Source of the DNA: a virus
DNA: 64,000 nt
IMG/VR virus record: IMGVR_UViG_3300042874_000422
Coordinates: 1-64,000 of that record
Strand: one strand, 5' to 3'
A model generated the notes under the pieces. It saw only the letters and a list, made by a program, of their open reading frames with translations, made no database searches and was not told the DNA's origin. The first letter of the stretch is position 1. Each line of letters opens with the position of its first letter. Both the position numbers and the translations under genes were made by a program. Shown in pieces: positions 1-64,000 of the stretch.

Positions 1-56
1 CTGTTGTAGAACCCTTCACACACGTTCCCTCTGATCAGAGAAAAAGGAAAAAGGAA

Positions 57-575
57 ATGGCGAATCAGCAGCAAGCGGTCGATTTCGAAGTACAGATCAA
101 CACCGAAGGCGTTCAGGAATTCGGTGGCGACGGTGGTGGGGGCGCACCCGAGGTAGAGCCCGGTGAGTACGTCCTCGACTGCGTCGACATCATCCAGGAC
201 ACGAGCAAGAACCAGAATTCGATGCTCGTCGTCACGTTCGAAGTCGTCGAAGGCGAAGCCGCCGGCAAGCAGCTCAAGGGCTGGTACACGCTGACCGACA
301 AGGCGCTCGGCCGCATCAAGAAGCTGCAGATCGCGTGCGGCGCTCGTCTCGATGCGATCCGCTCGTCGGAGATCCGTGGCGCGCGCATCCGCGCGACCGT
401 CGTGCATCAGGAAGGCGAGCAGCGCAACCGCCCGGACGGCACGCCGTTCCCGGTTCGCGTGTTCGCGAAGGTCGTCAACGAGCGCCCGCTCGAAGACGTC
501 CAGCCCGAGCCCGTGGCGCCCCCGCCGCCGGTCACTCGCGGCAACAACAAGGCCGCGACGACTCGTCGCGCCTAG
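57..575 (+). CDS. DUF669-like putative ssDNA-binding protein
   Basis: 172 aa. It has the layout of phage DUF669 proteins, which sit in replication modules and are thought to bind single-stranded DNA: a glycine-rich linker (GGDGGGG, about residue 24), an EPGEYVLDCVDI strand that opens the conserved domain near residue 35, a beta-rich middle, and a proline-rich, basic tail (PPPP then KAATTRRA). The ATG follows a long purine-rich ribosome site (AAAAAGGAAAAAGGAA). The gene is followed by a structured RNA candidate, then a DNA-binding-like gene and the DNA polymerase, which fits a replication role. The family call is by recognition; the function is inferred. Confidence 0.8.
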   Translation: MANQQQAVDFEVQINTEGVQEFGGDGGGGAPEVEPGEYVLDCVDIIQDTSKNQNSMLVVTFEVVEGEAAGKQLKGWYTLTDKALGRIKKLQIACGARLDAIRSSEIRGARIRATVVHQEGEQRNRPDGTPFPVRVFAKVVNERPLEDVQPEPVAPPPPVTRGNNKAATTRRA

Positions 576-576
576 T

Positions 577-796
577 TGGTTCTGCAACCCGGGACAAGTC
601 GGATGTACCGACATCGAAGCGGGCGTACAGCCCAGGACGATGCCGACGCCGGTCGAGCGAAAGCTCTTTGTTGCTTCCGAGTGGAACCGGCTCCCACGTA
701 GGACGGAAGTGGGCTCTGTGAGAGACGTTAGCAGCGACGGACTGTGCTCACGTGCTGCATTGAAGAGCGACCCGCAAGGGTCGCTCTTCTCTTTTC
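577..796 (+). ncRNA. Multi-hairpin structured RNA candidate
   Basis: The spacer after the DUF669-like gene folds by eye into a series of short perfect hairpins: GGTT/AACC (578-589), GTCGG/CCGAC (598-612), GGGC/GCCC (621-633), GAGC-GAAA-GCTC with a GNRA loop (655-666), CCCAC/GTGGG (693-713) and GCAGC/GCTGC (731-758). It ends in a strong intrinsic terminator (763-796). The reading frames that stay open here have no ribosome site and look like GC-rich noise. It could be a free small RNA or a 3' UTR element. I recognise no known RNA family. Confidence 0.5.
763..796 (+). terminator. Intrinsic terminator
   Basis: An 11-bp stem (AAGAGCGACCC / GGGTCGCTCTT) with a GCAA tetraloop is followed by a T-rich run (TTCTCTTTT). 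It would end transcription from the first gene and the RNA candidate before the next gene. Confidence 0.85.
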
Positions 797-966
797 GGGG
801 GTTGTACGTACGTGCGATCCCGTACGCAGACCTGTCCGGAGCGATCTCACTCAGAAAATTCGTCGGAAAAAACTTGCGACGTTCGATCTCGCTCCGCTAG
901 AAGGGACGAGGCGCGCGATAGCGCGTCCAACACAAACACGAATGACACGCCAGGGGGCTGGCCTGC
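797..966 (+). other. Non-coding spacer with inverted repeats
   Basis: No convincing gene. Contents: a GTACG/CGTAC hairpin near 808-826, a pair GGAGCGA/TCGCTCC spanning about 838-895 around an AT-rich stretch (TCGGAAAAAACTT), and a GGCGCGC-GATA-GCGCGTCC hairpin near 909-927. Possible uses are leader structure for the next gene or a replication-origin element. Neither is shown. Confidence 0.4.
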
Positions 967-1437
967 ATGAAGACCGCGAACGCGACACGGCTGTGCCGTG
1001 ACGAAAACTGCGAGCGTTTCGAGGTTCACTACGAGCACGAGTGCGGCGTGGTGGACGACTCCGAGCAAGACGACGACACCGTCGACGTTTCGCTCTCCTA
1101 CTGGCCGACCTGGGTGAAAGCGCGCGAAGCTGTCACACGTCGCGCCGAGGCACCGTGGCGCAAGAGCGCGCCCAAGGCGCTGGACCATTCGATCGCGAAG
1201 TCGATATCCCGCACGTACCCCAAGCCGTTCCACGTGATCCTGCGTGACGTCGAGGAAGATTACGGCGAGGTCAACCCGCGCACCGCACAGCGGCGCCTGA
1301 AGAAACTCGTCGAGCGCGGGCACTTCCTGCGCATCGATCTCGGTCGCCGGCTCTACGCATACTTGCGGCCTGGCTCGACGCTCGTGCATGACACCGATCT
1401 CATGCGCGAGCAGCTCGATGACCTGGTGATGCAGTAG
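967..1437 (+). CDS. Putative winged-helix-like DNA-binding protein
   Basis: 156 aa. The N-terminal third is acidic with a Cys/His-containing stretch (CRDENCERF...HYEHEC), possibly metal-binding. The C-terminal half (NPRTAQRRLKKLVERGHFLRIDLGRRLYAYLRPGS-like, about 105-140, discussed as motif only) reads like a winged helix: an amphipathic recognition helix followed by a basic beta-wing. The ATG is preceded by AGGGGG. Its TAG shares one base with the GTG of the polymerase gene, so the two are translationally coupled. A replication initiator or regulator role is inferred from position. Confidence 0.7.
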   Translation: MKTANATRLCRDENCERFEVHYEHECGVVDDSEQDDDTVDVSLSYWPTWVKAREAVTRRAEAPWRKSAPKALDHSIAKSISRTYPKPFHVILRDVEEDYGEVNPRTAQRRLKKLVERGHFLRIDLGRRLYAYLRPGSTLVHDTDLMREQLDDLVMQ

Positions 1438-4400
1438 TGCCGCTGCTCCGTGGATCTCTCCACGGGGCGAAGTGCGAAGACTGCCCGCTATCGATCAACG
1501 GTCGACCGCTTCGTCCCGTGTTCTCCGAGCACCCCGAGAAACCTCTGTGGGTTCTCATCGGGGAAGGGCCGGGCCGTACCGAAGTGCAGGTGCAGCGCCC
1601 GTTCCAGGGGAGTCAGCAGATCGTCGAGAAGATGCTGACCAAGATCGGTCGGCGTCGCGACGAGCTTGCGCTCACGACCGCCGTGCTGTGTGGCGCACCG
1701 GTCGGCACTGTCCCCGAGGCGCTGCGCGACAAAGCCGTCGCAGCGTGCAGCGGACGGCTCCAGGCCGAGCTGGCGCAATGGCCCGGCATCCCGGTGCTCA
1801 CGATGGGCGCGGTCGCGGCGCGGGCGGTGATTCCCAAGGCGACGCTCGACGCGATCGATCCGCCAGACGTTCCCAAGACGAAGAAGAAGAGCCAGAAGGA
1901 GAAGCAGAAGGCCGAGGCCAAACTGCTCGTGAAGACCGCGAAGAAGGAGGCTCGCGACATCGCTAAGATCGCAGCCGCCCGGCTCAAGCACAAGGTCGCG
2001 GTCCGAAAAAAGCAGCTCTACGACGAGGCGATGCGACCGCTGCCATCGGAGCCGTTTCGTCGACGGAAAAAGCCGTCCCGCGACCTCGTCGAGCGGTGGC
2101 TCGCATCCGACACCCCGAAGATGAAGGCGAGAGCCGACGCCGAGGCGATCCAGGAGTACGAGCTGGGCTTCAAGGAGCGCGAGCTGGCAGCGCAGTACGA
2201 GATCGCGCACCCCAAGCCGAAGAAGCCGGCGAAGTCCAAGCCGATCAAGATCACCGACATCGTATCGACGTGCTTCGACGTCGACATCGACGGCTCGGGA
2301 CCACGCCCGGTCATCCCGACGATCCATCCGGTGACGCTGCTCAAGGGTGGTGGCGCGACGATCGGCGGTACGCACACGCCCGACCTCGCGTTCATCAACC
2401 TCTACTACGACGCCGGCAAGGTCGACGCGCTCGCACGTGGCGTCGATATCCGGCTCAAGTTGAACGTCGAGACCGAGATCGCGAGCATCGATCGCACGGT
2501 CCAGCTGCTCCGCGAGATCGTCTTCACGGCGATCGAAGAGGGCGAGGCCGCGATCGACCTTGAGACCTACGTCGAGGATCCGGAACGACATCACGCCCTG
2601 ATGGCGTACATGGCGAAGATCCGGACCATCGGCATCGCGACCGAACACCGGTCGATCTCGCTGATGTGGGACCTGATCCCAGGGTGGGCGCAGAGCTACG
2701 TGCAGATGCTGCTCGGGCACCACAAGGTCATCAAGACGTTCCACAACGGGCTCTACGATCGCACCGTGTTCCTCGCGAACGGCTTCAACCTCGAAGGCCC
2801 GTGGGAGGACACGCTGCTCGCGCACCACGCCGCGTTCCCGGGCTGCGCGCACAAGCTGCAGGTCGTCACGAGCCAGTTCTTCGCGGTGTCGCCGTGGAAG
2901 AGCGAATTCCGCAACGCCGAGGAAACGCCCGAAGGGCTCACCACGTACAACGCGAAGGACACCGGTGCCACACGGGCGCTACGACCGGCGCTGACGGTCT
3001 GGGTCAAGCGGACCGGGACCGAGAAGATCTACGCGCTCGATCGCAAGATGTCCGAGATCGCCAGCAAGATGCACCTGGCGGGCATGCCGGTGGACCGAGG
3101 GGTCAACACCGAGCTGCTCAACACGTTTTCCAAGAACGTGAAGGAGTCGCGGCAAGCCGTCGATGACGTCGCTGCGGACCCGAAGATCCGGGAACAGATG
3201 TTCCATCACCTCGCGTTGCAGCAGGCGCAGAAGGCGAGGAAGAACGACCCGTCCGAGTACGTCACGCCCGAGGGTGTGACCGTCCGCGAACTAGAAGCAC
3301 GCTACTACAGGCGTCTCGACGAGATCAAATACAACAGCAAGTGGAAGTGGAAGGTCGGCTCGGGCAAGCACATTGCCGCGCTCTTGCTCGCGCTCGGCGT
3401 CGGGCTCCACCAGACGACCGCTAGCGGTCAGATCTCGACGAAGAAGGACATCCTCGAAACGCTCACGAACGTCCCGGTCGTTCGCGACATCCTGACGTTT
3501 CGCGAGAACGACAAGCTGCTCTCGACGTTCATCTGGCAGATCTTCGATCGCTTCGACCGCGACGGAAACCTGATCCAGTACGGCTACGCCGACGGCGACG
3601 ATCGCATCCACCCGATCTGGGTCGTCCACAAGATCACCGGTCGCTGGGCGTCGAGCGAGCCCGTCGTCTCCAACGTCCCGAAGGACAAATACCGCAAGCT
3701 CGCCGACGGCACCAAGCAGATCGTCCGGCCCAATCTCCGTCGACAGATCGTCGCTCCACCCGGGCGTATCTTCGTCGGCTTCGACTTCGCGCAGCTCGAA
3801 GCACGCATCATCGCGCTGATCTCGGGCGACCCGTTCCTGTGCGACGTGTTCGCTCGCGGCATGGACATCCATCGCGAGTGCGCTCGTGTGGTGTTCCCGC
3901 AGTTCGACACGCTGCCCAAGGACGATCAGAAGCAGGCACGCGATCTGGTGAAACCGCTGGAGTACGGCGCGTTCTACGGCGGCGCTGTCGAGACCTTGTG
4001 GAAGGACCTCCTCAAAGAAGGCCGGCAGATCTCGCTCGCGAACGTCGCCAAGGCGGTCGCGACGTTGATGGCGAAGATGGCCGGCGTCGTTCGCTGGCAG
4101 CAGGAGACGGTGCGCAAGGCGAGCTTGCCGCCGTTCATGATCAAGGAATTCCTCTACGGTCGCTGCCGCACGTTCCCGCTCGGCCAGGTCGAGGCAACGG
4201 AGGCGATGAACTTCGGCGTTCAGGCAGCCGGCGCGAGCATCATGAACACCGGCATGGCAATCGCAGACGACGGTTTATCAGCCTACAAGGAGGCGTTCGC
4301 CATCGCGCAAATCCATGACGCTGCGGTCTTCGAGTGTTGGGAAGACGACGCACCACGGCTCGCGGAAGACGTCGACCGGTGGTTCACGCAAAGCTACGAG

Positions 4401-4466
4401 AGCGGTGGCCGTTCGATCCCGTTCACGGTTGATGTGAAGATTGCGAAATCGTGGGCTGACGTATGA
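1437..4466 (+). CDS. polA: Uracil-DNA glycosylase / DNA polymerase I fusion
   Basis: 1009 aa, GTG start. Residues about 40-130 match the front of a family 4-type uracil-DNA glycosylase (GEGPGRTE, then PFQGSQ), and its closing motif PTIHPVTLL lies near 292-300. Between them sits a lysine-rich, helical insertion (about 150-265). A DEDD 3'-5' exonuclease follows (IDLE near 372-375). Family A polymerase motifs are A (FDFAQLEAR, about 782-790), B (RDLVKPLEYGAFYGG, about 835-849) and C (QIHDAAVFE, about 956-964). Motif C has HDA where most family members have HDE. It is the likely replicative polymerase. UDG-polymerase fusions are known in a few phages such as SPO1; here the glycosylase could proofread uracil, or be a degenerate uracil sensor. 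Confidence 0.95.
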   Translation: MPLLRGSLHGAKCEDCPLSINGRPLRPVFSEHPEKPLWVLIGEGPGRTEVQVQRPFQGSQQIVEKMLTKIGRRRDELALTTAVLCGAPVGTVPEALRDKAVAACSGRLQAELAQWPGIPVLTMGAVAARAVIPKATLDAIDPPDVPKTKKKSQKEKQKAEAKLLVKTAKKEARDIAKIAAARLKHKVAVRKKQLYDEAMRPLPSEPFRRRKKPSRDLVERWLASDTPKMKARADAEAIQEYELGFKERELAAQYEIAHPKPKKPAKSKPIKITDIVSTCFDVDIDGSGPRPVIPTIHPVTLLKGGGATIGGTHTPDLAFINLYYDAGKVDALARGVDIRLKLNVETEIASIDRTVQLLREIVFTAIEEGEAAIDLETYVEDPERHHALMAYMAKIRTIGIATEHRSISLMWDLIPGWAQSYVQMLLGHHKVIKTFHNGLYDRTVFLANGFNLEGPWEDTLLAHHAAFPGCAHKLQVVTSQFFAVSPWKSEFRNAEETPEGLTTYNAKDTGATRALRPALTVWVKRTGTEKIYALDRKMSEIASKMHLAGMPVDRGVNTELLNTFSKNVKESRQAVDDVAADPKIREQMFHHLALQQAQKARKNDPSEYVTPEGVTVRELEARYYRRLDEIKYNSKWKWKVGSGKHIAALLLALGVGLHQTTASGQISTKKDILETLTNVPVVRDILTFRENDKLLSTFIWQIFDRFDRDGNLIQYGYADGDDRIHPIWVVHKITGRWASSEPVVSNVPKDKYRKLADGTKQIVRPNLRRQIVAPPGRIFVGFDFAQLEARIIALISGDPFLCDVFARGMDIHRECARVVFPQFDTLPKDDQKQARDLVKPLEYGAFYGGAVETLWKDLLKEGRQISLANVAKAVATLMAKMAGVVRWQQETVRKASLPPFMIKEFLYGRCRTFPLGQVEATEAMNFGVQAAGASIMNTGMAIADDGLSAYKEAFAIAQIHDAAVFECWEDDAPRLAEDVDRWFTQSYESGGRSIPFTVDVKIAKSWADV

Positions 4467-4663
4467 CTGAGATAGAGCGCTTCTGGTCGAAAACAAAGCA
4501 AGACGGGGCGTGTGTCGTCTGGACCGATAGCCTGTCCGCGCACGGACTGTCGGACCCTCCTGGTAGAACGCTGGGATGTTCGAAATTGGCTCCGACCGAT
4601 GGCCGGGCATCTCGAAGCTCGTCGAGGAATGCGGCGAAACGCTGCAGGTCGCCGGCAAGCTGA
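4463..4663 (+). pseudogene. HNH endonuclease N-terminal remnant
   Basis: A 66-codon frame that starts by ATGA overlap with the polymerase stop. Its first residues (MTEIERFWSKTKQDGACVVW) closely resemble the opening of free-standing HNH homing endonucleases (RFWSKV...CW.WTG). After about residue 22 the resemblance stops, and a promoter and the MazG gene occupy the rest. It is most simply the stump of a mobile endonuclease that once sat behind the polymerase, although a short expressed peptide cannot be excluded. Confidence 0.5.
4548..4569 (+). promoter_or_regulatory. Phage promoter box (leaderless)
   Basis: TGTCGGACCCTCC, TGG, then TAGAAC, ending exactly 6 nt before the MazG ATG. It is one of about ten copies of the same box in the window. 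Confidence 0.65.
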
Positions 4664-4899
4664 TGGGCACCAAGGGCGAGATCAAACACTGGGACATGGC
4701 GAATCGTGCGACAGCGCCCAACGCGACGGAGAACCTCACCGAACGGCTGCAGAACGAGCTGGCTGATCTGCAGGCAGCGATCATCTTCGTCACGCGGCAC
4801 TGCAACCTCGATCTTCTCGCGATCAGTGAACGATCATCCCGCAAGCTGGAGCGTTTCGAGATGTGGCACCGACAACAGACCGCCGAATCGATTCGGTGA
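4576..4899 (+). CDS. MazG-like nucleotide pyrophosphohydrolase
   Basis: 107 aa, all-helical. It carries the EExxE...ExxD layout of the MazG/all-alpha NTP pyrophosphohydrolase fold: LVEECGETLQVAGKLMG (about 15-31) and NELADLQAAI (about 60-69), whose acidic residues hold magnesium. Such phage enzymes hydrolyse (d)NTPs or alarmones. The ATG sits 6 nt after a phage promoter box, and the stop overlaps the next ATG (TGATG). The family call is fairly secure; the substrate is unknown. Confidence 0.8.
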   Translation: MFEIGSDRWPGISKLVEECGETLQVAGKLMGTKGEIKHWDMANRATAPNATENLTERLQNELADLQAAIIFVTRHCNLDLLAISERSSRKLERFEMWHRQQTAESIR

Positions 4900-5153
4900 T
4901 GTCGGCCACCAACGGGCACAATAGCAACGGCCACAACGGCCACAACGACCATGATCTCGACGCACAGCTTGATCTCGATTTGCTAGAAGACGATCCCGAA
5001 GTCGTGCGGCCTTGCAGCGAGCGCCTTGGTTACGGTTCGTGGTGCTTCCTGCCGGACGGGCACGATGGCAATCACGAAGGCGTCCCGCCCGTGTACGGGC
5101 CGGTTGAAGAGCGCCCGAGGCTGTGGCGCGAGCACAAGGGTTATACCCGATGA
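4899..5153 (+). CDS. Small acidic hypothetical protein
   Basis: 84 aa. A His/Asn repeat (NGHNSNGHNGHNDHD, about 5-19) is followed by an acidic stretch (LDLDLLEDDPE) and a Cys/His segment (CSERLGYGSWCFLPDGHDGNH, shown here in part) that could bind zinc. It is coupled at both ends, sharing TGATG with MazG and ATGA with the methyltransferase. No family recognised. Confidence 0.65.
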   Translation: MSATNGHNSNGHNGHNDHDLDAQLDLDLLEDDPEVVRPCSERLGYGSWCFLPDGHDGNHEGVPPVYGPVEERPRLWREHKGYTR

Positions 5154-5707
5154 GCAAGAAACTCCTCGACCAGTTCGGCAACCCGTACTCCGACAGCTAC
5201 TGCACACCGCCGTGGCTCACGCAGCGGCTGCCGATGGTCGATCTCGATCCGTGCAGCAACCCGCGCTCGACCGTCCGCGCTCGTCGACGGTACTCGCTGG
5301 AAATGCGGCTCGACGGGCTCAAACTGCCGTGGGTCGGCTCGGTGTTCCTCAACTGGCCATACAGCGATCCGCTGCCGTGGGCGATCAAACTGCGCGAGGA
5401 GCTGGCGTCCGGTCGCTGCACGCAGGCGATCGTGCTGTGCAAGCACGATTCGTCGACGGAATGGTGGCGTGAGCTGGTGAAGGGCGCGACACCAGATCAG
5501 TGGCAGTTCTTCTCGCGCATCCAGTTCGACGAGCCCAAGGAGCTTGTCGCCGATCGCGTTGCGAAGTTCGTCGCCGAGGGCAAATCCGCCAAGTCCGGCG
5601 AGAAATCGTCGAACAACTTCTGCTCGACGATCATCCATCACCGAGGACAAAACGCGCAGCTCGTGCTCGAAGACTTCGCCGATCGGTGGGTCCGGATCGC
5701 CGCGTAA
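5150..5707 (+). CDS. dam: Phage-type DNA N6-adenine methyltransferase
   Basis: 185 aa. It matches phage Dam-type enzymes (PF05869-like): a DLDPCSNP stretch (31-38) and the catalytic-loop position FLNWPYS (66-72), followed by PLPWAIKL. The usual motif IV is (D/N)PP(Y/F); here it is NWPY, a substitution that could matter for activity. The product would methylate adenine using S-adenosylmethionine, protecting phage DNA or marking replication state. The ATG overlaps the preceding TGA. Confidence 0.8.
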   Translation: MSKKLLDQFGNPYSDSYCTPPWLTQRLPMVDLDPCSNPRSTVRARRRYSLEMRLDGLKLPWVGSVFLNWPYSDPLPWAIKLREELASGRCTQAIVLCKHDSSTEWWRELVKGATPDQWQFFSRIQFDEPKELVADRVAKFVAEGKSAKSGEKSSNNFCSTIIHHRGQNAQLVLEDFADRWVRIAA

Positions 5708-5754
5708 CCGTCAGCGTTCGGGGCTACGGCCGGATCCGCCTGGCAGTCGGACGC

Positions 5755-5783
5755 TTGACGCTAGTTTTGACGTGTGGGAACGT
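5755..5783 (+). promoter_or_regulatory. Sigma70-like promoter, leaderless
   Basis: TTGACG, 17 nt, GAACGT, then 6 nt to the ATG of the first basic protein gene. Confidence 0.6.
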
Positions 5784-5789
5784 CAGTGC

Positions 5790-5909
5790 ATGGCAAAGCG
5801 CAAGCGTAAGTCCCTGGCAGCGAAGCGTGCAGGCAAGAAGTGCAAGAACGGGTTCCGCAAGGGCTCGGCTCGTTGCCTGAAGCGTCCGCGCAAGCGCCGC
5901 AGCAAGTAA
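5790..5909 (+). CDS. Very small, highly basic protein (39 aa)
   Basis: MAKRKRKSLAAKRAGKKCKN opens a 39-residue protein that is about half Lys/Arg and has two cysteines. It begins the cluster of basic proteins. The start is fixed by the promoter, whose -10 ends 6 nt upstream. The composition is protamine-like, so DNA binding or condensation is likely but unproven. Its opening MAKRKRKxLA recurs in the gene at 8274, suggesting shared ancestry or a shared tag. Confidence 0.7.
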   Translation: MAKRKRKSLAAKRAGKKCKNGFRKGSARCLKRPRKRRSK

Positions 5910-5966
5910 GACCGTCGTCGTCTTCTGATCTGACGTCGCGTTCTACGCGGTAACCTGGGAGGCACG

Positions 5967-6275
5967 ATGCACTTGCTCACGCAATGGGAGCAATCTCCCA
6001 CGTACGACCCGTACAACCCGAACCAGATCATCCGAGAGCCGAACAACATCGGCATCCCGGGCGGCGCGTACGGTTCGTTCTACTTCAACAAGCAGCCGAA
6101 CACCGTCAGTCAGGTGCTCGGCGGCTTCAGCTTCGGCGGGCTTCCCCCGTGGGGCCAGGCGTTGATCGTCGGCACGCTCGCGGCCGGCATCGGCTTCTAC
6201 GGCCTGAAGTATGTCGGTCCCAAGGTCGGGCTTCGCGGTCTGGCCGGCCCTCGTCGTCGGCGTAGGCGAACCTGA
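5967..6275 (+). CDS. Single-span membrane protein with Arg-rich tail
   Basis: 102 aa. A hydrophilic, Asn/Pro/Gly/Tyr-rich N-terminus is followed by one membrane segment (PPWGQALIVGTLAAGIGF, about 67-84) and a short tail ending GPRRRRRRT. The N-out/C-in orientation implied by the positive tail, and the same plan in many other proteins of this window, suggest a small virion or envelope membrane protein. GGGAGG 5 nt before the ATG is a clear ribosome site. Confidence 0.75.
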   Translation: MHLLTQWEQSPTYDPYNPNQIIREPNNIGIPGGAYGSFYFNKQPNTVSQVLGGFSFGGLPPWGQALIVGTLAAGIGFYGLKYVGPKVGLRGLAGPRRRRRRT

Positions 6276-6535
6276 TGTCGAACCTCCCCGGGTCCCCGAC
6301 GTACCGGCTGCGCCTTCACACCGGTCCGGTGAAGGAGGCGCGGCGCTCGGTCGCGCGCCAGCTCAAGCGGGCGAAGATCAAGGTCGCCGTCAGCGGCACC
6401 GAGCACGTCTACGCCGACGTCAAGGCGAACAGCTGCGAGGACGCTCAGATGCGGCTCGCCAAGGCGCTCCAGAAGAAAGGTCTGCGTCGGCTGTCGACGC
6501 AGGCATTCTCGACGAGCTGCACGCGGAGGCGCTGA
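6275..6535 (+). CDS. Small basic hypothetical protein
   Basis: 86 aa. Arg/Lys-rich at both ends (RLRLHTG...ARRSVARQLKRAKIKV; ...CTRRR), with a beta-like centre (VAVSGTEHVYADV) and one helix (CEDAQMRLAKALQKKG). It could be a double-psi or Lsm-like small fold, but no family is recognised. It is coupled to neighbours by TGATG overlaps on both sides. Confidence 0.65.
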   Translation: MSNLPGSPTYRLRLHTGPVKEARRSVARQLKRAKIKVAVSGTEHVYADVKANSCEDAQMRLAKALQKKGLRRLSTQAFSTSCTRRR

Positions 6536-6759
6536 TGGCCAAAGCGAAGTGCCACGTTGAATTCGTCACCGGGCGCGGCGGTCCTGCCGCTGTCCTGATG
6601 GACGATCGCGGTCGGTCACTCAACGTGATCAACTATCCCCGCGATCACCACCTCACGCCGAAGGCGAAAACGGCGGCTCGCCGTCGTCTGATGCGCGGGT
6701 GCCAGGAGCTGTCGCGCTCGCTCGGCGGTGCCAAGCGCAAGCGGAGACGCTCTCGCTGA
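6535..6759 (+). CDS. Small basic hypothetical protein
   Basis: 74 aa. A beta-rich start (KCHVEFVTGRGGPAAVLMDD) is followed by a basic helix and the tail GGAKRKRRRSR. It overlaps the upstream stop (TGATG). Unknown family; it shares the basic-tail design of the cluster. Confidence 0.65.
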   Translation: MAKAKCHVEFVTGRGGPAAVLMDDRGRSLNVINYPRDHHLTPKAKTAARRRLMRGCQELSRSLGGAKRKRRRSR

Positions 6760-6880
6760 TCATCAAGGGCCGGGCACGCTGCTCTACTACTCGGGCTCGT
6801 GCGTCCGCAGCGACTACAAGACCGGCGATCCGCGCAAGACCGGCAGCCTCGCCGGCAAGCGACGCAAGCGCCGTCGTTGA
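6728..6880 (+). CDS. Small basic protein (50 aa), start uncertain
   Basis: A short frame read in +1 relative to the preceding gene. After the overlap it encodes GPGTLLYYSGSCVRSDY and ends GSLAGKRRKRRR, the same kind of tail as its neighbours, which argues that it is real. The GTG at 6728 is the only upstream candidate in frame and overlaps the previous gene by 32 nt. A +1 frameshift from that gene is an alternative. Confidence 0.5.
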   Translation: MPSASGDALADHQGPGTLLYYSGSCVRSDYKTGDPRKTGSLAGKRRKRRR

Positions 6881-6905
6881 TTCGATCTTGACAGCCCTGT
6901 ACGCT
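6877..6905 (+). promoter_or_regulatory. Sigma70-like promoter, leaderless
   Basis: TTGATT, 17 nt, TACGCT, then 7 nt to the ATG at 6913. Confidence 0.55.
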
Positions 6906-6912
6906 CGGGTGC

Positions 6913-7254
6913 ATGGCCAAGCGGATCGACGATAGCCACCAGCCGTTCAAGCGCACGGGCGCGATCGGCCCTGGCCCCAAGAAGCGCCCCAAGCTCCACC
7001 AGGAGCGCGACTGGGAGTGCCAGAAGGGCAAGAACACCAAGACCCACTACGTGCAGGTCTGCACGTACGTCGGCGACAACCGCAAGCGGCGCGGCAAGAA
7101 GGTCAAGGTGCTCCGCTCGAAGAAGTCGAAGAAGAGCTACAACAAGCTCTGGCGGAAGTGGGCCAAGCGCAACGCGCGCATCCAGGCGCTGCAGAACAAG
7201 GGCGCCAAGACCGGCTACCGCTGCCGCAAGACGCCCGCGTCCAGGTGCCGCTAA
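6913..7254 (+). CDS. Highly basic Cys-containing protein (113 aa)
   Basis: Lys/Arg-rich throughout, with four spaced cysteines (WECQKG, VQVCTYV, YRCRK, SRCR) and a dense basic helix (KKSKKSYNKLWRKWAKRNAR, about 70-89). It probably binds nucleic acid, and the cysteines could form disulfides in a virion or bind zinc. It starts 7 nt after a promoter-like box. No family recognised. Confidence 0.7.
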   Translation: MAKRIDDSHQPFKRTGAIGPGPKKRPKLHQERDWECQKGKNTKTHYVQVCTYVGDNRKRRGKKVKVLRSKKSKKSYNKLWRKWAKRNARIQALQNKGAKTGYRCRKTPASRCR

Positions 7255-7577
7255 TGCCGGCGATCATGGCGCTCGAAGGCCCGAAGAACCTCGGCGCGGT
7301 TCGCGTCACGCTCGGTCCGCGTGGTCGCAACGTCGCCACGTCGACGCTCGGGCCGGTCGCGGGCCCGCTCGGGCTCGTCATGCGCGGTCGCGGCGGCGCG
7401 ACGCACACGCTGATGGGCGTCACCGACACGATCAAGGCGCATCCGTGGGCGATCGTCGCCGGCATCCTGTTCGGCGCGTACGCGCTGACCAAAGGCTGGT
7501 CGCCCGGCATGATCTGGGGCGGGCACCAGGCGGCGCACGCTCGCAACAAGTCGCTGCACGGTCGGAGGCGGCGCTGA
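7254..7577 (+). CDS. Membrane protein with basic tail
   Basis: 107 aa. A glycine-rich N-terminal half (LGAVRVTLGPRGRNV; GPVAGPLGLVMRGRGG) precedes one membrane segment (PWAIVAGILFGAYALTKGW, about 62-80) and the tail NKSLHGRRRR. It is coupled to neighbours by TAATG and TGATG. This is the second protein of the cluster that could anchor the basic proteins to a membrane. Confidence 0.7.
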   Translation: MPAIMALEGPKNLGAVRVTLGPRGRNVATSTLGPVAGPLGLVMRGRGGATHTLMGVTDTIKAHPWAIVAGILFGAYALTKGWSPGMIWGGHQAAHARNKSLHGRRRR

Positions 7578-7897
7578 TGGCGCGGCGCGGGGCTCCAGTC
7601 CGGGCCACGCTGCTCTGCGCGATCAAGTTCTGGTCGATCGACGACGGCAAGACCGCCACGCTGCGTTCGGGCGTGCGCAGCGTCGTGCGCAAGCAGGGAT
7701 TCACACCGGCCGCGATCGATCGCGCCGAGCGTGAGCTGGCTCGCGAAGGCAAGATTCAAGTCGGCGGCACGCGGAGCGGCAAGACGCTCAAGCTGCTCGA
7801 CGACGTCAACTGCTCGACGGTAAAACTCGCGCCGTGGACGGATGACGGTTACCCCGGCGCGTCGCTCTCCGGGCGCCGCCGCAAGCGGAGGCACTGA
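7577..7897 (+). CDS. Basic hypothetical protein, possible winged helix
   Basis: 106 aa. The stretch from VRATLLCAIKFWS to EREGKIQVGGTRSGK (about 8-75) has the helix-helix-wing order of a small winged-helix domain (helix LRSGVRSVVRKQG, helix PAAIDRAERELAREGK, basic hairpin). The tail is SGRRRKRRH. DNA binding is plausible. TGATG overlaps on both sides. Confidence 0.65.
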   Translation: MARRGAPVRATLLCAIKFWSIDDGKTATLRSGVRSVVRKQGFTPAAIDRAERELAREGKIQVGGTRSGKTLKLLDDVNCSTVKLAPWTDDGYPGASLSGRRRKRRH

Positions 7898-8274
7898 TGG
7901 CTCGTCGTCGGAAAAGCAAAGGGCTCAGAGGGCTCGGGTATCACTCGATCCAGCGGTTCACGATTACCGGTTGTACGCCCAAGCGGGTTTACACCAGTGT
8001 CGTTGACGTCTTACTCGCGGCCAAGCACCGCTCGAAGCGGACGAGCAAGACCTGTAAAGTCTCGCACGGGCTCCCCGGCGCCGAGCGTGAGATCGCGTCG
8101 TGCGCCGACCGCAAGTGCCGCACGGTCAGCGGCAAGGCGATCAGCATGCGCAAGCTCTACGAGATGGAGCAGGGCGCCAAGCCCGAAGCCAGCGGTCACG
8201 GCAAGCGCGGCAAGGCGGTGCGGAACATCCGCGCCAAGGGCGCCCGCAGGGTCAAAGGCAAGCGGGTGTTCTGA
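7897..8274 (+). CDS. Highly basic Cys-rich protein (125 aa)
   Basis: Opens MARRRKSKGLRGLGYHS (a GLRGLG motif seen in several other proteins here) and continues as a Lys/Arg-rich chain with cysteines at CTPK, TCKVS, SCADRKCRT. Probably a DNA-binding or structural protein; the C-x4-C spacing could bind metal. No family recognised. Confidence 0.65.
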   Translation: MARRRKSKGLRGLGYHSIQRFTITGCTPKRVYTSVVDVLLAAKHRSKRTSKTCKVSHGLPGAEREIASCADRKCRTVSGKAISMRKLYEMEQGAKPEASGHGKRGKAVRNIRAKGARRVKGKRVF

Positions 8275-8489
8275 TGGCCAAACGTAAGCGCAAGCAGCTC
8301 GCCGGGCTCGTCGACGATGTCCGCCATGGCTGCCGCGTCACGATCGTCACGCCGCAAGGTCAGCAGCGCACCGGTCGCGCGGTGATGCGCGGCCCTGCCG
8401 GCTGGGTGCTCAACATGGGCGGCAAGCACGGCACGCCGGGCATCGCGAGCGACAAGAACATCATCCGTGTTCACTGCAAGAGAGGCTGA
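8274..8489 (+). CDS. Small basic beta-rich protein (71 aa)
   Basis: MAKRKRKQLAGLVDDVRHGC, then a compact all-beta-looking domain (RVTIVTPQGQQRTGRAVM; GWVLNMGG) ending RVHCKRG. It shares its first seven residues with the 39-aa protein at 5790. The pattern suggests a small SH3-like or OB-like barrel, which is a guess. Confidence 0.65.
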   Translation: MAKRKRKQLAGLVDDVRHGCRVTIVTPQGQQRTGRAVMRGPAGWVLNMGGKHGTPGIASDKNIIRVHCKRG

Positions 8490-8490
8490 C

Positions 8491-8751
8491 ATGGCGAAAG
8501 CGGTTTGTATCGAACACAAAGGCGGCAAGTGCGTACGATGGCGCATCGGTGGCGCCACGGTCACGCTCGCCGGTCTCGGCGGTCCCCGAGCGTCTCGGAG
8601 AGCGCAGTCATGTGTCTCTCGCGAGATCGCCAAGCACTGCCGGAAGAAACGTGGCAAGGGCTGCAAGATTCCGTCGGTGAGCAAGCAGGCGCAGGCCATC
8701 GCTTACAGCATCTGCCGCCGCAAGGGCTTCCGCTCGATCGCAGCTCGCTAG
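8491..8751 (+). CDS. Small basic Cys-rich protein (86 aa)
   Basis: MAKAVCIEHKGGKCVRWRIG, then a helix-rich basic part with further cysteines (QSCVSRE, HCRKKRGKGCKI, SICRRKG). It is the last gene of the basic cluster and ends against a convergent gene. Likely nucleic-acid binding; no family recognised. Confidence 0.65.
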   Translation: MAKAVCIEHKGGKCVRWRIGGATVTLAGLGGPRASRRAQSCVSREIAKHCRKKRGKGCKIPSVSKQAQAIAYSICRRKGFRSIAAR

Positions 8752-9248
8752 CGGTACTGCGGGTGTTCCTGTAGGAACTTGCGACGCGCTGCTTTGGCGC
8801 CCTCGGTGTCGTTGTCGTTCTCGACGAGCGCCGGGTACGACGCGATCCGCTTGCCGGAATCCTCGTCGTAGAAGTCGCGACCGTCCTGGTAGAACTGGCC
8901 GGTCCCGAGGAGCCCGCCCGCACGCTTGCGCCGCGTCTTGAAGACGTAGACGCCACCACCGATGACGATGAGCGCGAGTGCGAGCCACAGCCACGGGAAC
9001 GGCTTGGCGACGACGGGCGCAGTGCCGGTGACGTTGATGATCTCACCCGTGTTGAGGCTCGCTAGGAGCGTCTGCACGGTGTCTGGATCGCCGCCGATCG
9101 CGATGGCCTTGTCGGCGACCTGGTTCAGCTCGGTGCCGGTGTACTTCGCCATCTCGGCGTACGCCTCTTCCCATGAGCCGCGTGACAGGGCGTCGACGAT
9201 GATCTGGGCGGAAGCGTACGTCGGCGACACGGCGGCGAGGGAGAGCAT
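8748..9248 (-). CDS. Single-span membrane protein
   Basis: 166 aa. Residues 1-75 are soluble (SRGSWEEAYAEMAKYTG...), then one strong membrane segment (FPWLWLALALIVIGGGVYVF, about 84-103), a basic stop (KTRRKR) and a polar C-terminal domain rich in Tyr/Asp/Glu. The ATG lies 6 nt after TAGCAT (9255-9260), a leaderless arrangement. Unknown family; a virion or envelope protein is plausible. Confidence 0.75.
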   Translation of the reverse strand: MLSLAAVSPTYASAQIIVDALSRGSWEEAYAEMAKYTGTELNQVADKAIAIGGDPDTVQTLLASLNTGEIINVTGTAPVVAKPFPWLWLALALIVIGGGVYVFKTRRKRAGGLLGTGQFYQDGRDFYDEDSGKRIASYPALVENDNDTEGAKAARRKFLQEHPQYR

Positions 9249-9254
9249 GCCGCG

Positions 9255-9278
9255 ATGCTACCACGGCTGATGTATCGT
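9255..9278. promoter_or_regulatory. Back-to-back leaderless promoters
   Basis: On the minus strand TAGCAT (9255-9260) ends 6 nt before the ATG at 9248. On the plus strand TATCGT (9273-9278) ends 6 nt before the ATG at 9285. Confidence 0.6.
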
Positions 9279-9284
9279 CACGGA

Positions 9285-10112
9285 ATGTCGCTCGCTGACG
9301 CCCCACCGTGGACCCTGCGGTTCCTCACCGACAATTGGGACACGATCGAACGCGGTAGCATGACCGAATGGATGCCTCGCGAGGTCTCCGGGTCAACGGC
9401 CCGAAAGCGGCGCGCCGACGCCTTGGGATGCGGCCACTACGGCTGCGTGTTTCTCACCAACACCCCGGGGCTGGTGATGAAGATCAGCTCGGACGCCTCG
9501 GAGGCGACGTTCATCAACGCGGCGCTCAAGCTCGGCGAGTGGCCCAGCGGAATCGTTCAGTACAAGGCGATCCTCGATCTGCCCGGCGCGCATCGCGGGC
9601 GCCCCGTGTTCATCATCTGGCGGGAAGAAGCCTTCGACGTCGGTAAGCCTGACCGCGAGCACTACGCCTACAAGGAATTCGAGCGGTACCACGAGGCGTA
9701 CATGCACGCGGCGCGGGTGATCCGCGAATCGTCGACGAAGGCGACTTGGCGCAAGCAGCTTGCCGACGCGCACCAGTACGAAGAGTGGGCGTGGAACAAC
9801 GTCATCTGGGAAGACGGCGCGCCTGTGCGTAAGGGCTACGGCATGACGTCGACGCCGCCGTTCCTGCGCTTTCGCGGCGGGCAGCGGCTCGCGGCGGCGT
9901 TCCGCATCGTGCAGATCTGTTTCGAGATGATGGAGAACACGGCGTACGCGCATGAGGTTGGCGCGGCGCTGACGTTCTACCTGGAGCACGGCATCTTGCT
10001 CGCCGACGTCCACCTGAACAACATCGGCAAGGTCACGCGGCACGATCCCGACTACGGCGATCAGACGTACACGGTGATCACCGATCCTGGCCATGCTGTG
10101 TTCTTCAAGTAG
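9285..10112 (+). CDS. Protein kinase-like protein
   Basis: 275 aa. It keeps a minimal kinase skeleton: a glycine-loop-like LGCGHYGCVFL (about 47-57), a candidate ATP-binding lysine in LVMKISS (K66), a catalytic-loop-like LADVHLNNIG (D241, N246) and a DFG-equivalent ITDPGH (D267). The C-lobe is cut very short after that. It may be an active phage kinase acting on host proteins or a pseudokinase. A longer frame exists upstream, but the ATG at 9285 is favoured because TATCGT ends 6 nt before it. Confidence 0.7.
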   Translation: MSLADAPPWTLRFLTDNWDTIERGSMTEWMPREVSGSTARKRRADALGCGHYGCVFLTNTPGLVMKISSDASEATFINAALKLGEWPSGIVQYKAILDLPGAHRGRPVFIIWREEAFDVGKPDREHYAYKEFERYHEAYMHAARVIRESSTKATWRKQLADAHQYEEWAWNNVIWEDGAPVRKGYGMTSTPPFLRFRGGQRLAAAFRIVQICFEMMENTAYAHEVGAALTFYLEHGILLADVHLNNIGKVTRHDPDYGDQTYTVITDPGHAVFFK

Positions 10113-10205
10113 CTCGTGCTACACCGCCCTCGGAGCGTCGGGTCGTAGAGCTAGGGTTACCTTGATAACGTATACCCCTGGTTCGTTTTTCATCCGCCAA
10201 TCCCG

Positions 10206-10227
10206 TGTCTGACCCTCGTGGTATCCA
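10206..10227 (+). promoter_or_regulatory. Phage promoter box (leaderless)
   Basis: TGTCTGACCCTCG, TGG, TATCCA, then 6 nt to an ATG. This box is the main evidence for the 49-aa gene that follows. Confidence 0.65.
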
Positions 10228-10233
10228 CCACTG

Positions 10234-10383
10234 ATGGGACTCTTCAATTGGAAGAACACCGTGCGCGAGGTCGTCGGCGATCTCGAAAACGAAGCACGCA
10301 AGGCCGATCTCGAAGGCGATCAAGCGGTCTCCAAGATGCTGCGCATCGTCGCGCGCATCGTCATCGTACGTTTTCTGAGCTAG
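10234..10383 (+). CDS. Small amphipathic protein (49 aa)
   Basis: MGLFNWKNTVREVVGDLENE begins a 49-residue protein that is mostly helix and ends with an Ile/Val/Arg-rich helix (MLRIVARIVIVRFLS) able to lie on or cross a membrane. It is short, but the promoter box and clean start make it convincing. It ends back-to-back with the convergent gene (4-nt overlap). Confidence 0.6.
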   Translation: MGLFNWKNTVREVVGDLENEARKADLEGDQAVSKMLRIVARIVIVRFLS

Positions 10384-10907
10384 CGGAGTCGCTTGAACGC
10401 CGCTGCGTGCTCGCGCTCTTCCTTGCGCGCATGCACGAGGGCTTTTTTCAGCTTCGCGCTCTCGGTCTTCGCGAGCCGCTTGGTGTACGTGCTGACTGCC
10501 TGGCGTTCTTCCTTGTACGAGCGCCTGGCCATCTCGCGATCGAGTCGGACTCCGTCGAGATCGTCCTCGTCTTCGTCCGGCTGAGCTACGAACCGTTCGT
10601 GGCGTGCTCGAGAGCCGTGTATGCGCGCGTTCCGCGCCGCGAGAATCAGCGCGTGCATTTTCTTGGGCGAGACCTTCTTGAATCGAGCGAGCTTGGTCAT
10701 CGGCGGCGGGCTCGATTCGCCGCTGGCCCACGCTTCGGCTCTCCTCGCGTACTCCTCGGGGGTCCGGCTCTCGGCTGCGATTACCTTGAGCATGTCGAAC
10801 GCGCCGAGTGGGCGCGTCTTGGCGGTCTTCCAGACGAGCAGTCCGAACACACCGATCCCGGCGCCGACGGCGATCTTGAACCACGGGATCTTGGTCGTGT
10901 CGATCAC
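10380..10907 (-). CDS. Membrane-anchored protein with ferritin-like hairpin
   Basis: 175 aa, GTG start 5 nt after TAATGT (10913-10918). An N-terminal membrane segment (WFKIAVGAGIGVFGLLVW, about 9-26) is followed by a charged region and a C-terminal helical pair (EERQAVSTYTKRL ... ARKEEREHAAAFKRL) that resembles the E..xY / EExEH pattern of rubrerythrin-like DUF5661 proteins found in phage particles. Metal binding is possible but not shown. Likely a virion membrane protein. Confidence 0.7.
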   Translation of the reverse strand: MIDTTKIPWFKIAVGAGIGVFGLLVWKTAKTRPLGAFDMLKVIAAESRTPEEYARRAEAWASGESSPPPMTKLARFKKVSPKKMHALILAARNARIHGSRARHERFVAQPDEDEDDLDGVRLDREMARRSYKEERQAVSTYTKRLAKTESAKLKKALVHARKEEREHAAAFKRLR

Positions 10908-10939
10908 AGCTCACATTATCACCATGCAGGCTCTTGATG

Positions 10940-10945
10940 TAGGAT
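10940..10945 (+). promoter_or_regulatory. -10 box deciding the GP88 start
   Basis: TAGGAT ends 7 nt before GTG 10953. An in-frame ATG at 10944 lies inside the box, so it is an unlikely start. Confidence 0.55.
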
Positions 10946-10952
10946 GGCGATC

Positions 10953-12197
10953 GTGCCTTACGCCGTGATCGACCCCGACGGAAACGTTCGCGATGTCGTC
11001 CCCGGTGTTGATGCTGCCGTGCAAGTTGCGTCGCAGTTCTCGCCGATCGTCCAGGTCGAGAACGGACCTGCGCCGCAATCGGGTATCGGTGGTGCGCTCG
11101 GGGCGCTCAACCTCGATCGCCCGGCGCACGCGCTGAAGATGTGCGGCGTCCCACGTACGGCGCTTCCCGACGACAACGTGATGACGTTGGAGCAGGCGCA
11201 CGCGCTCCTGTTCCCGTACTTCCCGACGAAGCGATTCAACCGCACACGTGGCGGCGTCGAGGTCAACGAGTGGATCCCGGTCACCGCGTACGACTCGCCC
11301 GAGAAGATGTCCGATCGCCTGCTCGGGCAGAACTACAAGACCGCGAAGAAAGACCTCGGCATCGAGGAGAACACCGACGTGCAAGGTCTCTCACTCCTGC
11401 CGGCGCGCTCGCTCGCGAAGGAGCCGGGCTTCCAGAAGATCAACGCCTGTGTCGGCGCCTCGGCCGCGTGCATCGCGTCGTGCCTCGTGTACTCGGGCCG
11501 CAACACGATCGACCCGTACAACTCGATCGTCAAAGCCGCGCGCTACAAAGCGCTCGTCGGTCAGCCGGTGGCGTTTTTGCGCATGCTCTCGGAGAACATC
11601 CGCCGCCACAGCCGCATCCGCAACGCAGAGCCCTACGTCCGGCTCAACGTGTTCTCGGATCTGCCGTGGGAGCTGATCTGCCCCGAGCTGTTCACCGCGC
11701 ACTCGGGTGTTTCGTTCTACGACTACACCAAGGTCGAGAATCGCGAGCTGCCTCCGCACTACGACCTGACGTTCAGCTTCTCGGGCGACAACAAGCCACA
11801 GGTCGCGCACGAGCTGGAGCGCGGTCGCCGCGTCGCGGTCGTGTTCATCCCGCCGACGCGGATCCACGCCGAGGGTCGCGCTCGCGGCGCCGGCATGCCC
11901 GACCAGCTCGATACCGACGACGTGTTCGGCACCAAGTTCGGCGAGCCGCTCGAAGTCATCGACGGCGACGTCTCGGACGTCCGGCCGCGCGATCCCGGCC
12001 GCTCGATCGTCGGCCTGCGCTGGAAGATCCCGATGGGCCGCCAGAAAGAAGCGTTCGCGCAGGCGCAGGAAGCGGCGTTCGCGGTCCCGGTCGAGGACTA
12101 CGACGGTATTCTGATCGCAGCGACCAGCGCCCGCAACGAGCCCATCTTCGATACCGACGACGATGCGTTCGACGAGTACGATGAGGGCGAGGAGTAG
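10953..12197 (+). CDS. GP88-family phage protein
   Basis: 414 aa. It matches the phage GP88 family pattern in order: a SLLPARSL segment, CVGASAACIASCLVYSGRNT (about 160-180) with its cysteines, VRLNVFSDLPWE (about 230-241), VSFYDYTKVENRELP (about 257-271), LTFSFSGDN, VIDGDVSDVRPRDP and IVGLRWK. The family is widespread in tailed phages and of unknown biochemistry; the conserved cysteines suggest a metal or Fe-S site. The acidic C-terminus (DTDDDAFDEYDEGEE) is distinctive. GTG start chosen from the -10 spacing. Confidence 0.85.
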   Translation: MPYAVIDPDGNVRDVVPGVDAAVQVASQFSPIVQVENGPAPQSGIGGALGALNLDRPAHALKMCGVPRTALPDDNVMTLEQAHALLFPYFPTKRFNRTRGGVEVNEWIPVTAYDSPEKMSDRLLGQNYKTAKKDLGIEENTDVQGLSLLPARSLAKEPGFQKINACVGASAACIASCLVYSGRNTIDPYNSIVKAARYKALVGQPVAFLRMLSENIRRHSRIRNAEPYVRLNVFSDLPWELICPELFTAHSGVSFYDYTKVENRELPPHYDLTFSFSGDNKPQVAHELERGRRVAVVFIPPTRIHAEGRARGAGMPDQLDTDDVFGTKFGEPLEVIDGDVSDVRPRDPGRSIVGLRWKIPMGRQKEAFAQAQEAAFAVPVEDYDGILIAATSARNEPIFDTDDDAFDEYDEGEE

Positions 12198-12200
12198 CGC

Positions 12201-12413
12201 ATGGCCACCTGTCGAAAGCTGACGCTCAAGGAGATGATCGCCACCCGTGAACGCGAGGCAGGCGTCAAGCTCCCCAAGAGCGCCAAGATCGGGTTGGAGC
12301 TGCTTCCTCCGCAGTACGTCTGCACCGGAGAGGGTGTGGGCGGCTTGCGCGGAACTACCGTCGCAAAACGGCGGCAACCACGCCGGCGCCGATCACCACG
12401 GCGCCGATCGTAG
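12201..12413 (+). CDS. Small hypothetical protein with Arg-rich end
   Basis: 70 aa, starting 3 nt after the GP88 stop. MATCRKLTLKEMIATRERE is a plausible helical start; the end (RRQPRRRRSPRRRS) overlaps the convergent gene by 59 nt, so part of its composition may be forced by the other strand. No family. Confidence 0.45.
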   Translation: MATCRKLTLKEMIATREREAGVKLPKSAKIGLELLPPQYVCTGEGVGGLRGTTVAKRRQPRRRRSPRRRS

Positions 12414-13050
12414 CCCACTTCATCCACCGCTTGCGTTCGTCTTGAACGCTCCACTGCGGCACGTGGATCTCGTCCTCGGGTGCGGGTGGCGCGGGCTGCA
12501 CCTGCATGCCCGGCGATGGGCCGGTGCCGTCGTCCGGCGCCGCGACGATCGGGCACAAGGACGGATCCCCCACGCGCGTACCATCCGCGCAGACGTACAT
12601 CGTCATGACACCCTGTTCGTGCTCTACCGTTTGATCCTGTTCGTGCTCTACCGTTTGATCGGGCTGTTGCTCGGGTTGCTGTTCGAACGCCGCTTTTTGG
12701 TCGAGTGGTTGCTGTTCGAACACCTGCATCGCCGCTTTTTGGTCGAGTGGTTGGTGTTCGAAGCCTTTGGGTACGGCTTGGCGCAGGCACCACATCTGAT
12801 CGTACTCGGTGCTGTACGGCGGGCAGACGTAGTAGCTGTTCATCGCGGAATAGTTGGGGCCCGGCACCTTGGGCGTGATGCAGCCGAATTCCGACATCGC
12901 GTCGCCGGGGAGACAGCCGCCTGTTGAAGCCGTGGCGACTTCCGCGCGCGACGTCACGCGACTCGCGACCTGCTTGAGCCGGTCCATCATCGTCGTTGGT
13001 TCCCTTTCGACGAGCGAGAAGTCTTGTCCGAGCGCGGTGAACGTGAGCAT
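12355..13050 (-). CDS. Tail-anchored protein with Gln-rich repeats
   Basis: 231 aa. It contains two tandem repeat types: EHQPLDQKAAMQV / EQQPLDQKAAFEQ (about 97-122) and DQTVEHEQ twice (about 130-145). Cysteine pairs flank the repeats. The C-terminus is a membrane anchor (WATIGAVVIGAGVVAAVLRR). The start is supported by TACACT (13057-13062) 6 nt upstream. Its size, anchor and flexible repeats suggest a virion surface fibre or spacer. Function unknown. Confidence 0.75.
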   Translation of the reverse strand: MLTFTALGQDFSLVEREPTTMMDRLKQVASRVTSRAEVATASTGGCLPGDAMSEFGCITPKVPGPNYSAMNSYYVCPPYSTEYDQMWCLRQAVPKGFEHQPLDQKAAMQVFEQQPLDQKAAFEQQPEQQPDQTVEHEQDQTVEHEQGVMTMYVCADGTRVGDPSLCPIVAAPDDGTGPSPGMQVQPAPPAPEDEIHVPQWSVQDERKRWMKWATIGAVVIGAGVVAAVLRR

Positions 13051-13062
13051 GCGTCGAGTGTA

Positions 13063-14340
13063 CTACGACGTCGGCTTTTTCTGGCCCAGAAGCACGACAC
13101 CTGCGACGACCGCGACCCCGCCGATGACGAGCGCCCACGGGAACGGCAGCTTGTTCTGCGTCGGCGGTCCGGGCGTTCCTTGCGGCGTCGGGTTCGGGAT
13201 GGGGCACTTGCCATCCATCAGAAGCTCGGTCGCGGCGCCGGCAGCGGTGCCGTACGGACCCCCTGCGTTCGCCGCCACCGTGAGTGCGCCCGGCGTCGCC
13301 GTCAGCGCGCACAGCCCCTCGGACAGTGCCTCGGCCACGTCCCACACCGCTTCGTAGAATTCCGCGACGACCTCGCCGATGTTGTCGGTGATCCAGTCCC
13401 ACGCATCCGACCACCAACCGGAGTCCGGGATCGGCGCGACCTTGAACTGCAGCTGGTTTGAGACCGTCTGATCGAGCGGCGTCGTCGCTCCGGTGTCCCA
13501 GACCGTCGACGTTGCCGGGATTAGCGGACCGACAGGCTGGATACGAACCCACAGACCGTAGTCCTTGCCCGACTCGGGATGCTTGAACCGCGCGAACGGC
13601 ATGTACCGATCGCTGAACCCGAAGTAACGATCGTCGAAACCAGGGTCGCCTTTGACGAAGCCGATCTTGCGCATCCAGCCGAAGTTGGTGAGCCAGCAGC
13701 CTGGACCCCTGCCGGCGACGCACGCACCCCAGCCCGGTGCCGCTGCGGGCCACCTGTCCGTCGCGCGGATCTTGCCTTCGTTGGTGAAGCGGTAGCTCGT
13801 GCTGCCGGGTTCGGCTGCGAAGCCCGCGTAACGATCCCACTTCTCGTTGAGATTGATCCAATTCGAATCGCCACGCCCGCTGATCTTCTTCATCACCTGC
13901 GTTTTGATCTGCGCGCCTTGCTCGGGCGTGAGCTTGTTGTATTCGTCCAAGCCCCAGATGTACGAGGCACCCGATCGCACGACCGGGATCGTGAACAGAC
14001 CGACGCGCATCACCTTCGTCGGCGACACGGACACGCCGCCCTGCGGGACGTAGTTCTCTGCGCCCGCCCGGTGATCGCGCACTTTTGGGCCGCTGCTGCC
14101 CGGCACGATGTTCGCCGGATCGCAGCTTTGTCCGACGCGCAGACGCGACCAGTGGCCCGCCACGGTCGCGGTCGCGGCGACCCAGATGAACTTGCCGTCG
14201 GCGGTGCAGGCGCCGTTGTTGGGCTGCGGTGTCGTGACGTTCACGACGGCTTCCCTCGGGACGAACGCCGCCGTGATCCGGTTCAGATCGATGATCTTGA
14301 TGGGAAAACCGTCGACGCCCTTGAGGGAGAATTGCAGCAC
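13063..14340 (-). CDS. Large tail-anchored protein, possible surface protein
   Basis: 425 aa, GTG start 6 nt after TATCAT (14347-14352), which lies inside the upstream coding region. Trp/Gly/Tyr-rich with many cysteines and beta-rich segments. A proline linker (PIPNPTPQGTPGPPTQ) precedes a C-terminal membrane segment (FPWALVIGGVAVVAGVVLLG) and KKPTS. This looks like an ectodomain on a stalk, comparable in design to a spike or entry protein. No family recognised. Confidence 0.75.
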   Translation of the reverse strand: MLQFSLKGVDGFPIKIIDLNRITAAFVPREAVVNVTTPQPNNGACTADGKFIWVAATATVAGHWSRLRVGQSCDPANIVPGSSGPKVRDHRAGAENYVPQGGVSVSPTKVMRVGLFTIPVVRSGASYIWGLDEYNKLTPEQGAQIKTQVMKKISGRGDSNWINLNEKWDRYAGFAAEPGSTSYRFTNEGKIRATDRWPAAAPGWGACVAGRGPGCWLTNFGWMRKIGFVKGDPGFDDRYFGFSDRYMPFARFKHPESGKDYGLWVRIQPVGPLIPATSTVWDTGATTPLDQTVSNQLQFKVAPIPDSGWWSDAWDWITDNIGEVVAEFYEAVWDVAEALSEGLCALTATPGALTVAANAGGPYGTAAGAATELLMDGKCPIPNPTPQGTPGPPTQNKLPFPWALVIGGVAVVAGVVLLGQKKPTS

Positions 14341-14341
14341 G

Positions 14342-14644
14342 TCAAGATGATACCGCGCTTATCGGCCGAATCTCCAGCTTCCAGCCCTTGCCGAAATCCT
14401 GAACCCATTCGTCGGAGAGCCGGCCCAGGTTCACTTCGATCCTCGACGTCGGCCACGCTTCGTCGCCCGCATCGATCGACCAACCAGCGGTGATCAGGAG
14501 CTTGCCGGTCTTCTCACCTGTCATCTTTACGACGACTTCGTTGGGCATCCAGGCCACGCCTTTGCCGCACCGTTTCGTCTTGGTGGCGTAGAGCAGACTC
14601 TTGGTGACCTTCGGCTTCTTCGCCTTCGTCTTGGGTTTGTTCAT
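14342..14644 (-). CDS. Small basic hypothetical protein
   Basis: 100 aa. Lys-rich N-terminus (NKPKTKAKKPKVTKS), then a beta-rich domain with several Trp residues (GVAWMPNEVVVKMTG; LLITAGWSIDAGDEAW; GWKLEIRPI). It overlaps the upstream gene by 4 nt (ATGA). Unknown. Confidence 0.7.
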   Translation of the reverse strand: MNKPKTKAKKPKVTKSLLYATKTKRCGKGVAWMPNEVVVKMTGEKTGKLLITAGWSIDAGDEAWPTSRIEVNLGRLSDEWVQDFGKGWKLEIRPISAVSS

Positions 14645-14871
14645 TGGATATCTCCGACTGCGAACACGAGATCTTCACCGGGGAAGTAGCGACCGACCGT
14701 CCCGAATTGCTCCTGCGCGAGCCACAGCATCCCGGGCATTCCCGGGTATGCCGCCGACGTCAGCTCCAGAATGCAGCGCAGGTCACCGCTATCGACACAC
14801 CGCTCGCAGTTCTCGATCGAGTATTCCTCGTCGGTGTCGAACCAAAACTCGCCGCAAGTCGGACACTTCAT
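14641..14871 (-). CDS. Small zinc-ribbon-like protein
   Basis: 76 aa. MKCPTCGEFWF plus ENCERC gives two Cys pairs, the second followed by CILEL, consistent with a treble or ribbon zinc site. The C-terminal half is helical/aromatic. The ATG overlaps the upstream stop (ATGA), so I prefer this start over the longer frame. Confidence 0.7.
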   Translation of the reverse strand: MKCPTCGEFWFDTDEEYSIENCERCVDSGDLRCILELTSAAYPGMPGMLWLAQEQFGTVGRYFPGEDLVFAVGDIQ

Positions 14872-15071
14872 TGGAGCCTCGCTACCTGCATCAGCAGCAT
14901 CGCAAGCAACCGCGCGGCGCGCTTGTCGTCGATAGGCGCCCACTCCTTGGCGTCTGCGCCTTCGAGGTAGTTGGCATCCTCCTTGGGCACGAACTCGCAG
15001 ATGCGGAACGCCAGACTGTTCAGGGCTGCGAGCAGATCGCGAGCGTCGTCTTCTTCAGTGCGTCGGCTCAC
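14868..15071 (-). CDS. Small helical hypothetical protein
   Basis: 67 aa, GTG start. Acidic first helix (TEEDDARDLLAALNSLAFR) and amphipathic last helix (AARLLAMLLMQVARLQ). It is part of the overlap-coupled gene train. Unknown family. Confidence 0.65.
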   Translation of the reverse strand: MSRRTEEDDARDLLAALNSLAFRICEFVPKEDANYLEGADAKEWAPIDDKRAARLLAMLLMQVARLQ

Positions 15072-15118
15072 TTACGTGCTCCTTGGGTGGTAACCGGATA
15101 AGCATGGAATGCACTCAT
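15068..15118 (-). CDS. Possible 16-aa microprotein
   Basis: MSAFHAYPVTTQGARK. The ATG overlaps the upstream TGA (ATGA) and the TAA touches the next GTG, so the reading chain of the operon is unbroken through it. Its sequence also supplies the ribosome site (GGAG) for the next gene, which may be its only role. Confidence 0.35.
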   Translation of the reverse strand: MSAFHAYPVTTQGARK

Positions 15119-15396
15119 CGTTTCCTCGCGAACCGCTGACCTGCGAGCAGCGCATGATGCCGCGCTTGCACGGCGCACGTGGTGCGATTCAGCTTGTGCG
15201 CGATCAACGCCCACAGCTTCAGACCGCTCAGCTCCGCGTGCTTGGTGACCAGGCGAAGCAGCCGACGATCTTCGGCCAGCTTCCACGGCTCGCCGTGCCA
15301 GACGAGCGACGTCGGCGTCAGGCCGTACTTCTGCGCGATCATCTGCTCGGTGGCTACGCGCCAGCTATCGCGCCACAACGGGGCTCGGCCTCTCAC
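15115..15396 (-). CDS. Myb/SANT-like DNA-binding protein
   Basis: 93 aa, GTG start. WKLAEDRRLLRLVTKH...LWALIAHKLNRTTCAVQARHHALL (about 38-83, quoted in part) follows the Myb/SANT three-helix plan: a first Trp, an acidic helix, a Trp/Leu-Ile-Ala-x-x-Leu-x-Arg turn and a basic third helix. Such domains are uncommon in phages. A DNA-binding regulator is likely; the target is unknown. Confidence 0.65.
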   Translation of the reverse strand: MRGRAPLWRDSWRVATEQMIAQKYGLTPTSLVWHGEPWKLAEDRRLLRLVTKHAELSGLKLWALIAHKLNRTTCAVQARHHALLAGQRFARKR

Positions 15397-15415
15397 GTCA
15401 GCGCGGCTCGACGGG

Positions 15416-15517
15416 CTAGCTCTGCGATCCGGCGGCTGATGCGTTGTCCGAGCCGCCGCCGGTTCCGGGCTCGTCAGGGAGCGTGAGAAGCGGGAGGTCT
15501 TTGAACCACTCGATCAC
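15416..15517 (-). CDS. Small acidic peptide (33 aa) after the recombinase
   Basis: The GTG overlaps the recombinase stop (GTGA). VIEWFKDLPLLTLPDEPG, then a Gly/Ser/Ala-rich end. It fits the overlap pattern of the operon but is short; it might also be a -1 readthrough extension of the recombinase. Confidence 0.4.
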   Translation of the reverse strand: MIEWFKDLPLLTLPDEPGTGGGSDNASAAGSQS

Positions 15518-16458
15518 GGCATCACCAGCTTCGAGAGCCAGCCCGGCGTCGAGCGGCGCGCCTCTTCGCCGAGGCGCGCTGGATCGATATACACGCCCAT
15601 GCCGGCGAGCCCTGGCAGGTTCGCCATCTTGTGACCGGTGATCGCGGCGATCTGGTAGGGCGTCAACCCCGCGACCATCCGCCACGTCACGAACGTGTTG
15701 CGGAAGATGTGCGGGTGCATGTGCTCCAGCCCGCACTTCTCGGCACGACGCTCGACGATCTTGTAGATCGACACGAGCGAGAGCCCCTCGCCGACGTTGT
15801 AGTCGAGCCGCCCCGTGCCGCGCGCGATCTTGCGATGCAGCGATCGGAACACCGAGCCGGTGGTGACCTTCTGCTTGCGCAGCCAGGCTCGCCATGGCGC
15901 GAGCGCGGCGACGGCGGTGTCGGAGAGCGGAACCGGGTAGAGCGTGTCGCCCGAGCCCTTGATCGGGACGGGCGCGACAGGGTAACCTTCTCGGGCGTTC
16001 TTGATCGTTTCGAGGGTCATGCCTTGGAGCGACATCCGACGCATGCCGGTCTCTAGGCCGACGACGAACATCGCCCGATCGCGCAGGTCGATCGGCGAGC
16101 CGGCGGCACAGGTCGCGAGCAGCGTGATGGCTTCGTCGTGGGTCAGGGCGCGGCGCGGCGCTTTGTCGTCGTCGGGCGCAGTCTGCACGACGGCGAAGTG
16201 AAGCTCGGGCTGGTTCTCCTTCTTCGCCCACCACGAGCTGGCGTGCGCGAGCGCCGCCATGATGCGGTTCGCGCTCTGCGGCTTCATGCGCTCCAGCAAG
16301 TGGTTGTAGAATTCCTGGGCTCGGTAGCGCGTCCACCCCGCTGGGTTCGTGCCGGCGAAGTCGATCCACAGGTCGATGTCGCGCAGGTAGTCGGTGCGGG
16401 TCTTCTTCGACAGCCGCAAGCTCGTCTTGACGATCTGGTGCAGGATGGTGTCGGCCAT
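15514..16458 (-). CDS. Tyrosine recombinase (integrase family)
   Basis: 314 aa. An N-terminal SAM-like helical domain (about 1-95) precedes a catalytic domain with the expected residues: R140 in GLETGMRR, H250-x-x-R253 in HPHIFRNTF, H276 in ITGHK and nucleophile Y290 in GVYIDP. It could integrate the phage, resolve genome multimers or act in replication; no excisionase or obvious att site is adjacent. Start ATG at 16458, with GGGAAG 8 nt upstream inside the spacer after the RNA ligase stop. Confidence 0.9.
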   Translation of the reverse strand: MADTILHQIVKTSLRLSKKTRTDYLRDIDLWIDFAGTNPAGWTRYRAQEFYNHLLERMKPQSANRIMAALAHASSWWAKKENQPELHFAVVQTAPDDDKAPRRALTHDEAITLLATCAAGSPIDLRDRAMFVVGLETGMRRMSLQGMTLETIKNAREGYPVAPVPIKGSGDTLYPVPLSDTAVAALAPWRAWLRKQKVTTGSVFRSLHRKIARGTGRLDYNVGEGLSLVSIYKIVERRAEKCGLEHMHPHIFRNTFVTWRMVAGLTPYQIAAITGHKMANLPGLAGMGVYIDPARLGEEARRSTPGWLSKLVMP

Positions 16459-16462
16459 GGGG

Positions 16463-17002
16463 CTACTTCCCTTTGGGGGAATCATCTTTCTCGATCGTTT
16501 TCTTGAGCAGCCACTGCGCGGCTGTGTGGAAGATGACGATCCCCTCGGGCTTCATGAAGCCCGGTGCGGCGACGCTTCCACCTTCTTTGAGCTTGTTGAT
16601 GATGTCGCTCGCGTTGAGCTGATCAAATGGGCCTTGCCACAAGATCGGTACGACACCGCAGCACGCGGGCCGTGTTGTCGCATCTGACCAACGATGCGTG
16701 TTGAACAGCGAGAAGCGCTTCTCTTTGAGATCGTATCGGCGCTGAATGCCGGTGCCCCACCACTCACCGAAGTGGCTACCAGGCCCGAGCTTGAGCAGCT
16801 CCTCCTTGTGCTCGGCGACCCATCGAGCAAAGCCAAAGTTGTCGCCATCGGGTCCGATCCATTGTGATCGCGAGCCCGCGAACACTTCGGTCATCGTGTC
16901 ATTGACGTAGACCTGGCCGTTGGTGCCGTCGATCTTCTCGGTGACGACGACCTCGCGCGAGTAGCGCGCGATCTTGGGAAATTCAACGAATGGTGGAAGC
17001 AT
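16463..17002 (-). CDS. Small RNA ligase (Rnl2-like nucleotidyltransferase)
   Basis: 179 aa. Nucleotidyl-transferase motif I is EKIDGTN (K23 would carry AMP). Motif III-like HFGEWWG and motif IV-like PEGIVI follow, and the C-terminal KK in WLLKKTIEK fits motif V. It is shorter than T4 Rnl2 and lacks a separate C-terminal domain. The likely role is RNA or tRNA repair against host nucleases. No kinase/phosphatase partner lies nearby. A phage promoter box lies 6 nt upstream of the ATG. Confidence 0.85.
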   Translation of the reverse strand: MLPPFVEFPKIARYSREVVVTEKIDGTNGQVYVNDTMTEVFAGSRSQWIGPDGDNFGFARWVAEHKEELLKLGPGSHFGEWWGTGIQRRYDLKEKRFSLFNTHRWSDATTRPACCGVVPILWQGPFDQLNASDIINKLKEGGSVAAPGFMKPEGIVIFHTAAQWLLKKTIEKDDSPKGK

Positions 17003-17008
17003 AGAATC

Positions 17009-17030
17009 CTTTTACAACGAGGGTCCGTCA
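17009..17030 (-). promoter_or_regulatory. Phage promoter box (leaderless)
   Basis: GTGACGGACCCTCG, TTG, TAAAAG, then 6 nt to the RNA ligase ATG at 17002. Confidence 0.65.
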
Positions 17031-17204
17031 CTTGCCGCGATAGCGGCGAGCGGGGCGTACCGGCACCGGCTCGTGTCCGAGCGCAGGCGCGACGATTTGC
17101 TCGATGATGCTCGCGATCGAGACGTTGCGCGCCTTGGCGTACGCTCGCAGGTGCTCGTACAGCGGGCCGGGGATGCTGATGTGGCAGCGGTTCTTGTCGC
17201 TCAT
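17028..17204 (-). CDS. Ribbon-helix-helix-like protein (58 aa)
   Basis: NRCHISIPGPLYEHLRAYAKARNVSIASIIEQIVAPAL (quoted only by its parts: strand CHISIP, helix PLYEHLRAYAKAR, helix SIASIIEQIVAPAL) is the strand-helix-helix order of Arc/CopG repressors. Probable small transcription factor. The ATG overlaps the preceding stop. The promoter box for the RNA ligase overlaps the end of this gene. Confidence 0.7.
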   Translation of the reverse strand: MSDKNRCHISIPGPLYEHLRAYAKARNVSIASIIEQIVAPALGHEPVPVRPARRYRGK

Positions 17205-17494
17205 GGCTTCGTTTCGCGCTCTTTTGCTTTGGCAGGCGGTATGCGTGGCGCTCGAATCTGATGCACGCCGCGAATGACGAATCGGATCGCGTAGTAAAGC
17301 AGAACGAATACCCATAGCGGCCATGTGACCGCGTAGACGATCGCCCAGACCGCACGCCCCTCGACAGGCAACCCCGCAGCTCGGCGTCTGTAGCTCTTGA
17401 TCGGCACGAGGTAGCTATCCGCTGCGAGCAGTGCGGTGAAACCGATCGTGAACAACACGTAGACAGCGATGGCCGGTGCCAATTCTCTAACCAC
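17201..17494 (-). CDS. Two-span membrane protein
   Basis: 97 aa, GTG start overlapping the upstream stop. Membrane segments about 7-26 (PAIAVYVLFTIGFTALLAAD) and 50-72 (AIVYAVTWPLWVFVLLYYAI), then a basic tail (KAKERETKP). Unknown function; holin-like topology is possible. Confidence 0.65.
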   Translation of the reverse strand: MVRELAPAIAVYVLFTIGFTALLAADSYLVPIKSYRRRAAGLPVEGRAVWAIVYAVTWPLWVFVLLYYAIRFVIRGVHQIRAPRIPPAKAKERETKP

Positions 17495-17906
17495 GGGCAA
17501 CCTCACGCTTGTAGAGCGCTTCGAGCAGCTCGATCGCGTCAGCGAAGTCGACGCCTCGGTTGGTTCCGTGGTTCGGATCTGCCGCGATGCTGGAGTGGAT
17601 GTTTCGCGAGCGCGCGTAGAGCACGTCGATGCAATCAAGCACGCCCTTCTGCCAGCCGGGCCCGCCGATCAACGTCATGTTGGTTGGATCGAGGTTGATC
17701 TGCCGCTGGCGCCACGTGCGGCGCTCGCGCCACAGGTGCGCGCTGACGACGCCGATGCCGACACCGAGCACCATCGCGACGATCGTCGGCCACGGCTCCA
17801 GCAGAACGCGGTCAGCCACGTATGCGATGGCGATGACGCTCAGCCACAGCGCGAGCTGCGTGATCACGTAGCGCGTGCGGGTCTTCGCGAACCAGGTGGG
17901 CGTCAT
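17487..17906 (-). CDS. Two-span membrane protein with soluble C-terminus
   Basis: 139 aa. Two membrane segments near 15-32 (VITQLALWLSVIAIAYVA) and 42-58 (TIVAMVLGVGIGVVSAH), a basic linker (RERRTWRQRQ) and an 80-residue soluble part ending ALYKREVARG. ATGA overlap with AlkB. Unknown. Confidence 0.7.
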   Translation of the reverse strand: MTPTWFAKTRTRYVITQLALWLSVIAIAYVADRVLLEPWPTIVAMVLGVGIGVVSAHLWRERRTWRQRQINLDPTNMTLIGGPGWQKGVLDCIDVLYARSRNIHSSIAADPNHGTNRGVDFADAIELLEALYKREVARG

Positions 17907-18487
17907 GGCGTGTAGTTCCGGTAGGTGAGAGAGATCCGCGTCGTCATCGGACGATCGCCTTTGGGGATGCGGTGTTGGTGAGTGCGCTGCATGCCTGGCG
18001 GCATGACGAAGATCGAGCCGTGCTCCAAGAGCTGACGCTGTTCGTGCGGGATGACGCCGGTCTGCTCCTTCTCGCGCCACCAGATCTCGCGAGGCTGCCC
18101 GAACGAGACCACCGCGATCGGGTGCTCGTGGTTCATGCCGGGCGAATCGTCGGAATGCCAGCCCAGCTGCATCGCTGCGTTGTCGTAGCGGTTCAGGAAG
18201 CAGACGTTGTACGCGAACACGTCGCGCATCGCGCCGTCGAGCCCACCGATGTCGTCGCGGTTGAGCTGGTGCTGGATGTCGGCGACGATTGGCGAGTACG
18301 GGACCGGCGTGTACGTGCGAACGCCGCGACCTTCGCCGTAGGTGTACGTCTCGGTGCTCGCCGACATGAAGCACTCCAGCCGTGCGTCGGTCACCTGGAT
18401 CCACGGCGTGCTCGCGAGCACGTCTTCGAGCTTGATGTCGCGAAACCCAGGGCGGTAGTAGATCGGTTTTCTGATCAGGTAGTTCAT
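17903..18487 (-). CDS. alkB: AlkB-family 2-oxoglutarate/Fe(II) dioxygenase
   Basis: 194 aa. The fold signature is clear: NVCFLNRYDNAAMQLGWHSD (Fe ligands H111 and D113), GSIFVMPPGM, QHRIPK (third ligand H172) and TRISLTYR (2-oxoglutarate-binding R184). It would repair alkylated bases in DNA or RNA, or act as a demethylase on a modified phage base. Start chosen by ATGA overlap. Confidence 0.9.
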   Translation of the reverse strand: MNYLIRKPIYYRPGFRDIKLEDVLASTPWIQVTDARLECFMSASTETYTYGEGRGVRTYTPVPYSPIVADIQHQLNRDDIGGLDGAMRDVFAYNVCFLNRYDNAAMQLGWHSDDSPGMNHEHPIAVVSFGQPREIWWREKEQTGVIPHEQRQLLEHGSIFVMPPGMQRTHQHRIPKGDRPMTTRISLTYRNYTP

Positions 18488-18792
18488 CGTTTGGCCCTCG
18501 CGACGATCTCGGCGACCTCTGCGATCGTGTAGAGCCGCTCGTTCTCGTCGGGTTCTGGGATTCGGAACGGCTCGATGCTGTTCTTGCCGTTGAAATAGGT
18601 CCACTTTCCGTCGCTGCTCACGCTCGCGAGCCTCGTTGCGAATGTGGAGCCCTCTAGGATGAAGTAGTCACCTTCGCGGATCTCATGCGTGCCGCAGTAG
18701 AACTGCTCCGCGACCGCATCGAGGCGCACGCGCTCGGCGAGATCGTTCAGGCGGTCTCGTAGCTCGGCGATCTCTTCTTCCAGCTTCGTCAT
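18484..18792 (-). CDS. Coiled-coil hypothetical protein
   Basis: 102 aa. Residues 1-30 form a heptad coiled coil (LEEEIAELRDRLNDLAERV); the rest is a small beta-rich domain (REGDYFILEGSTF; KWTYFNGK) ending VARAKR. It overlaps both neighbours by 4 nt. Unknown. Confidence 0.65.
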   Translation of the reverse strand: MTKLEEEIAELRDRLNDLAERVRLDAVAEQFYCGTHEIREGDYFILEGSTFATRLASVSSDGKWTYFNGKNSIEPFRIPEPDENERLYTIAEVAEIVARAKR

Positions 18793-19167
18793 GGCTTCGT
18801 TCTTTCGAGCGCGAGGAGGATGCGCTCGGCTTCTTTGATCGCGAATTCGCGCTCGGCGATCTGCGATTCGATCTGCACGGCGCCCTCGCGAATGAGCTGC
18901 TCGATGTGGCCACCGCTGAGGACTTCCTGTCGGACGCTGCGCGGTGCTTGCAGAAGCGCGGTCGTCTCGGTGCCGTTGCGCTTGCTGAGGATCAGCGCCC
19001 ACTGACCGCGATGCTTGCCGAACACCAGCTGCGTCTCGTCGTTGAACGCCGTATGCACCCGTCGAGAAGTGCAGGCGCAGGCCCGCCTCGATTTTCGAGA
19101 TGAAGTCGGCGAGTTGATCGTCGAGCGCGTCGAGCCGCCGACTGGCTTCGGAGATCTCAGTCTTCAT
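18789..19167 (-). CDS. Coiled-coil protein with apparent +1 frameshift
   Basis: A good start lies at ATG 19167 (overlapping the upstream stop) and encodes TEISEASRRLDALDDQLADF, a coiled coil, for about 36 residues. The sensible sequence then continues in another frame from GTG 19058 (HTAFNDETQLVFGKHRGQW to LLALERTKP, 89 aa). So either the gene is expressed by a +1 shift near 19060, or the open part starts at 19058 and the 5' end is relic, or there is a base error. Unknown family. Confidence 0.55.
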
Positions 19168-19435
19168 ATGTCAGCCGCTCGTCGATGAACGTGAAGCGCG
19201 GGACCGGCTTGAAGCTGTTGGCCGTGAAGCGCGGGACCGGCTTGAAGTTGGCCACGATCTCGTGAAACTCTTCCTCGTCGCGGATGTTGATCACACCGTG
19301 CGCCAGGCTGACGTAGACGACATGCGGGCGATCTTCCGTGGGCCCGTTGGTCGACATGCGAGCGACGAACAGCACGCGGTACAGCCCGCCCTTGTAGTGA
19401 CGGTAGACGCCGGGCTTGGTGGGGACGGTGATCAT
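19157..19435 (-). CDS. Small beta-rich protein with internal duplication
   Basis: 92 aa. VPTKPGVYRHYKGGLYRVLF opens a domain resembling DUF1653/KTR-type small beta barrels. The end carries a duplicated peptide (NFKPVPRFTA / SFKPVPRFTF) caused by a perfect 24-bp direct repeat (19191-19214 and 19224-19247). Family call tentative. Confidence 0.65.
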   Translation of the reverse strand: MITVPTKPGVYRHYKGGLYRVLFVARMSTNGPTEDRPHVVYVSLAHGVINIRDEEEFHEIVANFKPVPRFTANSFKPVPRFTFIDERLTYED

Positions 19436-19839
19436 GTGAGCGCCTTCACTAGCTCCGCGACGACGGCGTCGCGATCGATGTTGTCGTCGAGGCAGCGGGC
19501 TTCGTGCTGAACGAGCACGTCGTGGATCTTGTCGCGCAGCGTCTGCTCGGTCGCGTGCCGCTCGTCGTGCGTGAGCACGGCGCCGCCGAACAGCTCGGTG
19601 ATGATCACGCTCGCGAGGTTCCACAGCCGGTTCGCATCGAGCGCCACGGTCGCGTTGAACCCGCTCGGCGAGTCGACTTCGATCAGGTTGTCGTCGTTGT
19701 CGCGCTCGTGAACGGTGATGCAGCCGCCATCGTCGCTTTCGATGCGGATTTTCCGCGTCATCTCGCCCGCCTTGGCGAACTTCGTCGTGATGACGGCCCA
19801 GACCTCGTCGCCGGGATCCTTGCGACGGTCGTTGTTCAC
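19432..19839 (-). CDS. Hypothetical protein (135 aa)
   Basis: GTG start by GTGA overlap with the HTH gene. Beta-rich N-terminal half (KIRIESDDGGCITVHERDN), helical C-terminal half (ATEQTLRDKIHDVLVQHEAR). Acidic. No family recognised. Confidence 0.65.
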   Translation of the reverse strand: MNNDRRKDPGDEVWAVITTKFAKAGEMTRKIRIESDDGGCITVHERDNDDNLIEVDSPSGFNATVALDANRLWNLASVIITELFGGAVLTHDERHATEQTLRDKIHDVLVQHEARCLDDNIDRDAVVAELVKALT

Positions 19840-20195
19840 AGCTTGACCGACCCGCTGACCTCGGTCAGCTGGCGAACGGTGTACTCGACGGTGGTCTTGC
19901 CGTTCGCGTCGGTGACGAGCGAGAACTTCGCCAGCTCGGGGAGCTTGGCGCGCAGCATCTTTGAGACGACCTCCAGCTGCTTGGCGAGGTAGCTCGTGGC
20001 GCTCGATGCCTTGGGGCTCTTGCGCTTCTGCTTGGGCTTGCTCGCCGCCTTGACGTGCCGGTGGTACCACGTCGACACGGTCTGGCTCGGGATGCCCAGC
20101 TCGTCGGCGATGGCGGTCTGCGTCTTGATGCCGGCCTTGAGCATCGCGATGGCGCGGGCCTTGAGCTTCGGGTCGTGTTTCGAGGGGAACGGCAT
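19836..20195 (-). CDS. Helix-turn-helix DNA-binding protein
   Basis: 119 aa. Residues 10-42 (LKARAIAMLKAGIKTQ, AIADELGIPSQTVSTWY) form a homeodomain-like/transposase-type HTH, followed by a lysine-rich linker (KPKQKRKSPK) and a C-terminal domain. Likely a regulator or DNA-bridging protein. Its start codon overlaps head-to-head with that of the endonuclease VII gene. Confidence 0.75.
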   Translation of the reverse strand: MPFPSKHDPKLKARAIAMLKAGIKTQTAIADELGIPSQTVSTWYHRHVKAASKPKQKRKSPKASSATSYLAKQLEVVSKMLRAKLPELAKFSLVTDANGKTTVEYTVRQLTEVSGSVKL

Positions 20196-20604
20196 GGCTA
20201 CCACCGGTCTTTCTTGCGCGAGTCGCGACGACTCGTGCGGCATTTGCGGACGTCGCGGGCGACTCGTGATCGATCACGATCACCGCACAGGGAAAGTGCG
20301 CGGGCTTCTGTGTCACCGTTGCAATACCGGACTCGGGAAGCTCGGAGATTCGGTCGCAGGGCTGGAACGGGCCCTGGAATACCTACGTCGCCCTTGGGCC
20401 ATCCCAGTGCATCAGGGCGCCCGAACCGAACCCAGCCGTCCCAGGAGCCATCAACCGGGGACGTCGACGTTGCAGGGCCCCGTACCGCCGTGCCTGATTT
20501 CGAGTACAGGGAAATGTATCCGATCGACCCCGTGCTCGACCCCCGATCGGATGTTGGATGGGTGCCCTCGTCGTAAGACAACCGCAAACGTCTGTAATGA
20601 TTAG
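20194..20604 (+). CDS. Endonuclease VII-like mobile endonuclease
   Basis: 136 aa. CGICGRRGRLVIDHDH, then GKVRGLLCHRCNTGLG, gives the two Cys pairs and DHDH active site of the His-Me finger endonuclease VII family, followed by the usual helix (SVAGLERALEYL). The N-terminus is short and the last 60 residues look unconserved. It lies on the strand opposite to the surrounding operon with no promoter box, which is typical of a homing-type insertion. The true start and end are uncertain. Confidence 0.7.
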   Translation: MATTGLSCASRDDSCGICGRRGRLVIDHDHRTGKVRGLLCHRCNTGLGKLGDSVAGLERALEYLRRPWAIPVHQGARTEPSRPRSHQPGTSTLQGPVPPCLISSTGKCIRSTPCSTPDRMLDGCPRRKTTANVCND

Positions 20605-20696
20605 GTAATTGACAGGATCGCCGATGTTCGTGTATCACATAGTATACGCGCATATCGACAAACCTAGGTTGTTGATACAGAACGTCGACGTCGGTG
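20605..20696. other. AT-rich spacer
   Basis: A lower-GC stretch containing GTATAC and several TA-rich hexamers between the endonuclease and the next operon gene. Possibly a promoter for the genes on the minus strand downstream; nothing firmer. Confidence 0.3.
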
Positions 20697-20957
20697 TCAA
20701 GGTTTCTGCAGCTCGGGTGTCAGATCCCCGGTCTTCCGTGCGTCATCCGAGTCATCCGAGTCGATCTCCGTCGGTGACTCGGAAGACTCGGATCGATGAG
20801 GGCAGCGCTCCTGACACCGTTCGCATAGCGAATCGAGCTGTTCCCGCAGACTGGAGGCAAGCGTTGCGAGCTCTTCGATGTACGCCTCAACGCAGCCCCT
20901 GCAGTCGAAGAACCGGGCTTTGTGGCCACGATCGCAATAGACCTTCGGTGTCGTCAT
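20697..20957 (-). CDS. Small zinc-finger-like acidic protein
   Basis: 86 aa. Cysteines at VYCDRGH, DCRGC, LCERCQERC form possible zinc sites; the C-terminus is Ser/Asp/Glu-rich (SESSESPTEIDSDDSDDA). Opening TTPKVYCDRGHKARFFDC resembles small actinophage zinc proteins. Unknown role. Confidence 0.65.
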   Translation of the reverse strand: MTTPKVYCDRGHKARFFDCRGCVEAYIEELATLASSLREQLDSLCERCQERCPHRSESSESPTEIDSDDSDDARKTGDLTPELQKP

Positions 20958-21103
20958 CGTTGGGCCTTTCGTGGTGGGTTGCGTGCGAGCGAGCGGGCGA
21001 TCAGATCCGAGTCGTCGGCCTTCTGGGCGTCGAACAGTACGAACGGATTGCCGCAGGCTTCGAGGTACTTCTGCAGATCCGCGAGCGTGGTGTTCTCTTT
21101 CAT
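20954..21103 (-). CDS. Small hypothetical protein (49 aa)
   Basis: MKENTTLADLQKYLEACGNP, then FVLFDAQKADDSD. ATGA overlap with the next gene and a GTGAAG sequence upstream of its ATG. Unknown. Confidence 0.6.
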   Translation of the reverse strand: MKENTTLADLQKYLEACGNPFVLFDAQKADDSDLIARSLARNPPRKAQR

Positions 21104-21105
21104 CT

Positions 21106-21219
21106 TCACTTCACGATCGGTAAAGGTGGTGGCGGCGGCAGACAACCGACGCACGTCGGAATGGCCCACGTGGTGCGACCGCCGATGATCGGCACGCCGC
21201 ACGCACAGCGGATGATCAT
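21106..21219 (-). CDS. 37-aa Cys-pair peptide
   Basis: MIIRCACGVPIIGGRTTWAI, then PTCVGC and a proline run. CxC...CxxC would make a tiny zinc ribbon. It starts by ATGA overlap and ends 2 nt before the next ATG, so it fills the operon exactly, which supports it being real. Confidence 0.6.
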   Translation of the reverse strand: MIIRCACGVPIIGGRTTWAIPTCVGCLPPPPPLPIVK

Positions 21220-21644
21220 GTCTTCCTCTTCGCGTACTCGACAGCGTCGGCCCAGCCGTCGCGGTTACCAGGGAACCGCGCAGCTGGCGACGGCGCTTCG
21301 ATGACGGGATGGTTGGCGTTCGGGCCACGGAAGTGCGGATCGATGCTCTTCCAGCGCAGCGCGGAGATTGCCGACACGTTGAGAAACACCATCGTCTTGA
21401 CGCCGTCGAATTCGCGGTGCTCGCAGTGCGGGTACTTCACCAGCATCACGAGATGCTCGCCGACCTGATCAGCGCGCTCGACGATGTAGTCAGTCGTGCT
21501 GCGCGATGCCGCGAGCTTCGCGGTCTCGGTCGCACGAGCGAGCGCCTCGGCTGCACGCTCCTTTTCGAGCCGACCGTAATACTCGGCGCTGTTGGCGTCC
21601 GCACGCGCTTGGTGCTCGGCTTGTGTGGCGCAGCGGCACGTCAC
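21216..21644 (-). CDS. Conserved-looking hypothetical protein (142 aa)
   Basis: GTG start by GTGA overlap with the dCMP deaminase. The N-terminal helix is Ala/Arg/Glu-rich (EKERAAEALARATETAK). The C-terminal half (GEHLVMLVKYPHCEH; KTMVFLNVSAISALRWKSID; APSPAARFP) looks like a conserved domain, but I cannot name it. Confidence 0.7.
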   Translation of the reverse strand: MTCRCATQAEHQARADANSAEYYGRLEKERAAEALARATETAKLAASRSTTDYIVERADQVGEHLVMLVKYPHCEHREFDGVKTMVFLNVSAISALRWKSIDPHFRGPNANHPVIEAPSPAARFPGNRDGWADAVEYAKRKT

Positions 21645-22111
21645 CAGAGCACCCGTGTCACGTAGGAGAGGTTGACCATCTCGATGCCGCGCGACTGCAT
21701 CAGCTCGACGATGTTGATCGCACCCGAGCGGGCGCTGTCGTACTGCGCGCCGTAGACGATGCGCTTGACGCCGGCCTGTGCTGCCATCTTCGCGCAATCG
21801 TAGCAGCAGCTCGCGGTGGTGTAGAGCGTGGAGCCGTCGAGCCCGCCGCCGTGCCGCGCAGCGGTCACGATCGCGTTCTCCTCGGCGTGAACCGTGCGGA
21901 CGCAGCTCTGGCGCCCGTTGATGTCGACCAGCTCGTGGCCGATCTCGTCGCAGCTCGGCCAGCCGCTTGGTGCGCCACCGTAGCCGGTCGACAAGATGCG
22001 CCGGTCGGGCGAGACGATCACCGCACCGATGCGGGCGCGGTCGCATGACATGCGCAGCGACACCGCGTCGGCGATGATCATGAAGTAGAGATCCCAGCCG
22101 GGGCGCGTCAC
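21641..22111 (-). CDS. dCMP deaminase
   Basis: 156 aa, GTG start by GTGA overlap. Zinc cytidine/deoxycytidylate deaminase motifs: HAEENA (H75, catalytic E77) and CCYDCAK (C103, C106; the usual Pro before the first Cys is Cys here). It converts dCMP to dUMP, the substrate of the ThyX encoded at 47.4-48.1 kb, so the phage can raise dTTP. Confidence 0.9.
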   Translation of the reverse strand: MTRPGWDLYFMIIADAVSLRMSCDRARIGAVIVSPDRRILSTGYGGAPSGWPSCDEIGHELVDINGRQSCVRTVHAEENAIVTAARHGGGLDGSTLYTTASCCYDCAKMAAQAGVKRIVYGAQYDSARSGAINIVELMQSRGIEMVNLSYVTRVLW

Positions 22112-22344
22112 TTGCCCCTCCGGTCGCGATCGTTGAGGTACTTCTCGACGGACTGGTAGCCCATCGCCTTGGCGACCTCCGCGTCGGGCGGGCGCGAGAT
22201 CACCTTGCAGGTGACCTCGTTGCCGTTGACGTGCGGGTAGGCCGCTTGCACCATCTCGTCGGCGCGACGATCGGTGAGATCGAAGCCGTCCTCGACCCAC
22301 GTCTCGTCCATCGTGACGGTGAGGGTCCACGTGTATTTCTTCAT
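22108..22344 (-). CDS. Small hypothetical protein (78 aa)
   Basis: Beta-rich start (KKYTWTLTVTMDETWVEDGF) and helical, charged end (EKYLNDRDRRGK). Overlaps both neighbours by 4 nt. Unknown. Confidence 0.65.
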   Translation of the reverse strand: MKKYTWTLTVTMDETWVEDGFDLTDRRADEMVQAAYPHVNGNEVTCKVISRPPDAEVAKAMGYQSVEKYLNDRDRRGK

Positions 22345-22835
22345 GGCAGCTCCAGCACGAGAACTTGAAGGATGTTGCGAGCGATGGATTCGATGACGTG
22401 ATCGGCGTCGGCACCGAGCACGAGCGCGTAGTCGCCGTAGCCCGACGACAACTTGCTCTCACTGACGAGCGCGATGCCGGCGGTTTGCAGCTGGATCTTG
22501 ATCGTCCGCTTCATCGCTTCGACGCGAGCGGTGATCGCGGCTTGCCCGGCGACCCGATCGGCGAGCTGGCGCGCGACGATCAGCGCGCACCGCTCGCGGT
22601 TGGTGGTGGGCGACGTCTCGACGCAGCTCGTGCGATCGTGGTCGGGCACGAGCATCAGCAGAAACTGCCGGACGTCGGGCGAGCGGTGGATCAGATCGCT
22701 GATCGCCTGGTTGCGCTCAGCCCGCGCTAGCCGGCGCAGCTCCTTGCGGTGGGCGAGGACAGCGAGCAGATCGCGGTCGGTCAGATCACCGACGGTCTTG
22801 GCTTCGTGCTCGTGGGTTTGATCGTTCTTGGTCAT
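22341..22835 (-). CDS. Helical hypothetical protein (164 aa)
   Basis: Mostly helical, charged (LAVLAHRKELRRLARAERNQ), with a beta-like end (YGDYALVLGADADHVIES). AGGTCC upstream of the ATG. First gene of the overlap-coupled train. Unknown. Confidence 0.65.
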   Translation of the reverse strand: MTKNDQTHEHEAKTVGDLTDRDLLAVLAHRKELRRLARAERNQAISDLIHRSPDVRQFLLMLVPDHDRTSCVETSPTTNRERCALIVARQLADRVAGQAAITARVEAMKRTIKIQLQTAGIALVSESKLSSGYGDYALVLGADADHVIESIARNILQVLVLELP

Positions 22836-22969
22836 GGTCTTGGACCTGGCATCTTCAGGACGAGTAGGTCAGCTCTCGCCGACGACGGAAGGGTAGTCAC
22901 CGTTGCTCCCGTCGTTTCGCCGCGCACCGAGGGGACACACCCCTGCGTAACCCCGGTGCGAGCGACGAA
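22836..22969. other. Spacer with GGGGACACACCCC copy and inverted repeat
   Basis: No gene. It contains CGCACCG/CGGTGCG (about 22923-22960) enclosing GGGGACACACCCC (22931-22943), the leader motif of the next operon but in the opposite orientation. It may act as terminator or operator between the two minus-strand blocks. Confidence 0.4.
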
Positions 22970-24205
22970 CTAGCTGCGGCGGCGGCGCCGGACCTTGAGG
23001 ATTTTGGAGACGAGCGTGGCCTTGCCGCCGGCCATCTTCGAAGCTCCGACGATCTTGAGATGCGCCGAGGCGTACTTGCGCAGATCTTCGATCGGCTGCT
23101 CCATCAGCATGGCCGGCGACATGCGGGCGAACTTCGCAGCCTTCGGGGCGGCGGGCTTGCCGGCGGGCTTGCCGGCGACGATGCGGGGCGCAGCTTTGAC
23201 CTCGGTCTTGGTCTTCGCGGGCTCGGGCGTCGCACCGTTGCTGAGCGCGTCGTAGTCGACGGCGGGCGTGTTGTCGTGCTCGTCCTGGTCCTCGCCCTCG
23301 ACATCGCCGCCCCACTCTTCGTCGTCCGCGTCGGACGTATCGACGTCCACCGACATCGTGGTGCTCGGCATGTACTCGCTGTCGCCCGCGCCGGTCCAGT
23401 TGCCGACGACAAGGTACTCGCAGACGCGCATCTTTTGGAACAAGTGATCGTTGGGCACGCACACGACGTGCTCGGGATCGATGCGGCAGATGATCACGCG
23501 CTCGCTGAAGTTGTGAGCGTACTGCAGCGCGCCCACGTGCAGCCCCTGGTGACACGCGGTCGCCGGGTTGTCAGAGATCAGGTTGCGCGCCATCTTCACG
23601 ACGCGACCGGGGCTGTTGTCGATCGTCCCCGAGTGAGCGTCCATGTAGTCGTGCTTGACGCCCTTGTACGCGAGGAACGTGCCGTCCGGCTCGATCGGCA
23701 CACCGACGTGCTGCAGGAAAGCGTGCAGCTGCGTGCGCGACTGGAACGAGGGATTCTTGTGGAGCCGCTCGTAGAACTTGAACAGCGGCTCCGGGCTCTC
23801 GCCAGCCGCCGCCATCGTGAAGATGCGGCGCGACAGCGAGTCCGGCAGCGGGACGCTGTCGTACGAGATCGTGCGACCGTCGACGACGAACTTGTCGCCC
23901 AGCCACTGCTGCAGCGAGCCGCTGAGCGTGACGAGCTTTTCGATGTCGCCCCACTGCTCGTCGAAGATCGCTCGCCGCAGCGTGTGGTACTGCGGCGTGC
24001 CGGCATGCACGGTGTGCGACTTGCCGGTGAGGAGGACGGTGATGCTCTCGTTGGTCATGGTGAACGGGATCGTTGACATGGGGCGTGTCCTTTCGTGTTT
24101 GCTGTGGTTGCTGTGCTCGCCGCAGATGCGGCAGCGTGTCGTGAGTAGCTCGTCGGGAATGAAAGCGTGGGACCTGTACCGGGCCATTGGTGATTCGTCG
24201 TCCAT
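22970..24205 (-). CDS. rIIB: rIIB-like protein with zinc-finger N-terminus and C-terminal SAP-like domain
   Basis: 411 codons from ATG 24205 (which overlaps the rIIA stop, TAATG); a second start at ATG 24079 has the block's GGACAC leader and gives 369 aa. The extra 42 residues contain CRICGEHSNHSKH, a zinc-finger-like motif. The core (TPQYHTLRRAIFDEQWGDIE; GTFLAYKGVKHDYMDAHSG; CHQGLHVGA;  CRIDPEHVVCVPND) matches T4 rIIB-type proteins. The C-terminus is acidic, then Ala/Lys-rich, then a small helical SAP/HeH-like domain (PIEDLRKYASAHLK) ending RRRRS. rIIB with rIIA protects against prophage exclusion in T4; exact role here unknown. Confidence 0.85.
   Translation of the reverse strand: MDDESPMARYRSHAFIPDELLTTRCRICGEHSNHSKHERTRPMSTIPFTMTNESITVLLTGKSHTVHAGTPQYHTLRRAIFDEQWGDIEKLVTLSGSLQQWLGDKFVVDGRTISYDSVPLPDSLSRRIFTMAAAGESPEPLFKFYERLHKNPSFQSRTQLHAFLQHVGVPIEPDGTFLAYKGVKHDYMDAHSGTIDNSPGRVVKMARNLISDNPATACHQGLHVGALQYAHNFSERVIICRIDPEHVVCVPNDHLFQKMRVCEYLVVGNWTGAGDSEYMPSTTMSVDVDTSDADDEEWGGDVEGEDQDEHDNTPAVDYDALSNGATPEPAKTKTEVKAAPRIVAGKPAGKPAAPKAAKFARMSPAMLMEQPIEDLRKYASAHLKIVGASKMAGGKATLVSKILKVRRRRRS
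24080..24094 (-). promoter_or_regulatory. GGACAC-type translation leader
   Basis: GAAAGGACACGCCCC directly before ATG 24079. One of seven copies. Confidence 0.6.
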
Positions 24206-26286
24206 TACGGCACGCTCTTGAACTGGACGACGTTGGCCGGGCTCGGCGCGAGCGCGCTGTCGAAGATCTCGATGTAGCGCGCCCACTCCTCGCGGACCTC
24301 GCGGGCCTCAGCGTTGTACGGGTCGCACCACAGCTCGGAGAAACCGGTGCGACGGAGCAGCGGGTACCGCTTCTTGATGTCAGCGTACGCGACCTTCGCG
24401 GCGCTCTTGTCCCACGTGTTGCCGCTGCGCTCGGCGAGCGTGCCGATGGCGCCCGAAATCTCGGACTTGATCGCCTTCTGAGCGTCGACCCAGCCGGTGA
24501 GCCATTCAACGATCGGGTGGTTCTCACCGAGCCGCTCGGTGACCCACTTGCAGGCCTTCGCGCCCGGCACCGACATGCCGCCGTAGTAGCTGTGGCGATC
24601 GTCGCGCGGGTTGGCTCGCCAGTGCAGCGCGATCAGCTCGATGTTCTCGGGCGTGAGCAGATCTTCGAGGAACGCCTCGCGCCACTTCTCGTACGTGACG
24701 CCTTCGAGCGTGGCCTTGTCGACGGGCTTCTTCTCCGTCGTCTTGTAGCCGTAGACCGCTGGCATCGTGACGCCGAACGCATTCGCCAGCTGGCGATCGG
24801 ACGTGTAGTGCCGGAAGAAATCGCTGTGGTGCGGCTTGAAGCCCTCGATGATCACCCAGACGTCGTCGGCCGTCGGGATCCGCGTGACCGCGTTCCAGTT
24901 GTCGCTCCACGGCGCGCAGAACGAGGATTGCGTCGTGTCGAGCACGAACATGCGTGCGCGGTGCTTGGGGTTGGTCTTGCGCTTGGGCTCGACGTACGGC
25001 GCGTTCCAGTGCCGCGTCGACAGCAGCTCGATCTTGACGCCGACGAGCCCGCTGGCGACGAGCGCCGCGTCGAGCGAAGCTCGCAGCTCCTCGGGCGTCT
25101 TGGTCTGCGAGCGCACGACGTAGTCGTCGTGACCGAACATGTAACCGCCGAGATCCTTGCCGGTGTCGTCGATCAGGAGGACCGTCGAGTCGGTGACGAG
25201 CAGGCGCGTGCAGGCCGACTTGTTGTGGATGATCGAAAAGTCATCGTAGGTGTACGTGACCTTCGCGAACCCCTCGGCGTACGGCTTCCACTTCTCGGGC
25301 AGCGGCAGATCCATCTTCGCCAGCACCTGCACGCGGAGCCGCGTTTCCCAGCCGGTGAACACGCCGGCCTCCAGCTGCTTGAGCGCATGCGTGACGAATT
25401 CGTCGACGAGCAGCGTGAACTTGCTCGCGAGCGCGGCCTTGGTCGCGGGGTTGTACTTCAGCTCCTCGCGGGACGCCGACATCGCGACCTCGCCGATCCC
25501 AAACTTCAGCTGGCCCGACACCGAACGGAGGCACGCGGGGATCGTGCGCGGGTCGAGCGCGTCGAGAGAGATGCGGTACGGGACGCAGCCCATGATCGCG
25601 ATCCAGTCGCCGCCGCCGGGCGTGATGACGCCGGCCTCCAGCACCGTCTGCTCGTCGGGCAGCGCCGGCAGCTCGATGTTGATCGCGGGGCGCGGCGTGA
25701 AGTGACGGAACAGCCGCTTGGCGGTCCGCTGGAATTCGTAGATGTCGCTGTGGCGCACAGCGATCTGGATCTCGACACCGGTCTCGGTGGGCTCGCACGC
25801 GGTCTCGTCGAGCAGGTTGATCGCACCCTTTTCGCTCTCGTCGAGCACCGCAACGTACGTGCGCCGCATGCCGCCGTGCCACGAGACGATCGTGAAGCTG
25901 TCGGCGTACGCGAAACCGGACTTGCTGCCGATTCCCAGCTGGCCCACGACCTCGTTGCTGTCGCGCTTGGTGCTCTTGCCGTACTGCGTGTAGACGGAGA
26001 ACACGTCCTCGTGCGAGAGCCCGGGACCGAAGTCACGGATCCGCAGCGTGGCGTCGTCGTCGTCCGGCAGCGTGACGCTGATCGGCAGCTCGGGCTTGCC
26101 GATCGAACGGTGGGCGTCCCAGGCGTTCGCGCTGTACTCGCGGAGCACCGCGAGCACCTTGTCGGTGTACAGCGTGTCGCGGAGGATGCCCATGATGTGG
26201 GCGCTATCCTCGACGGAGATTTCGAAGCTAGCGGTCGCTTGAGCGCCGCCGATCAGCGTGGCGCGATTGTTCTGGTGAGGGATCAT
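24205..26286 (-). CDS. rIIA: rIIA-like GHKL ATPase
   Basis: 693 aa. GHKL (Bergerat) ATP-binding motifs: LREYSANAWDAH (E50, N54, D57), IRDFGPGLS (D85), and GSKSGFAYADSF. These match the Hsp90/MutL/gyrase B fold of T4 rIIA and related phage proteins. A long C-terminal region shares nothing I recognise. It forms an operon with the rIIB-like gene, as in T4. Leader GAAGGACACACCCC directly before the ATG. Confidence 0.9.
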   Translation of the reverse strand: MIPHQNNRATLIGGAQATASFEISVEDSAHIMGILRDTLYTDKVLAVLREYSANAWDAHRSIGKPELPISVTLPDDDDATLRIRDFGPGLSHEDVFSVYTQYGKSTKRDSNEVVGQLGIGSKSGFAYADSFTIVSWHGGMRRTYVAVLDESEKGAINLLDETACEPTETGVEIQIAVRHSDIYEFQRTAKRLFRHFTPRPAINIELPALPDEQTVLEAGVITPGGGDWIAIMGCVPYRISLDALDPRTIPACLRSVSGQLKFGIGEVAMSASREELKYNPATKAALASKFTLLVDEFVTHALKQLEAGVFTGWETRLRVQVLAKMDLPLPEKWKPYAEGFAKVTYTYDDFSIIHNKSACTRLLVTDSTVLLIDDTGKDLGGYMFGHDDYVVRSQTKTPEELRASLDAALVASGLVGVKIELLSTRHWNAPYVEPKRKTNPKHRARMFVLDTTQSSFCAPWSDNWNAVTRIPTADDVWVIIEGFKPHHSDFFRHYTSDRQLANAFGVTMPAVYGYKTTEKKPVDKATLEGVTYEKWREAFLEDLLTPENIELIALHWRANPRDDRHSYYGGMSVPGAKACKWVTERLGENHPIVEWLTGWVDAQKAIKSEISGAIGTLAERSGNTWDKSAAKVAYADIKKRYPLLRRTGFSELWCDPYNAEAREVREEWARYIEIFDSALAPSPANVVQFKSVP

Positions 26287-26300
26287 GGGGTGTGTCCTTC
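26287..26300 (-). promoter_or_regulatory. GGACAC-type translation leader
   Basis: GAAGGACACACCCC immediately upstream of the rIIA ATG. Confidence 0.6.
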
Positions 26301-26325
26301 AGAGCGTGAGTGGTTGTGGTGGGAG

Positions 26326-26508
26326 TTACTTGGGGAGGACTTCGTACGTGTGCCCGTTGGTCCGGAACTTGGTGCCGGGCTGCAACGTCTGCGAGAACGC
26401 ATGCGACGACGCGGCGCCAGGCGTGAGGTACTGGTGACCTCGTGCGCCCGAGTGCCGGTCGTACGTGAGCGTGGTCTCGACGCCGTCGATGAGGACGCGG
26501 TACGTCAC
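26326..26508 (-). CDS. Small beta-rich protein (60 aa)
   Basis: GTG start overlapping the upstream TGA (GTGA). TYRVLIDGVETTLTYDRHSG, then GTKFRTNGHTYEVLPK: an all-beta pattern. Unknown. Confidence 0.65.
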   Translation of the reverse strand: MTYRVLIDGVETTLTYDRHSGARGHQYLTPGAASSHAFSQTLQPGTKFRTNGHTYEVLPK

Positions 26509-26933
26509 GGCGTGTGGTTGACGAGCGCGTGCTCGCTCCAGAACTTGGTCGACGCCTCGACGTCCTTGCAGCCGGGATCGGCCGGCTCCTGCGGCGTCGG
26601 CGGGCCACCGAACGCGGTGTAGAGCACGCACGGCTGGCCGTCGTGCGGACCGGCGATCACCGTGACCTTGCGCGTGGTGCGGATGCCGTTGCGCTGCACG
26701 ATGCGCGAGAACCACGCTCGCGTGCCACGGACGCCGTACGTGACTTCGTCCTCGGTGACCGGCGCGTCGCCCATGACCGGACCGAACAGCGCGCACAGCA
26801 CGGCGCCCAGGCTCTCGGGCAGCTCGATCGTCTCGATGAAAAACCCGGTGCGCCCGACGAACAGGGCGAACACGTGTTCGACCTGCGCGGGCGTGAGCCC
26901 GTGGTCGAGGTGACTGTCCTTGTGCTTGATCAT
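26505..26933 (-). CDS. Conserved hypothetical protein (142 aa)
   Basis: Contains distinctive runs (SLGAVLCALFGPVMGDAPV; RTTRKVTVIAGPHDGQPCVL; TAFGGPPTPQEPAD; KFWSEHALV) that look highly conserved across phages and bacteria, but I cannot attach a family name with confidence. ATGA and GTGA overlaps on either side. Confidence 0.75.
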   Translation of the reverse strand: MIKHKDSHLDHGLTPAQVEHVFALFVGRTGFFIETIELPESLGAVLCALFGPVMGDAPVTEDEVTYGVRGTRAWFSRIVQRNGIRTTRKVTVIAGPHDGQPCVLYTAFGGPPTPQEPADPGCKDVEASTKFWSEHALVNHTP

Positions 26934-27346
26934 GGTTGCTTGCTCGCTAGACGCCAGATGGTTTCGTTGCCGCTCGCCCGCCACCACAATCGGAGTGCGT
27001 CCTTCGCAGCCATGCTGAGCGTGCGGAAGTTGTACGCGACGGGTACGACAGTGATGCCGGTGACCTCGGTGACAGCCGCCGCGAACGTCGACTGCCAGCG
27101 TTGATCGTGCGCCGCCTCGATCGTCGCGGCGTGCGCAAGCTCGTGGATCAACGTGCCCAGCTCGTCGACGAACGAGACGCCCCGGTAGATCACGAGCCGC
27201 TGCTGCAGCGGCCAGCACGTGCCGAGGCGATCGGCGTGCTGCTTGTCGCTGATCTCGATCTTGGTCTCCGAGAGATCCCGCCGCCACGCGCGGAGCGTGA
27301 CCCAGCGGGACGCCCACGTGCGGAGCCCTTGTTCACGGGTGATCAC
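26930..27346 (-). CDS. SprT-like zinc metalloprotease domain protein
   Basis: 138 aa, GTG start by GTGA overlap. The zinc site is TLIHELAHA (H68, E69, H72) with a third His at AAHDQRW (H80), as in SprT/Spartan-like proteins. Those proteins cut DNA-protein crosslinks or act as phage peptidases. The usual C-terminal zinc ribbon is absent. Confidence 0.8.
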   Translation of the reverse strand: MITREQGLRTWASRWVTLRAWRRDLSETKIEISDKQHADRLGTCWPLQQRLVIYRGVSFVDELGTLIHELAHAATIEAAHDQRWQSTFAAAVTEVTGITVVPVAYNFRTLSMAAKDALRLWWRASGNETIWRLASKQP

Positions 27347-28185
27347 GACTTGCCGCCCTTCAGCCGGCCACGTCCGGCGGGGAGTCCTGCGCGCTTGCCA
27401 CCGAGCGACACGCGGCCACCGGCCTCGCGGCCCGCGTCGTAGCCCGAGCGGTTCGACACCTGCCCGACGGACGCCACGGTCCCCCAGCCCTTGCTGTAGG
27501 TGGCGTACTCGCGATCGACCTCCTCGCGGTCGCGCTCGACGATCGCGAGAGCTTTGCTGCGGTCCACCGAGCCGCCGTCGCCGCTGCTCGCGCTCGCGTC
27601 ACCGGCCGGCTCGCGCTCGTCGTTGACGTGCGTGTGAACGGGCGCCGCTTCGCGGGCCTGCCGTTCGGTCCAGATGCGCTCCGCGATCCGCTGCGAGCAG
27701 CCGACGCGGAAAGCGTTGCGGTACGCGCGGGCGGTCGCCCACTGCGGGGCGCTCTCGGCCTCGGCCAGCTCGTCGATCTGGCGCCACAGGTACTGGCACG
27801 TGTAGCGCCAGGTCTGGATCGCACTCTCGCGGCCGAACCCACGCACGTCGCTGTACTTGCGCCCGCTCTTGTTCCAGTCGCGAGCGTGCGTCCAGTGCAT
27901 GCGGACGCCGAGATCCTTGGCGACAGCGAGCGCGATGGTCTCGCGCCACGCCACACGCTTGCGACCGACGAGCGGTTGGTCGGGCTCCAGGCGCGCCGAC
28001 TTCTCGATGGGCTCGGGCGGAAGGTCGGGCTGATCGACGCGCAGCTGCGCCTCGGTCAGCTGGTACTCGGCGATCAGCGCGGTCGCGCGACCGGCGGCGG
28101 CGGCAGCTTCGTGCTCGCTGCCGGCACCTTCGGACAGCGCGAGCAGTTTGCGCACGCGGTCGATGATTTTCTCGATGTTCGACAT
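27343..28185 (-). CDS. DUF2786-domain protein
   Basis: 280 aa. EKIIDRVRKLLALSEGAGSE and HEAAAAAGRATALIAEYQLT (about 3-45) are the DUF2786 signature, common in phage and bacterial proteins of unknown function. The middle has many Trp/Arg (WRYTCQYLWRQIDELA). The C-terminus is Gly/Arg-rich (GRVSLGGKRAGLPAGRGRLK). Leader variant GAGACACACCCCC precedes the ATG. Confidence 0.8.
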   Translation of the reverse strand: MSNIEKIIDRVRKLLALSEGAGSEHEAAAAAGRATALIAEYQLTEAQLRVDQPDLPPEPIEKSARLEPDQPLVGRKRVAWRETIALAVAKDLGVRMHWTHARDWNKSGRKYSDVRGFGRESAIQTWRYTCQYLWRQIDELAEAESAPQWATARAYRNAFRVGCSQRIAERIWTERQAREAAPVHTHVNDEREPAGDASASSGDGGSVDRSKALAIVERDREEVDREYATYSKGWGTVASVGQVSNRSGYDAGREAGGRVSLGGKRAGLPAGRGRLKGGKS

Positions 28186-28199
28186 GGGGGTGTGTCTCG
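28186..28199 (-). promoter_or_regulatory. GGACAC-type translation leader (variant)
   Basis: CGAGACACACCCCC directly before ATG 28185. Confidence 0.5.
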
Positions 28200-28330
28200 G
28201 GGTGTTGGGTGTGTCGTGTCGGCGGTTCGCGGCGAACCACGCGATCGGCTGCACGGGTATCAACCGTGCGCAGCTGCAGACTGCAGAGCGCGTGGCGCGC
28301 CGCCAGCCGTCGTCGGCGACGGGGCGAGGG

Positions 28331-28450
28331 TTAGTCGAGTGCTGCGATGCCCCACGCTGTCGCGCGGTGGAGCGTGAATCCGAGGCGGGTGATCACGGCG
28401 CACGACTTGCGACCGTTGAGCACGGTGTGAACGTGTTTGAGGCGGGCCAT
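28331..28450 (-). CDS. Small basic hypothetical protein (39 aa)
   Basis: MARLKHVHTVLNGRKSCAVI, then TRLGFTLHRATAW. It begins 5 nt after the lipoprotein stop, with GAAGTGA overlapping that stop. Unknown. Confidence 0.6.
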   Translation of the reverse strand: MARLKHVHTVLNGRKSCAVITRLGFTLHRATAWGIAALD

Positions 28451-28455
28451 GGATG

Positions 28456-29139
28456 TCACTTCGGGTTGATGGTCAGCGACAGCGAAGAGTTGTTGTAGGC
28501 GCACGGCAGGAGAGTACGAGCGCGCAGCTCGCTTGCGCTCGGGAACCGCTGACACGCGAACGCGGTCTGCCGTAGCTGCACGGGCGGGCCGTCGTCGTCC
28601 CAGACGTACAGGCGGTACTGCAGACCGGCTGCAGTCAGCGTGACCTCGATCGGACCGGGGAACGTCACGGCGAGCCCGGTCACCGTCGGTGTCAAGCGGA
28701 CGAAGTCGTTCTGGTTGCCGAGGTAGAGATCCGGCGCGCTGCTGTCGGGATCCCACATGGCGCCCTGGTTCGTCGTCGAGATCGACACCACGACGTCGGT
28801 GATCACGTACGTGCGGGGGAACGCCGCGACGCAGGCGCCGCCGACGCAGAGCGTGTCGCCCGTGCAGGTGTCGTTCGCGGCGGTGCAGGCCGGCGCCCCG
28901 CAGTCGCTCGCGCAGTTGGCGGGCGACTCCGAGCCTTCGCACGTGCCGTCGCCGCAGACCGGGCCACCCGGCACGCAGTCGACGCCGCACGTATCGGGCG
29001 TCTCGGCATCGGCGCACGCGCCGTCGCCGCAGACGCCGCCGTCGATCGCAGCGTCGGTGCCGCCGTCGACGGTGTCGTCGTCGCCCGTGTTCGTGCCGCC
29101 GCATGCGGCGATGACTGCCAGCAAAATGATCCGCTTCAT
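28456..29139 (-). CDS. Secreted lipoprotein with CGDGxC repeats
   Basis: 227 aa. A lipoprotein signal MKRIILLAVIAAC (cleavage before C13) is followed by an Asp/Thr linker (GDDDTVDGGTDAA) and tandem repeats CGDGACADAETPDTC / CGDGTCEGSESPANC, a pattern I know mainly from Myxococcota outer-surface proteins. The C-terminal domain is beta-rich (YVITDVVVSIS; LQYRLYVWDDD). It was probably acquired from a host gene and would be displayed on the infected cell, for example in superinfection exclusion. Leader GGGACACGACC precedes the ATG. Confidence 0.85.
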   Translation of the reverse strand: MKRIILLAVIAACGGTNTGDDDTVDGGTDAAIDGGVCGDGACADAETPDTCGVDCVPGGPVCGDGTCEGSESPANCASDCGAPACTAANDTCTGDTLCVGGACVAAFPRTYVITDVVVSISTTNQGAMWDPDSSAPDLYLGNQNDFVRLTPTVTGLAVTFPGPIEVTLTAAGLQYRLYVWDDDGPPVQLRQTAFACQRFPSASELRARTLLPCAYNNSSLSLTINPK

Positions 29140-29156
29140 GGTCGTGTCCCCGTCCC

Positions 29157-29453
29157 CTAGTTGGTGTTGGTGTTGTCGGTTTCGACGGCGGGCCTGCAGT
29201 TGCTGCAGTCGCACATCGCGGCGATCTCGGCGCCCACGTTGGGGCTGCTCGCCAGCGAGTCGATGATCGTGAACGCCTCGGCGAGCACGCGGGCGTGCGC
29301 CGCGACCTTCAGCGCACGGTCCTCACGGGTCTCGCCCGGTTCGAACGCGGTGTAGAGCAGGCGCTCGATCTCGGCGCTCGCGCGCCGTGCGTTGTCCGTG
29401 GCCTGGACGAAAAGCCCGCCGGGCGACAGATCGGTGATGATGACAGTCGGCAT
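29157..29453 (-). CDS. Helical hypothetical protein (98 aa)
   Basis: PTVIITDLSPGGLFVQATDN, then amphipathic helices and a CDCSNC motif near residue 81. Leader GGACACACCCC lies 3 nt before the ATG. Unknown. Confidence 0.65.
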   Translation of the reverse strand: MPTVIITDLSPGGLFVQATDNARRASAEIERLLYTAFEPGETREDRALKVAAHARVLAEAFTIIDSLASSPNVGAEIAAMCDCSNCRPAVETDNTNTN

Positions 29454-29456
29454 CGT

Positions 29457-29471
29457 GGGGTGTGTCCTTTC
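29457..29471 (-). promoter_or_regulatory. GGACAC-type translation leader
   Basis: GAAAGGACACACCCC followed by ACG and ATG 29453. Confidence 0.55.
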
Positions 29472-29517
29472 AGAGTGACAGACGCAGAGTAGGGGCAGGG
29501 TTTGACAGACAATCGTC

Positions 29518-29994
29518 TCAGATCGGGCAGTCGCCGTCGGCGTCGGCGCTGGCGCGGTCGTACTCGATCGAGCCCGACTCCTCGGGGTGGATCTCGCCTT
29601 CCGGGGCGCCGCCGCTGCTGGCCAGGAACCGGTCGTAGCTGTCGTTACGGTCAGAGAGCGCCGTGGACACCGGCTGCGCGAAGATCGCCGCGTCCCGTGC
29701 CGCGAGTAGCTCCTGCACGTGGGCGGCGAGCGCCAGCCGCACCGACTCGCTCGTGGCGAGCACCGTGCGCAGCTGGGCGATCACCGCGTCCTGTTCGCCG
29801 ATCCGCTTGCGCAGTGCCTGCGCGTCGGCCTGTGCCGCGTTGCGCTCCTGCTCGCAGCGCGAGATCAGCTCGCCGGCCAGCGTCGCCGTCGATTGCGCCG
29901 CCGGCTGCGTACCTCGCGCGGGCTCTTTGGTGCGGTCTCGCTTGTCGTCGGCTGCGGGCGTATCGGTAGCGGGTTCTTTGCTCTTCTTACTCAC
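29518..29994 (-). CDS. Coiled-coil protein (158 aa)
   Basis: GTG start overlapping the upstream TAA. Lys/Thr/Pro-rich N-terminus (SKKSKEPATDTPAADDKRD), a central heptad coiled coil (NAAQADAQALRKRIGEQDA, about 60-110) and an acidic tail ending ADGDCPI. Probably structural or scaffolding-like. Unknown. Confidence 0.65.
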   Translation of the reverse strand: MSKKSKEPATDTPAADDKRDRTKEPARGTQPAAQSTATLAGELISRCEQERNAAQADAQALRKRIGEQDAVIAQLRTVLATSESVRLALAAHVQELLAARDAAIFAQPVSTALSDRNDSYDRFLASSGGAPEGEIHPEESGSIEYDRASADADGDCPI

Positions 29995-30343
29995 GGTTAA
30001 AGCCCTCAAATTCGAGTGTGTTGTAGATAAAGGATGAGAGTGTGCCGCAATCTAGTCGCCCGGTTTCGCCGTCAAGTAGTGTATGAATGGCTCGCCCTAC
30101 CGCTTGCCAGCCTTCACCCATAACGTGGTCATCACTTACGCGTGACTCGTAGCGTCGCTTATGCTCGTCGGCGTACCTAGCCCAGCCTTCTAACATCTCA
30201 ACGATTGAGCGTTCGAAATCGCGCGGTACCTTCAGCGCGGCAATGTGGCGAGTCTGCCACCCCGAATCGTTTGGCATGACGAGACCGTCAGCGGGGTTAA
30301 TGAACGTCGGATTACGCAATGCATGTGAGTAGCTAGTCGACAT
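29987..30343 (-). CDS. Hypothetical protein with foreign base composition
   Basis: 118 aa. It resembles small phage proteins with DUF-type helical folds (FERSIVEMLEGWARYADEHK; GWQAVGRAIHTLLDGETG). Its GC content and wobble use are plainly lower than those of its neighbours, suggesting recent transfer. Leader GAAGGACACACCCC lies directly before the ATG, so it has taken on the local leader. Confidence 0.7.
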   Translation of the reverse strand: MSTSYSHALRNPTFINPADGLVMPNDSGWQTRHIAALKVPRDFERSIVEMLEGWARYADEHKRRYESRVSDDHVMGEGWQAVGRAIHTLLDGETGRLDCGTLSSFIYNTLEFEGFNRE

Positions 30344-30357
30344 GGGGTGTGTCCTTC
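30344..30357 (-). promoter_or_regulatory. GGACAC-type translation leader
   Basis: GAAGGACACACCCC before ATG 30343. Confidence 0.6.
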
Positions 30358-30413
30358 GGGTCGAGTGTGTGAAAGGGGAGGGGCTCGCAGCCCCGGTGGG
30401 TTGTTGTCGTCGG

Positions 30414-32210
30414 CTACGCCTTCGGGGCGAGGACGTCCAGCTCCAGCAGCGACGCCCGGAGATCGCCGTCGCTGCACAGGCCGCGCAGCGATTCCATGGC
30501 GACCGCGATACCGTCGCGGACCTTCGCGGCGTACGTGCCGCCGAGGACCTCGGCGTGCTTGCTGGCGCGGGCGCCCAGCTCGGACAGCTGCGCGAGGAAC
30601 GCCGCAGCGCGGGCGGGCGTCAGCTGCGAACGCTTGGGCGACGCCTTGAGACCGGCTTGGTGCTCGGTCTCGATGTCCGCGAGCACCGCGTTGACCTCGT
30701 CGGCCAGCGACTTGGTGAGACCGGCGCGGAGCGCGTCACACGTCACCATCGGCATGGGCACGCGCCAGCGTCCCCACTTGCGCTCGACGGCGTCGTACAG
30801 CCGCTGCGCGGCGGCGGCGTGCTTGGCGGGGATGTACCAGCCGTAGTGCTTGATCCCGTGCCACTGGCCCGTGATGATCTCCTGCAGCCACGCCGTGACC
30901 TGGCCCGCTTCGTAGACTTCCTCGTCGCGGCGGCGGTTGTACTCGGTCTCGACGCGAGCCCGGATGTTCTCGTCACCCTCGACGGTGATCGAGCCGTCCA
31001 CCCAGACCGTCGCCGTGGCGAGAATGGTGCCGGCGTGCTCGCCGACTTCACCGTGCGACGGCTGCTGAATCGTCCACCGCGACAGGTACGAGCGCGGCAT
31101 GCCGTCGATCATCACGACGCGGTGCTTGCGCTGGCCCTTGACCATACGCTCGGGCTTGGCGATCAGACCGTGGCGGTTTTCGCCGGTCACGACGAGCCCG
31201 GCGAGCGCCTTGGGCGACGTCGGCGCCTTGACCCACGCCTCGGGCAGCTTGGCCTCGGCGAGCACCGCGAGCATTTCGCTGCGCTTGAATTCGCCCAGAC
31301 CGTCCCAGGCGATGGCGACGCCCGACGACACCGCGCCAGCGACCGCCATGATCTCGCCGCTGCGCATCGCATCGCGGACGCTGCGCATCGTCTCGGTCTC
31401 GCCGCTGACGATCGGCTTGGCCCAGTGCGCCTTGACCTCGGCGGGCGTCATCTGGTCCACCGACTTGCCGCTGGTCACGCGGTGAACGATGCCGGGACCG
31501 ACCGGCAGCGCCGCTGCCTCGGGGATGACCGTGACGACGAGCGCGGCGATCTGCGCCTCGGTGTAGCCGTACGAGCCGCGCAGCGTGCTCTTGTAGCTGT
31601 CGGCGGTCGCTTGCTTGACGCCGTTTGCGAGCGCCGTGACGTAGCCGGCAGCCGTCGAGAAACCGACGCCGCGCAGCTGTCCACCGGCCATGCTGCCGGC
31701 GCCCTGCACTGCCGCGTTGCTGCTCGCCTCATGGCCGATGCCCTGCAGCGTGTCGACGAGCGCGTCACCCGTCGGTGCCGGTACCGTGGTGTCGACCGCG
31801 ACCGGCGCGAGCGCGGGGCGCCGCACGAGCGACGGGCGCTCCTCGATCGCGTCGGCCAGCGTCGCCCAGATGCGGACCCAGAGCAGCGCGAACATGGCGA
31901 CGAACGCCTGGCGCTGCAGATCGGCGCGGCGCGTCTTGAACACGTCGCGGAGTGCCACGCGCGTCGGGTGGTCCTTGTCGGCCAGACCGTTCGCGAGGCA
32001 GAGCGCGGCGACCTTCTGCGCCGCAGCGTCGAGCGCCTCGATCGTGGTCGCGGCGCGGAGCATGTCGGTGCCGGTCGCGAGCGGCGAGACCGGCGCCGGG
32101 CGCGGCGTCACGACGGGAGCCGCCGCCTTGGGCGCGGTGGCGGGCTTGGTGTTGGGGACCGAGTCAAGCTCGATCATGCTGAAGCGGTCAGCGGTGTCGT
32201 CGGTGGCCAT
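30414..32210 (-). CDS. Large DUF6744-like phage protein
   Basis: 598 aa. The C-terminal half (MPRSYLSRWTIQQPSHGEVG; DEEVYEAGQVTAWLQEIITG; HYGWYIPAKHAAAAQRLYDA; WGRWRVPMPMVTCDALRAGL) resembles DUF6744, a phage family of unknown function. The N-terminal half is Ala/Val/Gly-rich and helical, with a possible hydrophobic helix near 115-130 (AFVAMFALLWVRIWATLADA). It could be a regulator or DNA-associated protein. Leader GAAGGACACACCCC lies directly before the ATG. Confidence 0.75.
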   Translation of the reverse strand: MATDDTADRFSMIELDSVPNTKPATAPKAAAPVVTPRPAPVSPLATGTDMLRAATTIEALDAAAQKVAALCLANGLADKDHPTRVALRDVFKTRRADLQRQAFVAMFALLWVRIWATLADAIEERPSLVRRPALAPVAVDTTVPAPTGDALVDTLQGIGHEASSNAAVQGAGSMAGGQLRGVGFSTAAGYVTALANGVKQATADSYKSTLRGSYGYTEAQIAALVVTVIPEAAALPVGPGIVHRVTSGKSVDQMTPAEVKAHWAKPIVSGETETMRSVRDAMRSGEIMAVAGAVSSGVAIAWDGLGEFKRSEMLAVLAEAKLPEAWVKAPTSPKALAGLVVTGENRHGLIAKPERMVKGQRKHRVVMIDGMPRSYLSRWTIQQPSHGEVGEHAGTILATATVWVDGSITVEGDENIRARVETEYNRRRDEEVYEAGQVTAWLQEIITGQWHGIKHYGWYIPAKHAAAAQRLYDAVERKWGRWRVPMPMVTCDALRAGLTKSLADEVNAVLADIETEHQAGLKASPKRSQLTPARAAAFLAQLSELGARASKHAEVLGGTYAAKVRDGIAVAMESLRGLCSDGDLRASLLELDVLAPKA

Positions 32211-32788
32211 GGGGTGTGTCCTTCCGGGTGAGGGATCTTGAGTGTGGGGTGGATGGTAGGGGTGGGGTCTGACGTCAGGCTGGCGCGCGGTGGCCCCGTC
32301 GCGAGCGCGACCAGCGCCGCGTACAGCCGGCGGGCCGCGCGACACGCGGGGCACGCGGGGAACGTGGGGGCCGGCGTGGGGCGTGCCGCCGGGCGGGCTG
32401 CGAGCGCGGCACGGACGACCGTGCGGACAACCGTGCGCAGCGTCGCGCGGACCGTCGCCGCGACCTTGCGCGCCGTGCGGGCGAGCGCCGCTGCAGCGCG
32501 GGCACGGACGAGCGCCGCCGCCCGAGCGAACGCCCGAGCGAACACGCGGCCGATTTCGGCCAGCGCGAGCATGCCCTGGCGGGCGCGGTTGCGGGGCGTG
32601 CGGGGCAGCGCCGCCACGGGCAGCGGGAGCCCTGCTTCGACCATGCGGAGCCGGTGCAGCGCGCGGCCCGACGCAGCGGCCAGGCGCCATGCCCGGGGCT
32701 CCGTGGCGGCGTTTTCCTCGGCGCGGATGGCTGCCGCGTACTCGCGGGCCAGGCGCCGCAGGAGCCGGCTGTGTTGTTTCTGGGTCAT
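32174..32788 (-). CDS. Ala/Arg-rich helical protein
   Basis: 204 aa, overlapping the next gene by 37 nt. Opening TQKQHSRLLRRLAREYAAAI, then long Ala/Arg helices (ARAFARAAALVRARAAAALA; RTVVRTVVRAALAARPAARP) and one CPACR pair. It may coat DNA or a membrane surface through its basic helices. Leader GACGGACACACCCCC precedes the ATG. Low-complexity composition makes any family call unsafe. Confidence 0.6.
   Translation of the reverse strand: MTQKQHSRLLRRLAREYAAAIRAEENAATEPRAWRLAAASGRALHRLRMVEAGLPLPVAALPRTPRNRARQGMLALAEIGRVFARAFARAAALVRARAAAALARTARKVAATVRATLRTVVRTVVRAALAARPAARPTPAPTFPACPACRAARRLYAALVALATGPPRASLTSDPTPTIHPTLKIPHPEGHTPWPPTTPLTASA
32211..32224 (-). promoter_or_regulatory. GGACAC-type translation leader
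   Basis: GGAAGGACACACCCC-type sequence before ATG 32210; it lies inside the end of the upstream gene. Confidence 0.6.
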
Positions 32789-32803
32789 GGGGGTGTGTCC
32801 GTC
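32789..32803 (-). promoter_or_regulatory. GGACAC-type translation leader
   Basis: GACGGACACACCCCC before ATG 32788, the first gene of the block. Confidence 0.55.
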
Positions 32804-33159
32804 CCGAGGGGTTGCCCCGGTGAAAACGGTTGTATCGCGATGCCCAGAATGCAGATACAAGTATTTCGTAAGTGCGTGATATTTCAGGCGAAAAACAGGG
32901 TATTTTTCCTGTTCTGGGGGGTCTAAAAACGTATTACAGGGGCCCCGAAAAACGGCCGATCCCCGGGGATCTGACTCGGATCCCTATCCGAGTCGACTCG
33001 AATGAATCCAAGTAGTTAGCCCAACCCCTTCACTGAAGGCCGAAATCCGACCGGTTCCGATCGGATCCGACCCGCCGTGCGGGCCGGTTCCGAGCAGGTT
33101 CCGAGCGGGCGCGCGGGCGGGGGGCCGCAAGCTCGCAAAGCTTGAAAGGACGTCCACGA
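32804..33159. promoter_or_regulatory. AT-rich divergent control region
   Basis: No gene. It separates the minus-strand rIIAB block from the plus-strand gene at 33160. Contents: an AT-rich island (about 32860-32935) with several TA-rich hexamers suited to minus-strand promoters, a 9-bp inverted repeat GACTCGGAT/ATCCGAGTC (32973-32994), CCCCGGGG, and repeated GGTTCCGA/CCGATCGG elements. It reads as an early promoter/operator region; an origin is also possible. Confidence 0.5.
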
Positions 33160-33447
33160 ATGGCAGGTCCACTGTGTTTTCGACTACCCGCTGATCTCCA
33201 CGCTGCCGTCGAAGATCTCGCGCAACAGGCCGGCATCAGCACGTCGGAGTGGGTCCGTGATGTGCTGTTCCGGATCGTCTACGGCGAGCCGCCGGGGATC
33301 GATCAAGGCTACATGACCGGTCGCCAGCTGGGCTTCCGGATGATGCAGCTCGCATTCAAAGACGCCTGGGACATGACGCCGATGACCGCCGAGGAGGCGA
33401 CGGAGCGGCTCGGCGTGGGTAATCCCGGGAAAGGCTCCGGGGGCTAG
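33160..33447 (+). CDS. Ribbon-helix-helix-like regulator
   Basis: 95 aa. CFRLPADLHAAVEDLAQQAG and STSEWVRDVLFRIVYGEP follow strand-helix-helix order (residues 6-42), as in small Arc/MetJ-type repressors. It sits beside the divergent control region, which is a likely target. AAAGGACG lies 7 nt before the ATG; a TTG 18 nt upstream is a weaker start. Confidence 0.7.
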   Translation: MAGPLCFRLPADLHAAVEDLAQQAGISTSEWVRDVLFRIVYGEPPGIDQGYMTGRQLGFRMMQLAFKDAWDMTPMTAEEATERLGVGNPGKGSGG

Positions 33448-33449
33448 GC

Positions 33450-33836
33450 TTATGCGTTGTAGACGTCGGCTTCGCCGGGTCCGATCGCCGTCGCCGGGTT
33501 CCAGAACAGGATGTTGACGACGAGTCCGGCGAGCCCAGCGTTGTTGATCGTCACGAACACGGTGCCGGTGGCGGTGTTGAACCACGGCTCGCCGTGCGTG
33601 ATCGGCGTGGTCACCCAGATGTCGGTCGGCGCCAGCGGGATCACCATGACGCGCGACGGAGGCTCGGTGCCATCAGCGGGGGCCGCAGCACCCGCGATAC
33701 CGAGGTTCGGCTCGGCGACAGAGCTGAGTGCGAAGCCTTGGTTCACCTGCGTGAGCCCGGTGTTGATGCTGTTCGCGCCTGCCGCCAGCGTGATGCGCTG
33801 ACGATTCCAAAGAAGCTGCCCTGCGTTCGTGCTCAT
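33450..33836 (-). CDS. MSTNAG-family virion-like protein, copy A
   Basis: 128 aa. One of three paralogues (others at 34355 and 50647). All open MSTNAG(Q/N)LLWNR and share QVNQxF, SVxEP, a SRVxVIPxxP strand, HxEP and an NILFW(N/D)P...GPGEAD end. The pattern is an all-beta sandwich of about 125 residues, suited to a capsid-vertex, spike or decoration protein. GGAGG upstream of the ATG. No known family. Confidence 0.7.
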   Translation of the reverse strand: MSTNAGQLLWNRQRITLAAGANSINTGLTQVNQGFALSSVAEPNLGIAGAAAPADGTEPPSRVMVIPLAPTDIWVTTPITHGEPWFNTATGTVFVTINNAGLAGLVVNILFWNPATAIGPGEADVYNA

Positions 33837-33890
33837 GTGGCCTCCAGGTCCGAAGATACGGGAACATCGGAGACCACGTCAAACACGGAG

Positions 33891-34358
33891 CTAGCGAGCT
33901 TCGAACGCGATCGTCACACGCGGCGAGCCACCGAAGCATGGCTCGACGTAATGCGGAACCTTCGACGGCGAGATCACGAGCAGCCCGACCTCGGGTGTGA
34001 CGCGCTCGATCCGGTCGGGGAATTCGAACACCGTGTCGCCTGAGCCTGACGTCACGTAGTAGATCCCGGTCCAGTCGCCGCTGTGCTTGTGGCGCTCGTG
34101 GTGACTGCCGTTGCGATTGACGATCGCCCACGCTTGCCACTTCTTGCGGCTGGTGTTCGCGATCTCGTCGAACGCGGCGCGCACGCGATCATGGAGCTGG
34201 CCGATCGCCGGCACGGGCCACATGAGCAAATCTTCGTCGGAGCGCCAGCCTCCCCGGTTGTAGCTCGGGTGGCTGGGCTCGTATTGAGCACGCAACAAAA
34301 TCGCGTCGTACAGCTCAAGATCGAGATGCGCGGTCGCGAGACGACGGCGATAGATCAC
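33891..34358 (-). CDS. 2-oxoglutarate/Fe(II)-oxygenase-like protein
   Basis: 155 aa, GTG start by GTGA overlap. HHERHKHSGDWTGIYYVTSG, then VGLLVISPSKVPHYVEP and SPRVTIAFEAR, matches the cupin-like core of TIGR02466/prolyl-hydroxylase-type oxygenases: His/Asp metal ligands in HKHSGD, a distal His in VPHYV and a 2-oxoglutarate Arg near the end. Substrate unknown. It sits between two MSTNAG paralogues and may modify them. Confidence 0.7.
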   Translation of the reverse strand: MIYRRRLATAHLDLELYDAILLRAQYEPSHPSYNRGGWRSDEDLLMWPVPAIGQLHDRVRAAFDEIANTSRKKWQAWAIVNRNGSHHERHKHSGDWTGIYYVTSGSGDTVFEFPDRIERVTPEVGLLVISPSKVPHYVEPCFGGSPRVTIAFEAR

Positions 34359-34735
34359 GCGATCGGATGATACGTCTCGGCTTCGCCGGGGCCAATCGCC
34401 GTGTGCGGGTCCCAGAACAGGACGTTGATGGTCTCGCCACCACCGCCGGTGAACGTGACGAACACGGTGCCGGTCGCCGTGTTCACCCACGGCTCGCTGT
34501 GGTCCACGTTGGTCCACTGCGAGAGGGGCGCCATCGGGATCACCTGCACGCGCGAGGCGGGCAGCGTGCCGTCGCCCGGCGCCGCGATGCCCGGAATGCC
34601 GAGGTTCGGCTCGCCGACGCTGTTCGCCGCGAAGTTCTGGTTCACTTGGCGGATGCCGGTGTCGACGAGGGTGTCACCCGCTGCGAGGGTGATGCGCTGA
34701 CGGTTCCAGAGAAGCTGACCTGCGTTGGTGCTCAT
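34355..34735 (-). CDS. MSTNAG-family virion-like protein, copy B
   Basis: 126 aa. Closest to copy A (MSTNAGQLLWNRQRITLAAG is shared exactly by both) and diverging in the middle. It is translationally coupled to the oxygenase gene. TATCTT lies 8 nt before the ATG. Confidence 0.7.
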   Translation of the reverse strand: MSTNAGQLLWNRQRITLAAGDTLVDTGIRQVNQNFAANSVGEPNLGIPGIAAPGDGTLPASRVQVIPMAPLSQWTNVDHSEPWVNTATGTVFVTFTGGGGETINVLFWDPHTAIGPGEAETYHPIA

Positions 34736-34756
34736 GGCCTCAGAAGATACCAGACG

Positions 34757-34778
34757 TGTCGGACCCTTGTGTTACGCA
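34757..34778 (+). promoter_or_regulatory. Phage promoter box (leaderless)
   Basis: TGTCGGACCCTTG, TGT, TACGCA, then 7 nt to GTG 34786. This copy moves the start of the next gene downstream of the longest frame. Confidence 0.6.
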
Positions 34779-34785
34779 CGTCAAC

Positions 34786-34995
34786 GTGGACGTGATTGTC
34801 AGGCCCAAAGCTCCTCCTGCGGCGCAGGTCGCCAACCCTCCAATCGCCCGAACCTTCGTGCTGATGTGCGCCGGAAAGTGCCGATCGCCGACGTCACACG
34901 GCTACGTCATTACACGTCGCGCGGGCATGATCGGCTTCGAGCACGTCTACGCTTGCTCGTGCTGTAAGACCGAACGGCGCTTCGGGCTCGTATAG
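34786..34995 (+). CDS. Small zinc-ribbon-like protein (69 aa)
   Basis: Cys pairs MCAGKC and ACSCCKTERRFG suggest a zinc ribbon. The GTG start is chosen because a promoter box ends 7 nt before it; the frame is open upstream to 34756. Unknown role, next to the endolysin. Confidence 0.6.
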   Translation: MDVIVRPKAPPAAQVANPPIARTFVLMCAGKCRSPTSHGYVITRRAGMIGFEHVYACSCCKTERRFGLV

Positions 34996-35007
34996 TAGCA
35001 TCGGTGG

Positions 35008-35907
35008 ATGCAGCTCGGAATCGACTACGCATCCGTCGACGACAACGCCCCGCCGAACTGGGCCCTCGCGAAGCAGCCGAGCGCCGACGGCTCTCGCCTG
35101 ACGTTCGCGATCGTTCGCGGCGCGTACGGAAACTGGTCGGATACGACGTGCATCCGCGATTGGTCCGGGATCAAAGCCGCCGGGCTCGTGCGCGGTTCGT
35201 ATCTCTACCCACGCTACAAGAACGGCCAAGGCGAGCTGATGCCGATCATGTCGCAGGTCGCGGCGCTGCAACACGCGATCAAAGCGGGCGGCGGGCTCGA
35301 CGCCTACAAGGATTTGCCGCCCGCGATCGACATCGAATCAGGTGGCAGCCCGACGTCATTTGGTTGCACCGCTGAGCAGGCGCTCGTGTGGTACCGCGAG
35401 ATCTGGAACGAGATGCAGCTCGCGTTCGGTGTGCGCCCGCTCATCTACACGAGCGGTCGCGTGTGGCTGGAAGATCTCGACAACCAGATGGCGCCAGATC
35501 TTGCGACGAGCGCAGCGTGGCTCGCAAAGCCGTGGCCCTGGAAAGCCAAGACCACTGCGCATCGCGACATCACCAAGCCGTTTTCGAATGGCGCGTACGA
35601 TCCGCAGGTGCCGATCCCGTGGGGCGGCGGGAACTGGTGGATTCATCAGTACCAAGGCGACGCGGTGAACTTCCCGGGCTTCACGCACACCGTCGACATC
35701 AATCGCTTCAACTTGATGCGCATCGGCGAGAAAGGCGCTCGCGTGTCGTGGGTGCAACGCCGCGTCGGTACGAAGCCTGATGGCGACTTCGGCCCGAAGA
35801 CGGAGACAGCGGTCAAGACGTTCCAGAGCCAGCACAAGCTCACCGCTGATGGTGTGATCGGTCCGCTCACGTTCGCGCCACTCTGCTGGACGCCGCCGGT
35901 CTACTAG
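35008..35907 (+). CDS. GH25 muramidase endolysin with peptidoglycan-binding domain
   Basis: 299 aa. Catalytic GH25 lysozyme: LGIDYAS (D6), FAIVRGAYG, PPAIDIES (D108, catalytic E110), PLIYTSGRVW and WIHQYQGD...VDINRF. Residues about 235-296 form a PG_binding_1 domain (VQRRVGTKPDGDFGPKTETA). It has no signal peptide, so it needs a holin or internal position for release. TAGCAT (34996-35001) ends 6 nt before the ATG. Confidence 0.9.
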   Translation: MQLGIDYASVDDNAPPNWALAKQPSADGSRLTFAIVRGAYGNWSDTTCIRDWSGIKAAGLVRGSYLYPRYKNGQGELMPIMSQVAALQHAIKAGGGLDAYKDLPPAIDIESGGSPTSFGCTAEQALVWYREIWNEMQLAFGVRPLIYTSGRVWLEDLDNQMAPDLATSAAWLAKPWPWKAKTTAHRDITKPFSNGAYDPQVPIPWGGGNWWIHQYQGDAVNFPGFTHTVDINRFNLMRIGEKGARVSWVQRRVGTKPDGDFGPKTETAVKTFQSQHKLTADGVIGPLTFAPLCWTPPVY

Positions 35908-35927
35908 CGCGTGTTACCCTTCGCGGC

Positions 35928-36302
35928 ATGAAGCTCATCGCCGCGCTCTTGCTTCTCGTGGGTCTCAACGTCGGCTGTCCGGGCACCGGCCCCGTGCCGG
36001 CCGTCACCGCGATCGTCGATTGCACGATCCAGAACAAGGATCAGCTCGGTGCGCTCGTCGCCGAGTTTCGGACAATCCTCTCCGGGCAAGCACCGGATTG
36101 GTCGGCGGTCTACCAGCGCGCGAAGAACGCCGGCAAGGCGATCGGCGGCTGCGCGCTCGCGACGATCGTGCAGGAGTACCTCGGCAACCGCGCCGCGCCG
36201 CCCGCGCAGGCGGATGGCTGGGCCGCGTACAACACGTTGGAGCGGTTCCGTCGCGAGGAAGCCGCCAACGCGACCTTCCGGACTGCAGCCGGGGATCTCT
36301 AG
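35928..36302 (+). CDS. Small lipoprotein
   Basis: 124 aa. Signal MKLIAALLLLVGLNVGC with lipobox VGC; the mature part has two further cysteines (DCTIQNK, GGCALA) and helices. Its position between the endolysin and a C39-like enzyme suggests an outer-membrane lysis or spanin-type role (inference). TACCCT lies 7 nt before the ATG. Confidence 0.75.
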   Translation: MKLIAALLLLVGLNVGCPGTGPVPAVTAIVDCTIQNKDQLGALVAEFRTILSGQAPDWSAVYQRAKNAGKAIGGCALATIVQEYLGNRAAPPAQADGWAAYNTLERFRREEAANATFRTAAGDL

Positions 36303-37066
36303 TGGAGCACGGCAGGCTCGGGCGCTCTGCGCCCTCACGCCGCGACCTGCGCACGCTGTGGTTTTCTAGGTACGCGGCAGGGCCCGGCTTCTCGGCGCCG
36401 CCGCCGATGGACGACTGGACCGGACCGCAGACCGACTACACGTGGCTCGGCAACGATCGCGTCGGCTGCTGCACGCGCACCTGTTACGGCCACATCGTGC
36501 AACAACGGTGTGCGCTGATCGGCGCTCGTTGCGAGCTGACCGCCGACGACGTCCTGAAATCGTACAAGGACGGCACGAGCTGGGACGGTGTGCCGGGATC
36601 TGCGTCCGATCGCGGAGATCAGATCCTCAACGCGCTCGTGCAGATGCGCAACGTCGGGATCGGTCCGTACAAGATCGCCGCGTTCGGCCGCGTGAACCAC
36701 AACGACACGCTGGAAATGCGCGCCGCGTTGCACCTGTTCGGGTCGCTCATTGTCGGCGCGAGCTTGCCCAAGGCGATCTTCCGTCAGGGCGTCGACTGGG
36801 ACGTCAGCGAGCCCGGCCACCGGCAACCGGATGAAGCGGTGGGCTCTGCCGGTGGGCACGCCTTCATCCTGACCGGTCACCAGCGCGGCCGGTGGACGGG
36901 CATGCCGTGGGTCCGCAAGGCGACGATGACGTACGCCTGGGACGATCTCTACATCGACGAGGCGTGGTTCGTGATCGACGGGCTATGGGCTCATCAGAAC
37001 CGAGCGGCCCCCAACGGCTTCGACCTCGCGCGCCTCGAAGCGGAGGCTGCTGCGATCACGGCGTAG
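36302..37066 (+). CDS. C39/papain-like cysteine peptidase fold protein
   Basis: 254 aa, GTG overlapping the preceding TAG. WLGNDRVGCCTRTCYGH (catalytic-type Cys region, about 47-63), SLIVGASLPKAIF, GSAGGHAFILTGH (His) and MTYAWDDLYIDEAWFVID follow the order of phage C39-like domain proteins. Peptidoglycan cross-link cleavage or protein processing is possible. No signal peptide. Confidence 0.75.
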   Translation: MEHGRLGRSAPSRRDLRTLWFSRYAAGPGFSAPPPMDDWTGPQTDYTWLGNDRVGCCTRTCYGHIVQQRCALIGARCELTADDVLKSYKDGTSWDGVPGSASDRGDQILNALVQMRNVGIGPYKIAAFGRVNHNDTLEMRAALHLFGSLIVGASLPKAIFRQGVDWDVSEPGHRQPDEAVGSAGGHAFILTGHQRGRWTGMPWVRKATMTYAWDDLYIDEAWFVIDGLWAHQNRAAPNGFDLARLEAEAAAITA

Positions 37067-37313
37067 GCGGTGCGGGCGGGATCAGAGCAGGCGGAACTTC
37101 CGCCGGCTTGGCGGCAGCGCCCTTGGTGGCGATCAGCGCGACCGACGTCGTCACGGTCTTGCCGCCGACGAAGATGCCGAAGATCGTCATCGAGAAGTCC
37201 TGCCACTGCGTCACCGTCATCAGGCTCAGCGCCGCGAGCACGGTCGCGGCGATGACGAGGACGATCGCGAACAGGCCACGCTCACTTGCGAACAGGTCTT
37301 TGATGGCTCCCAT
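37056..37313 (-). CDS. Small two-span membrane protein, holin candidate
   Basis: 85 aa. Two membrane segments (LFAIVLVIAATVLAALSLM about 14-32; FSMTIFGIFVGGKTVTTSVA about 40-59) and a Pro/Ala tail. It resembles small phage holin-like proteins with a GLFAI...QWQDF...GIFVGGK pattern and lies beside lysis genes, but on the opposite strand. Confidence 0.7.
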   Translation of the reverse strand: MGAIKDLFASERGLFAIVLVIAATVLAALSLMTVTQWQDFSMTIFGIFVGGKTVTTSVALIATKGAAAKPAEVPPALIPPAPPTP

Positions 37314-37319
37314 CCGTCC

Positions 37320-37361
37320 ACACTATCACGAGGGTTCGCTGACACGCCCTCGTGATAGGGT
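37320..37361. promoter_or_regulatory. Mirror-image pair of phage promoter boxes
   Basis: Minus box 37341-37320 (AACCCTCG, TGA, TAGTGT) ends 6 nt before ATG 37313; plus box 37340-37361 (CGCCCTCG, TGA, TAGGGT) ends 6 nt before ATG 37368. The two touch back to back, so one protein could control both. Confidence 0.65.
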
Positions 37362-37367
37362 CAGGCC

Positions 37368-37937
37368 ATGGCCGAGGATCGGCGGTACGAAGGGTTCAGC
37401 TTGCTTGCCGGATTCGTGATCGGCTCGCTCACGATCGGTTTGCTGGCGTACCTCCTCGCCAAAACCTTCGCGGCTCTGCGCGGTACATCCGGTGGTCAAC
37501 TCGGTAACGGTAGCCCGCCAATCAACATCTACAACAATCACGGTCACGTGTTACCGCAGCCTGTTCCGACGACGGAGTGGGGCACGCGCGATCGGACCGA
37601 CGCGATGGCGCTGCCCGATGGCATCTCGCTCGCGTCGAAGATGGAGACGTACACGCTGAGCCCGTTGCGATCGGCGCGGGTGTTCACCGCACCACGCAAG
37701 GGTCCGATGTGGCGCGTCCGCATTCAAGTGGTCGGCCCGGCTGGCGGCTTCGGTGTGTTCGCGATCGATTCGCCGATCTCGGACACCACACCGATCGGCT
37801 CGCCACAGGGCATCGTCGTACCGTCGAACGGCTTCAGCGAGATTCGCCTTGGGCCTCGTCAGATCCTCTACGGTCGCGCCGCCGGTACCGAGGAAGACGT
37901 ACAGGTGAGCATCACGGCGTCGGCTGAGATCGTCTAG
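37368..37937 (+). CDS. Membrane-anchored beta-rich virion-like protein
   Basis: 189 aa. N-terminal membrane segment (LLAGFVIGSLTIGLLAYLLA, about 10-29), then a beta-sandwich-like C-terminal domain (PMWRVRIQVVGPAGGFGVFA; GFSEIRLGPRQILYGRAAG). First of a row of probable structural genes. Unknown family. Confidence 0.7.
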   Translation: MAEDRRYEGFSLLAGFVIGSLTIGLLAYLLAKTFAALRGTSGGQLGNGSPPINIYNNHGHVLPQPVPTTEWGTRDRTDAMALPDGISLASKMETYTLSPLRSARVFTAPRKGPMWRVRIQVVGPAGGFGVFAIDSPISDTTPIGSPQGIVVPSNGFSEIRLGPRQILYGRAAGTEEDVQVSITASAEIV

Positions 37938-37939
37938 CA

Positions 37940-38341
37940 ATGGCGAAGAAAGGCCCCATCACTGGGGCGGCGGTTCGCGACGACCCGCCGGACCTCGATG
38001 ATTGGGGGCTTGTCGTACGCCCGATCTTCGCCGGTCCGGTCATCGTCATCGCGACGATCGCGGGTCCTACCGTCGGCGTCACGACGACGATCGCAGCGTC
38101 TGTGGTGCCAGCGGTGTATCTTGCCGTGAACGCTGCGCGACTCGGCGCGACGATCAACAACGACTCGGCAGGCCGCTTTCTCTACATCAAGCTCGGCGCG
38201 GGCGTGAGCGGTGTCAGCTACTCGGTTCGTCTGGGGCCACACAGCTATTACGAGCTGCCGTTCCCCGCGTACACGGGCGTGATCGAAGGTGTCTGGACCG
38301 CAGGCGTCGGCGGCTTCGCGACCGTGACCGAATTGACGTAG
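37940..38341 (+). CDS. Beta-rich virion-like protein
   Basis: 133 aa. The C-terminal module NAARLGATINNDSAGRFLYI, then YSVRLGPHSYYELPFPAYTG and VIEGVW, recurs in the gene at 39615. Such modules occur in phage particle proteins (decoration, spike or tail-associated). ATG 3 nt after the previous stop. Confidence 0.75.
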   Translation: MAKKGPITGAAVRDDPPDLDDWGLVVRPIFAGPVIVIATIAGPTVGVTTTIAASVVPAVYLAVNAARLGATINNDSAGRFLYIKLGAGVSGVSYSVRLGPHSYYELPFPAYTGVIEGVWTAGVGGFATVTELT

Positions 38342-38350
38342 GATGGGCGC

Positions 38351-38626
38351 ATGCCCGCTCAAGCGTTGATTCGTAACCTGAACCGTCAGCAGGTCGAAAA
38401 GGCCATCGCCGACTCCAAGCAGAAACTGTCGATTCATGACAGCAACGGGCAGATGCTCGTTGTCGTCGACGGATCGGCCGAAGGCACGGACCCGGTCGCG
38501 CTCAAGGCGTTGCAGGGCATCGCGGACGCCGACTCCGCGATCACGCTGAAGAACCAGGCTGACGCGAAAACGAAGGCAAAGACAGAAGCCGATGCTGCGA
38601 AGGCGAAAGCAGCGGCGAAGCCCTAA
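38351..38626 (+). CDS. Lys/Ala-rich helical protein (91 aa)
   Basis: QQVEKAIADSKQKLSIHDSN, then a long Ala/Lys/Asp helix (ADAKTKAKTEADAAKAKAAA). TAGGAT (38339-38344) ends 6 nt before the ATG. Unknown; possibly scaffold-like. Confidence 0.65.
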   Translation: MPAQALIRNLNRQQVEKAIADSKQKLSIHDSNGQMLVVVDGSAEGTDPVALKALQGIADADSAITLKNQADAKTKAKTEADAAKAKAAAKP

Positions 38627-39528
38627 CGACGCTTCGCCTTCGTCACCGAGCGCACGGGCTTACCCTTGCGCTTGGCTGCCGCGACTTTCTTGATGAGGCT
38701 CGACGGGTTCTCAGGCAGCGGCGCGGGCGGCGGTGGCGGATTCGCATTGTACCGTGCGAGTGCGATGATCTGCTGCACCGTCACGATCAGCGGCTTGGGT
38801 GGGTGCTCAGCGTCGTACCAGTCCACGCTCTCCCACATCGGATCGAGCGGTACCGGCACGCCCTCGATGTACTGCACCGACATCACCAGCGAGATGAAAT
38901 GCTGTCCGGCTTTCTCGACGAACGTCGAGACGTAAGGTGCGTGCTTGGACACTGAGACCGCGCCGACGTCGAGGCCGGTCGAGATCTTCACCGCGCGGCG
39001 GATCGCACTCTCGTTCGACTCGCCGACTTCTAGCTCGCCTTCGGGGAGCACGTAGTGCCCACTCTTCTTGAGCTTGCCGAGGAGGACTTTGCCTTGGTGC
39101 AAAATCAGCGCGGCGACCGCGACGCGGACGACGGGCTTGTCGGTCGCATCGATCTCGCCGATCTTGTAGTGCGGCGAGACAGCGCCCGGATCAGCGGGAT
39201 CCGTCGGCCACTTTGTGATGGAGTAGTGCTCGGCGTCTGAGCGATAGAAAAACGTCGCGACCGGCTCCTGGCTCTCGGGCGGTGAAAACACACCGTGAAC
39301 GCGGCGACCGCCGATTGCCAGCTCGGGCGGTTTCGAGCCTATCGTGATGTAGACAGGCTTTCCATCCCCGCCTTTGCCGAGCACGAGCAGCGCGTCATCG
39401 CCTAGTTCTGCGCGGCGTTGCGCATAGGCTTCCGACAGCATGTTGATCGCGAGCGATGGTAGTTTTTCCTGGGCGATTCGCTCAGGTGTGTCGACAGCGT
39501 GCGGGCTGATGCGAATGATCGTCTTCAC
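38623..39528 (-). CDS. Degenerate Nudix-domain protein
   Basis: 301 aa, GTG start 8 nt after TAGCGT. The Nudix box starts normally (GELEVGESNESAIRR), but the catalytic REUxEE part reads RAVKIST, so the metal-binding glutamates are missing. The preceding strand (VAALILHQGKVLLGK) and LPEGEL fit the fold. The end is proline- then lysine-rich (KKVAAAKRKGKP). It probably binds rather than hydrolyses a nucleotide derivative. Confidence 0.75.
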   Translation of the reverse strand: MKTIIRISPHAVDTPERIAQEKLPSLAINMLSEAYAQRRAELGDDALLVLGKGGDGKPVYITIGSKPPELAIGGRRVHGVFSPPESQEPVATFFYRSDAEHYSITKWPTDPADPGAVSPHYKIGEIDATDKPVVRVAVAALILHQGKVLLGKLKKSGHYVLPEGELEVGESNESAIRRAVKISTGLDVGAVSVSKHAPYVSTFVEKAGQHFISLVMSVQYIEGVPVPLDPMWESVDWYDAEHPPKPLIVTVQQIIALARYNANPPPPPAPLPENPSSLIKKVAAAKRKGKPVRSVTKAKRR

Positions 39529-39614
39529 CGGTCGGCACGCTAACACGCACGTCCGACAGCGGTTGGAGTAGACTCGGTGGGACGATCGCAGTTCGCGGTC
39601 GCTAGGGAGCACAG

Positions 39615-40166
39615 ATGTCGCTGACGAACGCCTACACGGTCCTCTACGATTCTGCTGACGTCGAAGTCGGTACCGCCACCAACCCGCTCCGCGTGGATCC
39701 CACCGGTACGACGCCGCAGCCGGTCACCGGTACGGTCACGGCGAATCAAGGCACAGCGGCAGTCGTCGCGAGCGCGTGGCCGATCCTCGTCACCGACGGC
39801 GTTGATACCGCTGAGATCGTGAACGCCGCACCGGGCGCGGGCGCGTTCGGTCTCGTCGTTCGTATCGCAGGCACCATCTCGACCACGATCGCGCAGCCAG
39901 CCACGTCGACCGTCACTTCGGTTGTTGTGGCAGTTGCGACGACGGTGATCCTCGCTGCCAACGCGAACCGCCTGGGCGCGATGCTCTACAACGTCGACGG
40001 CACGACGTACGTCAAGCTCGCGACCGCCGCATCAAACACGAGTTTTACGGTTCGCCTCACGGCCAACTCGTACTACGAGCTGCCGTTCCCGGTGTACACG
40101 GGCGTGATCGAGGGTTCGGCCGGCGCGGGCACCAACACCGTTCTCGCCACCGAGCTGACGCCGTAA
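39615..40166 (+). CDS. Beta-rich virion-like protein
   Basis: 183 aa. Opening YTVLYDSADVEVGTATNPLR is shared in style with the next gene (EHVLLFDSAGVEM). The C-terminal module NANRLGAMLYNVDGTTYVKL ... NSYYELPFPVYTGVIEG is the same as in the gene at 37940. GGGAG precedes the ATG. Probable particle protein. Confidence 0.75.
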   Translation: MSLTNAYTVLYDSADVEVGTATNPLRVDPTGTTPQPVTGTVTANQGTAAVVASAWPILVTDGVDTAEIVNAAPGAGAFGLVVRIAGTISTTIAQPATSTVTSVVVAVATTVILAANANRLGAMLYNVDGTTYVKLATAASNTSFTVRLTANSYYELPFPVYTGVIEGSAGAGTNTVLATELTP

Positions 40167-40180
40167 GCTAAGCTCGGCGC

Positions 40181-41404
40181 GTGCCGGTCGACCTCAACGA
40201 AGAACATGTACTGCTCTTCGACTCCGCTGGAGTCGAGATGGCAGTACAGAACGGCGTTGCGATCCCGGTCAGCACGCGCGGGTATCTAGCGGCGGGATCC
40301 GACGGCGCCAACGCGCGCTTTCTGATCACGGACACGACCGGTCGGCAGATCGCCGTCGGCGCCGCAGCAGCGGGTGCCGCTCCGACGGGCAACCCGCTGC
40401 TGGTCTCCGGATCCGACGGCGCCGCTGTTCGTGCGCTGCTGACTGACGTCGGCGGGCGCCAGATCGCCGTCGGTGCCGCTGCTGCGGCGGCGGCGCCCAT
40501 CGGCAACCCCGTGCTTGTCGGCGGCTCCGACGGTGTGGCGGTGCGCACGCGACTGCTCGACACGTCGGGGCGTGGCATCGCCGTCGGTGCCGGCGCAACG
40601 GGTGCAGCGGTGACGGGCAACCCCGTCTTGATGGCCGGCAGCGACGGCGCGAACGCGCGCACGTTGCTCACCGACGCGTTCGGGCGGCTGGCTATTACAA
40701 CAACGGCTGGGACACCGGACAGCATCATGGGCGAAGTCAGTACCAACGCGCAGACGCGCACCGCGATCAACGCGACCGTGTACACAAACCAGAGCACGAA
40801 CGCACAGCGGTCGGTATCGAGCACGAGTGCAAACGACACCGCAGCAGGTACAGGCGCACGGACGATTCGGATCACGTACTACTCGATCGCGGCCGGTGTC
40901 GTTACGGGACCGTTCACCGAGACGATCACGATGAACGGCGTCGCCGCCGTGAACACAGTCTCAACGACGATCGCGTTCGTCGAGAAGATCGAGGTCATGA
41001 CTGCCGGCTCGGGCGGCGTCCCGGCCGGCGTGATTTCAATCTTCGTCACAACCGGTGGCGGCGGTGGTGCGTTCGGGACGCTGGGCTCTGGTAGTAACGT
41101 CACGCGATGGTCACAGCACTGGGTTCCGTCGGGCAAGACCTGTTCGATCTACAGCGTGTACACCCAGAATACGGCGGCGTCGGGCAACAACCCTCGAATT
41201 ACCATCGACGTGTTCGATGTCGCGACAGTAAACGCCGCCGAACGTACGATCGCAACGTACCGCATCGATGGCCGAACCAACATGGCGCTCGGCGCAACCA
41301 CGCCCATCAACGTCGTCGGTCCAGCGCGTATCCGTGCGTATGTGACACCTGCGAACAACCCCGTGCAGATCACGACCTTCGAGGCGCGGTACATCGAGGC
41401 CTGA
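40181..41404 (+). CDS. Repeat-containing virion-like protein
   Basis: 407 aa, GTG start 6 nt after TAAGCT. Residues about 35-175 hold nearly four tandem 38-39-aa repeats (GSDGxxxRxLLTDxxGRQ, IAVGAAAAGAA, TGNPVLV), also visible as DNA repeats at about 40288-40700. The C-terminal domain (TNAQRSVSSTSANDTAAGTG, then ITYYS, TMNGVAAVNTVSTTIAF, WSQHWVPSG) is repeated in the next two genes. Likely fibre or spike stalk plus head. Confidence 0.75.
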   Translation: MPVDLNEEHVLLFDSAGVEMAVQNGVAIPVSTRGYLAAGSDGANARFLITDTTGRQIAVGAAAAGAAPTGNPLLVSGSDGAAVRALLTDVGGRQIAVGAAAAAAAPIGNPVLVGGSDGVAVRTRLLDTSGRGIAVGAGATGAAVTGNPVLMAGSDGANARTLLTDAFGRLAITTTAGTPDSIMGEVSTNAQTRTAINATVYTNQSTNAQRSVSSTSANDTAAGTGARTIRITYYSIAAGVVTGPFTETITMNGVAAVNTVSTTIAFVEKIEVMTAGSGGVPAGVISIFVTTGGGGGAFGTLGSGSNVTRWSQHWVPSGKTCSIYSVYTQNTAASGNNPRITIDVFDVATVNAAERTIATYRIDGRTNMALGATTPINVVGPARIRAYVTPANNPVQITTFEARYIEA

Positions 41405-41405
41405 C

Positions 41406-42104
41406 ATGACGCTGCAATCATCGATCAATCGATCCGGCTACGTCGGCACGTCGAATCAGGTTACGACGGCGATCCGCGCGTCCGATTACACAGAGCAAAG
41501 CGCGAACGCGCAGCGGTCGATCGCGTCGGCGAGTGCGAACGACAGTGCAGCAGGAACCGGTGCCCGCAAGGTACGCATCCGTTATCTCGACAGCACGTTG
41601 ACGGCGCTCAAGGAAGAAGTCGTCACGCTCAACGGCGCGACACCTGTGAACACCGTCGCTACTGATATCTGTTTCATCGAGAGCATGGTCATCGAAGACG
41701 TCGGCGCGGTCGGCGGTAACGTTGGCAACATCACGCTGTTCGTCGGGCTCGCAGGCGCAGGCGGTGCGATCGGTGTGATCCTCGCAGGCGACAACCAAAC
41801 CAACTGGTGTCAGCACTACGTCGCGCAGGGCTACACGGCTTACGTGACAGTGATCCAGGCGGACACCAAGGGCGCGAGCAGCGGGCTCGTGTCGATCCGT
41901 GCGACGCCGCTCACGGCGCCTGCGAAAGCGGAGCTGACGATCGCGGTGCAACTCCGTGTCCCTGCCGGGGACGAGTCAGCACTCGGGTTCAGCGACGTTC
42001 CGCTTGCGGTGGTGGGTCCGGCCCGCATCACGCTCTACGTGAAACAAGATGCGCCTGGCGGCGTCAACACTTGGTATGCCGGCTTCGGCTACTACGAGAA
42101 CTGA
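41406..42104 (+). CDS. Virion-like protein, paralogue of flanking genes
   Basis: 232 aa. Almost only the C-terminal domain of the previous gene: SANAQRSIASASANDSAAGT, KVRIRYLDSTL, TLNGATPVNTVATDICFIES, NWCQHYVAQGYT, VVGPARITLYV. Arose by tandem duplication. ATG 1 nt after the previous stop. Confidence 0.75.
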   Translation: MTLQSSINRSGYVGTSNQVTTAIRASDYTEQSANAQRSIASASANDSAAGTGARKVRIRYLDSTLTALKEEVVTLNGATPVNTVATDICFIESMVIEDVGAVGGNVGNITLFVGLAGAGGAIGVILAGDNQTNWCQHYVAQGYTAYVTVIQADTKGASSGLVSIRATPLTAPAKAELTIAVQLRVPAGDESALGFSDVPLAVVGPARITLYVKQDAPGGVNTWYAGFGYYEN

Positions 42105-42106
42105 TC

Positions 42107-42898
42107 ATGCTGACCAACCGTCCTGCGCGTAACGCAGTCAGTTTCAATCCAGGCTTGCTGATCAACGCAGGGCTCGACGAGGGCGCCGCAGGGCACGTAG
42201 TCGCGTACGCCGCTGCAACCGCTGCTCCGACGACCGTCGTCCGCGCGACAGCATACGTCGAGCCTGCCGCAGCCGCGCAGCTCGAAGTCGTGTCGAGCAA
42301 CGCCAACGACGATGGCGCCCCGGCAGGTACCGGAACGCGGACTGTTCGTATCGTCTACTACGATGGCAGTTGCAACGGTCCGTTCACGACGGATGTCGTG
42401 ATGAACGGTGTGACGGCTGTGCCGACGACACCGACGGACCTACGCTTCATCGAAAGCATCTGCAGTCTCACCGTCGGCAGCAACGGGACCAACGTTGGGA
42501 CGATCACCCTTCGTGGGCTCGGCGGCGGTGCACTGGTCGGGACGATCGCAGCAAGTGACGGTCGAACGTACTGGGGCCACCACTACATTGCGACGGGCCG
42601 CATCGGGCAAATCCTCGACGTGAACGGCGCGTTCACGCTCGCCAAAGGATCGCTCTTTCTACGATCGATCGATGTCCTGACCGCCAACGCTTTCGAGCTG
42701 CAAATCACGCCGCAGCTTCGACTCACCCCCGGCGCGGTTGGTGCGGCAGCGAACCCTGCACCGTTTCAGCCAACGTTGGTGTTCCCGTTCGGGGGCTTGT
42801 ACGTCGCCGGCCCCGCGCGCGTGACTGCATACGTAGACCCGGACACAGCCGTCGCGAACAATGTCGCGTTCGTGGGGTTCAGCTACCTTGATGTTTGA
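42107..42898 (+). CDS. Virion-like protein, third paralogue
   Basis: 263 aa. Same domain again (AQLEVVSSNANDDGAPAGTG, RIVYYDGSCNGPFTT, VMNGVTAVPTTPTDLRFIES, YWGHHYIATG, VAGPARVTAYV) with a different N-terminus. Last gene of the plus-strand structural row; it ends in a bidirectional terminator. Confidence 0.75.
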   Translation: MLTNRPARNAVSFNPGLLINAGLDEGAAGHVVAYAAATAAPTTVVRATAYVEPAAAAQLEVVSSNANDDGAPAGTGTRTVRIVYYDGSCNGPFTTDVVMNGVTAVPTTPTDLRFIESICSLTVGSNGTNVGTITLRGLGGGALVGTIAASDGRTYWGHHYIATGRIGQILDVNGAFTLAKGSLFLRSIDVLTANAFELQITPQLRLTPGAVGAAANPAPFQPTLVFPFGGLYVAGPARVTAYVDPDTAVANNVAFVGFSYLDV

Positions 42899-42919
42899 AA
42901 AACTCTGCCGTTTTTTCAA
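42895..42919. terminator. Bidirectional intrinsic terminator
   Basis: TTGAAAAA, CTCTGCCG, TTTTTTCAA: an inverted repeat with A and T tracts, between the stops of two convergent genes. Confidence 0.6.
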
Positions 42920-43138
42920 TCAGGCAGCCTCGATGAGTTCCGGTCCGGCGGGACCGACGTACGTGAGCTGTTCAACCTGATCGTCGATGCCGTCGTCTTC
43001 GAGCTGATCCCAGGCGAGGTCTCGCAGTTTTCGTGTGTTCTTGAAGGTCACGCCGGGCGGTACCTCGACGAATAGATCGGCCGCGCCGCCTTCGGTAAAG
43101 ACAGCCACGAACCGTACGTAGCGCTTCCGTCGAGACAT
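42920..43138 (-). CDS. Small hypothetical protein (72 aa)
   Basis: SRRKRYVRFVAVFTEGGAAD, then VPPGVTFKNTRKLRDLAWDQ and an acidic end. Mixed alpha/beta. Unknown; start 2 nt after the upstream stop. Confidence 0.65.
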   Translation of the reverse strand: MSRRKRYVRFVAVFTEGGAADLFVEVPPGVTFKNTRKLRDLAWDQLEDDGIDDQVEQLTYVGPAGPELIEAA

Positions 43139-43140
43139 CG

Positions 43141-43353
43141 TTACACCCTGCAGCGGTGCTGACGCAGCACCTTGGTGGTATCCCGAATTTGCTTCTCGGC
43201 GAGGTGGCGCCTGACCTTGCTGCGGACGCGCTTCAGATCCTTCTGGGCGCGTTCCAGATAGACCTCGGCTTCGATGCAATTCCCCGCACGCGCCTCACGC
43301 CGCGCATGATGAGTGAACTGCGCGATGTAGCTGAGCATCGACCGACGCGGCAT
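43141..43353 (-). CDS. Small basic helical protein (70 aa)
   Basis: PRRSMLSYIAQFTHHARREA, then helices rich in Arg/Lys (AQKDLKRVRSKVRRHLAEKQ). Possibly nucleic-acid binding. Unknown. Confidence 0.65.
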   Translation of the reverse strand: MPRRSMLSYIAQFTHHARREARAGNCIEAEVYLERAQKDLKRVRSKVRRHLAEKQIRDTTKVLRQHRCRV

Positions 43354-43355
43354 GA

Positions 43356-43487
43356 CTAGATCTCCTCGAAGTCTTCATCGAAGATCGCCGTCACTTCACC
43401 GTTCACCTGGTTAGCGACCTGTTGAGCTGCTGCTTCGGCCTGTGCCAGCGTGCCGTGGAAGTCGAAACGGACTTTGGGTGTCGGCAT
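43356..43487 (-). CDS. Small acidic peptide (43 aa)
   Basis: MPTPKVRFDFHGTLAQAEAA, then QVANQVNGEVTAIFDEDFEEI in two short parts. Too short for most gene callers, but it ends 2 nt before the next ATG within an operon. Unknown. Confidence 0.6.
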   Translation of the reverse strand: MPTPKVRFDFHGTLAQAEAAAQQVANQVNGEVTAIFDEDFEEI

Positions 43488-43495
43488 CCTGAACC

Positions 43496-44122
43496 TCACC
43501 GAGAAGTTATCACGAAACCGGCAATAATTTTGCCACGATCCAGCGCCCGCTCGATGCTGCCGTAGGTGTCGAAAAGGACCAAGCGGCCGGACCCGTCAGC
43601 GTACGGCTTGGTGTTCTGGCCCGAGGGCACGACGAACTGGCGCATCTTATCGCGCTCTGCTAGGATTTCTTCGTTCACGGGTTGCTCCGTGAAACCGGCG
43701 GGCCCGTGGCTGGGCGCCGCCGGATTTCTTAGCGAGCGATGCGCTTCTTGGCCATCGGTCAGCACGGCGCCGACATAGGTGTCGGTCGGATTCGCGACCT
43801 CGACCCCGTAGTGATGCAGCAGGCACTGCGTGTCGAACGCGAGGTTGTGGCCGATCTTCGACGACGGCCCTTCGAGGATCGCGCGCAGCGCATCCGGCAT
43901 GCAACCGAGCTGGCCGAGATCGAAGATGGTCGCGGCCTCGGCGGTCCCGAGCTGCAGGAGACGCACCTTGTTGCGAAATGGATCGAGCGCAGCCTTGCCG
44001 TCGGTATTCGGGCCTGCCGCGAACGTCTCGATGTCGAGCCCGAGGTGAGGCCGTTCCGCGAGGGCGCTGCAGGCGGCCACCGCTTGGTCGAGAGTCACGG
44101 CGACCTTGTACGCAGGCGTCAT
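43496..44122 (-). CDS. DEDD 3'-5' exonuclease-like protein
   Basis: 208 aa. RNase D/DnaQ-type motifs: LGLDIET (D, E), then VRLLQLGT, and SKIGHNLAFDTQCLLHHYG with the second Asp, followed by DTYVGAVL. The expected final Y/HxxxD motif is not evident; after about residue 150 the sequence loses family resemblance (NPAAPSHGPAGFTEQ), suggesting a truncated or rearranged C-terminus. It could be a relic or a cofactor-less binder. Confidence 0.65.
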   Translation of the reverse strand: MTPAYKVAVTLDQAVAACSALAERPHLGLDIETFAAGPNTDGKAALDPFRNKVRLLQLGTAEAATIFDLGQLGCMPDALRAILEGPSSKIGHNLAFDTQCLLHHYGVEVANPTDTYVGAVLTDGQEAHRSLRNPAAPSHGPAGFTEQPVNEEILAERDKMRQFVVPSGQNTKPYADGSGRLVLFDTYGSIERALDRGKIIAGFVITSR

Positions 44123-44404
44123 CGCGACCCCGCCCGTGATCGTCGGGCCCGGTTGCTCTGGTGGGCTTGGTGGGCAAGCATCGGATCGCGCAGAGGCGGG
44201 ATCCGAGACTCGAATCGCTGACCTCGTATGGGGTAGAGGGTGGAGACCCACCAGACCCACCAGACCCACCGGGCTCGTGGCGACCCGGCTTGCATTGCTC
44301 GACACGCCACCTCGCCACGCCCGCTCGACCCGGCTGGATCGCGAGGACCCTCTCAGCGGACACGCGCATCAGCGCCGCAGAACGTCGGCTATCCCGTTAC
44401 TGCG
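44123..44404. repeat. Non-coding spacer with G/C-tract inverted repeats
   Basis: Contains AGACCCACC three times in tandem (44244-44270) and, about 70 nt to the left, GGTGGGCTTGGTGGGC (about 44160-44175), its near inverted complement. Between them is CGGATC/GATCCG. On the minus strand the triple repeat is GGTGGGTCT x3, able to form a G-quadruplex or a long hairpin. No gene is convincing here on either strand. Confidence 0.5.
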
Positions 44405-44581
44405 CTACTGCCGCGTCCGGATCGCGTTGCAGATTGATGGCTCGTTCCAAACGCCGGCTCGCTGCGCATCCTCTTCGGTGAGCGTGTGCAAGAGACGGAT
44501 GTCGAGCGTCTCGACGCGCAGGAACAGGCCCGCGCGCTCGCGCGGCATCGGCTCGAAACGTTCGATCATCCGTTCGGGCAC
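44405..44581 (-). CDS. Truncated ASCH-like fragment (58 aa)
   Basis: GTG start 3 nt after the upstream stop region. GLFLRVETLDIRLLHTLTEE, DAQRAGV matches the strand-helix end of ASCH (RNA-binding-like) domains (VRVERLxxITEEDAxxEG), but the rest of the domain is absent. Probably a remnant or a very reduced protein. Confidence 0.45.
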   Translation of the reverse strand: MPERMIERFEPMPRERAGLFLRVETLDIRLLHTLTEEDAQRAGVWNEPSICNAIRTRQ

Positions 44582-44583
44582 GG

Positions 44584-45045
44584 CTAACCTCGCTTCTTTC
44601 GGCCACGGATCAAGAGGAACATGCTCAGCACGAACGCCGCGCCGCCTCCGTAGACGGCCCAGTTCGGTAGCCCGAGCCCGAGCAGCCCGGCGCCGATCGC
44701 GTTCTGGTTCTTGAGGATGTTGACCGGGTTGAGCGAGGCGCCTGGCTTTGGCGTGACCGTGATCGCCACCGTTGGCGGGGGCAGCGCGCCTTCGTCGGCG
44801 GCTTGCCCGAGGAACACCGCGAGCCCGGCGGCGCCTGATTTGATCGCCGCGATGTCGATCGCGCCGCTGTCCGTGACGAGCGCGACCGAGAGGCCTGACG
44901 CCGTGTCCGAGCCGATCGCCGCGAGCGCCTTGAACAGCGCCGCTGCCGTGGCCGATCCGATGTTGCCGTCGACGCCGATCGACGTGAAGCCAGCGGACGC
45001 TGCGAAGCGATTGATCGTGGCCTGCAGATCAGTGGCGGCTGACAT
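44584..45045 (-). CDS. Membrane protein with peptidoglycan-binding-like N-terminus
   Basis: 153 aa. TDLQATINRFAASAGFTSIG, then VDGNIGSATAAALFKAL resembles a PG_binding_1 repeat (residues 3-40). The C-terminus has a membrane segment (LPNWAVYGGGAAFVLSMFLL) followed by RGRKKRG. TAGCGT (45052-45057) ends 6 nt before the ATG. It is plausibly a virion membrane protein that touches the cell wall. Confidence 0.7.
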   Translation of the reverse strand: MSAATDLQATINRFAASAGFTSIGVDGNIGSATAAALFKALAAIGSDTASGLSVALVTDSGAIDIAAIKSGAAGLAVFLGQAADEGALPPPTVAITVTPKPGASLNPVNILKNQNAIGAGLLGLGLPNWAVYGGGAAFVLSMFLLIRGRKKRG

Positions 45046-45091
45046 GACCTGACGCTATCACGGGGCCCCAAGGCTGCGGTAATCTGCCCAT

Positions 45092-45754
45092 ATGGCCTTC
45101 AGCCCGTCCGTCGAGAAATGGCGCCCGCTCGCGGAGCTATTCATCGCGGACGCGCCGACGAACTACCTGCTCGATTGGATTCGCGGCGAGTCTGGCGGCA
45201 ACCGCTGCAACGTGACGACGAGCGCCGGCTTCCCCGAGATCGGCCTGTTCCAGCTCGACCCTGGCAACGCACGGCTCGGCGGCATCGAGCAGGATGCTCT
45301 ACGTGTCGGCTGTTCTGGTTCGTCCGAAATCGACGACTCGCCCGCGTTGCAGCTGCTCGCGATGTCGAGCGGTGTCGAGTACATCAAGGCGCTAAAGACG
45401 CTCGCCCACAAGCGACTGCAAGCCGTCGGCACGGATTGGTCGGAGACCGACCCCGGATTCTGGGCGTTCGTGCGCTACCACTTCTCGGCGGGCTCGGGCG
45501 CGGCGCAGTCCGCACTATCGCGCGCGACGACCGCGCTCGGTCGTGCGCCGACGAGCTGGGGCGAGATCGTCGCGAACGGATCACCGTCGCAGCACTGGGC
45601 CGAGGTCTCGACCGCGAACGGGCTGTACGCGCTCGGCTGGGCGCCGGGTGGTGGGACGCTGTCGCGAGGCGAGTGGGCTCTGATGGCGCTCGCTGGGATC
45701 CTGGGTGTCGCCGCTGCGATGCGGTTCGATCAGTGGCTGGCCAAGCCCGTGTAA
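45092..45754 (+). CDS. Membrane-anchored lytic transglycosylase
   Basis: 220 aa. The SLT-type core is RGESGGNRCN (catalytic E33), GLFQLDPGNA and a later aromatic helix region. The C-terminus LSRGEWALMALAGILGVAAA, then RFDQWLAKPV, is one membrane segment that is clearly related to the anchor of the M23 enzyme at 46272. It has no N-terminal signal, so it is likely a particle protein that opens the cell wall at entry. TAATCT (45080-45085) ends 6 nt before the ATG. Confidence 0.85.
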   Translation: MAFSPSVEKWRPLAELFIADAPTNYLLDWIRGESGGNRCNVTTSAGFPEIGLFQLDPGNARLGGIEQDALRVGCSGSSEIDDSPALQLLAMSSGVEYIKALKTLAHKRLQAVGTDWSETDPGFWAFVRYHFSAGSGAAQSALSRATTALGRAPTSWGEIVANGSPSQHWAEVSTANGLYALGWAPGGGTLSRGEWALMALAGILGVAAAMRFDQWLAKPV

Positions 45755-45891
45755 GGGCTTTGTCGTCGACGGGAGCCCCAGTCCCCGGTGTGTCGCCATC
45801 TGCCGAGGTCACCTGAAGCAGAAGGGCCGTAAGAGCGCACAAGCTCCGCAAGAGCACTGGTCCTTCGGGCTGTGATACCGTAGGCAGCATC

Positions 45892-45993
45892 ATGAACGTC
45901 AACGTACAGAAGCCCAAGCAGGCACCGGCCAGCGCCGGTTGCTGCACGCGCCCCGTTCGTCCCATCAAGCCGATCAAGCCGATCAAGCGCTAG
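45892..45993 (+). CDS. 33-aa basic peptide with PIK repeats
   Basis: MNVNVQKPKQAPASAGCCTR, then PVRPIKPIKPIKR. TACCGT (45876-45881) lies 10 nt upstream of the ATG. It precedes another basic protein gene. Possibly a DNA-binding or virion peptide. Confidence 0.55.
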   Translation: MNVNVQKPKQAPASAGCCTRPVRPIKPIKPIKR

Positions 45994-46003
45994 GATTACG
46001 ACC

Positions 46004-46264
46004 ATGGCCAAAGCAAAGACCGCATCGTCCACGAAGTCCGCGAAGAAGAAGGCCGGCTGCCGTGGCGCGACGATTTCGTTCAAGACCAAGCGCGGCAAGA
46101 CGATCGAATTCAAGGGCCGCGCCGGCAAGGCGTGCGGTCCTCGTCGCAAGCCGACGCCGCCGCCCAAGCACTTCCGCACCGAGTTTGCCCGTCAGGCGAA
46201 AGCCTGCAAGGGCGGAACGCGCGGCGTGTTCCTGAAGTGCATGAAGCGCCTGCAGTACAGCTAG
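46004..46264 (+). CDS. Highly basic protein (86 aa)
   Basis: MAKAKTASSTKSAKKKAGCR, then a beta-like part (GATISFKTKRGKTIEFKGRA) and Cys-containing helices (QAKACKGGTRGVFLKCMKRL). Same style as the 5.8-8.8 kb cluster. TAGGAT lies 7 nt before the ATG. Confidence 0.7.
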   Translation: MAKAKTASSTKSAKKKAGCRGATISFKTKRGKTIEFKGRAGKACGPRRKPTPPPKHFRTEFARQAKACKGGTRGVFLKCMKRLQYS

Positions 46265-46271
46265 CCCTGCG

Positions 46272-46826
46272 ATGGCGCGCTGGCCGACCGCCCCGTACAC
46301 GACGCATCGCACCGGTTGCTATCGATGCCGTCGGATGACGTCGGCCGACGGCGGGTGCGGTGTGAAGGGCTACCCCTGCACGCACTGGGGTGTCGACACA
46401 TTCACGATCGACGGCAGCCGCGATGTGTGGGCGCCAGAGGCCGGCACCGTCGTCGCGGTCGCCAACGGCAGCTCGCCACCATTTTCAGGCTACGGCCCCG
46501 GTATCGTGCTGATGCTGGGCGCGAGCGGCGTCTACCATCTGCTTGCGCATCTCGACTACTCGACGATCGACGTTCGCGAAGGTCAGCAGCTCGCCGAAGG
46601 TGAGCCGATCGCGATGTTCAGCGAGGCATACGGCCACTGCCACTACGAGATTCGTCTGGCGCCGACGGGCCCGTCCGACGTGAACACAGTCGACCCGGTC
46701 GCGTGGCACGCGGGAGCCACCGGCATCACCACCGGCGAGATCGCGCTCATGTTCGTCGCGGGCGTCGTCGGGCTCGCGGGTGCGATCATGCTCGACCGCT
46801 GGCTTGCTGGCGAGCCCGTTGGTTGA
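46272..46826 (+). CDS. Membrane-anchored M23 peptidoglycan endopeptidase
   Basis: 184 aa. LytM zinc ligands: HWGVD (H38, D42) and GHCHYEI (H122, H124), with YGPGIVLML and LLAHLDYS between. Cysteines near the N-terminus (CYRCRR, CGVKGYPC) are unusual. The C-terminal anchor TTGEIALMFVAGVVGLAGAI, then MLDRWLAGEPV, mirrors that of the transglycosylase. Likely virion-associated wall cutter. Confidence 0.85.
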   Translation: MARWPTAPYTTHRTGCYRCRRMTSADGGCGVKGYPCTHWGVDTFTIDGSRDVWAPEAGTVVAVANGSSPPFSGYGPGIVLMLGASGVYHLLAHLDYSTIDVREGQQLAEGEPIAMFSEAYGHCHYEIRLAPTGPSDVNTVDPVAWHAGATGITTGEIALMFVAGVVGLAGAIMLDRWLAGEPVG

Positions 46827-47109
46827 TCGCGACGAGATCGCCGAACACCTTCGACTCGCGGATCCGACGCAGATGCCCGACGAACGTACGGGCGTCGCAC
46901 TCGATCGCGCCGGCCGCGACCGCGAGCGCCCGCTTGCCCTTCGCGATGTCGTAGTGCCAGAAGCTCGCCTTGGGTGGGACCTGATACCAACGACGAGCGA
47001 CGCCAATGCGATCGGCCATCGCGTGTAACTCGTCCGGCGTGTCCGCGATCATGTGGCACATCACCATCTGACCGAGCGGATGGATCGAGCTGTCGACGTA
47101 CACGCTCAT
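46786..47109 (-). CDS. DUF4031 protein
   Basis: 107 aa. SVYVDSSIHPLGQMVMCHMI, DTPDELHAMADRIGV, RRWYQ and HYDIAKGKRALAVAAGAIE match DUF4031, a small family common in phages, function unknown. It overlaps the M23 gene's end by 41 nt (convergent). Confidence 0.8.
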   Translation of the reverse strand: MSVYVDSSIHPLGQMVMCHMIADTPDELHAMADRIGVARRWYQVPPKASFWHYDIAKGKRALAVAAGAIECDARTFVGHLRRIRESKVFGDLVAINQRARQQASGRA

Positions 47110-47438
47110 TTCGAGGCGTTCTCGATCGCTCGGTTCAGGTACCACGCGGCTTTTTTGAGGTCTTCGACGAGCTTCGCGGGATCCTTCTTGCCGGCGCGAC
47201 TGATGTACTTCACCGCGTTGCCGAGCGCGAAATCGAGCTGCCACGCTTCGATCACCTTGATCGCTTCGTAGGTCGTGTCGCCACCGTAGTGGTTCGGGTG
47301 ATTCACCGCCTCGGGTTTGGCATCGGGATGCGGACGACACGGACCCTCATGTTGATCAGGCAACGTGCATTTTCGGCCGGACTTGCACCACGGCAGCCCG
47401 CTGATAACCGACTCACCGATTTCACTTCCCGCTGGCAT
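47106..47438 (-). CDS. DUF3310 (SaV-like) protein
   Basis: 110 aa. VNHPNHYGGDTTYEAIKVIE, FALGNAVKYISRAGKKD and EDLKKAAWYLNRAIE are the DUF3310 signature; the family is common in phage nucleotide modules. The extra N-terminus has CKSGRKC...C, possibly zinc-binding. Starts inside the end of thyX. Confidence 0.85.
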   Translation of the reverse strand: MPAGSEIGESVISGLPWCKSGRKCTLPDQHEGPCRPHPDAKPEAVNHPNHYGGDTTYEAIKVIEAWQLDFALGNAVKYISRAGKKDPAKLVEDLKKAAWYLNRAIENASK

Positions 47439-48108
47439 TGGCTTTCTCCCAGCTGGCGATGATGGTCGGATAAATCGGTCGGAGCAGAGCCAGCATCGCG
47501 TCGGCATACACCCGGACCTCGTATTGCGCGTGCGGATCGCGCCGCAGGCTCAGCAGGTGAAGCGTATTGTGGAGGTCGCACTGCCAATACCACTCCGTGT
47601 ACGTCCCGACGGGAAGAACGGAGCGGGCTAGCTCGGGCGCGAGGCCCATTTCGAGTAGCTGCTCGTAAGCGTCAAACGCCTTGTGGCCGATGTCGACCAT
47701 GATGCGGTTGCACGCAAGCGGATCGTCGACGATCTCAGAAGAGCTGCCCTGCTTGTTCGTCTCGGCCTTGCGCTGCATCCGGTCGCCCGTCGGGACGTAG
47801 AATTCACGAGCGGCTTTGACGTAGCGGTAACTGACTTCGTTGATGCTCGCGGTTCGATGGCGAACGAGCTGCCGCGCGACGAAGATCGGCATCTTCATGT
47901 AGAAGAGCACCTGACAGAATTCGAGCGGCGTCGTGTGACGATTGCGCACGAGGTAGTCGGTCAGCTTCGCGTCTTCGTCGGGCGTCCGCTCCTTGCGGTT
48001 ACGGAAGCTGGTGCGCGCGGTCGATGCTGGCGTGCGATCGGTGCCCATCGTGTCGACGAGCGCGACGAAGCCATGATCGAGGAGCAGAACTTCGTTGAGT
48101 CGTTCCAT
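47422..48108 (-). CDS. thyX: Flavin-dependent thymidylate synthase
   Basis: 228 aa. ThyX motif RHRTASINEVSYRY at residues 83-96 (RHRx7S). It makes dTMP from dUMP with FAD and methylenetetrahydrofolate, completing a pathway with the dCMP deaminase at 21.6 kb and MazG. A phage promoter box ends 12 nt before the ATG. Confidence 0.95.
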   Translation of the reverse strand: MERLNEVLLLDHGFVALVDTMGTDRTPASTARTSFRNRKERTPDEDAKLTDYLVRNRHTTPLEFCQVLFYMKMPIFVARQLVRHRTASINEVSYRYVKAAREFYVPTGDRMQRKAETNKQGSSSEIVDDPLACNRIMVDIGHKAFDAYEQLLEMGLAPELARSVLPVGTYTEWYWQCDLHNTLHLLSLRRDPHAQYEVRVYADAMLALLRPIYPTIIASWEKANASGK

Positions 48109-48120
48109 TCGTATGCTTTG

Positions 48121-48142
48121 TCGGTACCACGAGGGTCCGACA
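48121..48142 (-). promoter_or_regulatory. Phage promoter box
   Basis: TGTCGGACCCTCG, TGG, TACCGA, then 12 nt to the thyX ATG, so this transcript would have a leader of a few bases. Confidence 0.6.
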
Positions 48143-48145
48143 GCT

Positions 48146-48349
48146 CTACGGATCGCGACGTCCTGCATGAAGCCCGGCACGTCGACGTTCTTTCGCCGCT
48201 TCGATCTTCTTCTGCGATCGGAGCTGGCTCGCGGCGGTGAGCTTAGGTCCGCGTTTATTTCGCGGCGCCATCCTCTTCCCGTTCGCCCGTCGCGAGCCGA
48301 CCTTCATCACGTCACCGTTGATGACCCACCACGACGAGCGAATTTCCAT
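48146..48349 (-). CDS. Small basic protein (67 aa)
   Basis: MEIRSSWWVINGDVMKVGSR, then Arg/Lys-rich (RRANGKRMAPRNKRGPKL; KKIEAAKERRRAGLHAGRR). Possibly nucleic-acid binding. The start is fixed by a promoter box 7 nt upstream. Confidence 0.65.
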   Translation of the reverse strand: MEIRSSWWVINGDVMKVGSRRANGKRMAPRNKRGPKLTAASQLRSQKKIEAAKERRRAGLHAGRRDP

Positions 48350-48356
48350 TCAGACG

Positions 48357-48378
48357 ATCCTACATCGAGGGTCAGACA
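48357..48378 (-). promoter_or_regulatory. Phage promoter box (leaderless)
   Basis: TGTCTGACCCTCG, ATG, TAGGAT, then 7 nt to ATG 48349. Confidence 0.65.
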
Positions 48379-48656
48379 CCCGGCAGCGGGGCCCTTGGTG
48401 GCCAGCTCCACGTGCCGGGGTGCTTGTTCTCGTAGGCGCGTTCGCTGATGCCGAGCCGGTAATTGTCGAACAAGGCGCAGCTGGTGCCCAAGCCGTGCTC
48501 TGCGTCGGTGGGTTCGAAGAACACGTGCAGGTTCACCCGGCCATCGACGAGGATCGACGTGATCAGCGCGGGGCGCGACACGATCGGCTGCGTCGGATCA
48601 GAGACGAAGTGATACAGGACGAGGCGGCAGGGCGAGGGCAACATCTGCACGAGCAT
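48372..48656 (-). CDS. Small conserved-type hypothetical protein (94 aa)
   Basis: PCRLVLYHFVSDPTQPIVSR, then ALITSILVDGRVNLHVFF resembles a widespread small phage/proteobacterial family with a VNLxVF core. Function unknown. A second ATG 12 nt inside is an alternative start. Confidence 0.65.
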   Translation of the reverse strand: MLVQMLPSPCRLVLYHFVSDPTQPIVSRPALITSILVDGRVNLHVFFEPTDAEHGLGTSCALFDNYRLGISERAYENKHPGTWSWPPRAPLPGV

Positions 48657-48673
48657 AGCCCGCCCCTCTGACG

Positions 48674-48925
48674 TTACCGCTTGGTACCTGCGCGAGCGGG
48701 CGCCGTACGAACGGGCGCCGACGCGATCACACGCTCGACCGCGATCACCATCGAGTCCTCTTCGCTCAGCTCTGTCGTCGGGATGCCGTGCGGCGAAGTG
48801 ACCTCGTCCAGCTCTTCAGAGAGTCGCGTCGCGACGCGACGAAGGCGTGTGTACGATTCGAGGGCGCGAGCGCCGGCTGCTTGTACACGTGGGTTCAACG
48901 TGGTGATCGAACCGCCAGGTGTCAT
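48674..48925 (-). CDS. Helical hypothetical protein (83 aa)
   Basis: TPGGSITTLNPRVQAAGARA, then LESYTRLRRVATRLSEELDE and VIAVERVIA. ATG 48940 overlaps the -10 box, so 48925 is preferred. Unknown. Confidence 0.55.
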   Translation of the reverse strand: MTPGGSITTLNPRVQAAGARALESYTRLRRVATRLSEELDEVTSPHGIPTTELSEEDSMVIAVERVIASAPVRTAPARAGTKR

Positions 48926-48935
48926 CGTGGGCTTG

Positions 48936-48957
48936 ATCATACTCGTACGAGGGTGCA
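48936..48957 (-). promoter_or_regulatory. Weaker copy of the phage promoter box
   Basis: CACCCTCG followed by a longer spacer and TATGAT, 10 nt before ATG 48925. Spacing differs from the other copies. Confidence 0.4.
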
Positions 48958-48961
48958 AGAA

Positions 48962-49387
48962 CTAGCGCCGCCTCGGGCCGACCAGGCGATCGTAGAACTT
49001 CTGGAGCATGTCGACGAGCGCTGCCGACGACTTGCTCGCCTCCGACGAGACTTGCTCCATCAGCTCCGCGAATTCTTTGCGGACGAGGTCTTCGTGCGTG
49101 CGGTTTTCTGCGCGCTCGTCCCGCGCAATGCGCGCGTACGTCTCAGCAAGTTGCAGGTGCTTGTGCTCGTAGTCGGCGCGGATCGACTCTCGCTCGGTCG
49201 CCCAGCTCTCCCGCTCCACCGCCCAGTCGGAGCGCTCCTTTTCGCGAGCAGCGTCGGACGCCCGGATGCTCGCTTGATCGGCCCTAAGAGCCTTGAACAA
49301 ATGAATAATCGCATACCCGAAAACGAGCGCGACAACGCCTAGAACGCCGTACTGCCAGGCGGTAGGTGCGATGGAGCTTGATTCCAC
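48962..49387 (-). CDS. Membrane-anchored coiled-coil protein
   Basis: 141 aa, GTG start. N-terminal membrane segment (YGVLGVVALVFGYAIIHLF, about 13-31), then a long charged coiled coil (AREKERSDWAVERESWATER; AETYARIARDERAENRTHED). i-spanin-like topology, but no o-spanin is adjacent. Unknown. Confidence 0.65.
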   Translation of the reverse strand: MESSSIAPTAWQYGVLGVVALVFGYAIIHLFKALRADQASIRASDAAREKERSDWAVERESWATERESIRADYEHKHLQLAETYARIARDERAENRTHEDLVRKEFAELMEQVSSEASKSSAALVDMLQKFYDRLVGPRRR

Positions 49388-49444
49388 CCTGCAATATTAC
49401 ATGGAGGCTCTGACGCCAGACTGCCGCAAAATGTTGCGATTGGC

Positions 49445-49801
49445 CTATTGGTTGGCGTTTAGGGCATCCACGAGCAGTTTGTCGATGTCGCCCGGCGGGA
49501 TCGCACCCTCGACCTTCGTCGTGCCGCGCTTGGTCATGACGCACGTGGTTGGCGTGGCCGTGACGCCGAGCTTGTCGGCGAATGCCTGCAGCTCTTCGTT
49601 CTCGGCGGCGGCGTCGTAGAACATCACCGGGATCTGGCCGGGCTCCAGTACGTCACCGGGCTGGTAGATGTGAAGCGGCGCTCCACGCTTCTTGAGGGCG
49701 TTCACCCGCTTGGTGAATTCCGGCAGGTACTGATCGCACGCGCCGCAGCCGGGCATGGCCCAGACGACGATGAGCACGCTCGTGTTGCGAAGATCGACCA
49801 T
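49445..49801 (-). CDS. Thioredoxin-like protein
   Basis: 118 aa. VLIVVWAMPGCGACDQYLPE with CGAC at 19-22 (here GCGAC) and a cis-Pro loop ATPTTCVM. A redox partner for a phage or host reductase, or for disulfides in Cys-rich particle proteins. Short 3-nt gap to the preceding small gene. Confidence 0.85.
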   Translation of the reverse strand: MVDLRNTSVLIVVWAMPGCGACDQYLPEFTKRVNALKKRGAPLHIYQPGDVLEPGQIPVMFYDAAAENEELQAFADKLGVTATPTTCVMTKRGTTKVEGAIPPGDIDKLLVDALNANQ

Positions 49802-49804
49802 CAG

Positions 49805-49897
49805 TCAGGAAGCTGCCACGCCTCGGGTAGCTTTGGAAGAAACGAGCCGCGCTCGACCTTGCGTAATCCGGGACGCCTGCTCGTTCATGTCGGCCAT
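49805..49897 (-). CDS. 30-aa peptide ahead of thioredoxin-like gene
   Basis: MADMNEQASRITQGRARLVS, then SKATRGVAAS. TACAGT (49905-49910) ends 7 nt before the ATG and TTGAAG lies 18 nt further up. It may be a true peptide or only a leader for the thioredoxin-like gene. Confidence 0.5.
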   Translation of the reverse strand: MADMNEQASRITQGRARLVSSKATRGVAAS

Positions 49898-49904
49898 GAG
49901 GGTT

Positions 49905-49934
49905 ACTGTACCTCTGCTTGCAACTGAGCTTCAA
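49905..49934 (-). promoter_or_regulatory. TTGAAG/TACAGT promoter
   Basis: TTGAAG, 18 nt, TACAGT, with the spacer CTCAGTTGCAAGCAGAGG nearly identical to that of the promoter at 51023-51052. Confidence 0.6.
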
Positions 49935-49952
49935 CTTCGGACCGTCTACGTA

Positions 49953-50717
49953 ATGTACCCCCGAGCCATCGGCTTACTCGCGACGAGGAACCGCCACGAA
50001 CTGGCGCACCAGGCCGCGCACGCCTTTTTGGACCAGCAGTACGCGGGCGATAAGACGTTGCTCATCTATGACGACAGCCAAACGCCATTCGCCCTCTGCG
50101 ACGAATTGCGACAGTTCGATGTCGTCGTGAAGAACATCGCGCCTACGAGGCTTCCGGTGAAACGGAACCAAATGATGCGATTGGCCATCGAGCGCGATCC
50201 CGAAGCGATCTACTTCGTCTGGGATGACGACGATTACATCAGCCCGCATCGCGTGCGGCGCCAGATCGAAGCGCTGCTCGCCAACCCAAACGCCGACGGT
50301 TGCATCCTGTGCCCGTACCTGACGTACGACGTCACTACGCGAGAGGTCGCGCAGCTCGGCAAGGCGAACATCACCGGGCTACGGCTTCGCGTGTTCGCCG
50401 ACGCCACGCTCGCGTTCCGACGACGATTGTGGGAACGGCTGCCGTGGGACGAGACCCGCGATCCGAACGCTTGTTGGCGCTGGATGCGTGAACCCGTCGA
50501 CCGCATCGTCGACATCCCAGGCGATGACGACTACATCGTGATCCGTCACCCGACGAATCACACGGTAGGCATGCTCCCCAAGACGTTTCACCCTCAGCTA
50601 CGCACGCTGGACGTCCGGCTCTCGGCCGACGACGTCGAGCGGCGAATCACGGCGCGTTGTACGTGTCCGCGTCGCCAGGGCCCGCCAGCGTGTGGGGATC
50701 CCAGAACAGCACGTTGA
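49953..50717 (+). CDS. Family 2-like glycosyltransferase
   Basis: 254 aa. GT-A fold signs: PRAIGLLATRNRHELAHQAA, LLIYDDS, LPVKRNQMMRLAIE and the metal site YFVWDDDDYISP (91-94). It would transfer a sugar to phage DNA, a particle protein or the host surface. The start is uncertain because the frame is open upstream. The 3' end overlaps the convergent MSTNAG gene by 71 nt. Confidence 0.75.
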   Translation: MYPRAIGLLATRNRHELAHQAAHAFLDQQYAGDKTLLIYDDSQTPFALCDELRQFDVVVKNIAPTRLPVKRNQMMRLAIERDPEAIYFVWDDDDYISPHRVRRQIEALLANPNADGCILCPYLTYDVTTREVAQLGKANITGLRLRVFADATLAFRRRLWERLPWDETRDPNACWRWMREPVDRIVDIPGDDDYIVIRHPTNHTVGMLPKTFHPQLRTLDVRLSADDVERRITARCTCPRRQGPPACGDPRTAR

Positions 50718-51015
50718 TCTCGGCGTCAGCGGCGTTGTCGTTGCTGAAGATGACGTGGATGGTGTTCGTCACGGCGCTGAGCGTGGGCTCGCCGTGCGTG
50801 ATGAACGTCCACGCCGAGATCGGCGACATCGGCATCACCTGGACGCGCGACGGGTCCGTGAAACCCGGCTCGGCGACCGAGTTAGCGACGAAGTTCTGAT
50901 TCACCTGACGAAGTCCGGTGTCGATGTCTAGGACGCCAGGGGCGCCGCCGTTGACGCCTGCCGGAATCGTGGCCCGGATACGGTTCCAAAGGAGATTGCC
51001 CGCGTTGGTGCTCAT
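50647..51015 (-). CDS. MSTNAG-family virion-like protein, copy C
   Basis: 122 aa. The most divergent of the three (MSTNAGNLLWNRIRATIPAG; DIDTGLRQVNQNFVANSVAE; NVLFWDPHTLAGPGDADTYN). TAGAGT (51023-51028) ends 7 nt before the ATG, and the 12-nt longer start is therefore rejected. It lies next to the capsid-like genes, unlike A and B. Confidence 0.7.
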   Translation of the reverse strand: MSTNAGNLLWNRIRATIPAGVNGGAPGVLDIDTGLRQVNQNFVANSVAEPGFTDPSRVQVMPMSPISAWTFITHGEPTLSAVTNTIHVIFSNDNAADAEINVLFWDPHTLAGPGDADTYNAP

Positions 51016-51022
51016 GACCCAC

Positions 51023-51052
51023 ACTCTACCCCCGCTTGCAACCGAGCTTCAA
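51023..51052 (-). promoter_or_regulatory. TTGAAG/TAGAGT promoter
   Basis: TTGAAG, CTCGGTTGCAAGCGGGGG, TAGAGT, then 7 nt to ATG 51015. It is a near copy of the promoter at 49905. Confidence 0.6.
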
Positions 51053-51137
51053 CTCGTGCGATACGGGCCGGATCGTGGGGTGGACAGACGACGAGAGGAT
51101 CGAGCGAGCCCTGTGCGAGCTAGCCGACCACTGGTGG

Positions 51138-52127
51138 CTAATCTTCGGCGACGATCGTCCACGCGCCGCCGGCGGGGCCGACGTTGCCGTTGGTGATGTG
51201 GACCGAGAGATAGTCCGCACACGGGTTGGTGAGCTGAACGTTGACGGGAACGTCTGCGGGGGCGGCGAGCTGTTCGAACGCCTTGACCTCGAAGACAGGC
51301 GTGAACGAACCAACTGGATGCTCGTTGATGTTGCGAATGAGGCCAACGCGGTAATCAACGATCTGCGCCGGAATACCGTCGAAATTGTGCGAGAGGAGCG
51401 AGATGCCGATGCTCTTACGTCCGTAGATCGGAATCATCGCGAAGTAACCCGAGTTACCAGCGCCGAGCCCCCAAAGCCCCTCGCGCGCCATCGCAGCACG
51501 CTTGGTGGGTGGCGAGAACGCGGGCAGCTTGGCGTAGAACTGGAGATGTAAAAACGGCGCTTCTGTCGGCGTGAACGCACCCGTTACGCCGAACATGTTC
51601 GTGAACTGCTGACCTGCGTAGTAGCCGGTCGTCGTTCCGAACTGACCGCCGTGCCCATTCGCACCGACACCCTGGGCCAGATCGTTGTTGGACGGCTTGG
51701 GGCCCCACGGAAACACGTAGGCGGTCCCGGCCTGCATCGCGTCCCACCACGACTGGTTCGCGGTGCCCAGCGTGGGCTCCTTCTGCGTCGCTTGCGAGAA
51801 CAGCAGCGGCGCTTCGCGCGTGATGATGCGCGGGAGACTGACGACCAGCTCGGGGAGCATGACATCAGCCGGCGGGATGTTGAGCGTCTTCAGCCGATCC
51901 CACGTGTACCAGCAACGATCGATCGTGCTGCGCGGGCCGATCGCGACCGCCGCCACCGACGACGGCACTGGACGGCTGCCGGGCGGTGGCCACTGCAGGT
52001 TGATCTCGGGTGTGACAGCGCCCGGCGTATCTGACCGAACGCCCCAGTCCGTGAATTCAAGCTCGAAGACGTCGTTGCTACGCGCGAGCGCGTCTTCGAA
52101 CGGGAAGCTGTGCAGGGATTGAGGCAT
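51138..52127 (-). CDS. Capsid-like structural protein candidate (329 aa)
   Basis: No family recognised. Beta-rich with Pro/Trp/aromatic loops (NLQWPPPGSRPVP; AYVFPWGPKPSN; FLHLQFYAKLPAFSPP; SGYFAMIPIYGRKS; DYLSVHITNGN), no membrane segment and no signal. Size and composition suit a jelly-roll capsid or penton-type protein. GGAGAG precedes the ATG. Third gene of an operon with two other beta-rich proteins. Confidence 0.65.
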   Translation of the reverse strand: MPQSLHSFPFEDALARSNDVFELEFTDWGVRSDTPGAVTPEINLQWPPPGSRPVPSSVAAVAIGPRSTIDRCWYTWDRLKTLNIPPADVMLPELVVSLPRIITREAPLLFSQATQKEPTLGTANQSWWDAMQAGTAYVFPWGPKPSNNDLAQGVGANGHGGQFGTTTGYYAGQQFTNMFGVTGAFTPTEAPFLHLQFYAKLPAFSPPTKRAAMAREGLWGLGAGNSGYFAMIPIYGRKSIGISLLSHNFDGIPAQIVDYRVGLIRNINEHPVGSFTPVFEVKAFEQLAAPADVPVNVQLTNPCADYLSVHITNGNVGPAGGAWTIVAED

Positions 52128-52139
52128 GGTCTCTCCGCG

Positions 52140-52463
52140 TTAAACGACGTCGCTGTTGGGCTTGACCGGGATTGCCTCGGACGCAGCCACCGAAATGATG
52201 ACGCCGGTGCCGATGCCGACGGCGTAGAGCGCCTGACCCGGCGCGAGGACGAACGTGTCCTCTTTGTTGATCGGAATGATCCAGGCGTTCGCGAACACAG
52301 GGATGTTCGACAGCGTGCCGACGTCATGCGCGAGCAGCGCATTGTTCGGTCCGAAGTTGCGAACGACCACACGAAGCGGCACGCCAGCGGCCTTCATCAA
52401 GGTCGCAGGATTCTGCGTGCCCTGAATCGGGAGAACGAGGCTGTTCAGCTGTGAAGGCTGCAT
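52140..52463 (-). CDS. Beta-rich virion-like protein (107 aa)
   Basis: LNSLVLPIQGTQNPATLMKA, VPLRVVVRNFGPNN, NAWIIPINKEDTFVLAPGQA, VGIGTGVIISVAASEAIP: a regular all-beta pattern. No membrane segment. Probable minor capsid or decoration protein. Unknown family. Confidence 0.65.
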   Translation of the reverse strand: MQPSQLNSLVLPIQGTQNPATLMKAAGVPLRVVVRNFGPNNALLAHDVGTLSNIPVFANAWIIPINKEDTFVLAPGQALYAVGIGTGVIISVAASEAIPVKPNSDVV

Positions 52464-52483
52464 GTCGGACCCTCCGAGTAGAA

Positions 52484-53014
52484 CTAGCGCGTGTTCGACG
52501 GCGGTGCGACTTGCAGGAGAAACCCTTGAAAGCCCACTTCGATGCGGAGCGAGACGAGCGGATCGACGGGAACCGCCGTCGGGATCTGCGCGCCATCCCA
52601 CGTCGGCAGCGCGAGCGTGTCAACCACGACCTGGAAGCCCTCGGAGCGGATCAGGTAGTACGGCTCGGCCCACTCCCACGTCCGCTCGCTGCTGCCCTTG
52701 GTGAGCAGGTTTATCAGCGTCGGATTCTTCGTCATGATGACGTTCTTGCCGAAGTCGTTGATGCGCAGGCGCACCAATTCAGCAAGCATGTCTTGCGACG
52801 GCTGGTTCGGCAGCACGCCGTTCGCGTCGTCGAGCGCGGTGATGCGCGGGATCATGCGGTGGCACTCGAAGGGCATGTCGATGTTGTTGGTGAACACCGC
52901 GTCGGGGAACTGCGTGCCCGACTGACTGCCCTGCATGATGATTTCACCTGGCATCTCGTACGGGATGCGCATGGTGATTTCGCGATTGGCCCACGTGCTC
53001 GGAAGACGACCCAT
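52484..53014 (-). CDS. Structural protein candidate (176 aa)
   Basis: MGRLPSTWANREITMRIPYE, MPGEIIMQGSQ, PFECHRMIPRITALDD, RINDFGKNVIMTKNPTLINL, AEPYYLIRSEGFQVVVDTLA, LRIEVGFQGFLLQV. Mixed beta-rich fold. AAGGAG precedes the ATG and the promoter TGATAGGGT lies about 46 nt upstream, so this gene heads the operon. Unknown family. Confidence 0.65.
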   Translation of the reverse strand: MGRLPSTWANREITMRIPYEMPGEIIMQGSQSGTQFPDAVFTNNIDMPFECHRMIPRITALDDANGVLPNQPSQDMLAELVRLRINDFGKNVIMTKNPTLINLLTKGSSERTWEWAEPYYLIRSEGFQVVVDTLALPTWDGAQIPTAVPVDPLVSLRIEVGFQGFLLQVAPPSNTR

Positions 53015-53045
53015 GTCAGCAGCTCCTTGTCGACGTTTTAACTTG

Positions 53046-53399
53046 ATGTCGACGTCCAAACCCTATCACGGTGCCGACCCGTTGGTCATGTTCAAGGCTC
53101 CGACCATCGGTCCGCACATGTACCTGGTCGTGGCGACGATCTCGACGTGGCCCGAGGCGTTCGACCGTAAGACCGCCGACAAGGCGCTCGCGGCGTTCGT
53201 CGAACCACTCGATATGGACACGATACTGTCGACGTTCGACACGAACGTTCAGCTCGAAGAGCGAGCCCTCAACTGGGCCGACGTCATCGGTTTCCTCGCT
53301 CGCATCACCCAGCGAACGAATGACCTGGTACCGACGAACGTCGGCGTCGCGTTCTGGGCGCACTACCTACTTTGGGAAAACCAACAAGGAACGAATTGA
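53046..53399 (+). CDS. Hypothetical protein (117 aa)
   Basis: STSKPYHGADPLVMFKAPTI, then MYLVVATISTWPEAFDRKTA and helices. A second in-frame ATG at 53088 (MFKAPTIGPH) is an equally good start. Unknown family; 1 nt before the next gene. Confidence 0.6.
   Translation: MSTSKPYHGADPLVMFKAPTIGPHMYLVVATISTWPEAFDRKTADKALAAFVEPLDMDTILSTFDTNVQLEERALNWADVIGFLARITQRTNDLVPTNVGVAFWAHYLLWENQQGTN
53060..53067 (-). promoter_or_regulatory. Promoter of the capsid-like operon
   Basis: TGATAGGGT (minus strand), followed by a 45-nt leader containing GTCGAC twice and AAGGAG. This is a leadered promoter, unlike most in the window. Confidence 0.5.
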
Positions 53400-53400
53400 G

Positions 53401-53919
53401 ATGAAGATTTACGTCGCAGCGGCATCCAGCGAGATCGAGCGCGCAGAGAAGCGCATGGCGCAGCTTAAGGAGATCGGCTTCGACGTCGTCTCGACGTGGC
53501 CAGAGGTCATCCGCAAGGTCGGCTCCGCGAACCCAATAGAGGCGTCGCGCGAGGACCGCGCGACGTGGGCTGCCGAGGATCTATCCCAAGTCGCGACGGC
53601 GGAAGTGCTCTGGTACCTGATCCCCGAGAGCGCGCCGACGGACGGCGCTAACGTCGAATTCGGCTACGCCTTGATGCTCGGCGTGATGTCGCAGGAAGCC
53701 CGCGCCGCCGGGATCAACGCCCCCGTCTATCGCTTGCTCACGTCGGGCAAAGAGCGGTCGATCTTCACGGCGCTCGCGATCCATTACAAGACCGACGAAG
53801 AGGCGCTCACGGCGCTCAGGGTTCAGCTTGGCTTCCACCAGATGCTGGCCGGAAAAACGAAAAGCCCCGGAGCTTCCTCCGGGGCCGGACTCGACGGGCC
53901 GTCGAGCGAAGGTGGTTAG
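53401..53919 (+). CDS. Nucleoside 2-deoxyribosyltransferase-like protein
   Basis: 172 aa. KIYVAAASSEIERAEKRMAQ and a later GANVEFGYALM fit the nucleoside deoxyribosyltransferase/DUF4406 fold (Rossmann-like, with a catalytic Glu in xNVEFGYA). Possible role in base salvage or removal of modified nucleosides. The last 25 codons (TKSPGASSGAGLDG) overlap a terminator hairpin of the other strand. Confidence 0.7.
   Translation: MKIYVAAASSEIERAEKRMAQLKEIGFDVVSTWPEVIRKVGSANPIEASREDRATWAAEDLSQVATAEVLWYLIPESAPTDGANVEFGYALMLGVMSQEARAAGINAPVYRLLTSGKERSIFTALAIHYKTDEEALTALRVQLGFHQMLAGKTKSPGASSGAGLDGPSSEGG
53852..53887 (-). terminator. Intrinsic terminator (minus strand)
   Basis: GCCCCGGA, GGAAGC, TCCGGGGC then TTTTCGTTTTT on the minus strand. 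It ends transcription from the 54 kb minus-strand genes inside the 3' end of the plus-strand gene. Confidence 0.7.
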
Positions 53920-54245
53920 GGCGTCCAGCGAGTGCGATCTCGGCACGGCCCAAACCCGGGCGGCGTGCCCAGCGCCTCACCAATCTCCCAGCCGTAACGC
54001 TGGACCCGACGAGCAACCAATTCGTAGCGGACGTTAGCCAGCTCAGCCCATTCGCTGATGGTCCGCGATTGGCCGTTCAGCTCGTACCGGCGCGTAGTGC
54101 GTTGGTTCCGGTTCTGCTCGGTGGGTGTCGCCCACCTGATGTTGCCGGGCTCGTAATGCCCGTCATTATCGATGCGATCCAACGAGAACAATCGCTCCGA
54201 TCCGTGGTCACGCGGCGGCCTCGATGCGAACGAGGGCCGCCGCAA
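53916..54245 (-). pseudogene. C-terminal half of a split HNH-type endonuclease
   Basis: FSLDRIDNDGHYEPGNIRWA, then TPTEQNRNQRTTRRYELNG, is the second half of a common phage homing-endonuclease-like family (DRIDNxGxYxPxNxRWAT). The only start is a TTG; the residues before the motif are unrelated. The matching first half lies at 54646-54978, so the gene has been split. Confidence 0.7.
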
Positions 54246-54247
54246 AC

Positions 54248-54508
54248 TTATCGAGGGTTGCGGCGACGACCGCCGCCACCGGCTGTGTCGAGCGCATCTA
54301 CATCTGCGACGTCGACGGTGGTCCTCCCGTACACGCGGCGCGTGTGTAGGTCACCGCGAGCAATGGCTCGCCAAATGGTCGACGCGCTGACACCACGTCG
54401 AGCGGCAGCGGCTTCGATCGTGACCTGCCGGGCCAGATCGACGATGCGAGAGAGTGATTTCATGTGAGTCATGCGATGCTTTCTGTCGCATGCCTCGCCG
54501 TGGTCCAT
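54248..54508 (-). CDS. Excisionase-like helix-turn-helix protein
   Basis: 86 aa from ATG 54508 (alternatives 54472 and 54463). VTIEAAAARRGVSASTIWRA, then GDLHTRRVYGRTTVDVADVD is a MerR/excisionase-type HTH as in small DNA-binding accessory proteins. It sits between the two halves of the HNH gene. TAATGC lies 5 nt before the first ATG. Confidence 0.65.
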   Translation of the reverse strand: MDHGEACDRKHRMTHMKSLSRIVDLARQVTIEAAAARRGVSASTIWRAIARGDLHTRRVYGRTTVDVADVDALDTAGGGGRRRNPR

Positions 54509-54536
54509 GGCGAGCATTACTAGTGACACCGATGTC

Positions 54537-54779
54537 ATGCCTGGCCCTCGTCGAACGAGACCCAAGAAAGCGCCTCGCACCGCCAAGAAGCTGGCGAAGC
54601 GCAAGCGCAAGCGCACGACCGCGCGGAAGCCGCGTGACGTGGAGGTCACCCGCCGTTCACTAGCGATCGCGTCCTGTGACAATGCGACCCGCGCTCGATG
54701 CGCGGGAGGGACACGGCGTGCCCGCCTTGGCAGGATGTGTCCACCCGACACGTGTGGGCGCACACTGCGTGCATTGTGA
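54537..54779 (+). CDS. Lys/Arg-rich protein (80 aa)
   Basis: MPGPRRTRPKKAPRTAKKLA, KRKRKRTTARKPRD, then Cys-containing ARCAGG and MCPPDTC. It is divergent from the HTH gene and lies within the same insertion; its end overlaps the HNH fragment. Protamine-like start. Moderately supported. Confidence 0.5.
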   Translation: MPGPRRTRPKKAPRTAKKLAKRKRKRTTARKPRDVEVTRRSLAIASCDNATRARCAGGTRRARLGRMCPPDTCGRTLRAL

Positions 54780-54978
54780 TGCCGCGACCGCCGTAGTCCG
54801 GGTACGGCTCGCTGCGCTTGTTGAAGCACCGCGTCTTGATGCTCGACCAGGCACGGTAGAGGGCGTTCACGGTTGTGCCGGTGGCGCGCGTGCCTCTGGC
54901 CGCACCGTGCTTGGCGCTAGCGATATTCCGCGCGACGAGATCTGGTCGAGGTCCAACACCCATGACCGACCGTCGCAC
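54646..54978 (-). pseudogene. N-terminal half of the split HNH-type endonuclease
   Basis: LYRAWSSIKTRCFNKRSEPY, PDYGGRGIT is the first half of the same family (xAWxxIKxRCxNxxxxxYxxYGGRGI). After that the sequence diverges and does not reach the DRIDN motif. GTG 54978 or ATG 54963 as start. Confidence 0.7.
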
Positions 54979-54989
54979 GCAGGTCAGAC

Positions 54990-55020
54990 AAACGAAAAGC
55001 CGCCCACGTTGGGCGGCTTT
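54990..55020 (-). terminator. Strong intrinsic terminator
   Basis: AAAGCCGCCCA / TGGGCGGCTTT (11 bp, 3-nt loop), followed on the minus strand by TTTTCGTTTG. Ends the capsid transcript. Confidence 0.8.
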
Positions 55021-55028
55021 GGTTGCCG

Positions 55029-55060
55029 AAGCAGCTACGCCTAAATAGGCGTAATTGCTT
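55029..55060 (-). terminator. Second hairpin after the capsid gene
   Basis: AAGCA...TGCTT enclosing TACGCC/GGCGTA at the very end of the gene. It may be an RNA-stabilising 3' hairpin or an attenuator. Confidence 0.5.
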
Positions 55061-55770
55061 TAGACAACGCTCCTCTTGATGAGGCCGTAGAGGTACGTCT
55101 TGACGTCCGCGAACGTCAGAGCCGCACCGTTGTCAGCAGCCGCCTGGCTGATGACGATCGGCGCCTCGGGCTGGAACGACATCTTGAAGCCGAGGTTCTC
55201 GCGGAGGTCGATCGGCAGGACCATCGCGTTGCGATCACGGGGCGACGGGACGCCGTTCTGCGCCAGCTCGAATGAGCTGGTCGTGGCGAACACGTAGTAG
55301 CCGTGACCCTGCGGGTAGTCCTGCATCACGCCGTACGTGTAGACCTTCCCGTTGTACGAGAATTCCAGGTACGTCACGCGATCGAACTGGAACAGCGTGT
55401 TGAGGATCGGCGGGGCCGAGAGCGCGCCCGAGCCGTCCGCGAGGACAGGCTGCGTCGGGTTCGCCGTCGGGCCGCGCATGACGCGGACCATCTTCACGCC
55501 GATGCCGTACACGTACATCTCCCACGACTGCGGCAGACCGGAGTCGCCGTTACGGGGGACGTTGGTGTCGACGCGCGTCGAGGCGCGCGTGCCGCCCGGG
55601 ATGGGCTGCGAGCGGCCAGCCGTGAACGCCTCGACCGGCGAGGTCTGGGTGTTCGTGATCTGGACGGTGCTGTAGAGCTTGTCGTCGATCCAGTCGCTGA
55701 TCGCGACCGTCTGCCCGTTGGGCAGGGTGAGGGTCGTGGTTCCGGGTGCTACGCCAACAGTTCCAGCCAT
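55060..55770 (-). CDS. Major capsid protein candidate (236 aa)
   Basis: No family recognised. All-beta pattern with many short strands (TTTLTLPNGQTVAISDW; YSTVQITNTQTSPVEAF; GGTRASTRVDTNVPRNG; EMYVYGIGVKMVRVMRG; GYYVFATTSSFELAQNG; LGFKMSFQPEAPIVIS) and a C-terminal helix (ADVKTYLYGLIKRSV). Strong AGGAGA site, a dedicated 3' double terminator and an RNA element just upstream point to an abundant protein. A jelly-roll capsid protein fits; proof requires structure prediction. Confidence 0.65.
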   Translation of the reverse strand: MAGTVGVAPGTTTLTLPNGQTVAISDWIDDKLYSTVQITNTQTSPVEAFTAGRSQPIPGGTRASTRVDTNVPRNGDSGLPQSWEMYVYGIGVKMVRVMRGPTANPTQPVLADGSGALSAPPILNTLFQFDRVTYLEFSYNGKVYTYGVMQDYPQGHGYYVFATTSSFELAQNGVPSPRDRNAMVLPIDLRENLGFKMSFQPEAPIVISQAAADNGAALTFADVKTYLYGLIKRSVV

Positions 55771-55977
55771 GTCACGTTCTCCTGAGAAGAGGGTCTAGGA
55801 AGCCCGAACGTCGGGGGACGTCCCCCTGGGTTCGGTAGGCCGCGAAACACGCGGCTTGGCCGGCTTAAACGGGGTCGAACCGTCTCCTCCCTCGGGCCTT
55901 GAACCTTCGGGTGCTCTCACCGGAGAGCTTGTCAGCCGTCGACACGGGTTGCCCCGTGCGAGCGAGTTGTCAGGGAA
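55771..55977 (-). ncRNA. Structured RNA / leader upstream of the capsid candidate
   Basis: On the minus strand, five near-perfect hairpins in 150 nt: CACGGG-GCAA-CCCGTG (55943-55958), GCTCTC-CGGT-GAGAGC (55913-55928), GCCGCG-TGTTT-CGCGGC (55839-55855), and a nested pair CCGAAC/GTTCGG (55804-55835) around GGGGG-ACGT-CCCCC (55813-55826). It lies directly between the stop of the upstream gene and the ribosome site of the capsid candidate. No coding frame is convincing. It may be a 5' UTR stabiliser, a packaging or regulatory RNA, or a processed small RNA. Confidence 0.6.
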
Positions 55978-56670
55978 CTAGCGGCTGCCGCCGAGCAAGG
56001 TCGCGCCGTACGCAGCCGACAGACCGTGGATCTGCGGACCGCCGAGGAGCGAGACCTGGCTCGACCGCGAGCTGGGCTGGCCGAGCAAGCTCACGGGAGC
56101 CGAGCGACCGAGTGACGTACCGGCGAAGCCGGGACCCGCAACGCCCGGGATCGTGCCGACCGACTGCGGCTGTGGCGCGATCGACGGGATGCCAAGGCCA
56201 TTCAGGTAATTCATCTTCGGGATGCCGAGACCGTTCAGGTACGTCCCATCAGCCTGACGACGCATACCGAGGCCGTTGAGCGCGTTCACCTGCGCGATAC
56301 CGAGGCCGGCCATCGCGCCCGGCTCCTTCTCGACGGCGGTCTGCACGGCGGCACTCGCCACCGCGACCGGGAACAGGAGCTTCTCGATGTACGAGAGGCC
56401 CGCTGCGAGGAACGAACCAACGACGGAGCCGAGCGCCATCGGGCGCGTCGAGCGCATCGCTGCGAGGAGACCGGAGGTGCCGAGGCCCGCGAGCAGGCCG
56501 TACAGCTCGCGGTTCTTCGCGTTCTTGCCGCCCTGGACGTGAGCGAGCGCCATCGACGTCACGCCTGCGACGCCACCGCCGATGAGCGTGCCGTAAAAGC
56601 TCAGCGGACCAGCGCTGAGACCGAGGCCGAGCAGGTTGACTTCTCCGAGTAGCTTCGCGCGACGGGCCAT
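55978..56670 (-). CDS. Multi-span membrane protein with LNGLG repeats
   Basis: 230 aa. Opening ARRAKLLGEVNLLGLGLSAG, then several hydrophobic segments in residues 20-115 (SFYGTLIGGGVAGVTSMALA; YGLLAGLGTSGLLAAM; LGSVVGSFLAAGLSYIEKLL; LFPVAVASAAVQTAV). The C-terminal half repeats NGLGM/NGLGI (three copies) and SLLG. Adjacent to the capsid candidate. A major particle-membrane protein is a good guess. Confidence 0.75.
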   Translation of the reverse strand: MARRAKLLGEVNLLGLGLSAGPLSFYGTLIGGGVAGVTSMALAHVQGGKNAKNRELYGLLAGLGTSGLLAAMRSTRPMALGSVVGSFLAAGLSYIEKLLFPVAVASAAVQTAVEKEPGAMAGLGIAQVNALNGLGMRRQADGTYLNGLGIPKMNYLNGLGIPSIAPQPQSVGTIPGVAGPGFAGTSLGRSAPVSLLGQPSSRSSQVSLLGGPQIHGLSAAYGATLLGGSR

Positions 56671-56684
56671 TGACGTTCTCCTTG

Positions 56685-56867
56685 TTATCGAGTCGGGTTG
56701 GAGCAGCTACCGGTGAACACCAGCCCGCTGCGATGCTTCTTGCTCTTGGGGACTCTGCAGATCTCGACGCCGCGCTTCGTTCGCTTGTTGAACACGCAGC
56801 GACAGTCGGTGCGCTGAACCGGACGTTCCCCGACGCCGGCCAACGTCATGACGTGATTCTTCGCCAC
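56685..56867 (-). CDS. Small basic Cys-rich protein (60 aa)
   Basis: GTG start sharing a base with the preceding TAG (as at 1437 and 36302). CRCVFNKRTKRGVEICRVPK, then KHRSGLVFTGSC. Basic with four cysteines. Possibly a virion DNA-binding or disulfide-linked protein. Confidence 0.6.
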   Translation of the reverse strand: MAKNHVMTLAGVGERPVQRTDCRCVFNKRTKRGVEICRVPKSKKHRSGLVFTGSCSNPTR

Positions 56868-57352
56868 TAACCGTTCCACCAACGGTTGGTCCACTGGTGC
56901 CAGCTCGTCTCGGCCTGCGAGCGAGCGTAAGCGTTCGGCAGACCACCACCCTTGAGGAGATGGGCGACCATCTGCTCCTTGGCGATCATCTGCGGCGCGA
57001 TCTCCTCGCCGACCTGCGGGTAGCCCGCGCCCCAGCCGGGCTGGATCATGCCGCCGGCGCCGATCGCGTGCATCCGCTCCATCGGAAGCGCCTGGAGGAC
57101 CTGCTTCTTCGCCTGCTTCTTCGCGCGCCACGCGGCGAATTGCAGACGAATGCGATCGATGACGCCGACACCGCGAAGACCGCCGAGACCGTTGGTCTGG
57201 AGATCCATCGGGTACTGCGTGAACGACGCCGCCACCGACTGGACGTCGGCATTCGGGTCGTAGCCGATCGCCGGCTGGAGGACGCTCGTGCGGTAGACCC
57301 TATCGGGCCTGACGTAGTGCGAGGTGCCCCCATGCCGCGTGATGATCTGCAT
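56867..57352 (-). CDS. Hypothetical protein with NGLGGLRG motif (161 aa)
   Basis: QTNGLGGLRGVGVIDRIRLQ, FAAWRAKKQAKKQV, MERMHAIGAGGMIQPGWGAG. No membrane segment; basic central helix. TACACA lies 6 nt before the ATG. Upstream of the membrane and capsid genes; likely a particle protein. Confidence 0.65.
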   Translation of the reverse strand: MQIITRHGGTSHYVRPDRVYRTSVLQPAIGYDPNADVQSVAASFTQYPMDLQTNGLGGLRGVGVIDRIRLQFAAWRAKKQAKKQVLQALPMERMHAIGAGGMIQPGWGAGYPQVGEEIAPQMIAKEQMVAHLLKGGGLPNAYARSQAETSWHQWTNRWWNG

Positions 57353-57514
57353 GGTTCATGTGTACCGACGTAGACGTAACTAAGCAATATTGTTAAAGAA
57401 CTTAGAACAGCAGATCACATGAGGCTTCATAACACCCTGAAAGATCGTTCCAAGCGCCCGCGCTTGATCAATTCTTTGATCTGTCGTTCGGAAGGTGCGA
57501 CAGAACGTAGACAC

Positions 57515-58054
57515 GTGCGAACCGTGTATTTCCTGTCGAACAGCGATCTCTCGCGCGTGAAGATCGGCAAAGCGACACGAACTTCGACACGGGTTCGCGC
57601 CGTTCAGGCTGGGTCTGCCGAGCAACTCTTACTCGTGGCCGAGGTCGACGGCTACACACACGTCGAACGCTGGTTTCACGATCGCTTCGCGACACGCCGA
57701 ATCCACAACGAGTGGTTCGTAGTCGACGACGAGCTTGGAAAAACAATCGCAGAGATCCAGCGCGCAGGGCGCGGCGCGAGCAGACATCTTTGCCCTGATG
57801 CTTTTGCGAAAGATCTGCCGCCACAGATCAACGCGCACACGAAACTGACACCCGAGATCGTCGAAGAAGCACGCTGTCGCTACGATCGCGGAGAATCGAT
57901 CACGGCGCTGATTCACCGCTTCTCGGCGATCAAGCCGCTCGATCTCAGTCGGGCGGTGTTCGGGCTCACCTGGCAACAACTGGCGCCGACGACGCGAAAA
58001 CCACCTGACGATCTGCGTCGGTTGCTTCAGGGCAAGTATCGTAGAGTCTCGTAG
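57515..58054 (+). CDS. GIY-YIG (T5orf172-type) nuclease with HTH tail
   Basis: 179 aa, GTG start (GTG 57524 is an alternative). TVYFLSNSDLSRVKIGKATR (Y, I/G and R of GIY-YIG), TRVRAVQAGS, ERWFHDRFATRRIHNEWF (catalytic-type E/H region). The C-terminus (ITALIHRFSAIKPLDLSRAV) is HTH-like. A mobile endonuclease or DNA-processing enzyme. Confidence 0.75.
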   Translation: MRTVYFLSNSDLSRVKIGKATRTSTRVRAVQAGSAEQLLLVAEVDGYTHVERWFHDRFATRRIHNEWFVVDDELGKTIAEIQRAGRGASRHLCPDAFAKDLPPQINAHTKLTPEIVEEARCRYDRGESITALIHRFSAIKPLDLSRAVFGLTWQQLAPTTRKPPDDLRRLLQGKYRRVS

Positions 58055-58056
58055 CC

Positions 58057-58593
58057 ATGATGATCCTCAATCCGACGACCGCTGCTGCCGTGGTGCTGCA
58101 CGCGAGCGATGGGGTGTGGATCATGTTCCTGCAGTCGACGGCGCCCTGTGATCCGTACGGCCCAATCATGATCGAGAGCACGATGCGGGAACGGCTCGCG
58201 GCTCGTTTGACAGATCTCAACGAGGACAACGCCTACGGTCTCCGATTGATCGGTCTGATGCCGGTGAACGACCCCAAGAATGTCGACACCGTCTTGGAGG
58301 CGTTCGACGCCTACCGGCTGCACGATGCGTGGTTCGCACCGAACGCCGAGCTTTTGGCGTTCATCGCCGAGAACGCCCAAGACGCGATCTCGTTGCTCCT
58401 GGCGCAAACGCGGCCCGGCGCGCTCCCTGACGCACCGATCATGATCAACGAAATGGCTGACATCCTCGGGGTCTCGGTACCGACGGTGCGGCGCATGATC
58501 AAGCTGGAGGAGATCCCGTTCCTGAAGTTCGGCCGAGTCTACCGTTTCATCGCCGCCGATGTTCTCGCGAGCCTAGAACGACGCCAGCGGTAA
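58057..58593 (+). CDS. Degenerate GIY-YIG-like protein with HTH_17 tail
   Basis: 178 aa. The N-terminal half (GVWIMFLQSTA, ERLAARLTDLNEDNAYGLRL, LEAFDAYRLHDAWFAPNAEL) follows the T5orf172 layout, but the catalytic residues are not all visible. The C-terminal half (NEMADILGVSVPTVRRMIKL, EEIPFLKFGRVYRFIA) is an excisionase-type HTH. Adjacent to the T5orf172 gene; probably derived from it by duplication and fusion. Confidence 0.65.
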   Translation: MMILNPTTAAAVVLHASDGVWIMFLQSTAPCDPYGPIMIESTMRERLAARLTDLNEDNAYGLRLIGLMPVNDPKNVDTVLEAFDAYRLHDAWFAPNAELLAFIAENAQDAISLLLAQTRPGALPDAPIMINEMADILGVSVPTVRRMIKLEEIPFLKFGRVYRFIAADVLASLERRQR

Positions 58594-58619
58594 CCGCACT
58601 GCCGCGCTGCCGGATCCTA

Positions 58620-58892
58620 CTACTTCAGAATCGCCGCGAGCCCGCCGAGAACGCCGAGACCGAGCGCGGCCACGGTGCCGACGACAATCCACTTGCGATT
58701 CTTCCACCACCATGAATCGAACATCGCGTTAGCGGCGTCGATCGGGGCGTCCATTGTACCGCCGAGGTAAGGGCCGACCGGCTGCGCCGTCGACTGCGTC
58801 ATGCCCGGCGGGAACCGCATGTCGGTGACCTGCGGATTCATCGCGGGATCCATGTTGAACTGCCACGCTGGGATGAACCCGAGGTTGTTCAT
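58620..58892 (-). CDS. Small C-terminally anchored membrane protein (90 aa)
   Basis: Polar N-terminus (NNLGFIPAWQFNMDPAMNPQ), then membrane segment KWIVVGTVAALGLGVLGGLA ending AILK. One of the run of tail-anchored proteins; GATGTAAGC precedes the start. Confidence 0.7.
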   Translation of the reverse strand: MNNLGFIPAWQFNMDPAMNPQVTDMRFPPGMTQSTAQPVGPYLGGTMDAPIDAANAMFDSWWWKNRKWIVVGTVAALGLGVLGGLAAILK

Positions 58893-58906
58893 GGCGTCAG
58901 CTTACA

Positions 58907-59221
58907 TCACTTCGGTTTCGCGAAGCCGGGCTTGCGAGCGATGGCCACGATCGGCGTGAACACCGGGAAGAGCCCACCCATGAGGAACCACCACACACCC
59001 CAGCCAATGCTGCCGTGGTTGCGCTTGATCCCGTGGTAACCACTCGCGCCTGCTGACGCGAGCGCAAGGAGCCCCCAGATCGTGTTCTTTGTGATCTTCG
59101 ACGAGTCGACGATCGGCGGTGCGTCGGTGACGACAGGTTCAGCACTGAGGTGACCGAGCCCGTTCAGCCCGTACAGCCCATGTACACCGGTCATCCCGCG
59201 CAACGCTTGCAGATTCAACAT
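58907..59221 (-). CDS. Membrane protein with LYGLNGLG motif (104 aa)
   Basis: LNLQALRGMTGVHGLYGLNG, then two membrane segments (NTIWGLLALASAGASGYHGI; GVWWFLMGGLFPVFTPIVAI) and a basic tail. The N-terminal GLYGLNGLG repeat links it to the 55978 and 56867 proteins. Confidence 0.7.
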   Translation of the reverse strand: MLNLQALRGMTGVHGLYGLNGLGHLSAEPVVTDAPPIVDSSKITKNTIWGLLALASAGASGYHGIKRNHGSIGWGVWWFLMGGLFPVFTPIVAIARKPGFAKPK

Positions 59222-59239
59222 GCGTCGATGATGCCGCTG

Positions 59240-59932
59240 CTACGCGGGGAAGTCGAGAGCCTCGGCGTAAGGGACCTCGACCGCGTACTTGTTGCGGCCG
59301 GGTAGCGTCGTGTCGAGCGCGACCCACTTCGACGGGCCGTTCTTCGGCAACCCTGCGAGCGGGAAGATGTGCGACCAGTCGTCGCTCTTGCTCTCTTTCA
59401 TCACGCGAAGGCGCGGCGTGATGCCATTGAGCGCGAGCAAGGTCGCGATCAGCACGCTCTGGTCGTCGCAATCACCGCCGCCGAATTCCAGCGTGCGCCG
59501 CGCGCTCTGATAAAGGTCGATACCCTCGACGTCGCCGTTCGGGAACTTGATCGGCGCGACATCGCCCGTGTACCGGACGTTGTCCTTGACGAAGTTGTAC
59601 ACCGCACGCGCCTCGCACTCACCATCGCGCTCGGGGCACTGCGACGTGATCTTGAGTGCGAGCTTGCGCATCTCCGGATCTTGCACCGACTTGTGGACGA
59701 GTTTCTGGATCGACGCGAGGCGCTCTTCGATCGGCATTCCTTCGCTGGCGCGAAGCGTCGTTCGCATGTTGCCGTCGGAGTAGCCGTCGATCGCCGGCGC
59801 CTCTTCGTACCGCTTCGACATGAAACGTACACGTCCGAGGCTCGCCGTCTTGCGCTGACGGTAAATGAAGTACCCGCCAAGGAGAGCGACACCGAGACCA
59901 ACGAGGCCCCATTGCTTGCGTGACAGCGCCAT
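59240..59932 (-). CDS. Membrane-anchored transglutaminase-like cysteine protease
   Basis: 230 aa. Membrane segment WGLVGLGVALLGGYFIY (about 8-24), then a transglutaminase-core domain: GGGDCDDQSVLIATLLALNG (C155), WSHIFPLAG (H188), KWVALDTT (D207). Likely a processing protease or wall-related enzyme fixed in a membrane. TACCGT (59941-59946) lies 8 nt before the ATG. Confidence 0.8.
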   Translation of the reverse strand: MALSRKQWGLVGLGVALLGGYFIYRQRKTASLGRVRFMSKRYEEAPAIDGYSDGNMRTTLRASEGMPIEERLASIQKLVHKSVQDPEMRKLALKITSQCPERDGECEARAVYNFVKDNVRYTGDVAPIKFPNGDVEGIDLYQSARRTLEFGGGDCDDQSVLIATLLALNGITPRLRVMKESKSDDWSHIFPLAGLPKNGPSKWVALDTTLPGRNKYAVEVPYAEALDFPA

Positions 59933-59940
59933 TGGTCCTG

Positions 59941-59965
59941 ACGGTATCACGCTCTATGTTAGGCT
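59941..59965. promoter_or_regulatory. Divergent promoters
   Basis: Minus TACCGT (59941-59946) serves ATG 59932; plus TAGGCT (59960-59965) ends 6 nt before ATG 59972. Confidence 0.6.
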
Positions 59966-59971
59966 CGCGAT

Positions 59972-60370
59972 ATGCTCCAGTTCTCCCCTCTTGGCTCCGT
60001 GTCCGATGACTACGTGGATTGCTTGGCCGAGGGTGGAGATGCGGACGTCTGCCGAGAGCTGCATCCGCCGACACCTGGCGCGCCCACGACCTCGCCGATC
60101 ATGACGGCGGAAGAACAGCAGATCGCTTCGAGCCATGCGTGCGACGTCTGCGACCCGAACACGCAGTGGTGTGACGGCACGACGTGTATCCCGTTTACCG
60201 TCGAAGAACAGGCTAAGTGGGCTGCTGTCGGAAAGCCGCCCGAGCAGATCGTCGTTCGGGCGAGCCCGACCCGATCGCTCATCCCCGGTGTTTCCAACAC
60301 GACGCTCGCGATCGGCGCGGCCTTGCTCGGGCTGGGTGTCATCGCCTACAAGCGCACGCGCCGAGCGTGA
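59972..60370 (+). CDS. Tail-anchored Cys-rich protein (132 aa)
   Basis: Cysteines in DCLAE, VCREL, ACDVCDPNTQWCDGTTC; C-terminal membrane segment NTTLAIGAALLGLGVIAY, then KRTRRA. It begins the plus-strand row of tail-anchored proteins. Unknown. Confidence 0.7.
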   Translation: MLQFSPLGSVSDDYVDCLAEGGDADVCRELHPPTPGAPTTSPIMTAEEQQIASSHACDVCDPNTQWCDGTTCIPFTVEEQAKWAAVGKPPEQIVVRASPTRSLIPGVSNTTLAIGAALLGLGVIAYKRTRRA

Positions 60371-60401
60371 TAGCCTACGTTCCAAGGAAGGTGAAGAAGA
60401 C

Positions 60402-60764
60402 ATGATTACGATGAACGGACTCGGAGCAGGCGGCGATAACTGCGACCCAGCAACGTCGTGGTACCAGTCCGACCCGAACATGGCGTACTACGGGAGCTGC
60501 ATCCCGTTCGCCGGCCTTCCCGGCTCAAGCTCGACCGGCCCCGCGCCGACGACGCAGACGACGGCAGCGTCTCCGTGGTGGGGCTCGCTCCTCACCAGCC
60601 TCACGTCGGGCGTGGTCAAGGGCATCGTCGGCAACGACGGTCAGCCCGCGACTCCGACGATGCCGCCGCCCAGGATGCCGCCCACGCCGTGGTACGCAAC
60701 GCCGACCGGCATGATCGGCATCGGTGTCGGTGCGGTCGCGCTGATCTTCCTGCTGAGGAAGTAA
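60402..60764 (+). CDS. Tail-anchored protein with NGLG start (120 aa)
   Basis: MITMNGLGAGGDNCDPATSW, a Pro-rich linker (PATPTMPPPRMPPTP) and C-terminal membrane segment GMIGIGVGAVALIFLLRK. AAGGAAGG upstream of the ATG. Unknown. Confidence 0.7.
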   Translation: MITMNGLGAGGDNCDPATSWYQSDPNMAYYGSCIPFAGLPGSSSTGPAPTTQTTAASPWWGSLLTSLTSGVVKGIVGNDGQPATPTMPPPRMPPTPWYATPTGMIGIGVGAVALIFLLRK

Positions 60765-61018
60765 TGCTGGCGGTCTCACCAGCAAAGCAACCGCTCGCCG
60801 GGATTCTCGATAACTTCATCGACTCAGTCACCGGTAGAGCCGTCTCCAGCGCGACCACCGCCGCACAACCGCTGCTCGACGACGTCGAGCGACGAGTCAA
60901 GGCGCTCATTCTGCCTGTGGTCTTCTTCACCGCCGGTAGCTTCTTGATCGGGCTACTCACGTACCGCGAAGTGGCCAAGCGATCGAAACCGGTCGCGGGA
61001 CTCCGAGGGCGCCGATGA
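60764..61018 (+). CDS. Tail-anchored protein (84 aa)
   Basis: Helical N-terminus (GILDNFIDSVTGRAVSSATT), membrane segment ALILPVVFFTAGSFLIGLLT and basic end (KRSKPVAGLRGRR). TAATG overlap with the preceding gene, ATGA with the next. Confidence 0.7.
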   Translation: MLAVSPAKQPLAGILDNFIDSVTGRAVSSATTAAQPLLDDVERRVKALILPVVFFTAGSFLIGLLTYREVAKRSKPVAGLRGRR

Positions 61019-61314
61019 TTCTCCTGAACCCGAACGTTGGCGTTGCGCCAGGCACCACGACCATGCAGCTCGGCGAAGCGTGCGCGCCGGATCCGATCGA
61101 GCCCGAGTCGCCGTTCACGCAGATGGTCACGACGTACGCGCCGTCGTCGACGACACTCGACACCGGCGTGGAGCTGTGGATCCCGTACCAAGACACCGTT
61201 CGCTTACGTGGGCTCGGTGAGATTGCGCCGCCGCGCTGGGGGCTCGTGCTGCTCGCCGGACTCACCGCGTTCGGCATCGTGCTCGGATTGCGACGTTGGC
61301 GCGCCAAGCGTTGA
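61015..61314 (+). CDS. Tail-anchored protein (99 aa)
   Basis: Beta-rich front (VGVAPGTTTMQLGEACAPDP), then membrane segment GLVLLAGLTAFGIVLGL and end RRWRAKR. The front VGVAPGTTT also opens the capsid candidate (MAGTVGVAPGTTTLTL), a shared peptide worth noting. Confidence 0.7.
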   Translation: MILLNPNVGVAPGTTTMQLGEACAPDPIEPESPFTQMVTTYAPSSTTLDTGVELWIPYQDTVRLRGLGEIAPPRWGLVLLAGLTAFGIVLGLRRWRAKR

Positions 61315-61332
61315 GCGTGATACCGTAGCCGC

Positions 61333-61776
61333 ATGCTCGGTTTCATTCCCGCGCCGATGGGCCAGAAGGTCCCCGGGCAGTACCCGAATCAGATCCAGTA
61401 CAGCTACGGCGGCGACGGTCACTACCTCTGTCCCCCGGATCCGCGGTTCAACCAGCACGGCGAGATCGGGATGTACTACGACACGCCGCTCGGTGGCCCA
61501 CAGATCCCGACGGACGCAGAGCTGGCGACCGTCTACGGCCGGACACCGGTCGCGAGCGCGTGGATCACCGCCAAGGAAGGCTACTTCCCGTCGCCGTGGC
61601 GACCGCCGGGCGGCTGGAACCCCGCTGGCGCATGGGGCCCGCAGCCGAGCTTGGGCGCTGCGCCCATGATCTTCTACAAGTTCGGCATGTCGCCGCTACT
61701 GTGGGGGCTCGTCGCGGGCGCGGGCGGGCTCCTCTGGTGGATGACGCACAAGACCAAGCCGCGTCGGAGGCGTTAG
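61333..61776 (+). CDS. Tail-anchored protein with Pro/Trp-rich ectodomain (147 aa)
   Basis: GFIPAPMGQKVPGQYPNQIQ, WRPPGGWNPAGAWGPQPS, then membrane segment MSPLLWGLVAGAGGLLWWM and tail THKTKPRRRR. TACCGT (61321-61326) ends 6 nt before the ATG. The front FIPA recalls the 58620 protein. Confidence 0.75.
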   Translation: MLGFIPAPMGQKVPGQYPNQIQYSYGGDGHYLCPPDPRFNQHGEIGMYYDTPLGGPQIPTDAELATVYGRTPVASAWITAKEGYFPSPWRPPGGWNPAGAWGPQPSLGAAPMIFYKFGMSPLLWGLVAGAGGLLWWMTHKTKPRRRR

Positions 61777-62016
61777 ATGCTGACGCTCGGGCTCGGTGAT
61801 CCCGTCGATCTGACGTTGCCAGAAACGGCGACGGCGACCGAGACACAGGCTGTGATCGCCGCGCTCAACGCGCACAACGATCGTGTTTTCAAGGTCACGC
61901 TGATCTCGACGATCGTTGTCGGGCTCGCAGCGGCGCTCAACACGCTGCGCACGTTCCGCACCCTTCAGCGCGAGGAAGCGCGCGAGATGGCTCTCTTAAA
62001 AAGGCTCAAGAAATAA
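61777..62016 (+). CDS. Single-span membrane protein (79 aa)
   Basis: LTLGLGDPVDLTLPETATAT, then membrane segment KVTLISTIVVGLAAALNTL and a charged end (ALLKRLKK). Directly follows the previous stop. Confidence 0.7.
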   Translation: MLTLGLGDPVDLTLPETATATETQAVIAALNAHNDRVFKVTLISTIVVGLAAALNTLRTFRTLQREEAREMALLKRLKK

Positions 62017-62330
62017 TGGCGAAGCAAGCGGCTCTCCCGACGTACCGCACTGCCGCTCGCGTTCTTGAGGGCGAAAAGGGTTCGGGCATTCGCCTCGCCG
62101 GCTGGACAGTCGCCCGCACGCTCATGATCGCACCGCCGATGATGATCGTCGGTGTTCCGATCCGGCAGGCGTTCACAGGCGCGGCGCTCTCGTCAGCGCT
62201 GATCAGTCTGTTCACGGTGATCCGCCTCTTCGATGCACGGCAGACCGGCATGGCCGGGCTCGACTATGGCAAGCAGATGGCCGGGCTCACTCGTCGACGG
62301 CCGGTTCGCCGGCGCTCTTACGCAAGGTAA
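62016..62330 (+). CDS. Two-span membrane protein with Arg-rich tail (104 aa)
   Basis: Membrane segments WTVARTLMIAPPMMIVGVPI and AALSSALISLFTVIRLF, tail TRRRPVRRRSYAR. TAATG overlap. It overlaps the convergent gene by 44 nt. Confidence 0.7.
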   Translation: MAKQAALPTYRTAARVLEGEKGSGIRLAGWTVARTLMIAPPMMIVGVPIRQAFTGAALSSALISLFTVIRLFDARQTGMAGLDYGKQMAGLTRRRPVRRRSYAR

Positions 62331-62574
62331 GAATCAGCGGGATCGACGGCCAGATCACGCCGAACACGATCGACGAGCCCGTGATCAGGAGCAGCTCTTG
62401 GATGTCGAGCGGTTCGTCGATCACGTGACGCCGGGCCGCTTCGTAGAGCAGCACGACACTGGTCATCGTCACAAGGATCGCGACGGCGACGTACGTTGGC
62501 CCGACGAATACCGCGACAGCGCCCGAGATGAACAGCGCGAAGACAATCTGACCAAGTGCGGTGAGGAACTGCAC
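62287..62574 (-). CDS. Three-span membrane protein (95 aa)
   Basis: GTG start 6 nt after a phage promoter box. Segments GQIVFALFISGAVAVFV, YVAVAILVTMTSVVLLY and LLLITGSSIVFGVIWPSIPLI, acidic end (GEPAVDE). Holin-like topology, but far from the lysis genes. Confidence 0.7.
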   Translation of the reverse strand: MQFLTALGQIVFALFISGAVAVFVGPTYVAVAILVTMTSVVLLYEAARRHVIDEPLDIQELLLITGSSIVFGVIWPSIPLILTLRKSAGEPAVDE

Positions 62575-62580
62575 CCCCTC

Positions 62581-62602
62581 TATCTACACGAGGGGTACGT
62601 CA
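62581..62602 (-). promoter_or_regulatory. Phage promoter box (leaderless)
   Basis: ACCCCTCG, TG, TAGATA, then 6 nt to GTG 62574. Confidence 0.6.
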
Positions 62603-62614
62603 TCGCGCGAAATT

Positions 62615-64000
62615 TCACGCTCGCGCGCGCCCGTTCGCGGGCTTGGCGGGCTTGACAGGCGGCTGAACCTCGACTGCGTTGTCGTCACCGGTCTCGTCAC
62701 CTTCGTCTTCCTCGTCCTCATCTTCGTCGTCATCGGTGTTGCCCGACAGCTCGTTGAGAACGATCTGTGCGGCCTCGTCGCGGAACTGCTGCGAAGCATC
62801 CGGCAGGAGGACGTCCATGAAGTCGGCGACACGACCCTGACCGAGCAGCTCGGTCATCGCGAGGATTTGGATCTGCTGCTGCATCACGATCATCGCGGCC
62901 TGCAAGATCACACTCGCCGCCTGTTCTGGCTCGACACCGTCGACGGTGCTGTCCTTCTTGAGACGCGGCGGCGACATCTTCAGCGACTCGTGGAAATGCG
63001 CGACACCGACACGAAGCTCTTCGACCTTCGGCAGAATCGGACCGAACCATTCAAGATCGGTGCGCCCATGGATACGCCTGACCTGTGCGCCCTCGACGAC
63101 AGCGGGAACCGGGCCCGTCGTCCATTGTGCGTTCGGATCCTTGCCGTTGCCGTTCGAGGCTCGCACCGACGACGTCTGCGAGACTTGCGTGTCACCGGCG
63201 GGGCCCGCGCTCGCGGGAACCTGTGGGCCGTTCAGACCGCCAGCTTGCTGACGCGCCTGCATCTGCGCCTGCACCGTCATCGCCTGCGCCTGTGCCTGCA
63301 TCGCGGCGGCGTTCGCCTGCGCGAGTGACGCCTGCGATTGCTGTGTCGCTACGGCTTCCTTGGTCTTGCCGCCGAGATACCGCTCGGCCATCGACGACGC
63401 GCGCTCCAGTCCCTTCTCGATCAGCTGGATGGTCTCGCTACCACCGCCGCTGTTGAGCTGCAGGATTTGCTCGACGGCGTTGCGCTGCATTTCGAGGATC
63501 GACTGGTACGTCGACGTGATCGAGCGCGTCGCCTGATCGAGCCCGTTGCTTGACTCCTTGGCCATCGCCATCACGTCGCGCGGGTTCATCATGTACGACT
63601 GCATCTGCGCCATCTGTGCGGTCTGGTTGCGGGCTTGCTCCTTCACCGCTTCGACCTGCTGGCGTGCGTTCTCCTGTAGGAACATCAGCATCGGGTCCGG
63701 GCCCTTGTTCGCTGACGCTGCGGCGAGCGCAGCGGTCTGTGCCGCAGCTTGCTGTTGTGCCACGACCGACGCCTGCATCGCTTCCATCTGGCGACGGCTC
63801 TCCTCGGCCTGACGCTGGATCATCTCCTTCATCTCGCGCTCGCGGCGTTCAGCTTCGCGCTCGCGGCGCTCATCGGCGGCTTGCTGCGCGAGCACGCGGT
63901 TCTGTTCCTTCAACGCCTCGATCGCGGGGTCGGTCGTCGGGCGCTGCGTCGCCGCCGTGGCGAGGGCCGCGATCATCTGCTCCAGCTTCGAGAACTTCTC
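62615..64000 (-). CDS. Large coiled-coil protein, cut by the window end
   Basis: At least 461 codons, with the frame still open at 64000. Gln/Ala/Glu-rich coiled coil (EQNRVLAQQAADERREREAE; QRQAEESRRQMEAMQASVVA), a Gln/Ala repeat zone (AAMQAQAQAMTVQAQMQARQ), then a folded-looking part (RIHGRTDLEWFGPILPKVEE; GRVADFMDVLLPDASQQFRD) and a highly acidic tail (DDDEDEDEEDEGDE) ending KPANGRARA. Scaffold, internal virion protein or fibre core are all possible. Confidence 0.75.
   Translation of the reverse strand, partial: EKFSKLEQMIAALATAATQRPTTDPAIEALKEQNRVLAQQAADERREREAERREREMKEMIQRQAEESRRQMEAMQASVVAQQQAAAQTAALAAASANKGPDPMLMFLQENARQQVEAVKEQARNQTAQMAQMQSYMMNPRDVMAMAKESSNGLDQATRSITSTYQSILEMQRNAVEQILQLNSGGGSETIQLIEKGLERASSMAERYLGGKTKEAVATQQSQASLAQANAAAMQAQAQAMTVQAQMQARQQAGGLNGPQVPASAGPAGDTQVSQTSSVRASNGNGKDPNAQWTTGPVPAVVEGAQVRRIHGRTDLEWFGPILPKVEELRVGVAHFHESLKMSPPRLKKDSTVDGVEPEQAASVILQAAMIVMQQQIQILAMTELLGQGRVADFMDVLLPDASQQFRDEAAQIVLNELSGNTDDDEDEDEEDEGDETGDDNAVEVQPPVKPAKPANGRARA

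Follow-up and report, generated by a model that had tools for sequence, protein, structure and literature searches.

A complete 77-kb circular virus genome with a run of small basic-tailed membrane proteins: probable member of a new lineage of tailless phages of unusual size

In the known lineages of tailless membrane viruses, most members carry a packaging ATPase, and genomes measure 17–31 kb in Halopanivirales/Singelaviria (SH1, P23-77: tailless, with an internal membrane) and 10–15 kb in Tectiviridae/Corticoviridae (PRD1, PM2), the latter combining a double-jelly-roll capsid protein with many small virion membrane proteins and anchored lytic enzymes. Among the tailless membrane phages compared here, the Salisaeta phage SSIP-1 is the largest (43.8 kb); its architecture is of the PRD1-adenovirus type and includes an internal membrane, and it was reported as scarcely resembling anything in GenBank (PMC6356626). 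The virus genome studied here (IMGVR_UViG_3300042874_000422; the window is the stretch of 64,000 nucleotides from its position 1) is complete and circular, with a length of 77,412 bp; circularity is read from a 127-bp overlap of the ends, and we infer dsDNA. Together with 26 related database contigs of 39–221 kb it makes up 27 records, of which 12 are circular (77–138 kb) and the longest is open (221 kb); no description of this virus lineage was found in the literature searched. The initial annotation had proposed a tailless membrane-containing virus larger than known tecti- or corticoviruses. The size comparison holds (77.4 kb versus 10–15 kb), and the proposal as such is supported at the gene level by the lack of tailed-phage genes in the 27 records and by homologues of SSIP-1 gp34 and gp48. 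We consider it quite likely that the genome is that of a large, SSIP-1-like tailless membrane phage. Since tailed-phage machinery is missing and the membrane-protein run lies around two proteins related to SSIP-1 virion proteins, it probably represents a new phage lineage, tailless and of unusually large size.

The run of small membrane proteins with basic tails, from which this proposal had started, was confirmed and comprises 11 genes at 58620-62574:

58620..58892, minus strand: 90-aa membrane protein, one C-terminal span (homologues in G002, G003, G004)
58907..59194, minus strand: 95-aa membrane protein, basic C-tail (span test; homologues in relatives)
59240..59932, minus strand: 230-aa membrane-anchored transglutaminase-like enzyme (Pfam PF01841, 7e-7; SSIP-1 gp34 homologue)
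59999..60370, plus strand: 123-aa C-tail-anchored protein, basic tail; start possibly at 59972 (span test)
60402..60764, plus strand: 120-aa C-tail-anchored protein, basic tail (span test; weak homologues)
60764..61018, plus strand: 84-aa membrane protein, basic tail (span test)
61015..61314, plus strand: 99-aa C-tail-anchored protein, basic tail (homologues in relatives; span test)
61333..61776, plus strand: 147-aa C-tail-anchored protein, terminal KPRRRR (homologues in G002, 5e-42, G004 and G003)
61777..62016, plus strand: 79-aa membrane protein, basic tail (homologues in relatives; span test)
62016..62330, plus strand: 104-aa membrane protein, RRRPVRRRSYAR tail (span test; homologue in the Gemmatimonadota provirus)
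62287..62574, minus strand: 95-aa protein, three spans (homologues in relatives; span test)

Clear transmembrane spans (Kyte-Doolittle, 19-residue window of at least 1.6, uncharged core) occur in 9 of these 11 genes versus 16 of 122 in the remaining genome (Fisher p=3e-6), and lowering the threshold to 1.3 gives 10/11 versus 32/122 (p=4e-5). In 8 of the 11, the span is C-terminal and a net-basic tail comes after it; the exceptions are the enzyme at 59240-59932, which has an N-terminal Gly-rich anchor, the protein at 62287-62574 with its three spans and acidic end, and the one at 58620-58892, with a single Lys at the end. Such C-tail-anchored basic proteins account for 12.8% of the genes in this genome versus 1.7% in lambda and 4.3% in T7 under the same calling, and, when this genome is pooled with five relatives, for 41 of 210 genes at most 10 kb from the enzyme gene versus 53 of 1086 elsewhere (p=4e-11). 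At least the genes at 58620, 58907, 59240, 61015, 61333, 61777 and 62287 are real, because relatives carry homologues at the same position. Among the further places where the initial annotation had listed proteins of this type, a span near a basic end is present at 5967, 8748, 12355, 13063 and 44584, whereas the spans at 10380 and 37368 are N-terminal; at 7254 there is a real frame (7254-7577, plus strand) ending in GRRRR, and the protein at 55978 is hydrophobic and Gly-rich and lacks the basic tail.

The link to SSIP-1 starts from the transglutaminase-like enzyme, in which Cys155, His188 and Asp207 are invariant in four aligned relatives, and which was detected in 24 of 25 family records searched. 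SSIP-1 gp34 is its only phage-record match in 50,697 records (tblastn 3e-9; profile 8e-19, all controls at 0.5 or above), and both proteins contain Transglut_core. Further links come from three other genes:

37940..38341, plus strand: 133-aa homologue of SSIP-1 virion protein gp48 (profile 3e-6)
39615..40166, plus strand: 183-aa paralogue, likewise a homologue of gp48 (profile 3e-7)
44584..45045, minus strand: 153-aa C-tail-anchored protein similar to SSIP-1 endolysin gp31 (1.5e-4)

Controls for the gp48 profile gave values of at least 1 against the first and at least 0.7 against the second of these genes, except SSIP-1 gp44 (0.0055 and 0.014, respectively); a reverse single-sequence search did not return the gp48 match. 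Both gp34 and gp48 carry a structural-protein annotation in the SSIP-1 record. The two viruses also have in common a circular dsDNA, an integrase and Gly-rich C-terminal anchors, the SSIP-1 virion proteins gp34 and gp53 showing a terminal Gly-rich span and then a short Lys-bearing tail, and in both a hydrophobic protein (in SSIP-1 the virion protein gp44) directly precedes the candidate capsid genes. They differ in genome size, in their replication genes and in host phylum, and the transglutaminase-like protein is anchored at the opposite end. Moreover, gp40 of the SSIP-1 virion, a RecA-like ATPase (AAA_25), had no homologue in profile searches of this genome, and the SSIP-1 capsid candidates gp45/46/47 have no sequence or profile similarity to the capsid candidate described below.

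Five minus-strand genes provide the candidates for the structural module, which is common to two clades with differing replication genes:

51138..52127, minus strand: 329-aa structural-module protein, less conserved (homologues in relatives)
52140..52463, minus strand: 107-aa conserved structural-module protein (homologues in relatives)
52484..53014, minus strand: 176-aa second universal protein, candidate second capsid protein (27 of 27 records)
55060..55770, minus strand: 236-aa candidate major capsid protein, all-beta, two-clade family (homologues; AF2 model)
55978..56670, minus strand: 230-aa hydrophobic Gly-rich protein adjoining the capsid candidate (conserved in both clades)

Homologues of the 236-aa protein were found in 27 IMG/VR contigs and two genome contigs, and it is conserved in every record. 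Its AF2 model (pLDDT 81.9) is all-beta, with only about eight main strands; another AlphaFold model, from ten close homologues, was discarded at pLDDT 35. All 50 of the 50 PDB fold matches listed are viral jelly-roll capsid proteins, but none is significant (best PDB match E 0.046, TM below 0.3; BFVD 0.006). Profile comparison of the five proteins with the structural proteins of PRD1, PM2, FLiP, SH1, P23-77 and SSIP-1 returned nothing, including PRD1 P3, PM2 P2 and the FLiP capsid protein, and the 236- and 176-aa profiles had no meaningful match among PDB sequences. The candidate pair (176 and 236 aa) resembles in size the two small beta-barrel capsid proteins of SH1 (185 and 232 aa).

An alternative is a tailless membrane virus of Singelaviria or tectivirus type whose similarity to SSIP-1 is incidental, gp34 and gp48 having been borrowed horizontally. 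As transglutaminase-like folds are widespread, the shared gp34 could indeed be a borrowed gene, and the capsid-like proteins, small and single-jelly-roll-like in size, lack sequence similarity to the capsid candidates of SSIP-1. We nevertheless consider such an origin unlikely, given that two independent SSIP-1 virion proteins match, one of them as the sole match in its search, that the C-terminal Gly-rich anchors are of SSIP-1 style, and that the structural proteins of P23-77, SH1, PM2 and PRD1 show no similarity here. Still less probable is a pleomorphic membrane virus that buds and has no capsid, or else an extrachromosomal element, with the beta proteins at the surface. The numerous membrane proteins and the failure to recognize a packaging ATPase would suit it, but it accounts poorly for two soluble proteins present in every record, one of them all-beta and with jelly-roll capsids as its fold matches, for the homologues of icosahedral-phage virion proteins, and for several peptidoglycan lytic enzymes.

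The initial annotation had recognized no terminase or portal in the window. For the complete genome and its 26 relatives, profile searches run with positive controls for terminase (PF03237, PF03354), portal (PF04860) and HK97 capsid (PF05065) gave nothing above cut-off in the 27 records, and scans of the whole proteome of this genome against PHROGs and Pfam were likewise negative. A TerL match in G027 (E 0.01, 11 bits) fell under the cut-off and was judged a chance hit. The early genes (PolA, Sak4, rIIA/rIIB, ThyX, dCMP deaminase and endonuclease VII in proteome scans) are typical of tailed phages and might point to one with head and tail genes too divergent to recognize, its small membrane proteins serving lysis or superinfection exclusion. 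The SSIP-1 virion protein homology argues against this, as does a P-loop scan of this genome (G000) and of G002, G003 and G004, in which conserved P-loops were confined to Sak4 and a D5-like helicase, with an SNF2 helicase in addition, so that no terminase ATPase motor is left; we regard a tailed phage as very improbable. An FtsK/HerA-type packaging ATPase, which the initial annotation had suggested looking for outside the window, was not recognized in this genome by family search or P-loop scan. Family search detected HerA in 8 of the 27 records (9 counting a C-terminal fragment), and neither HerA nor terminase is matched in 9 of the 12 circular members; HerA was therefore rejected as the common packaging ATPase. 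Two other candidates were dismissed: the 534-aa P-loop protein at 71837-73441, because the PHROG families it weakly matches are DNA primases, its motifs resemble a D5-like helicase and it sits among replication genes, and the Sak4-like protein at 76523-77395 (PHROG Sak4, 5e-24).

Returning to the large SSIP-1-like tailless phage, a conserved block unites the 236-aa all-beta, the 176-aa, the hydrophobic Gly-rich and the transglutaminase-like proteins amid C-tail-anchored basic membrane proteins. The 236- and 176-aa proteins may build the shell, with the small membrane proteins in a lipid layer underneath. The positive-inside rule would place the basic tails of these proteins initially on the cytoplasmic side. 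Should the membrane wrap the condensed genome, the tails would bind that genome; should a vesicle pinch off, as happens in PRD1, they would bind the inner face of the shell. Maturation or cell-wall penetration might be the task of the transglutaminase-like enzyme together with the anchored lytic enzymes (M23, SLT, GH25), while the phage would replicate its DNA with a PolA/D5-like/SNF2/Sak4 set of its own. Only tentatively do we envisage tailless membrane phages of 77 to more than 200 kb as a lineage at the level of an order or class, whose shell is filled without a dedicated packaging ATPase, shell and membrane assembling round a circular genome condensed by the phage's own small basic proteins, in a proposed likeness to the assembly of polyomaviruses around chromatin. 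Basic proteins are encoded at 6275-8751.

A family of phages far larger than SSIP-1 is now linked to it, and the packaging of a 77–138 kb circular genome without a recognizable motor becomes a testable question. Marker-based virus surveys would tend to overlook or misfile such genomes because every tailed-phage hallmark is absent; candidate capsid genes and marker profiles are now available for finding further members. The genome also encodes a tyrosine integrase, suggestive of temperate potential and of possible integration:

15514..16458, minus strand: tyrosine integrase (PF00589 and PHROG integrase in proteome scans; homologues in G002-G004)

One relative is inserted as a provirus in a Gemmatimonadota chromosome.

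Terminase and portal genes, whose lack in the window was among the grounds on which the initial annotation proposed a tailless, membrane-containing virion, are, like HK97 capsid genes, missing from the complete genome and from related records, as judged from profiles and motif scans. The record measures 77,539 bp; since the 127 bases that open it recur at its end, we consider the genome circular, with 77,412 bp. End overlaps of 76-127 bp, matching assembler k-mers in size, also occur in eleven relatives; circularity is assembly-based, and the genome may also be linear and circularly permuted. A simple homemade script called 133 proteins and missed one real gene, 7254-7577 (+). PHROGs and Pfam scans of the 133 proteins revealed DNA metabolism, rIIA/rIIB, lytic enzymes and an integrase, with no terminase, portal, capsid or tail family among the matches listed. 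The 91 unassigned proteins, scanned separately, yielded 15 weak or uncharacterised PHROG families, including a 'lytic tail protein' (0.0016). Neither packaging nor head proteins were among these PHROG matches, and Pfam gave nothing of that kind. Family searches of 27 records, each of which recovered its target in control genomes, gave no Terminase_6N, portal or HK97 capsid match and no TerL_ATPase above cut-off. For one divergent-clade genome, none of these families appeared among the best 25 of 69 PHROG families. The rIIA/rIIB lysis-inhibition homologues lie at 22970-26286 (-), though the genome is devoid of tailed-phage structural genes.

The FtsK/HerA-type packaging ATPase anticipated as the alternative did not materialize: the family search found no HerA-type (PF01935) ATPase in this genome. 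Eight records encode one and a ninth a C-terminal fragment; it is present in 3 of 12 circular genomes, and its neighbourhood consists of replication genes in both genomes inspected. In a second test for tailed-phage genes, conserved P-loops, scanned in this genome and three relatives (G000, G002, G003, G004), proved confined to the D5-like helicase and Sak4, besides an SNF2 helicase. The HerA (DUF87) ATPases of relatives G011 (189878-191599) and G020 (32608-34335) carry a C-terminal extension, and their distribution is patchy; beside the one in G011 lies another match to the 176-aa family (191743-192186), the second in that genome.

The structural candidates are as follows:
52484-53014 (-), 176-aa protein, candidate second capsid protein
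55060-55770 (-), 236-aa protein, candidate major capsid protein
59240-59932 (-), transglutaminase-like enzyme, 230 aa

A search with the 534-aa helicase retrieved relatives of 85-138 kb, partly collinear with this genome. The 236-aa protein is the most conserved structural-looking gene (65-81% identity among nearer relatives); iterated searches traced it, down to 34% identity, to 27 IMG/VR contigs of 17-221 kb, one 'Actinomycetes' MAG contig and one Gemmatimonadota chromosome. The 176-aa protein occurs in 27 of 27 records searched, the transglutaminase-like enzyme in 24 of 25. Because these three genes are common to two clades whose replication genes largely differ, they constitute a separate module, most simply a virion module. 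In divergent-clade G020 (L094, L095; at ~13-23 kb), a glycosyltransferase-like gene block lies near the capsid module, with a Pfam match in one. Three paralogues beginning with MSTNAG(Q/N)LLWNR, at 33450-33836, 34355-34735 and 50647-51015 (all -), are possible decoration or fibre proteins; a 221-kb relative has two copies as well.

An AlphaFold model of the 236-aa protein with 30 homologues (pLDDT 81.9, pTM 0.75; an earlier, poor model from ten sequences was left out) is all-beta, comprising some eight main strands plus a single helix. In the jelly-roll comparison proposed initially, all 50 PDB matches listed were jelly-roll capsid proteins of viruses (noda-, papilloma-, polyoma-, circo- and picornavirus, iridovirus). 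E-values were no better than 0.046, however, and TM-scores were below 0.3, apart from one row at 0.30 by target length. BFVD returned mainly capsid proteins (best E 0.006). These matches suggest a jelly-roll capsid fold without proving it.

In relatives, inteins interrupt the transglutaminase-like protein exactly at the cysteine of GGGDC|DD:
L040:3584-5287, intein (Pfam Intein_splicing 3e-5)
L060:184-1671, intein
L057:3195-4199, intein
G021 shows signs of insertion there too. This exact placement makes the cysteine a likely active-site residue.

A tblastn search with the enzyme against 50,697 records matched one phage, SSIP-1, through its protein gp34 (E 3e-9). SSIP-1 is tailless and has an internal membrane and capsid proteins of two types, in an architecture of the PRD1-adenovirus type (PMC6356626). 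The family profile matched gp34 at 8e-19, whereas no control, among 243 other-phage proteins and 285 shuffled sequences, scored better than 0.5. Annotated as structural in the SSIP-1 record, gp34 shares the Transglut_core domain and has a C-terminal Gly-rich span. Profiles also linked the proteins at 37940 and 39615 to gp48 (3e-6 and 3e-7), likewise annotated as structural; in the reverse test, gp48 alone did not match either single sequence. The order gp44 (hydrophobic virion protein)-gp45-gp46-gp47 resembles 55978 (hydrophobic)-55060-52484-52140/51138 here, with no profile similarity between counterparts. As two defining SSIP-1 proteins are matched, but the capsid candidates and gp40 are not, we do not claim membership in the SSIP-1 group. 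This virus probably works like a tailless membrane phage.

A Gemmatimonadota MAG chromosome (CP070815.1; L066-L081), the source of the only host assignment for any relative, carries an integrated relative in two blocks ~1.4 Mb apart, the replication half near 2.23-2.28 Mb and the structural half near 3.66-3.72 Mb; this is either a provirus later divided, as after inversion, or a misassembly.

The run of about nine small membrane proteins with basic tails described at 58620-62574 was confirmed: 9 of its 11 genes encode a clear membrane span, versus 16 of 122 other called genes (p=3e-6), and in the products of 8 of the 11 a C-terminal span leads into a basic tail. With the same homemade gene caller and hydropathy test throughout, C-tail-anchored basic proteins account for 12.8% of genes in this genome, as against 1.7% for lambda and 4.3% for T7. 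Across six family genomes they concentrate within 10 kb of the transglutaminase-like enzyme gene (41/210 versus 53/1086 farther away; p=4e-11), and the divergent clade repeats this style near that gene. A separate group of genes at 6275-8751 (+) encodes small proteins, most of them strongly basic (six have net charges of +12 to +31), that are candidates for condensing the genome; G002, G004 and G011 have homologues of some of them.
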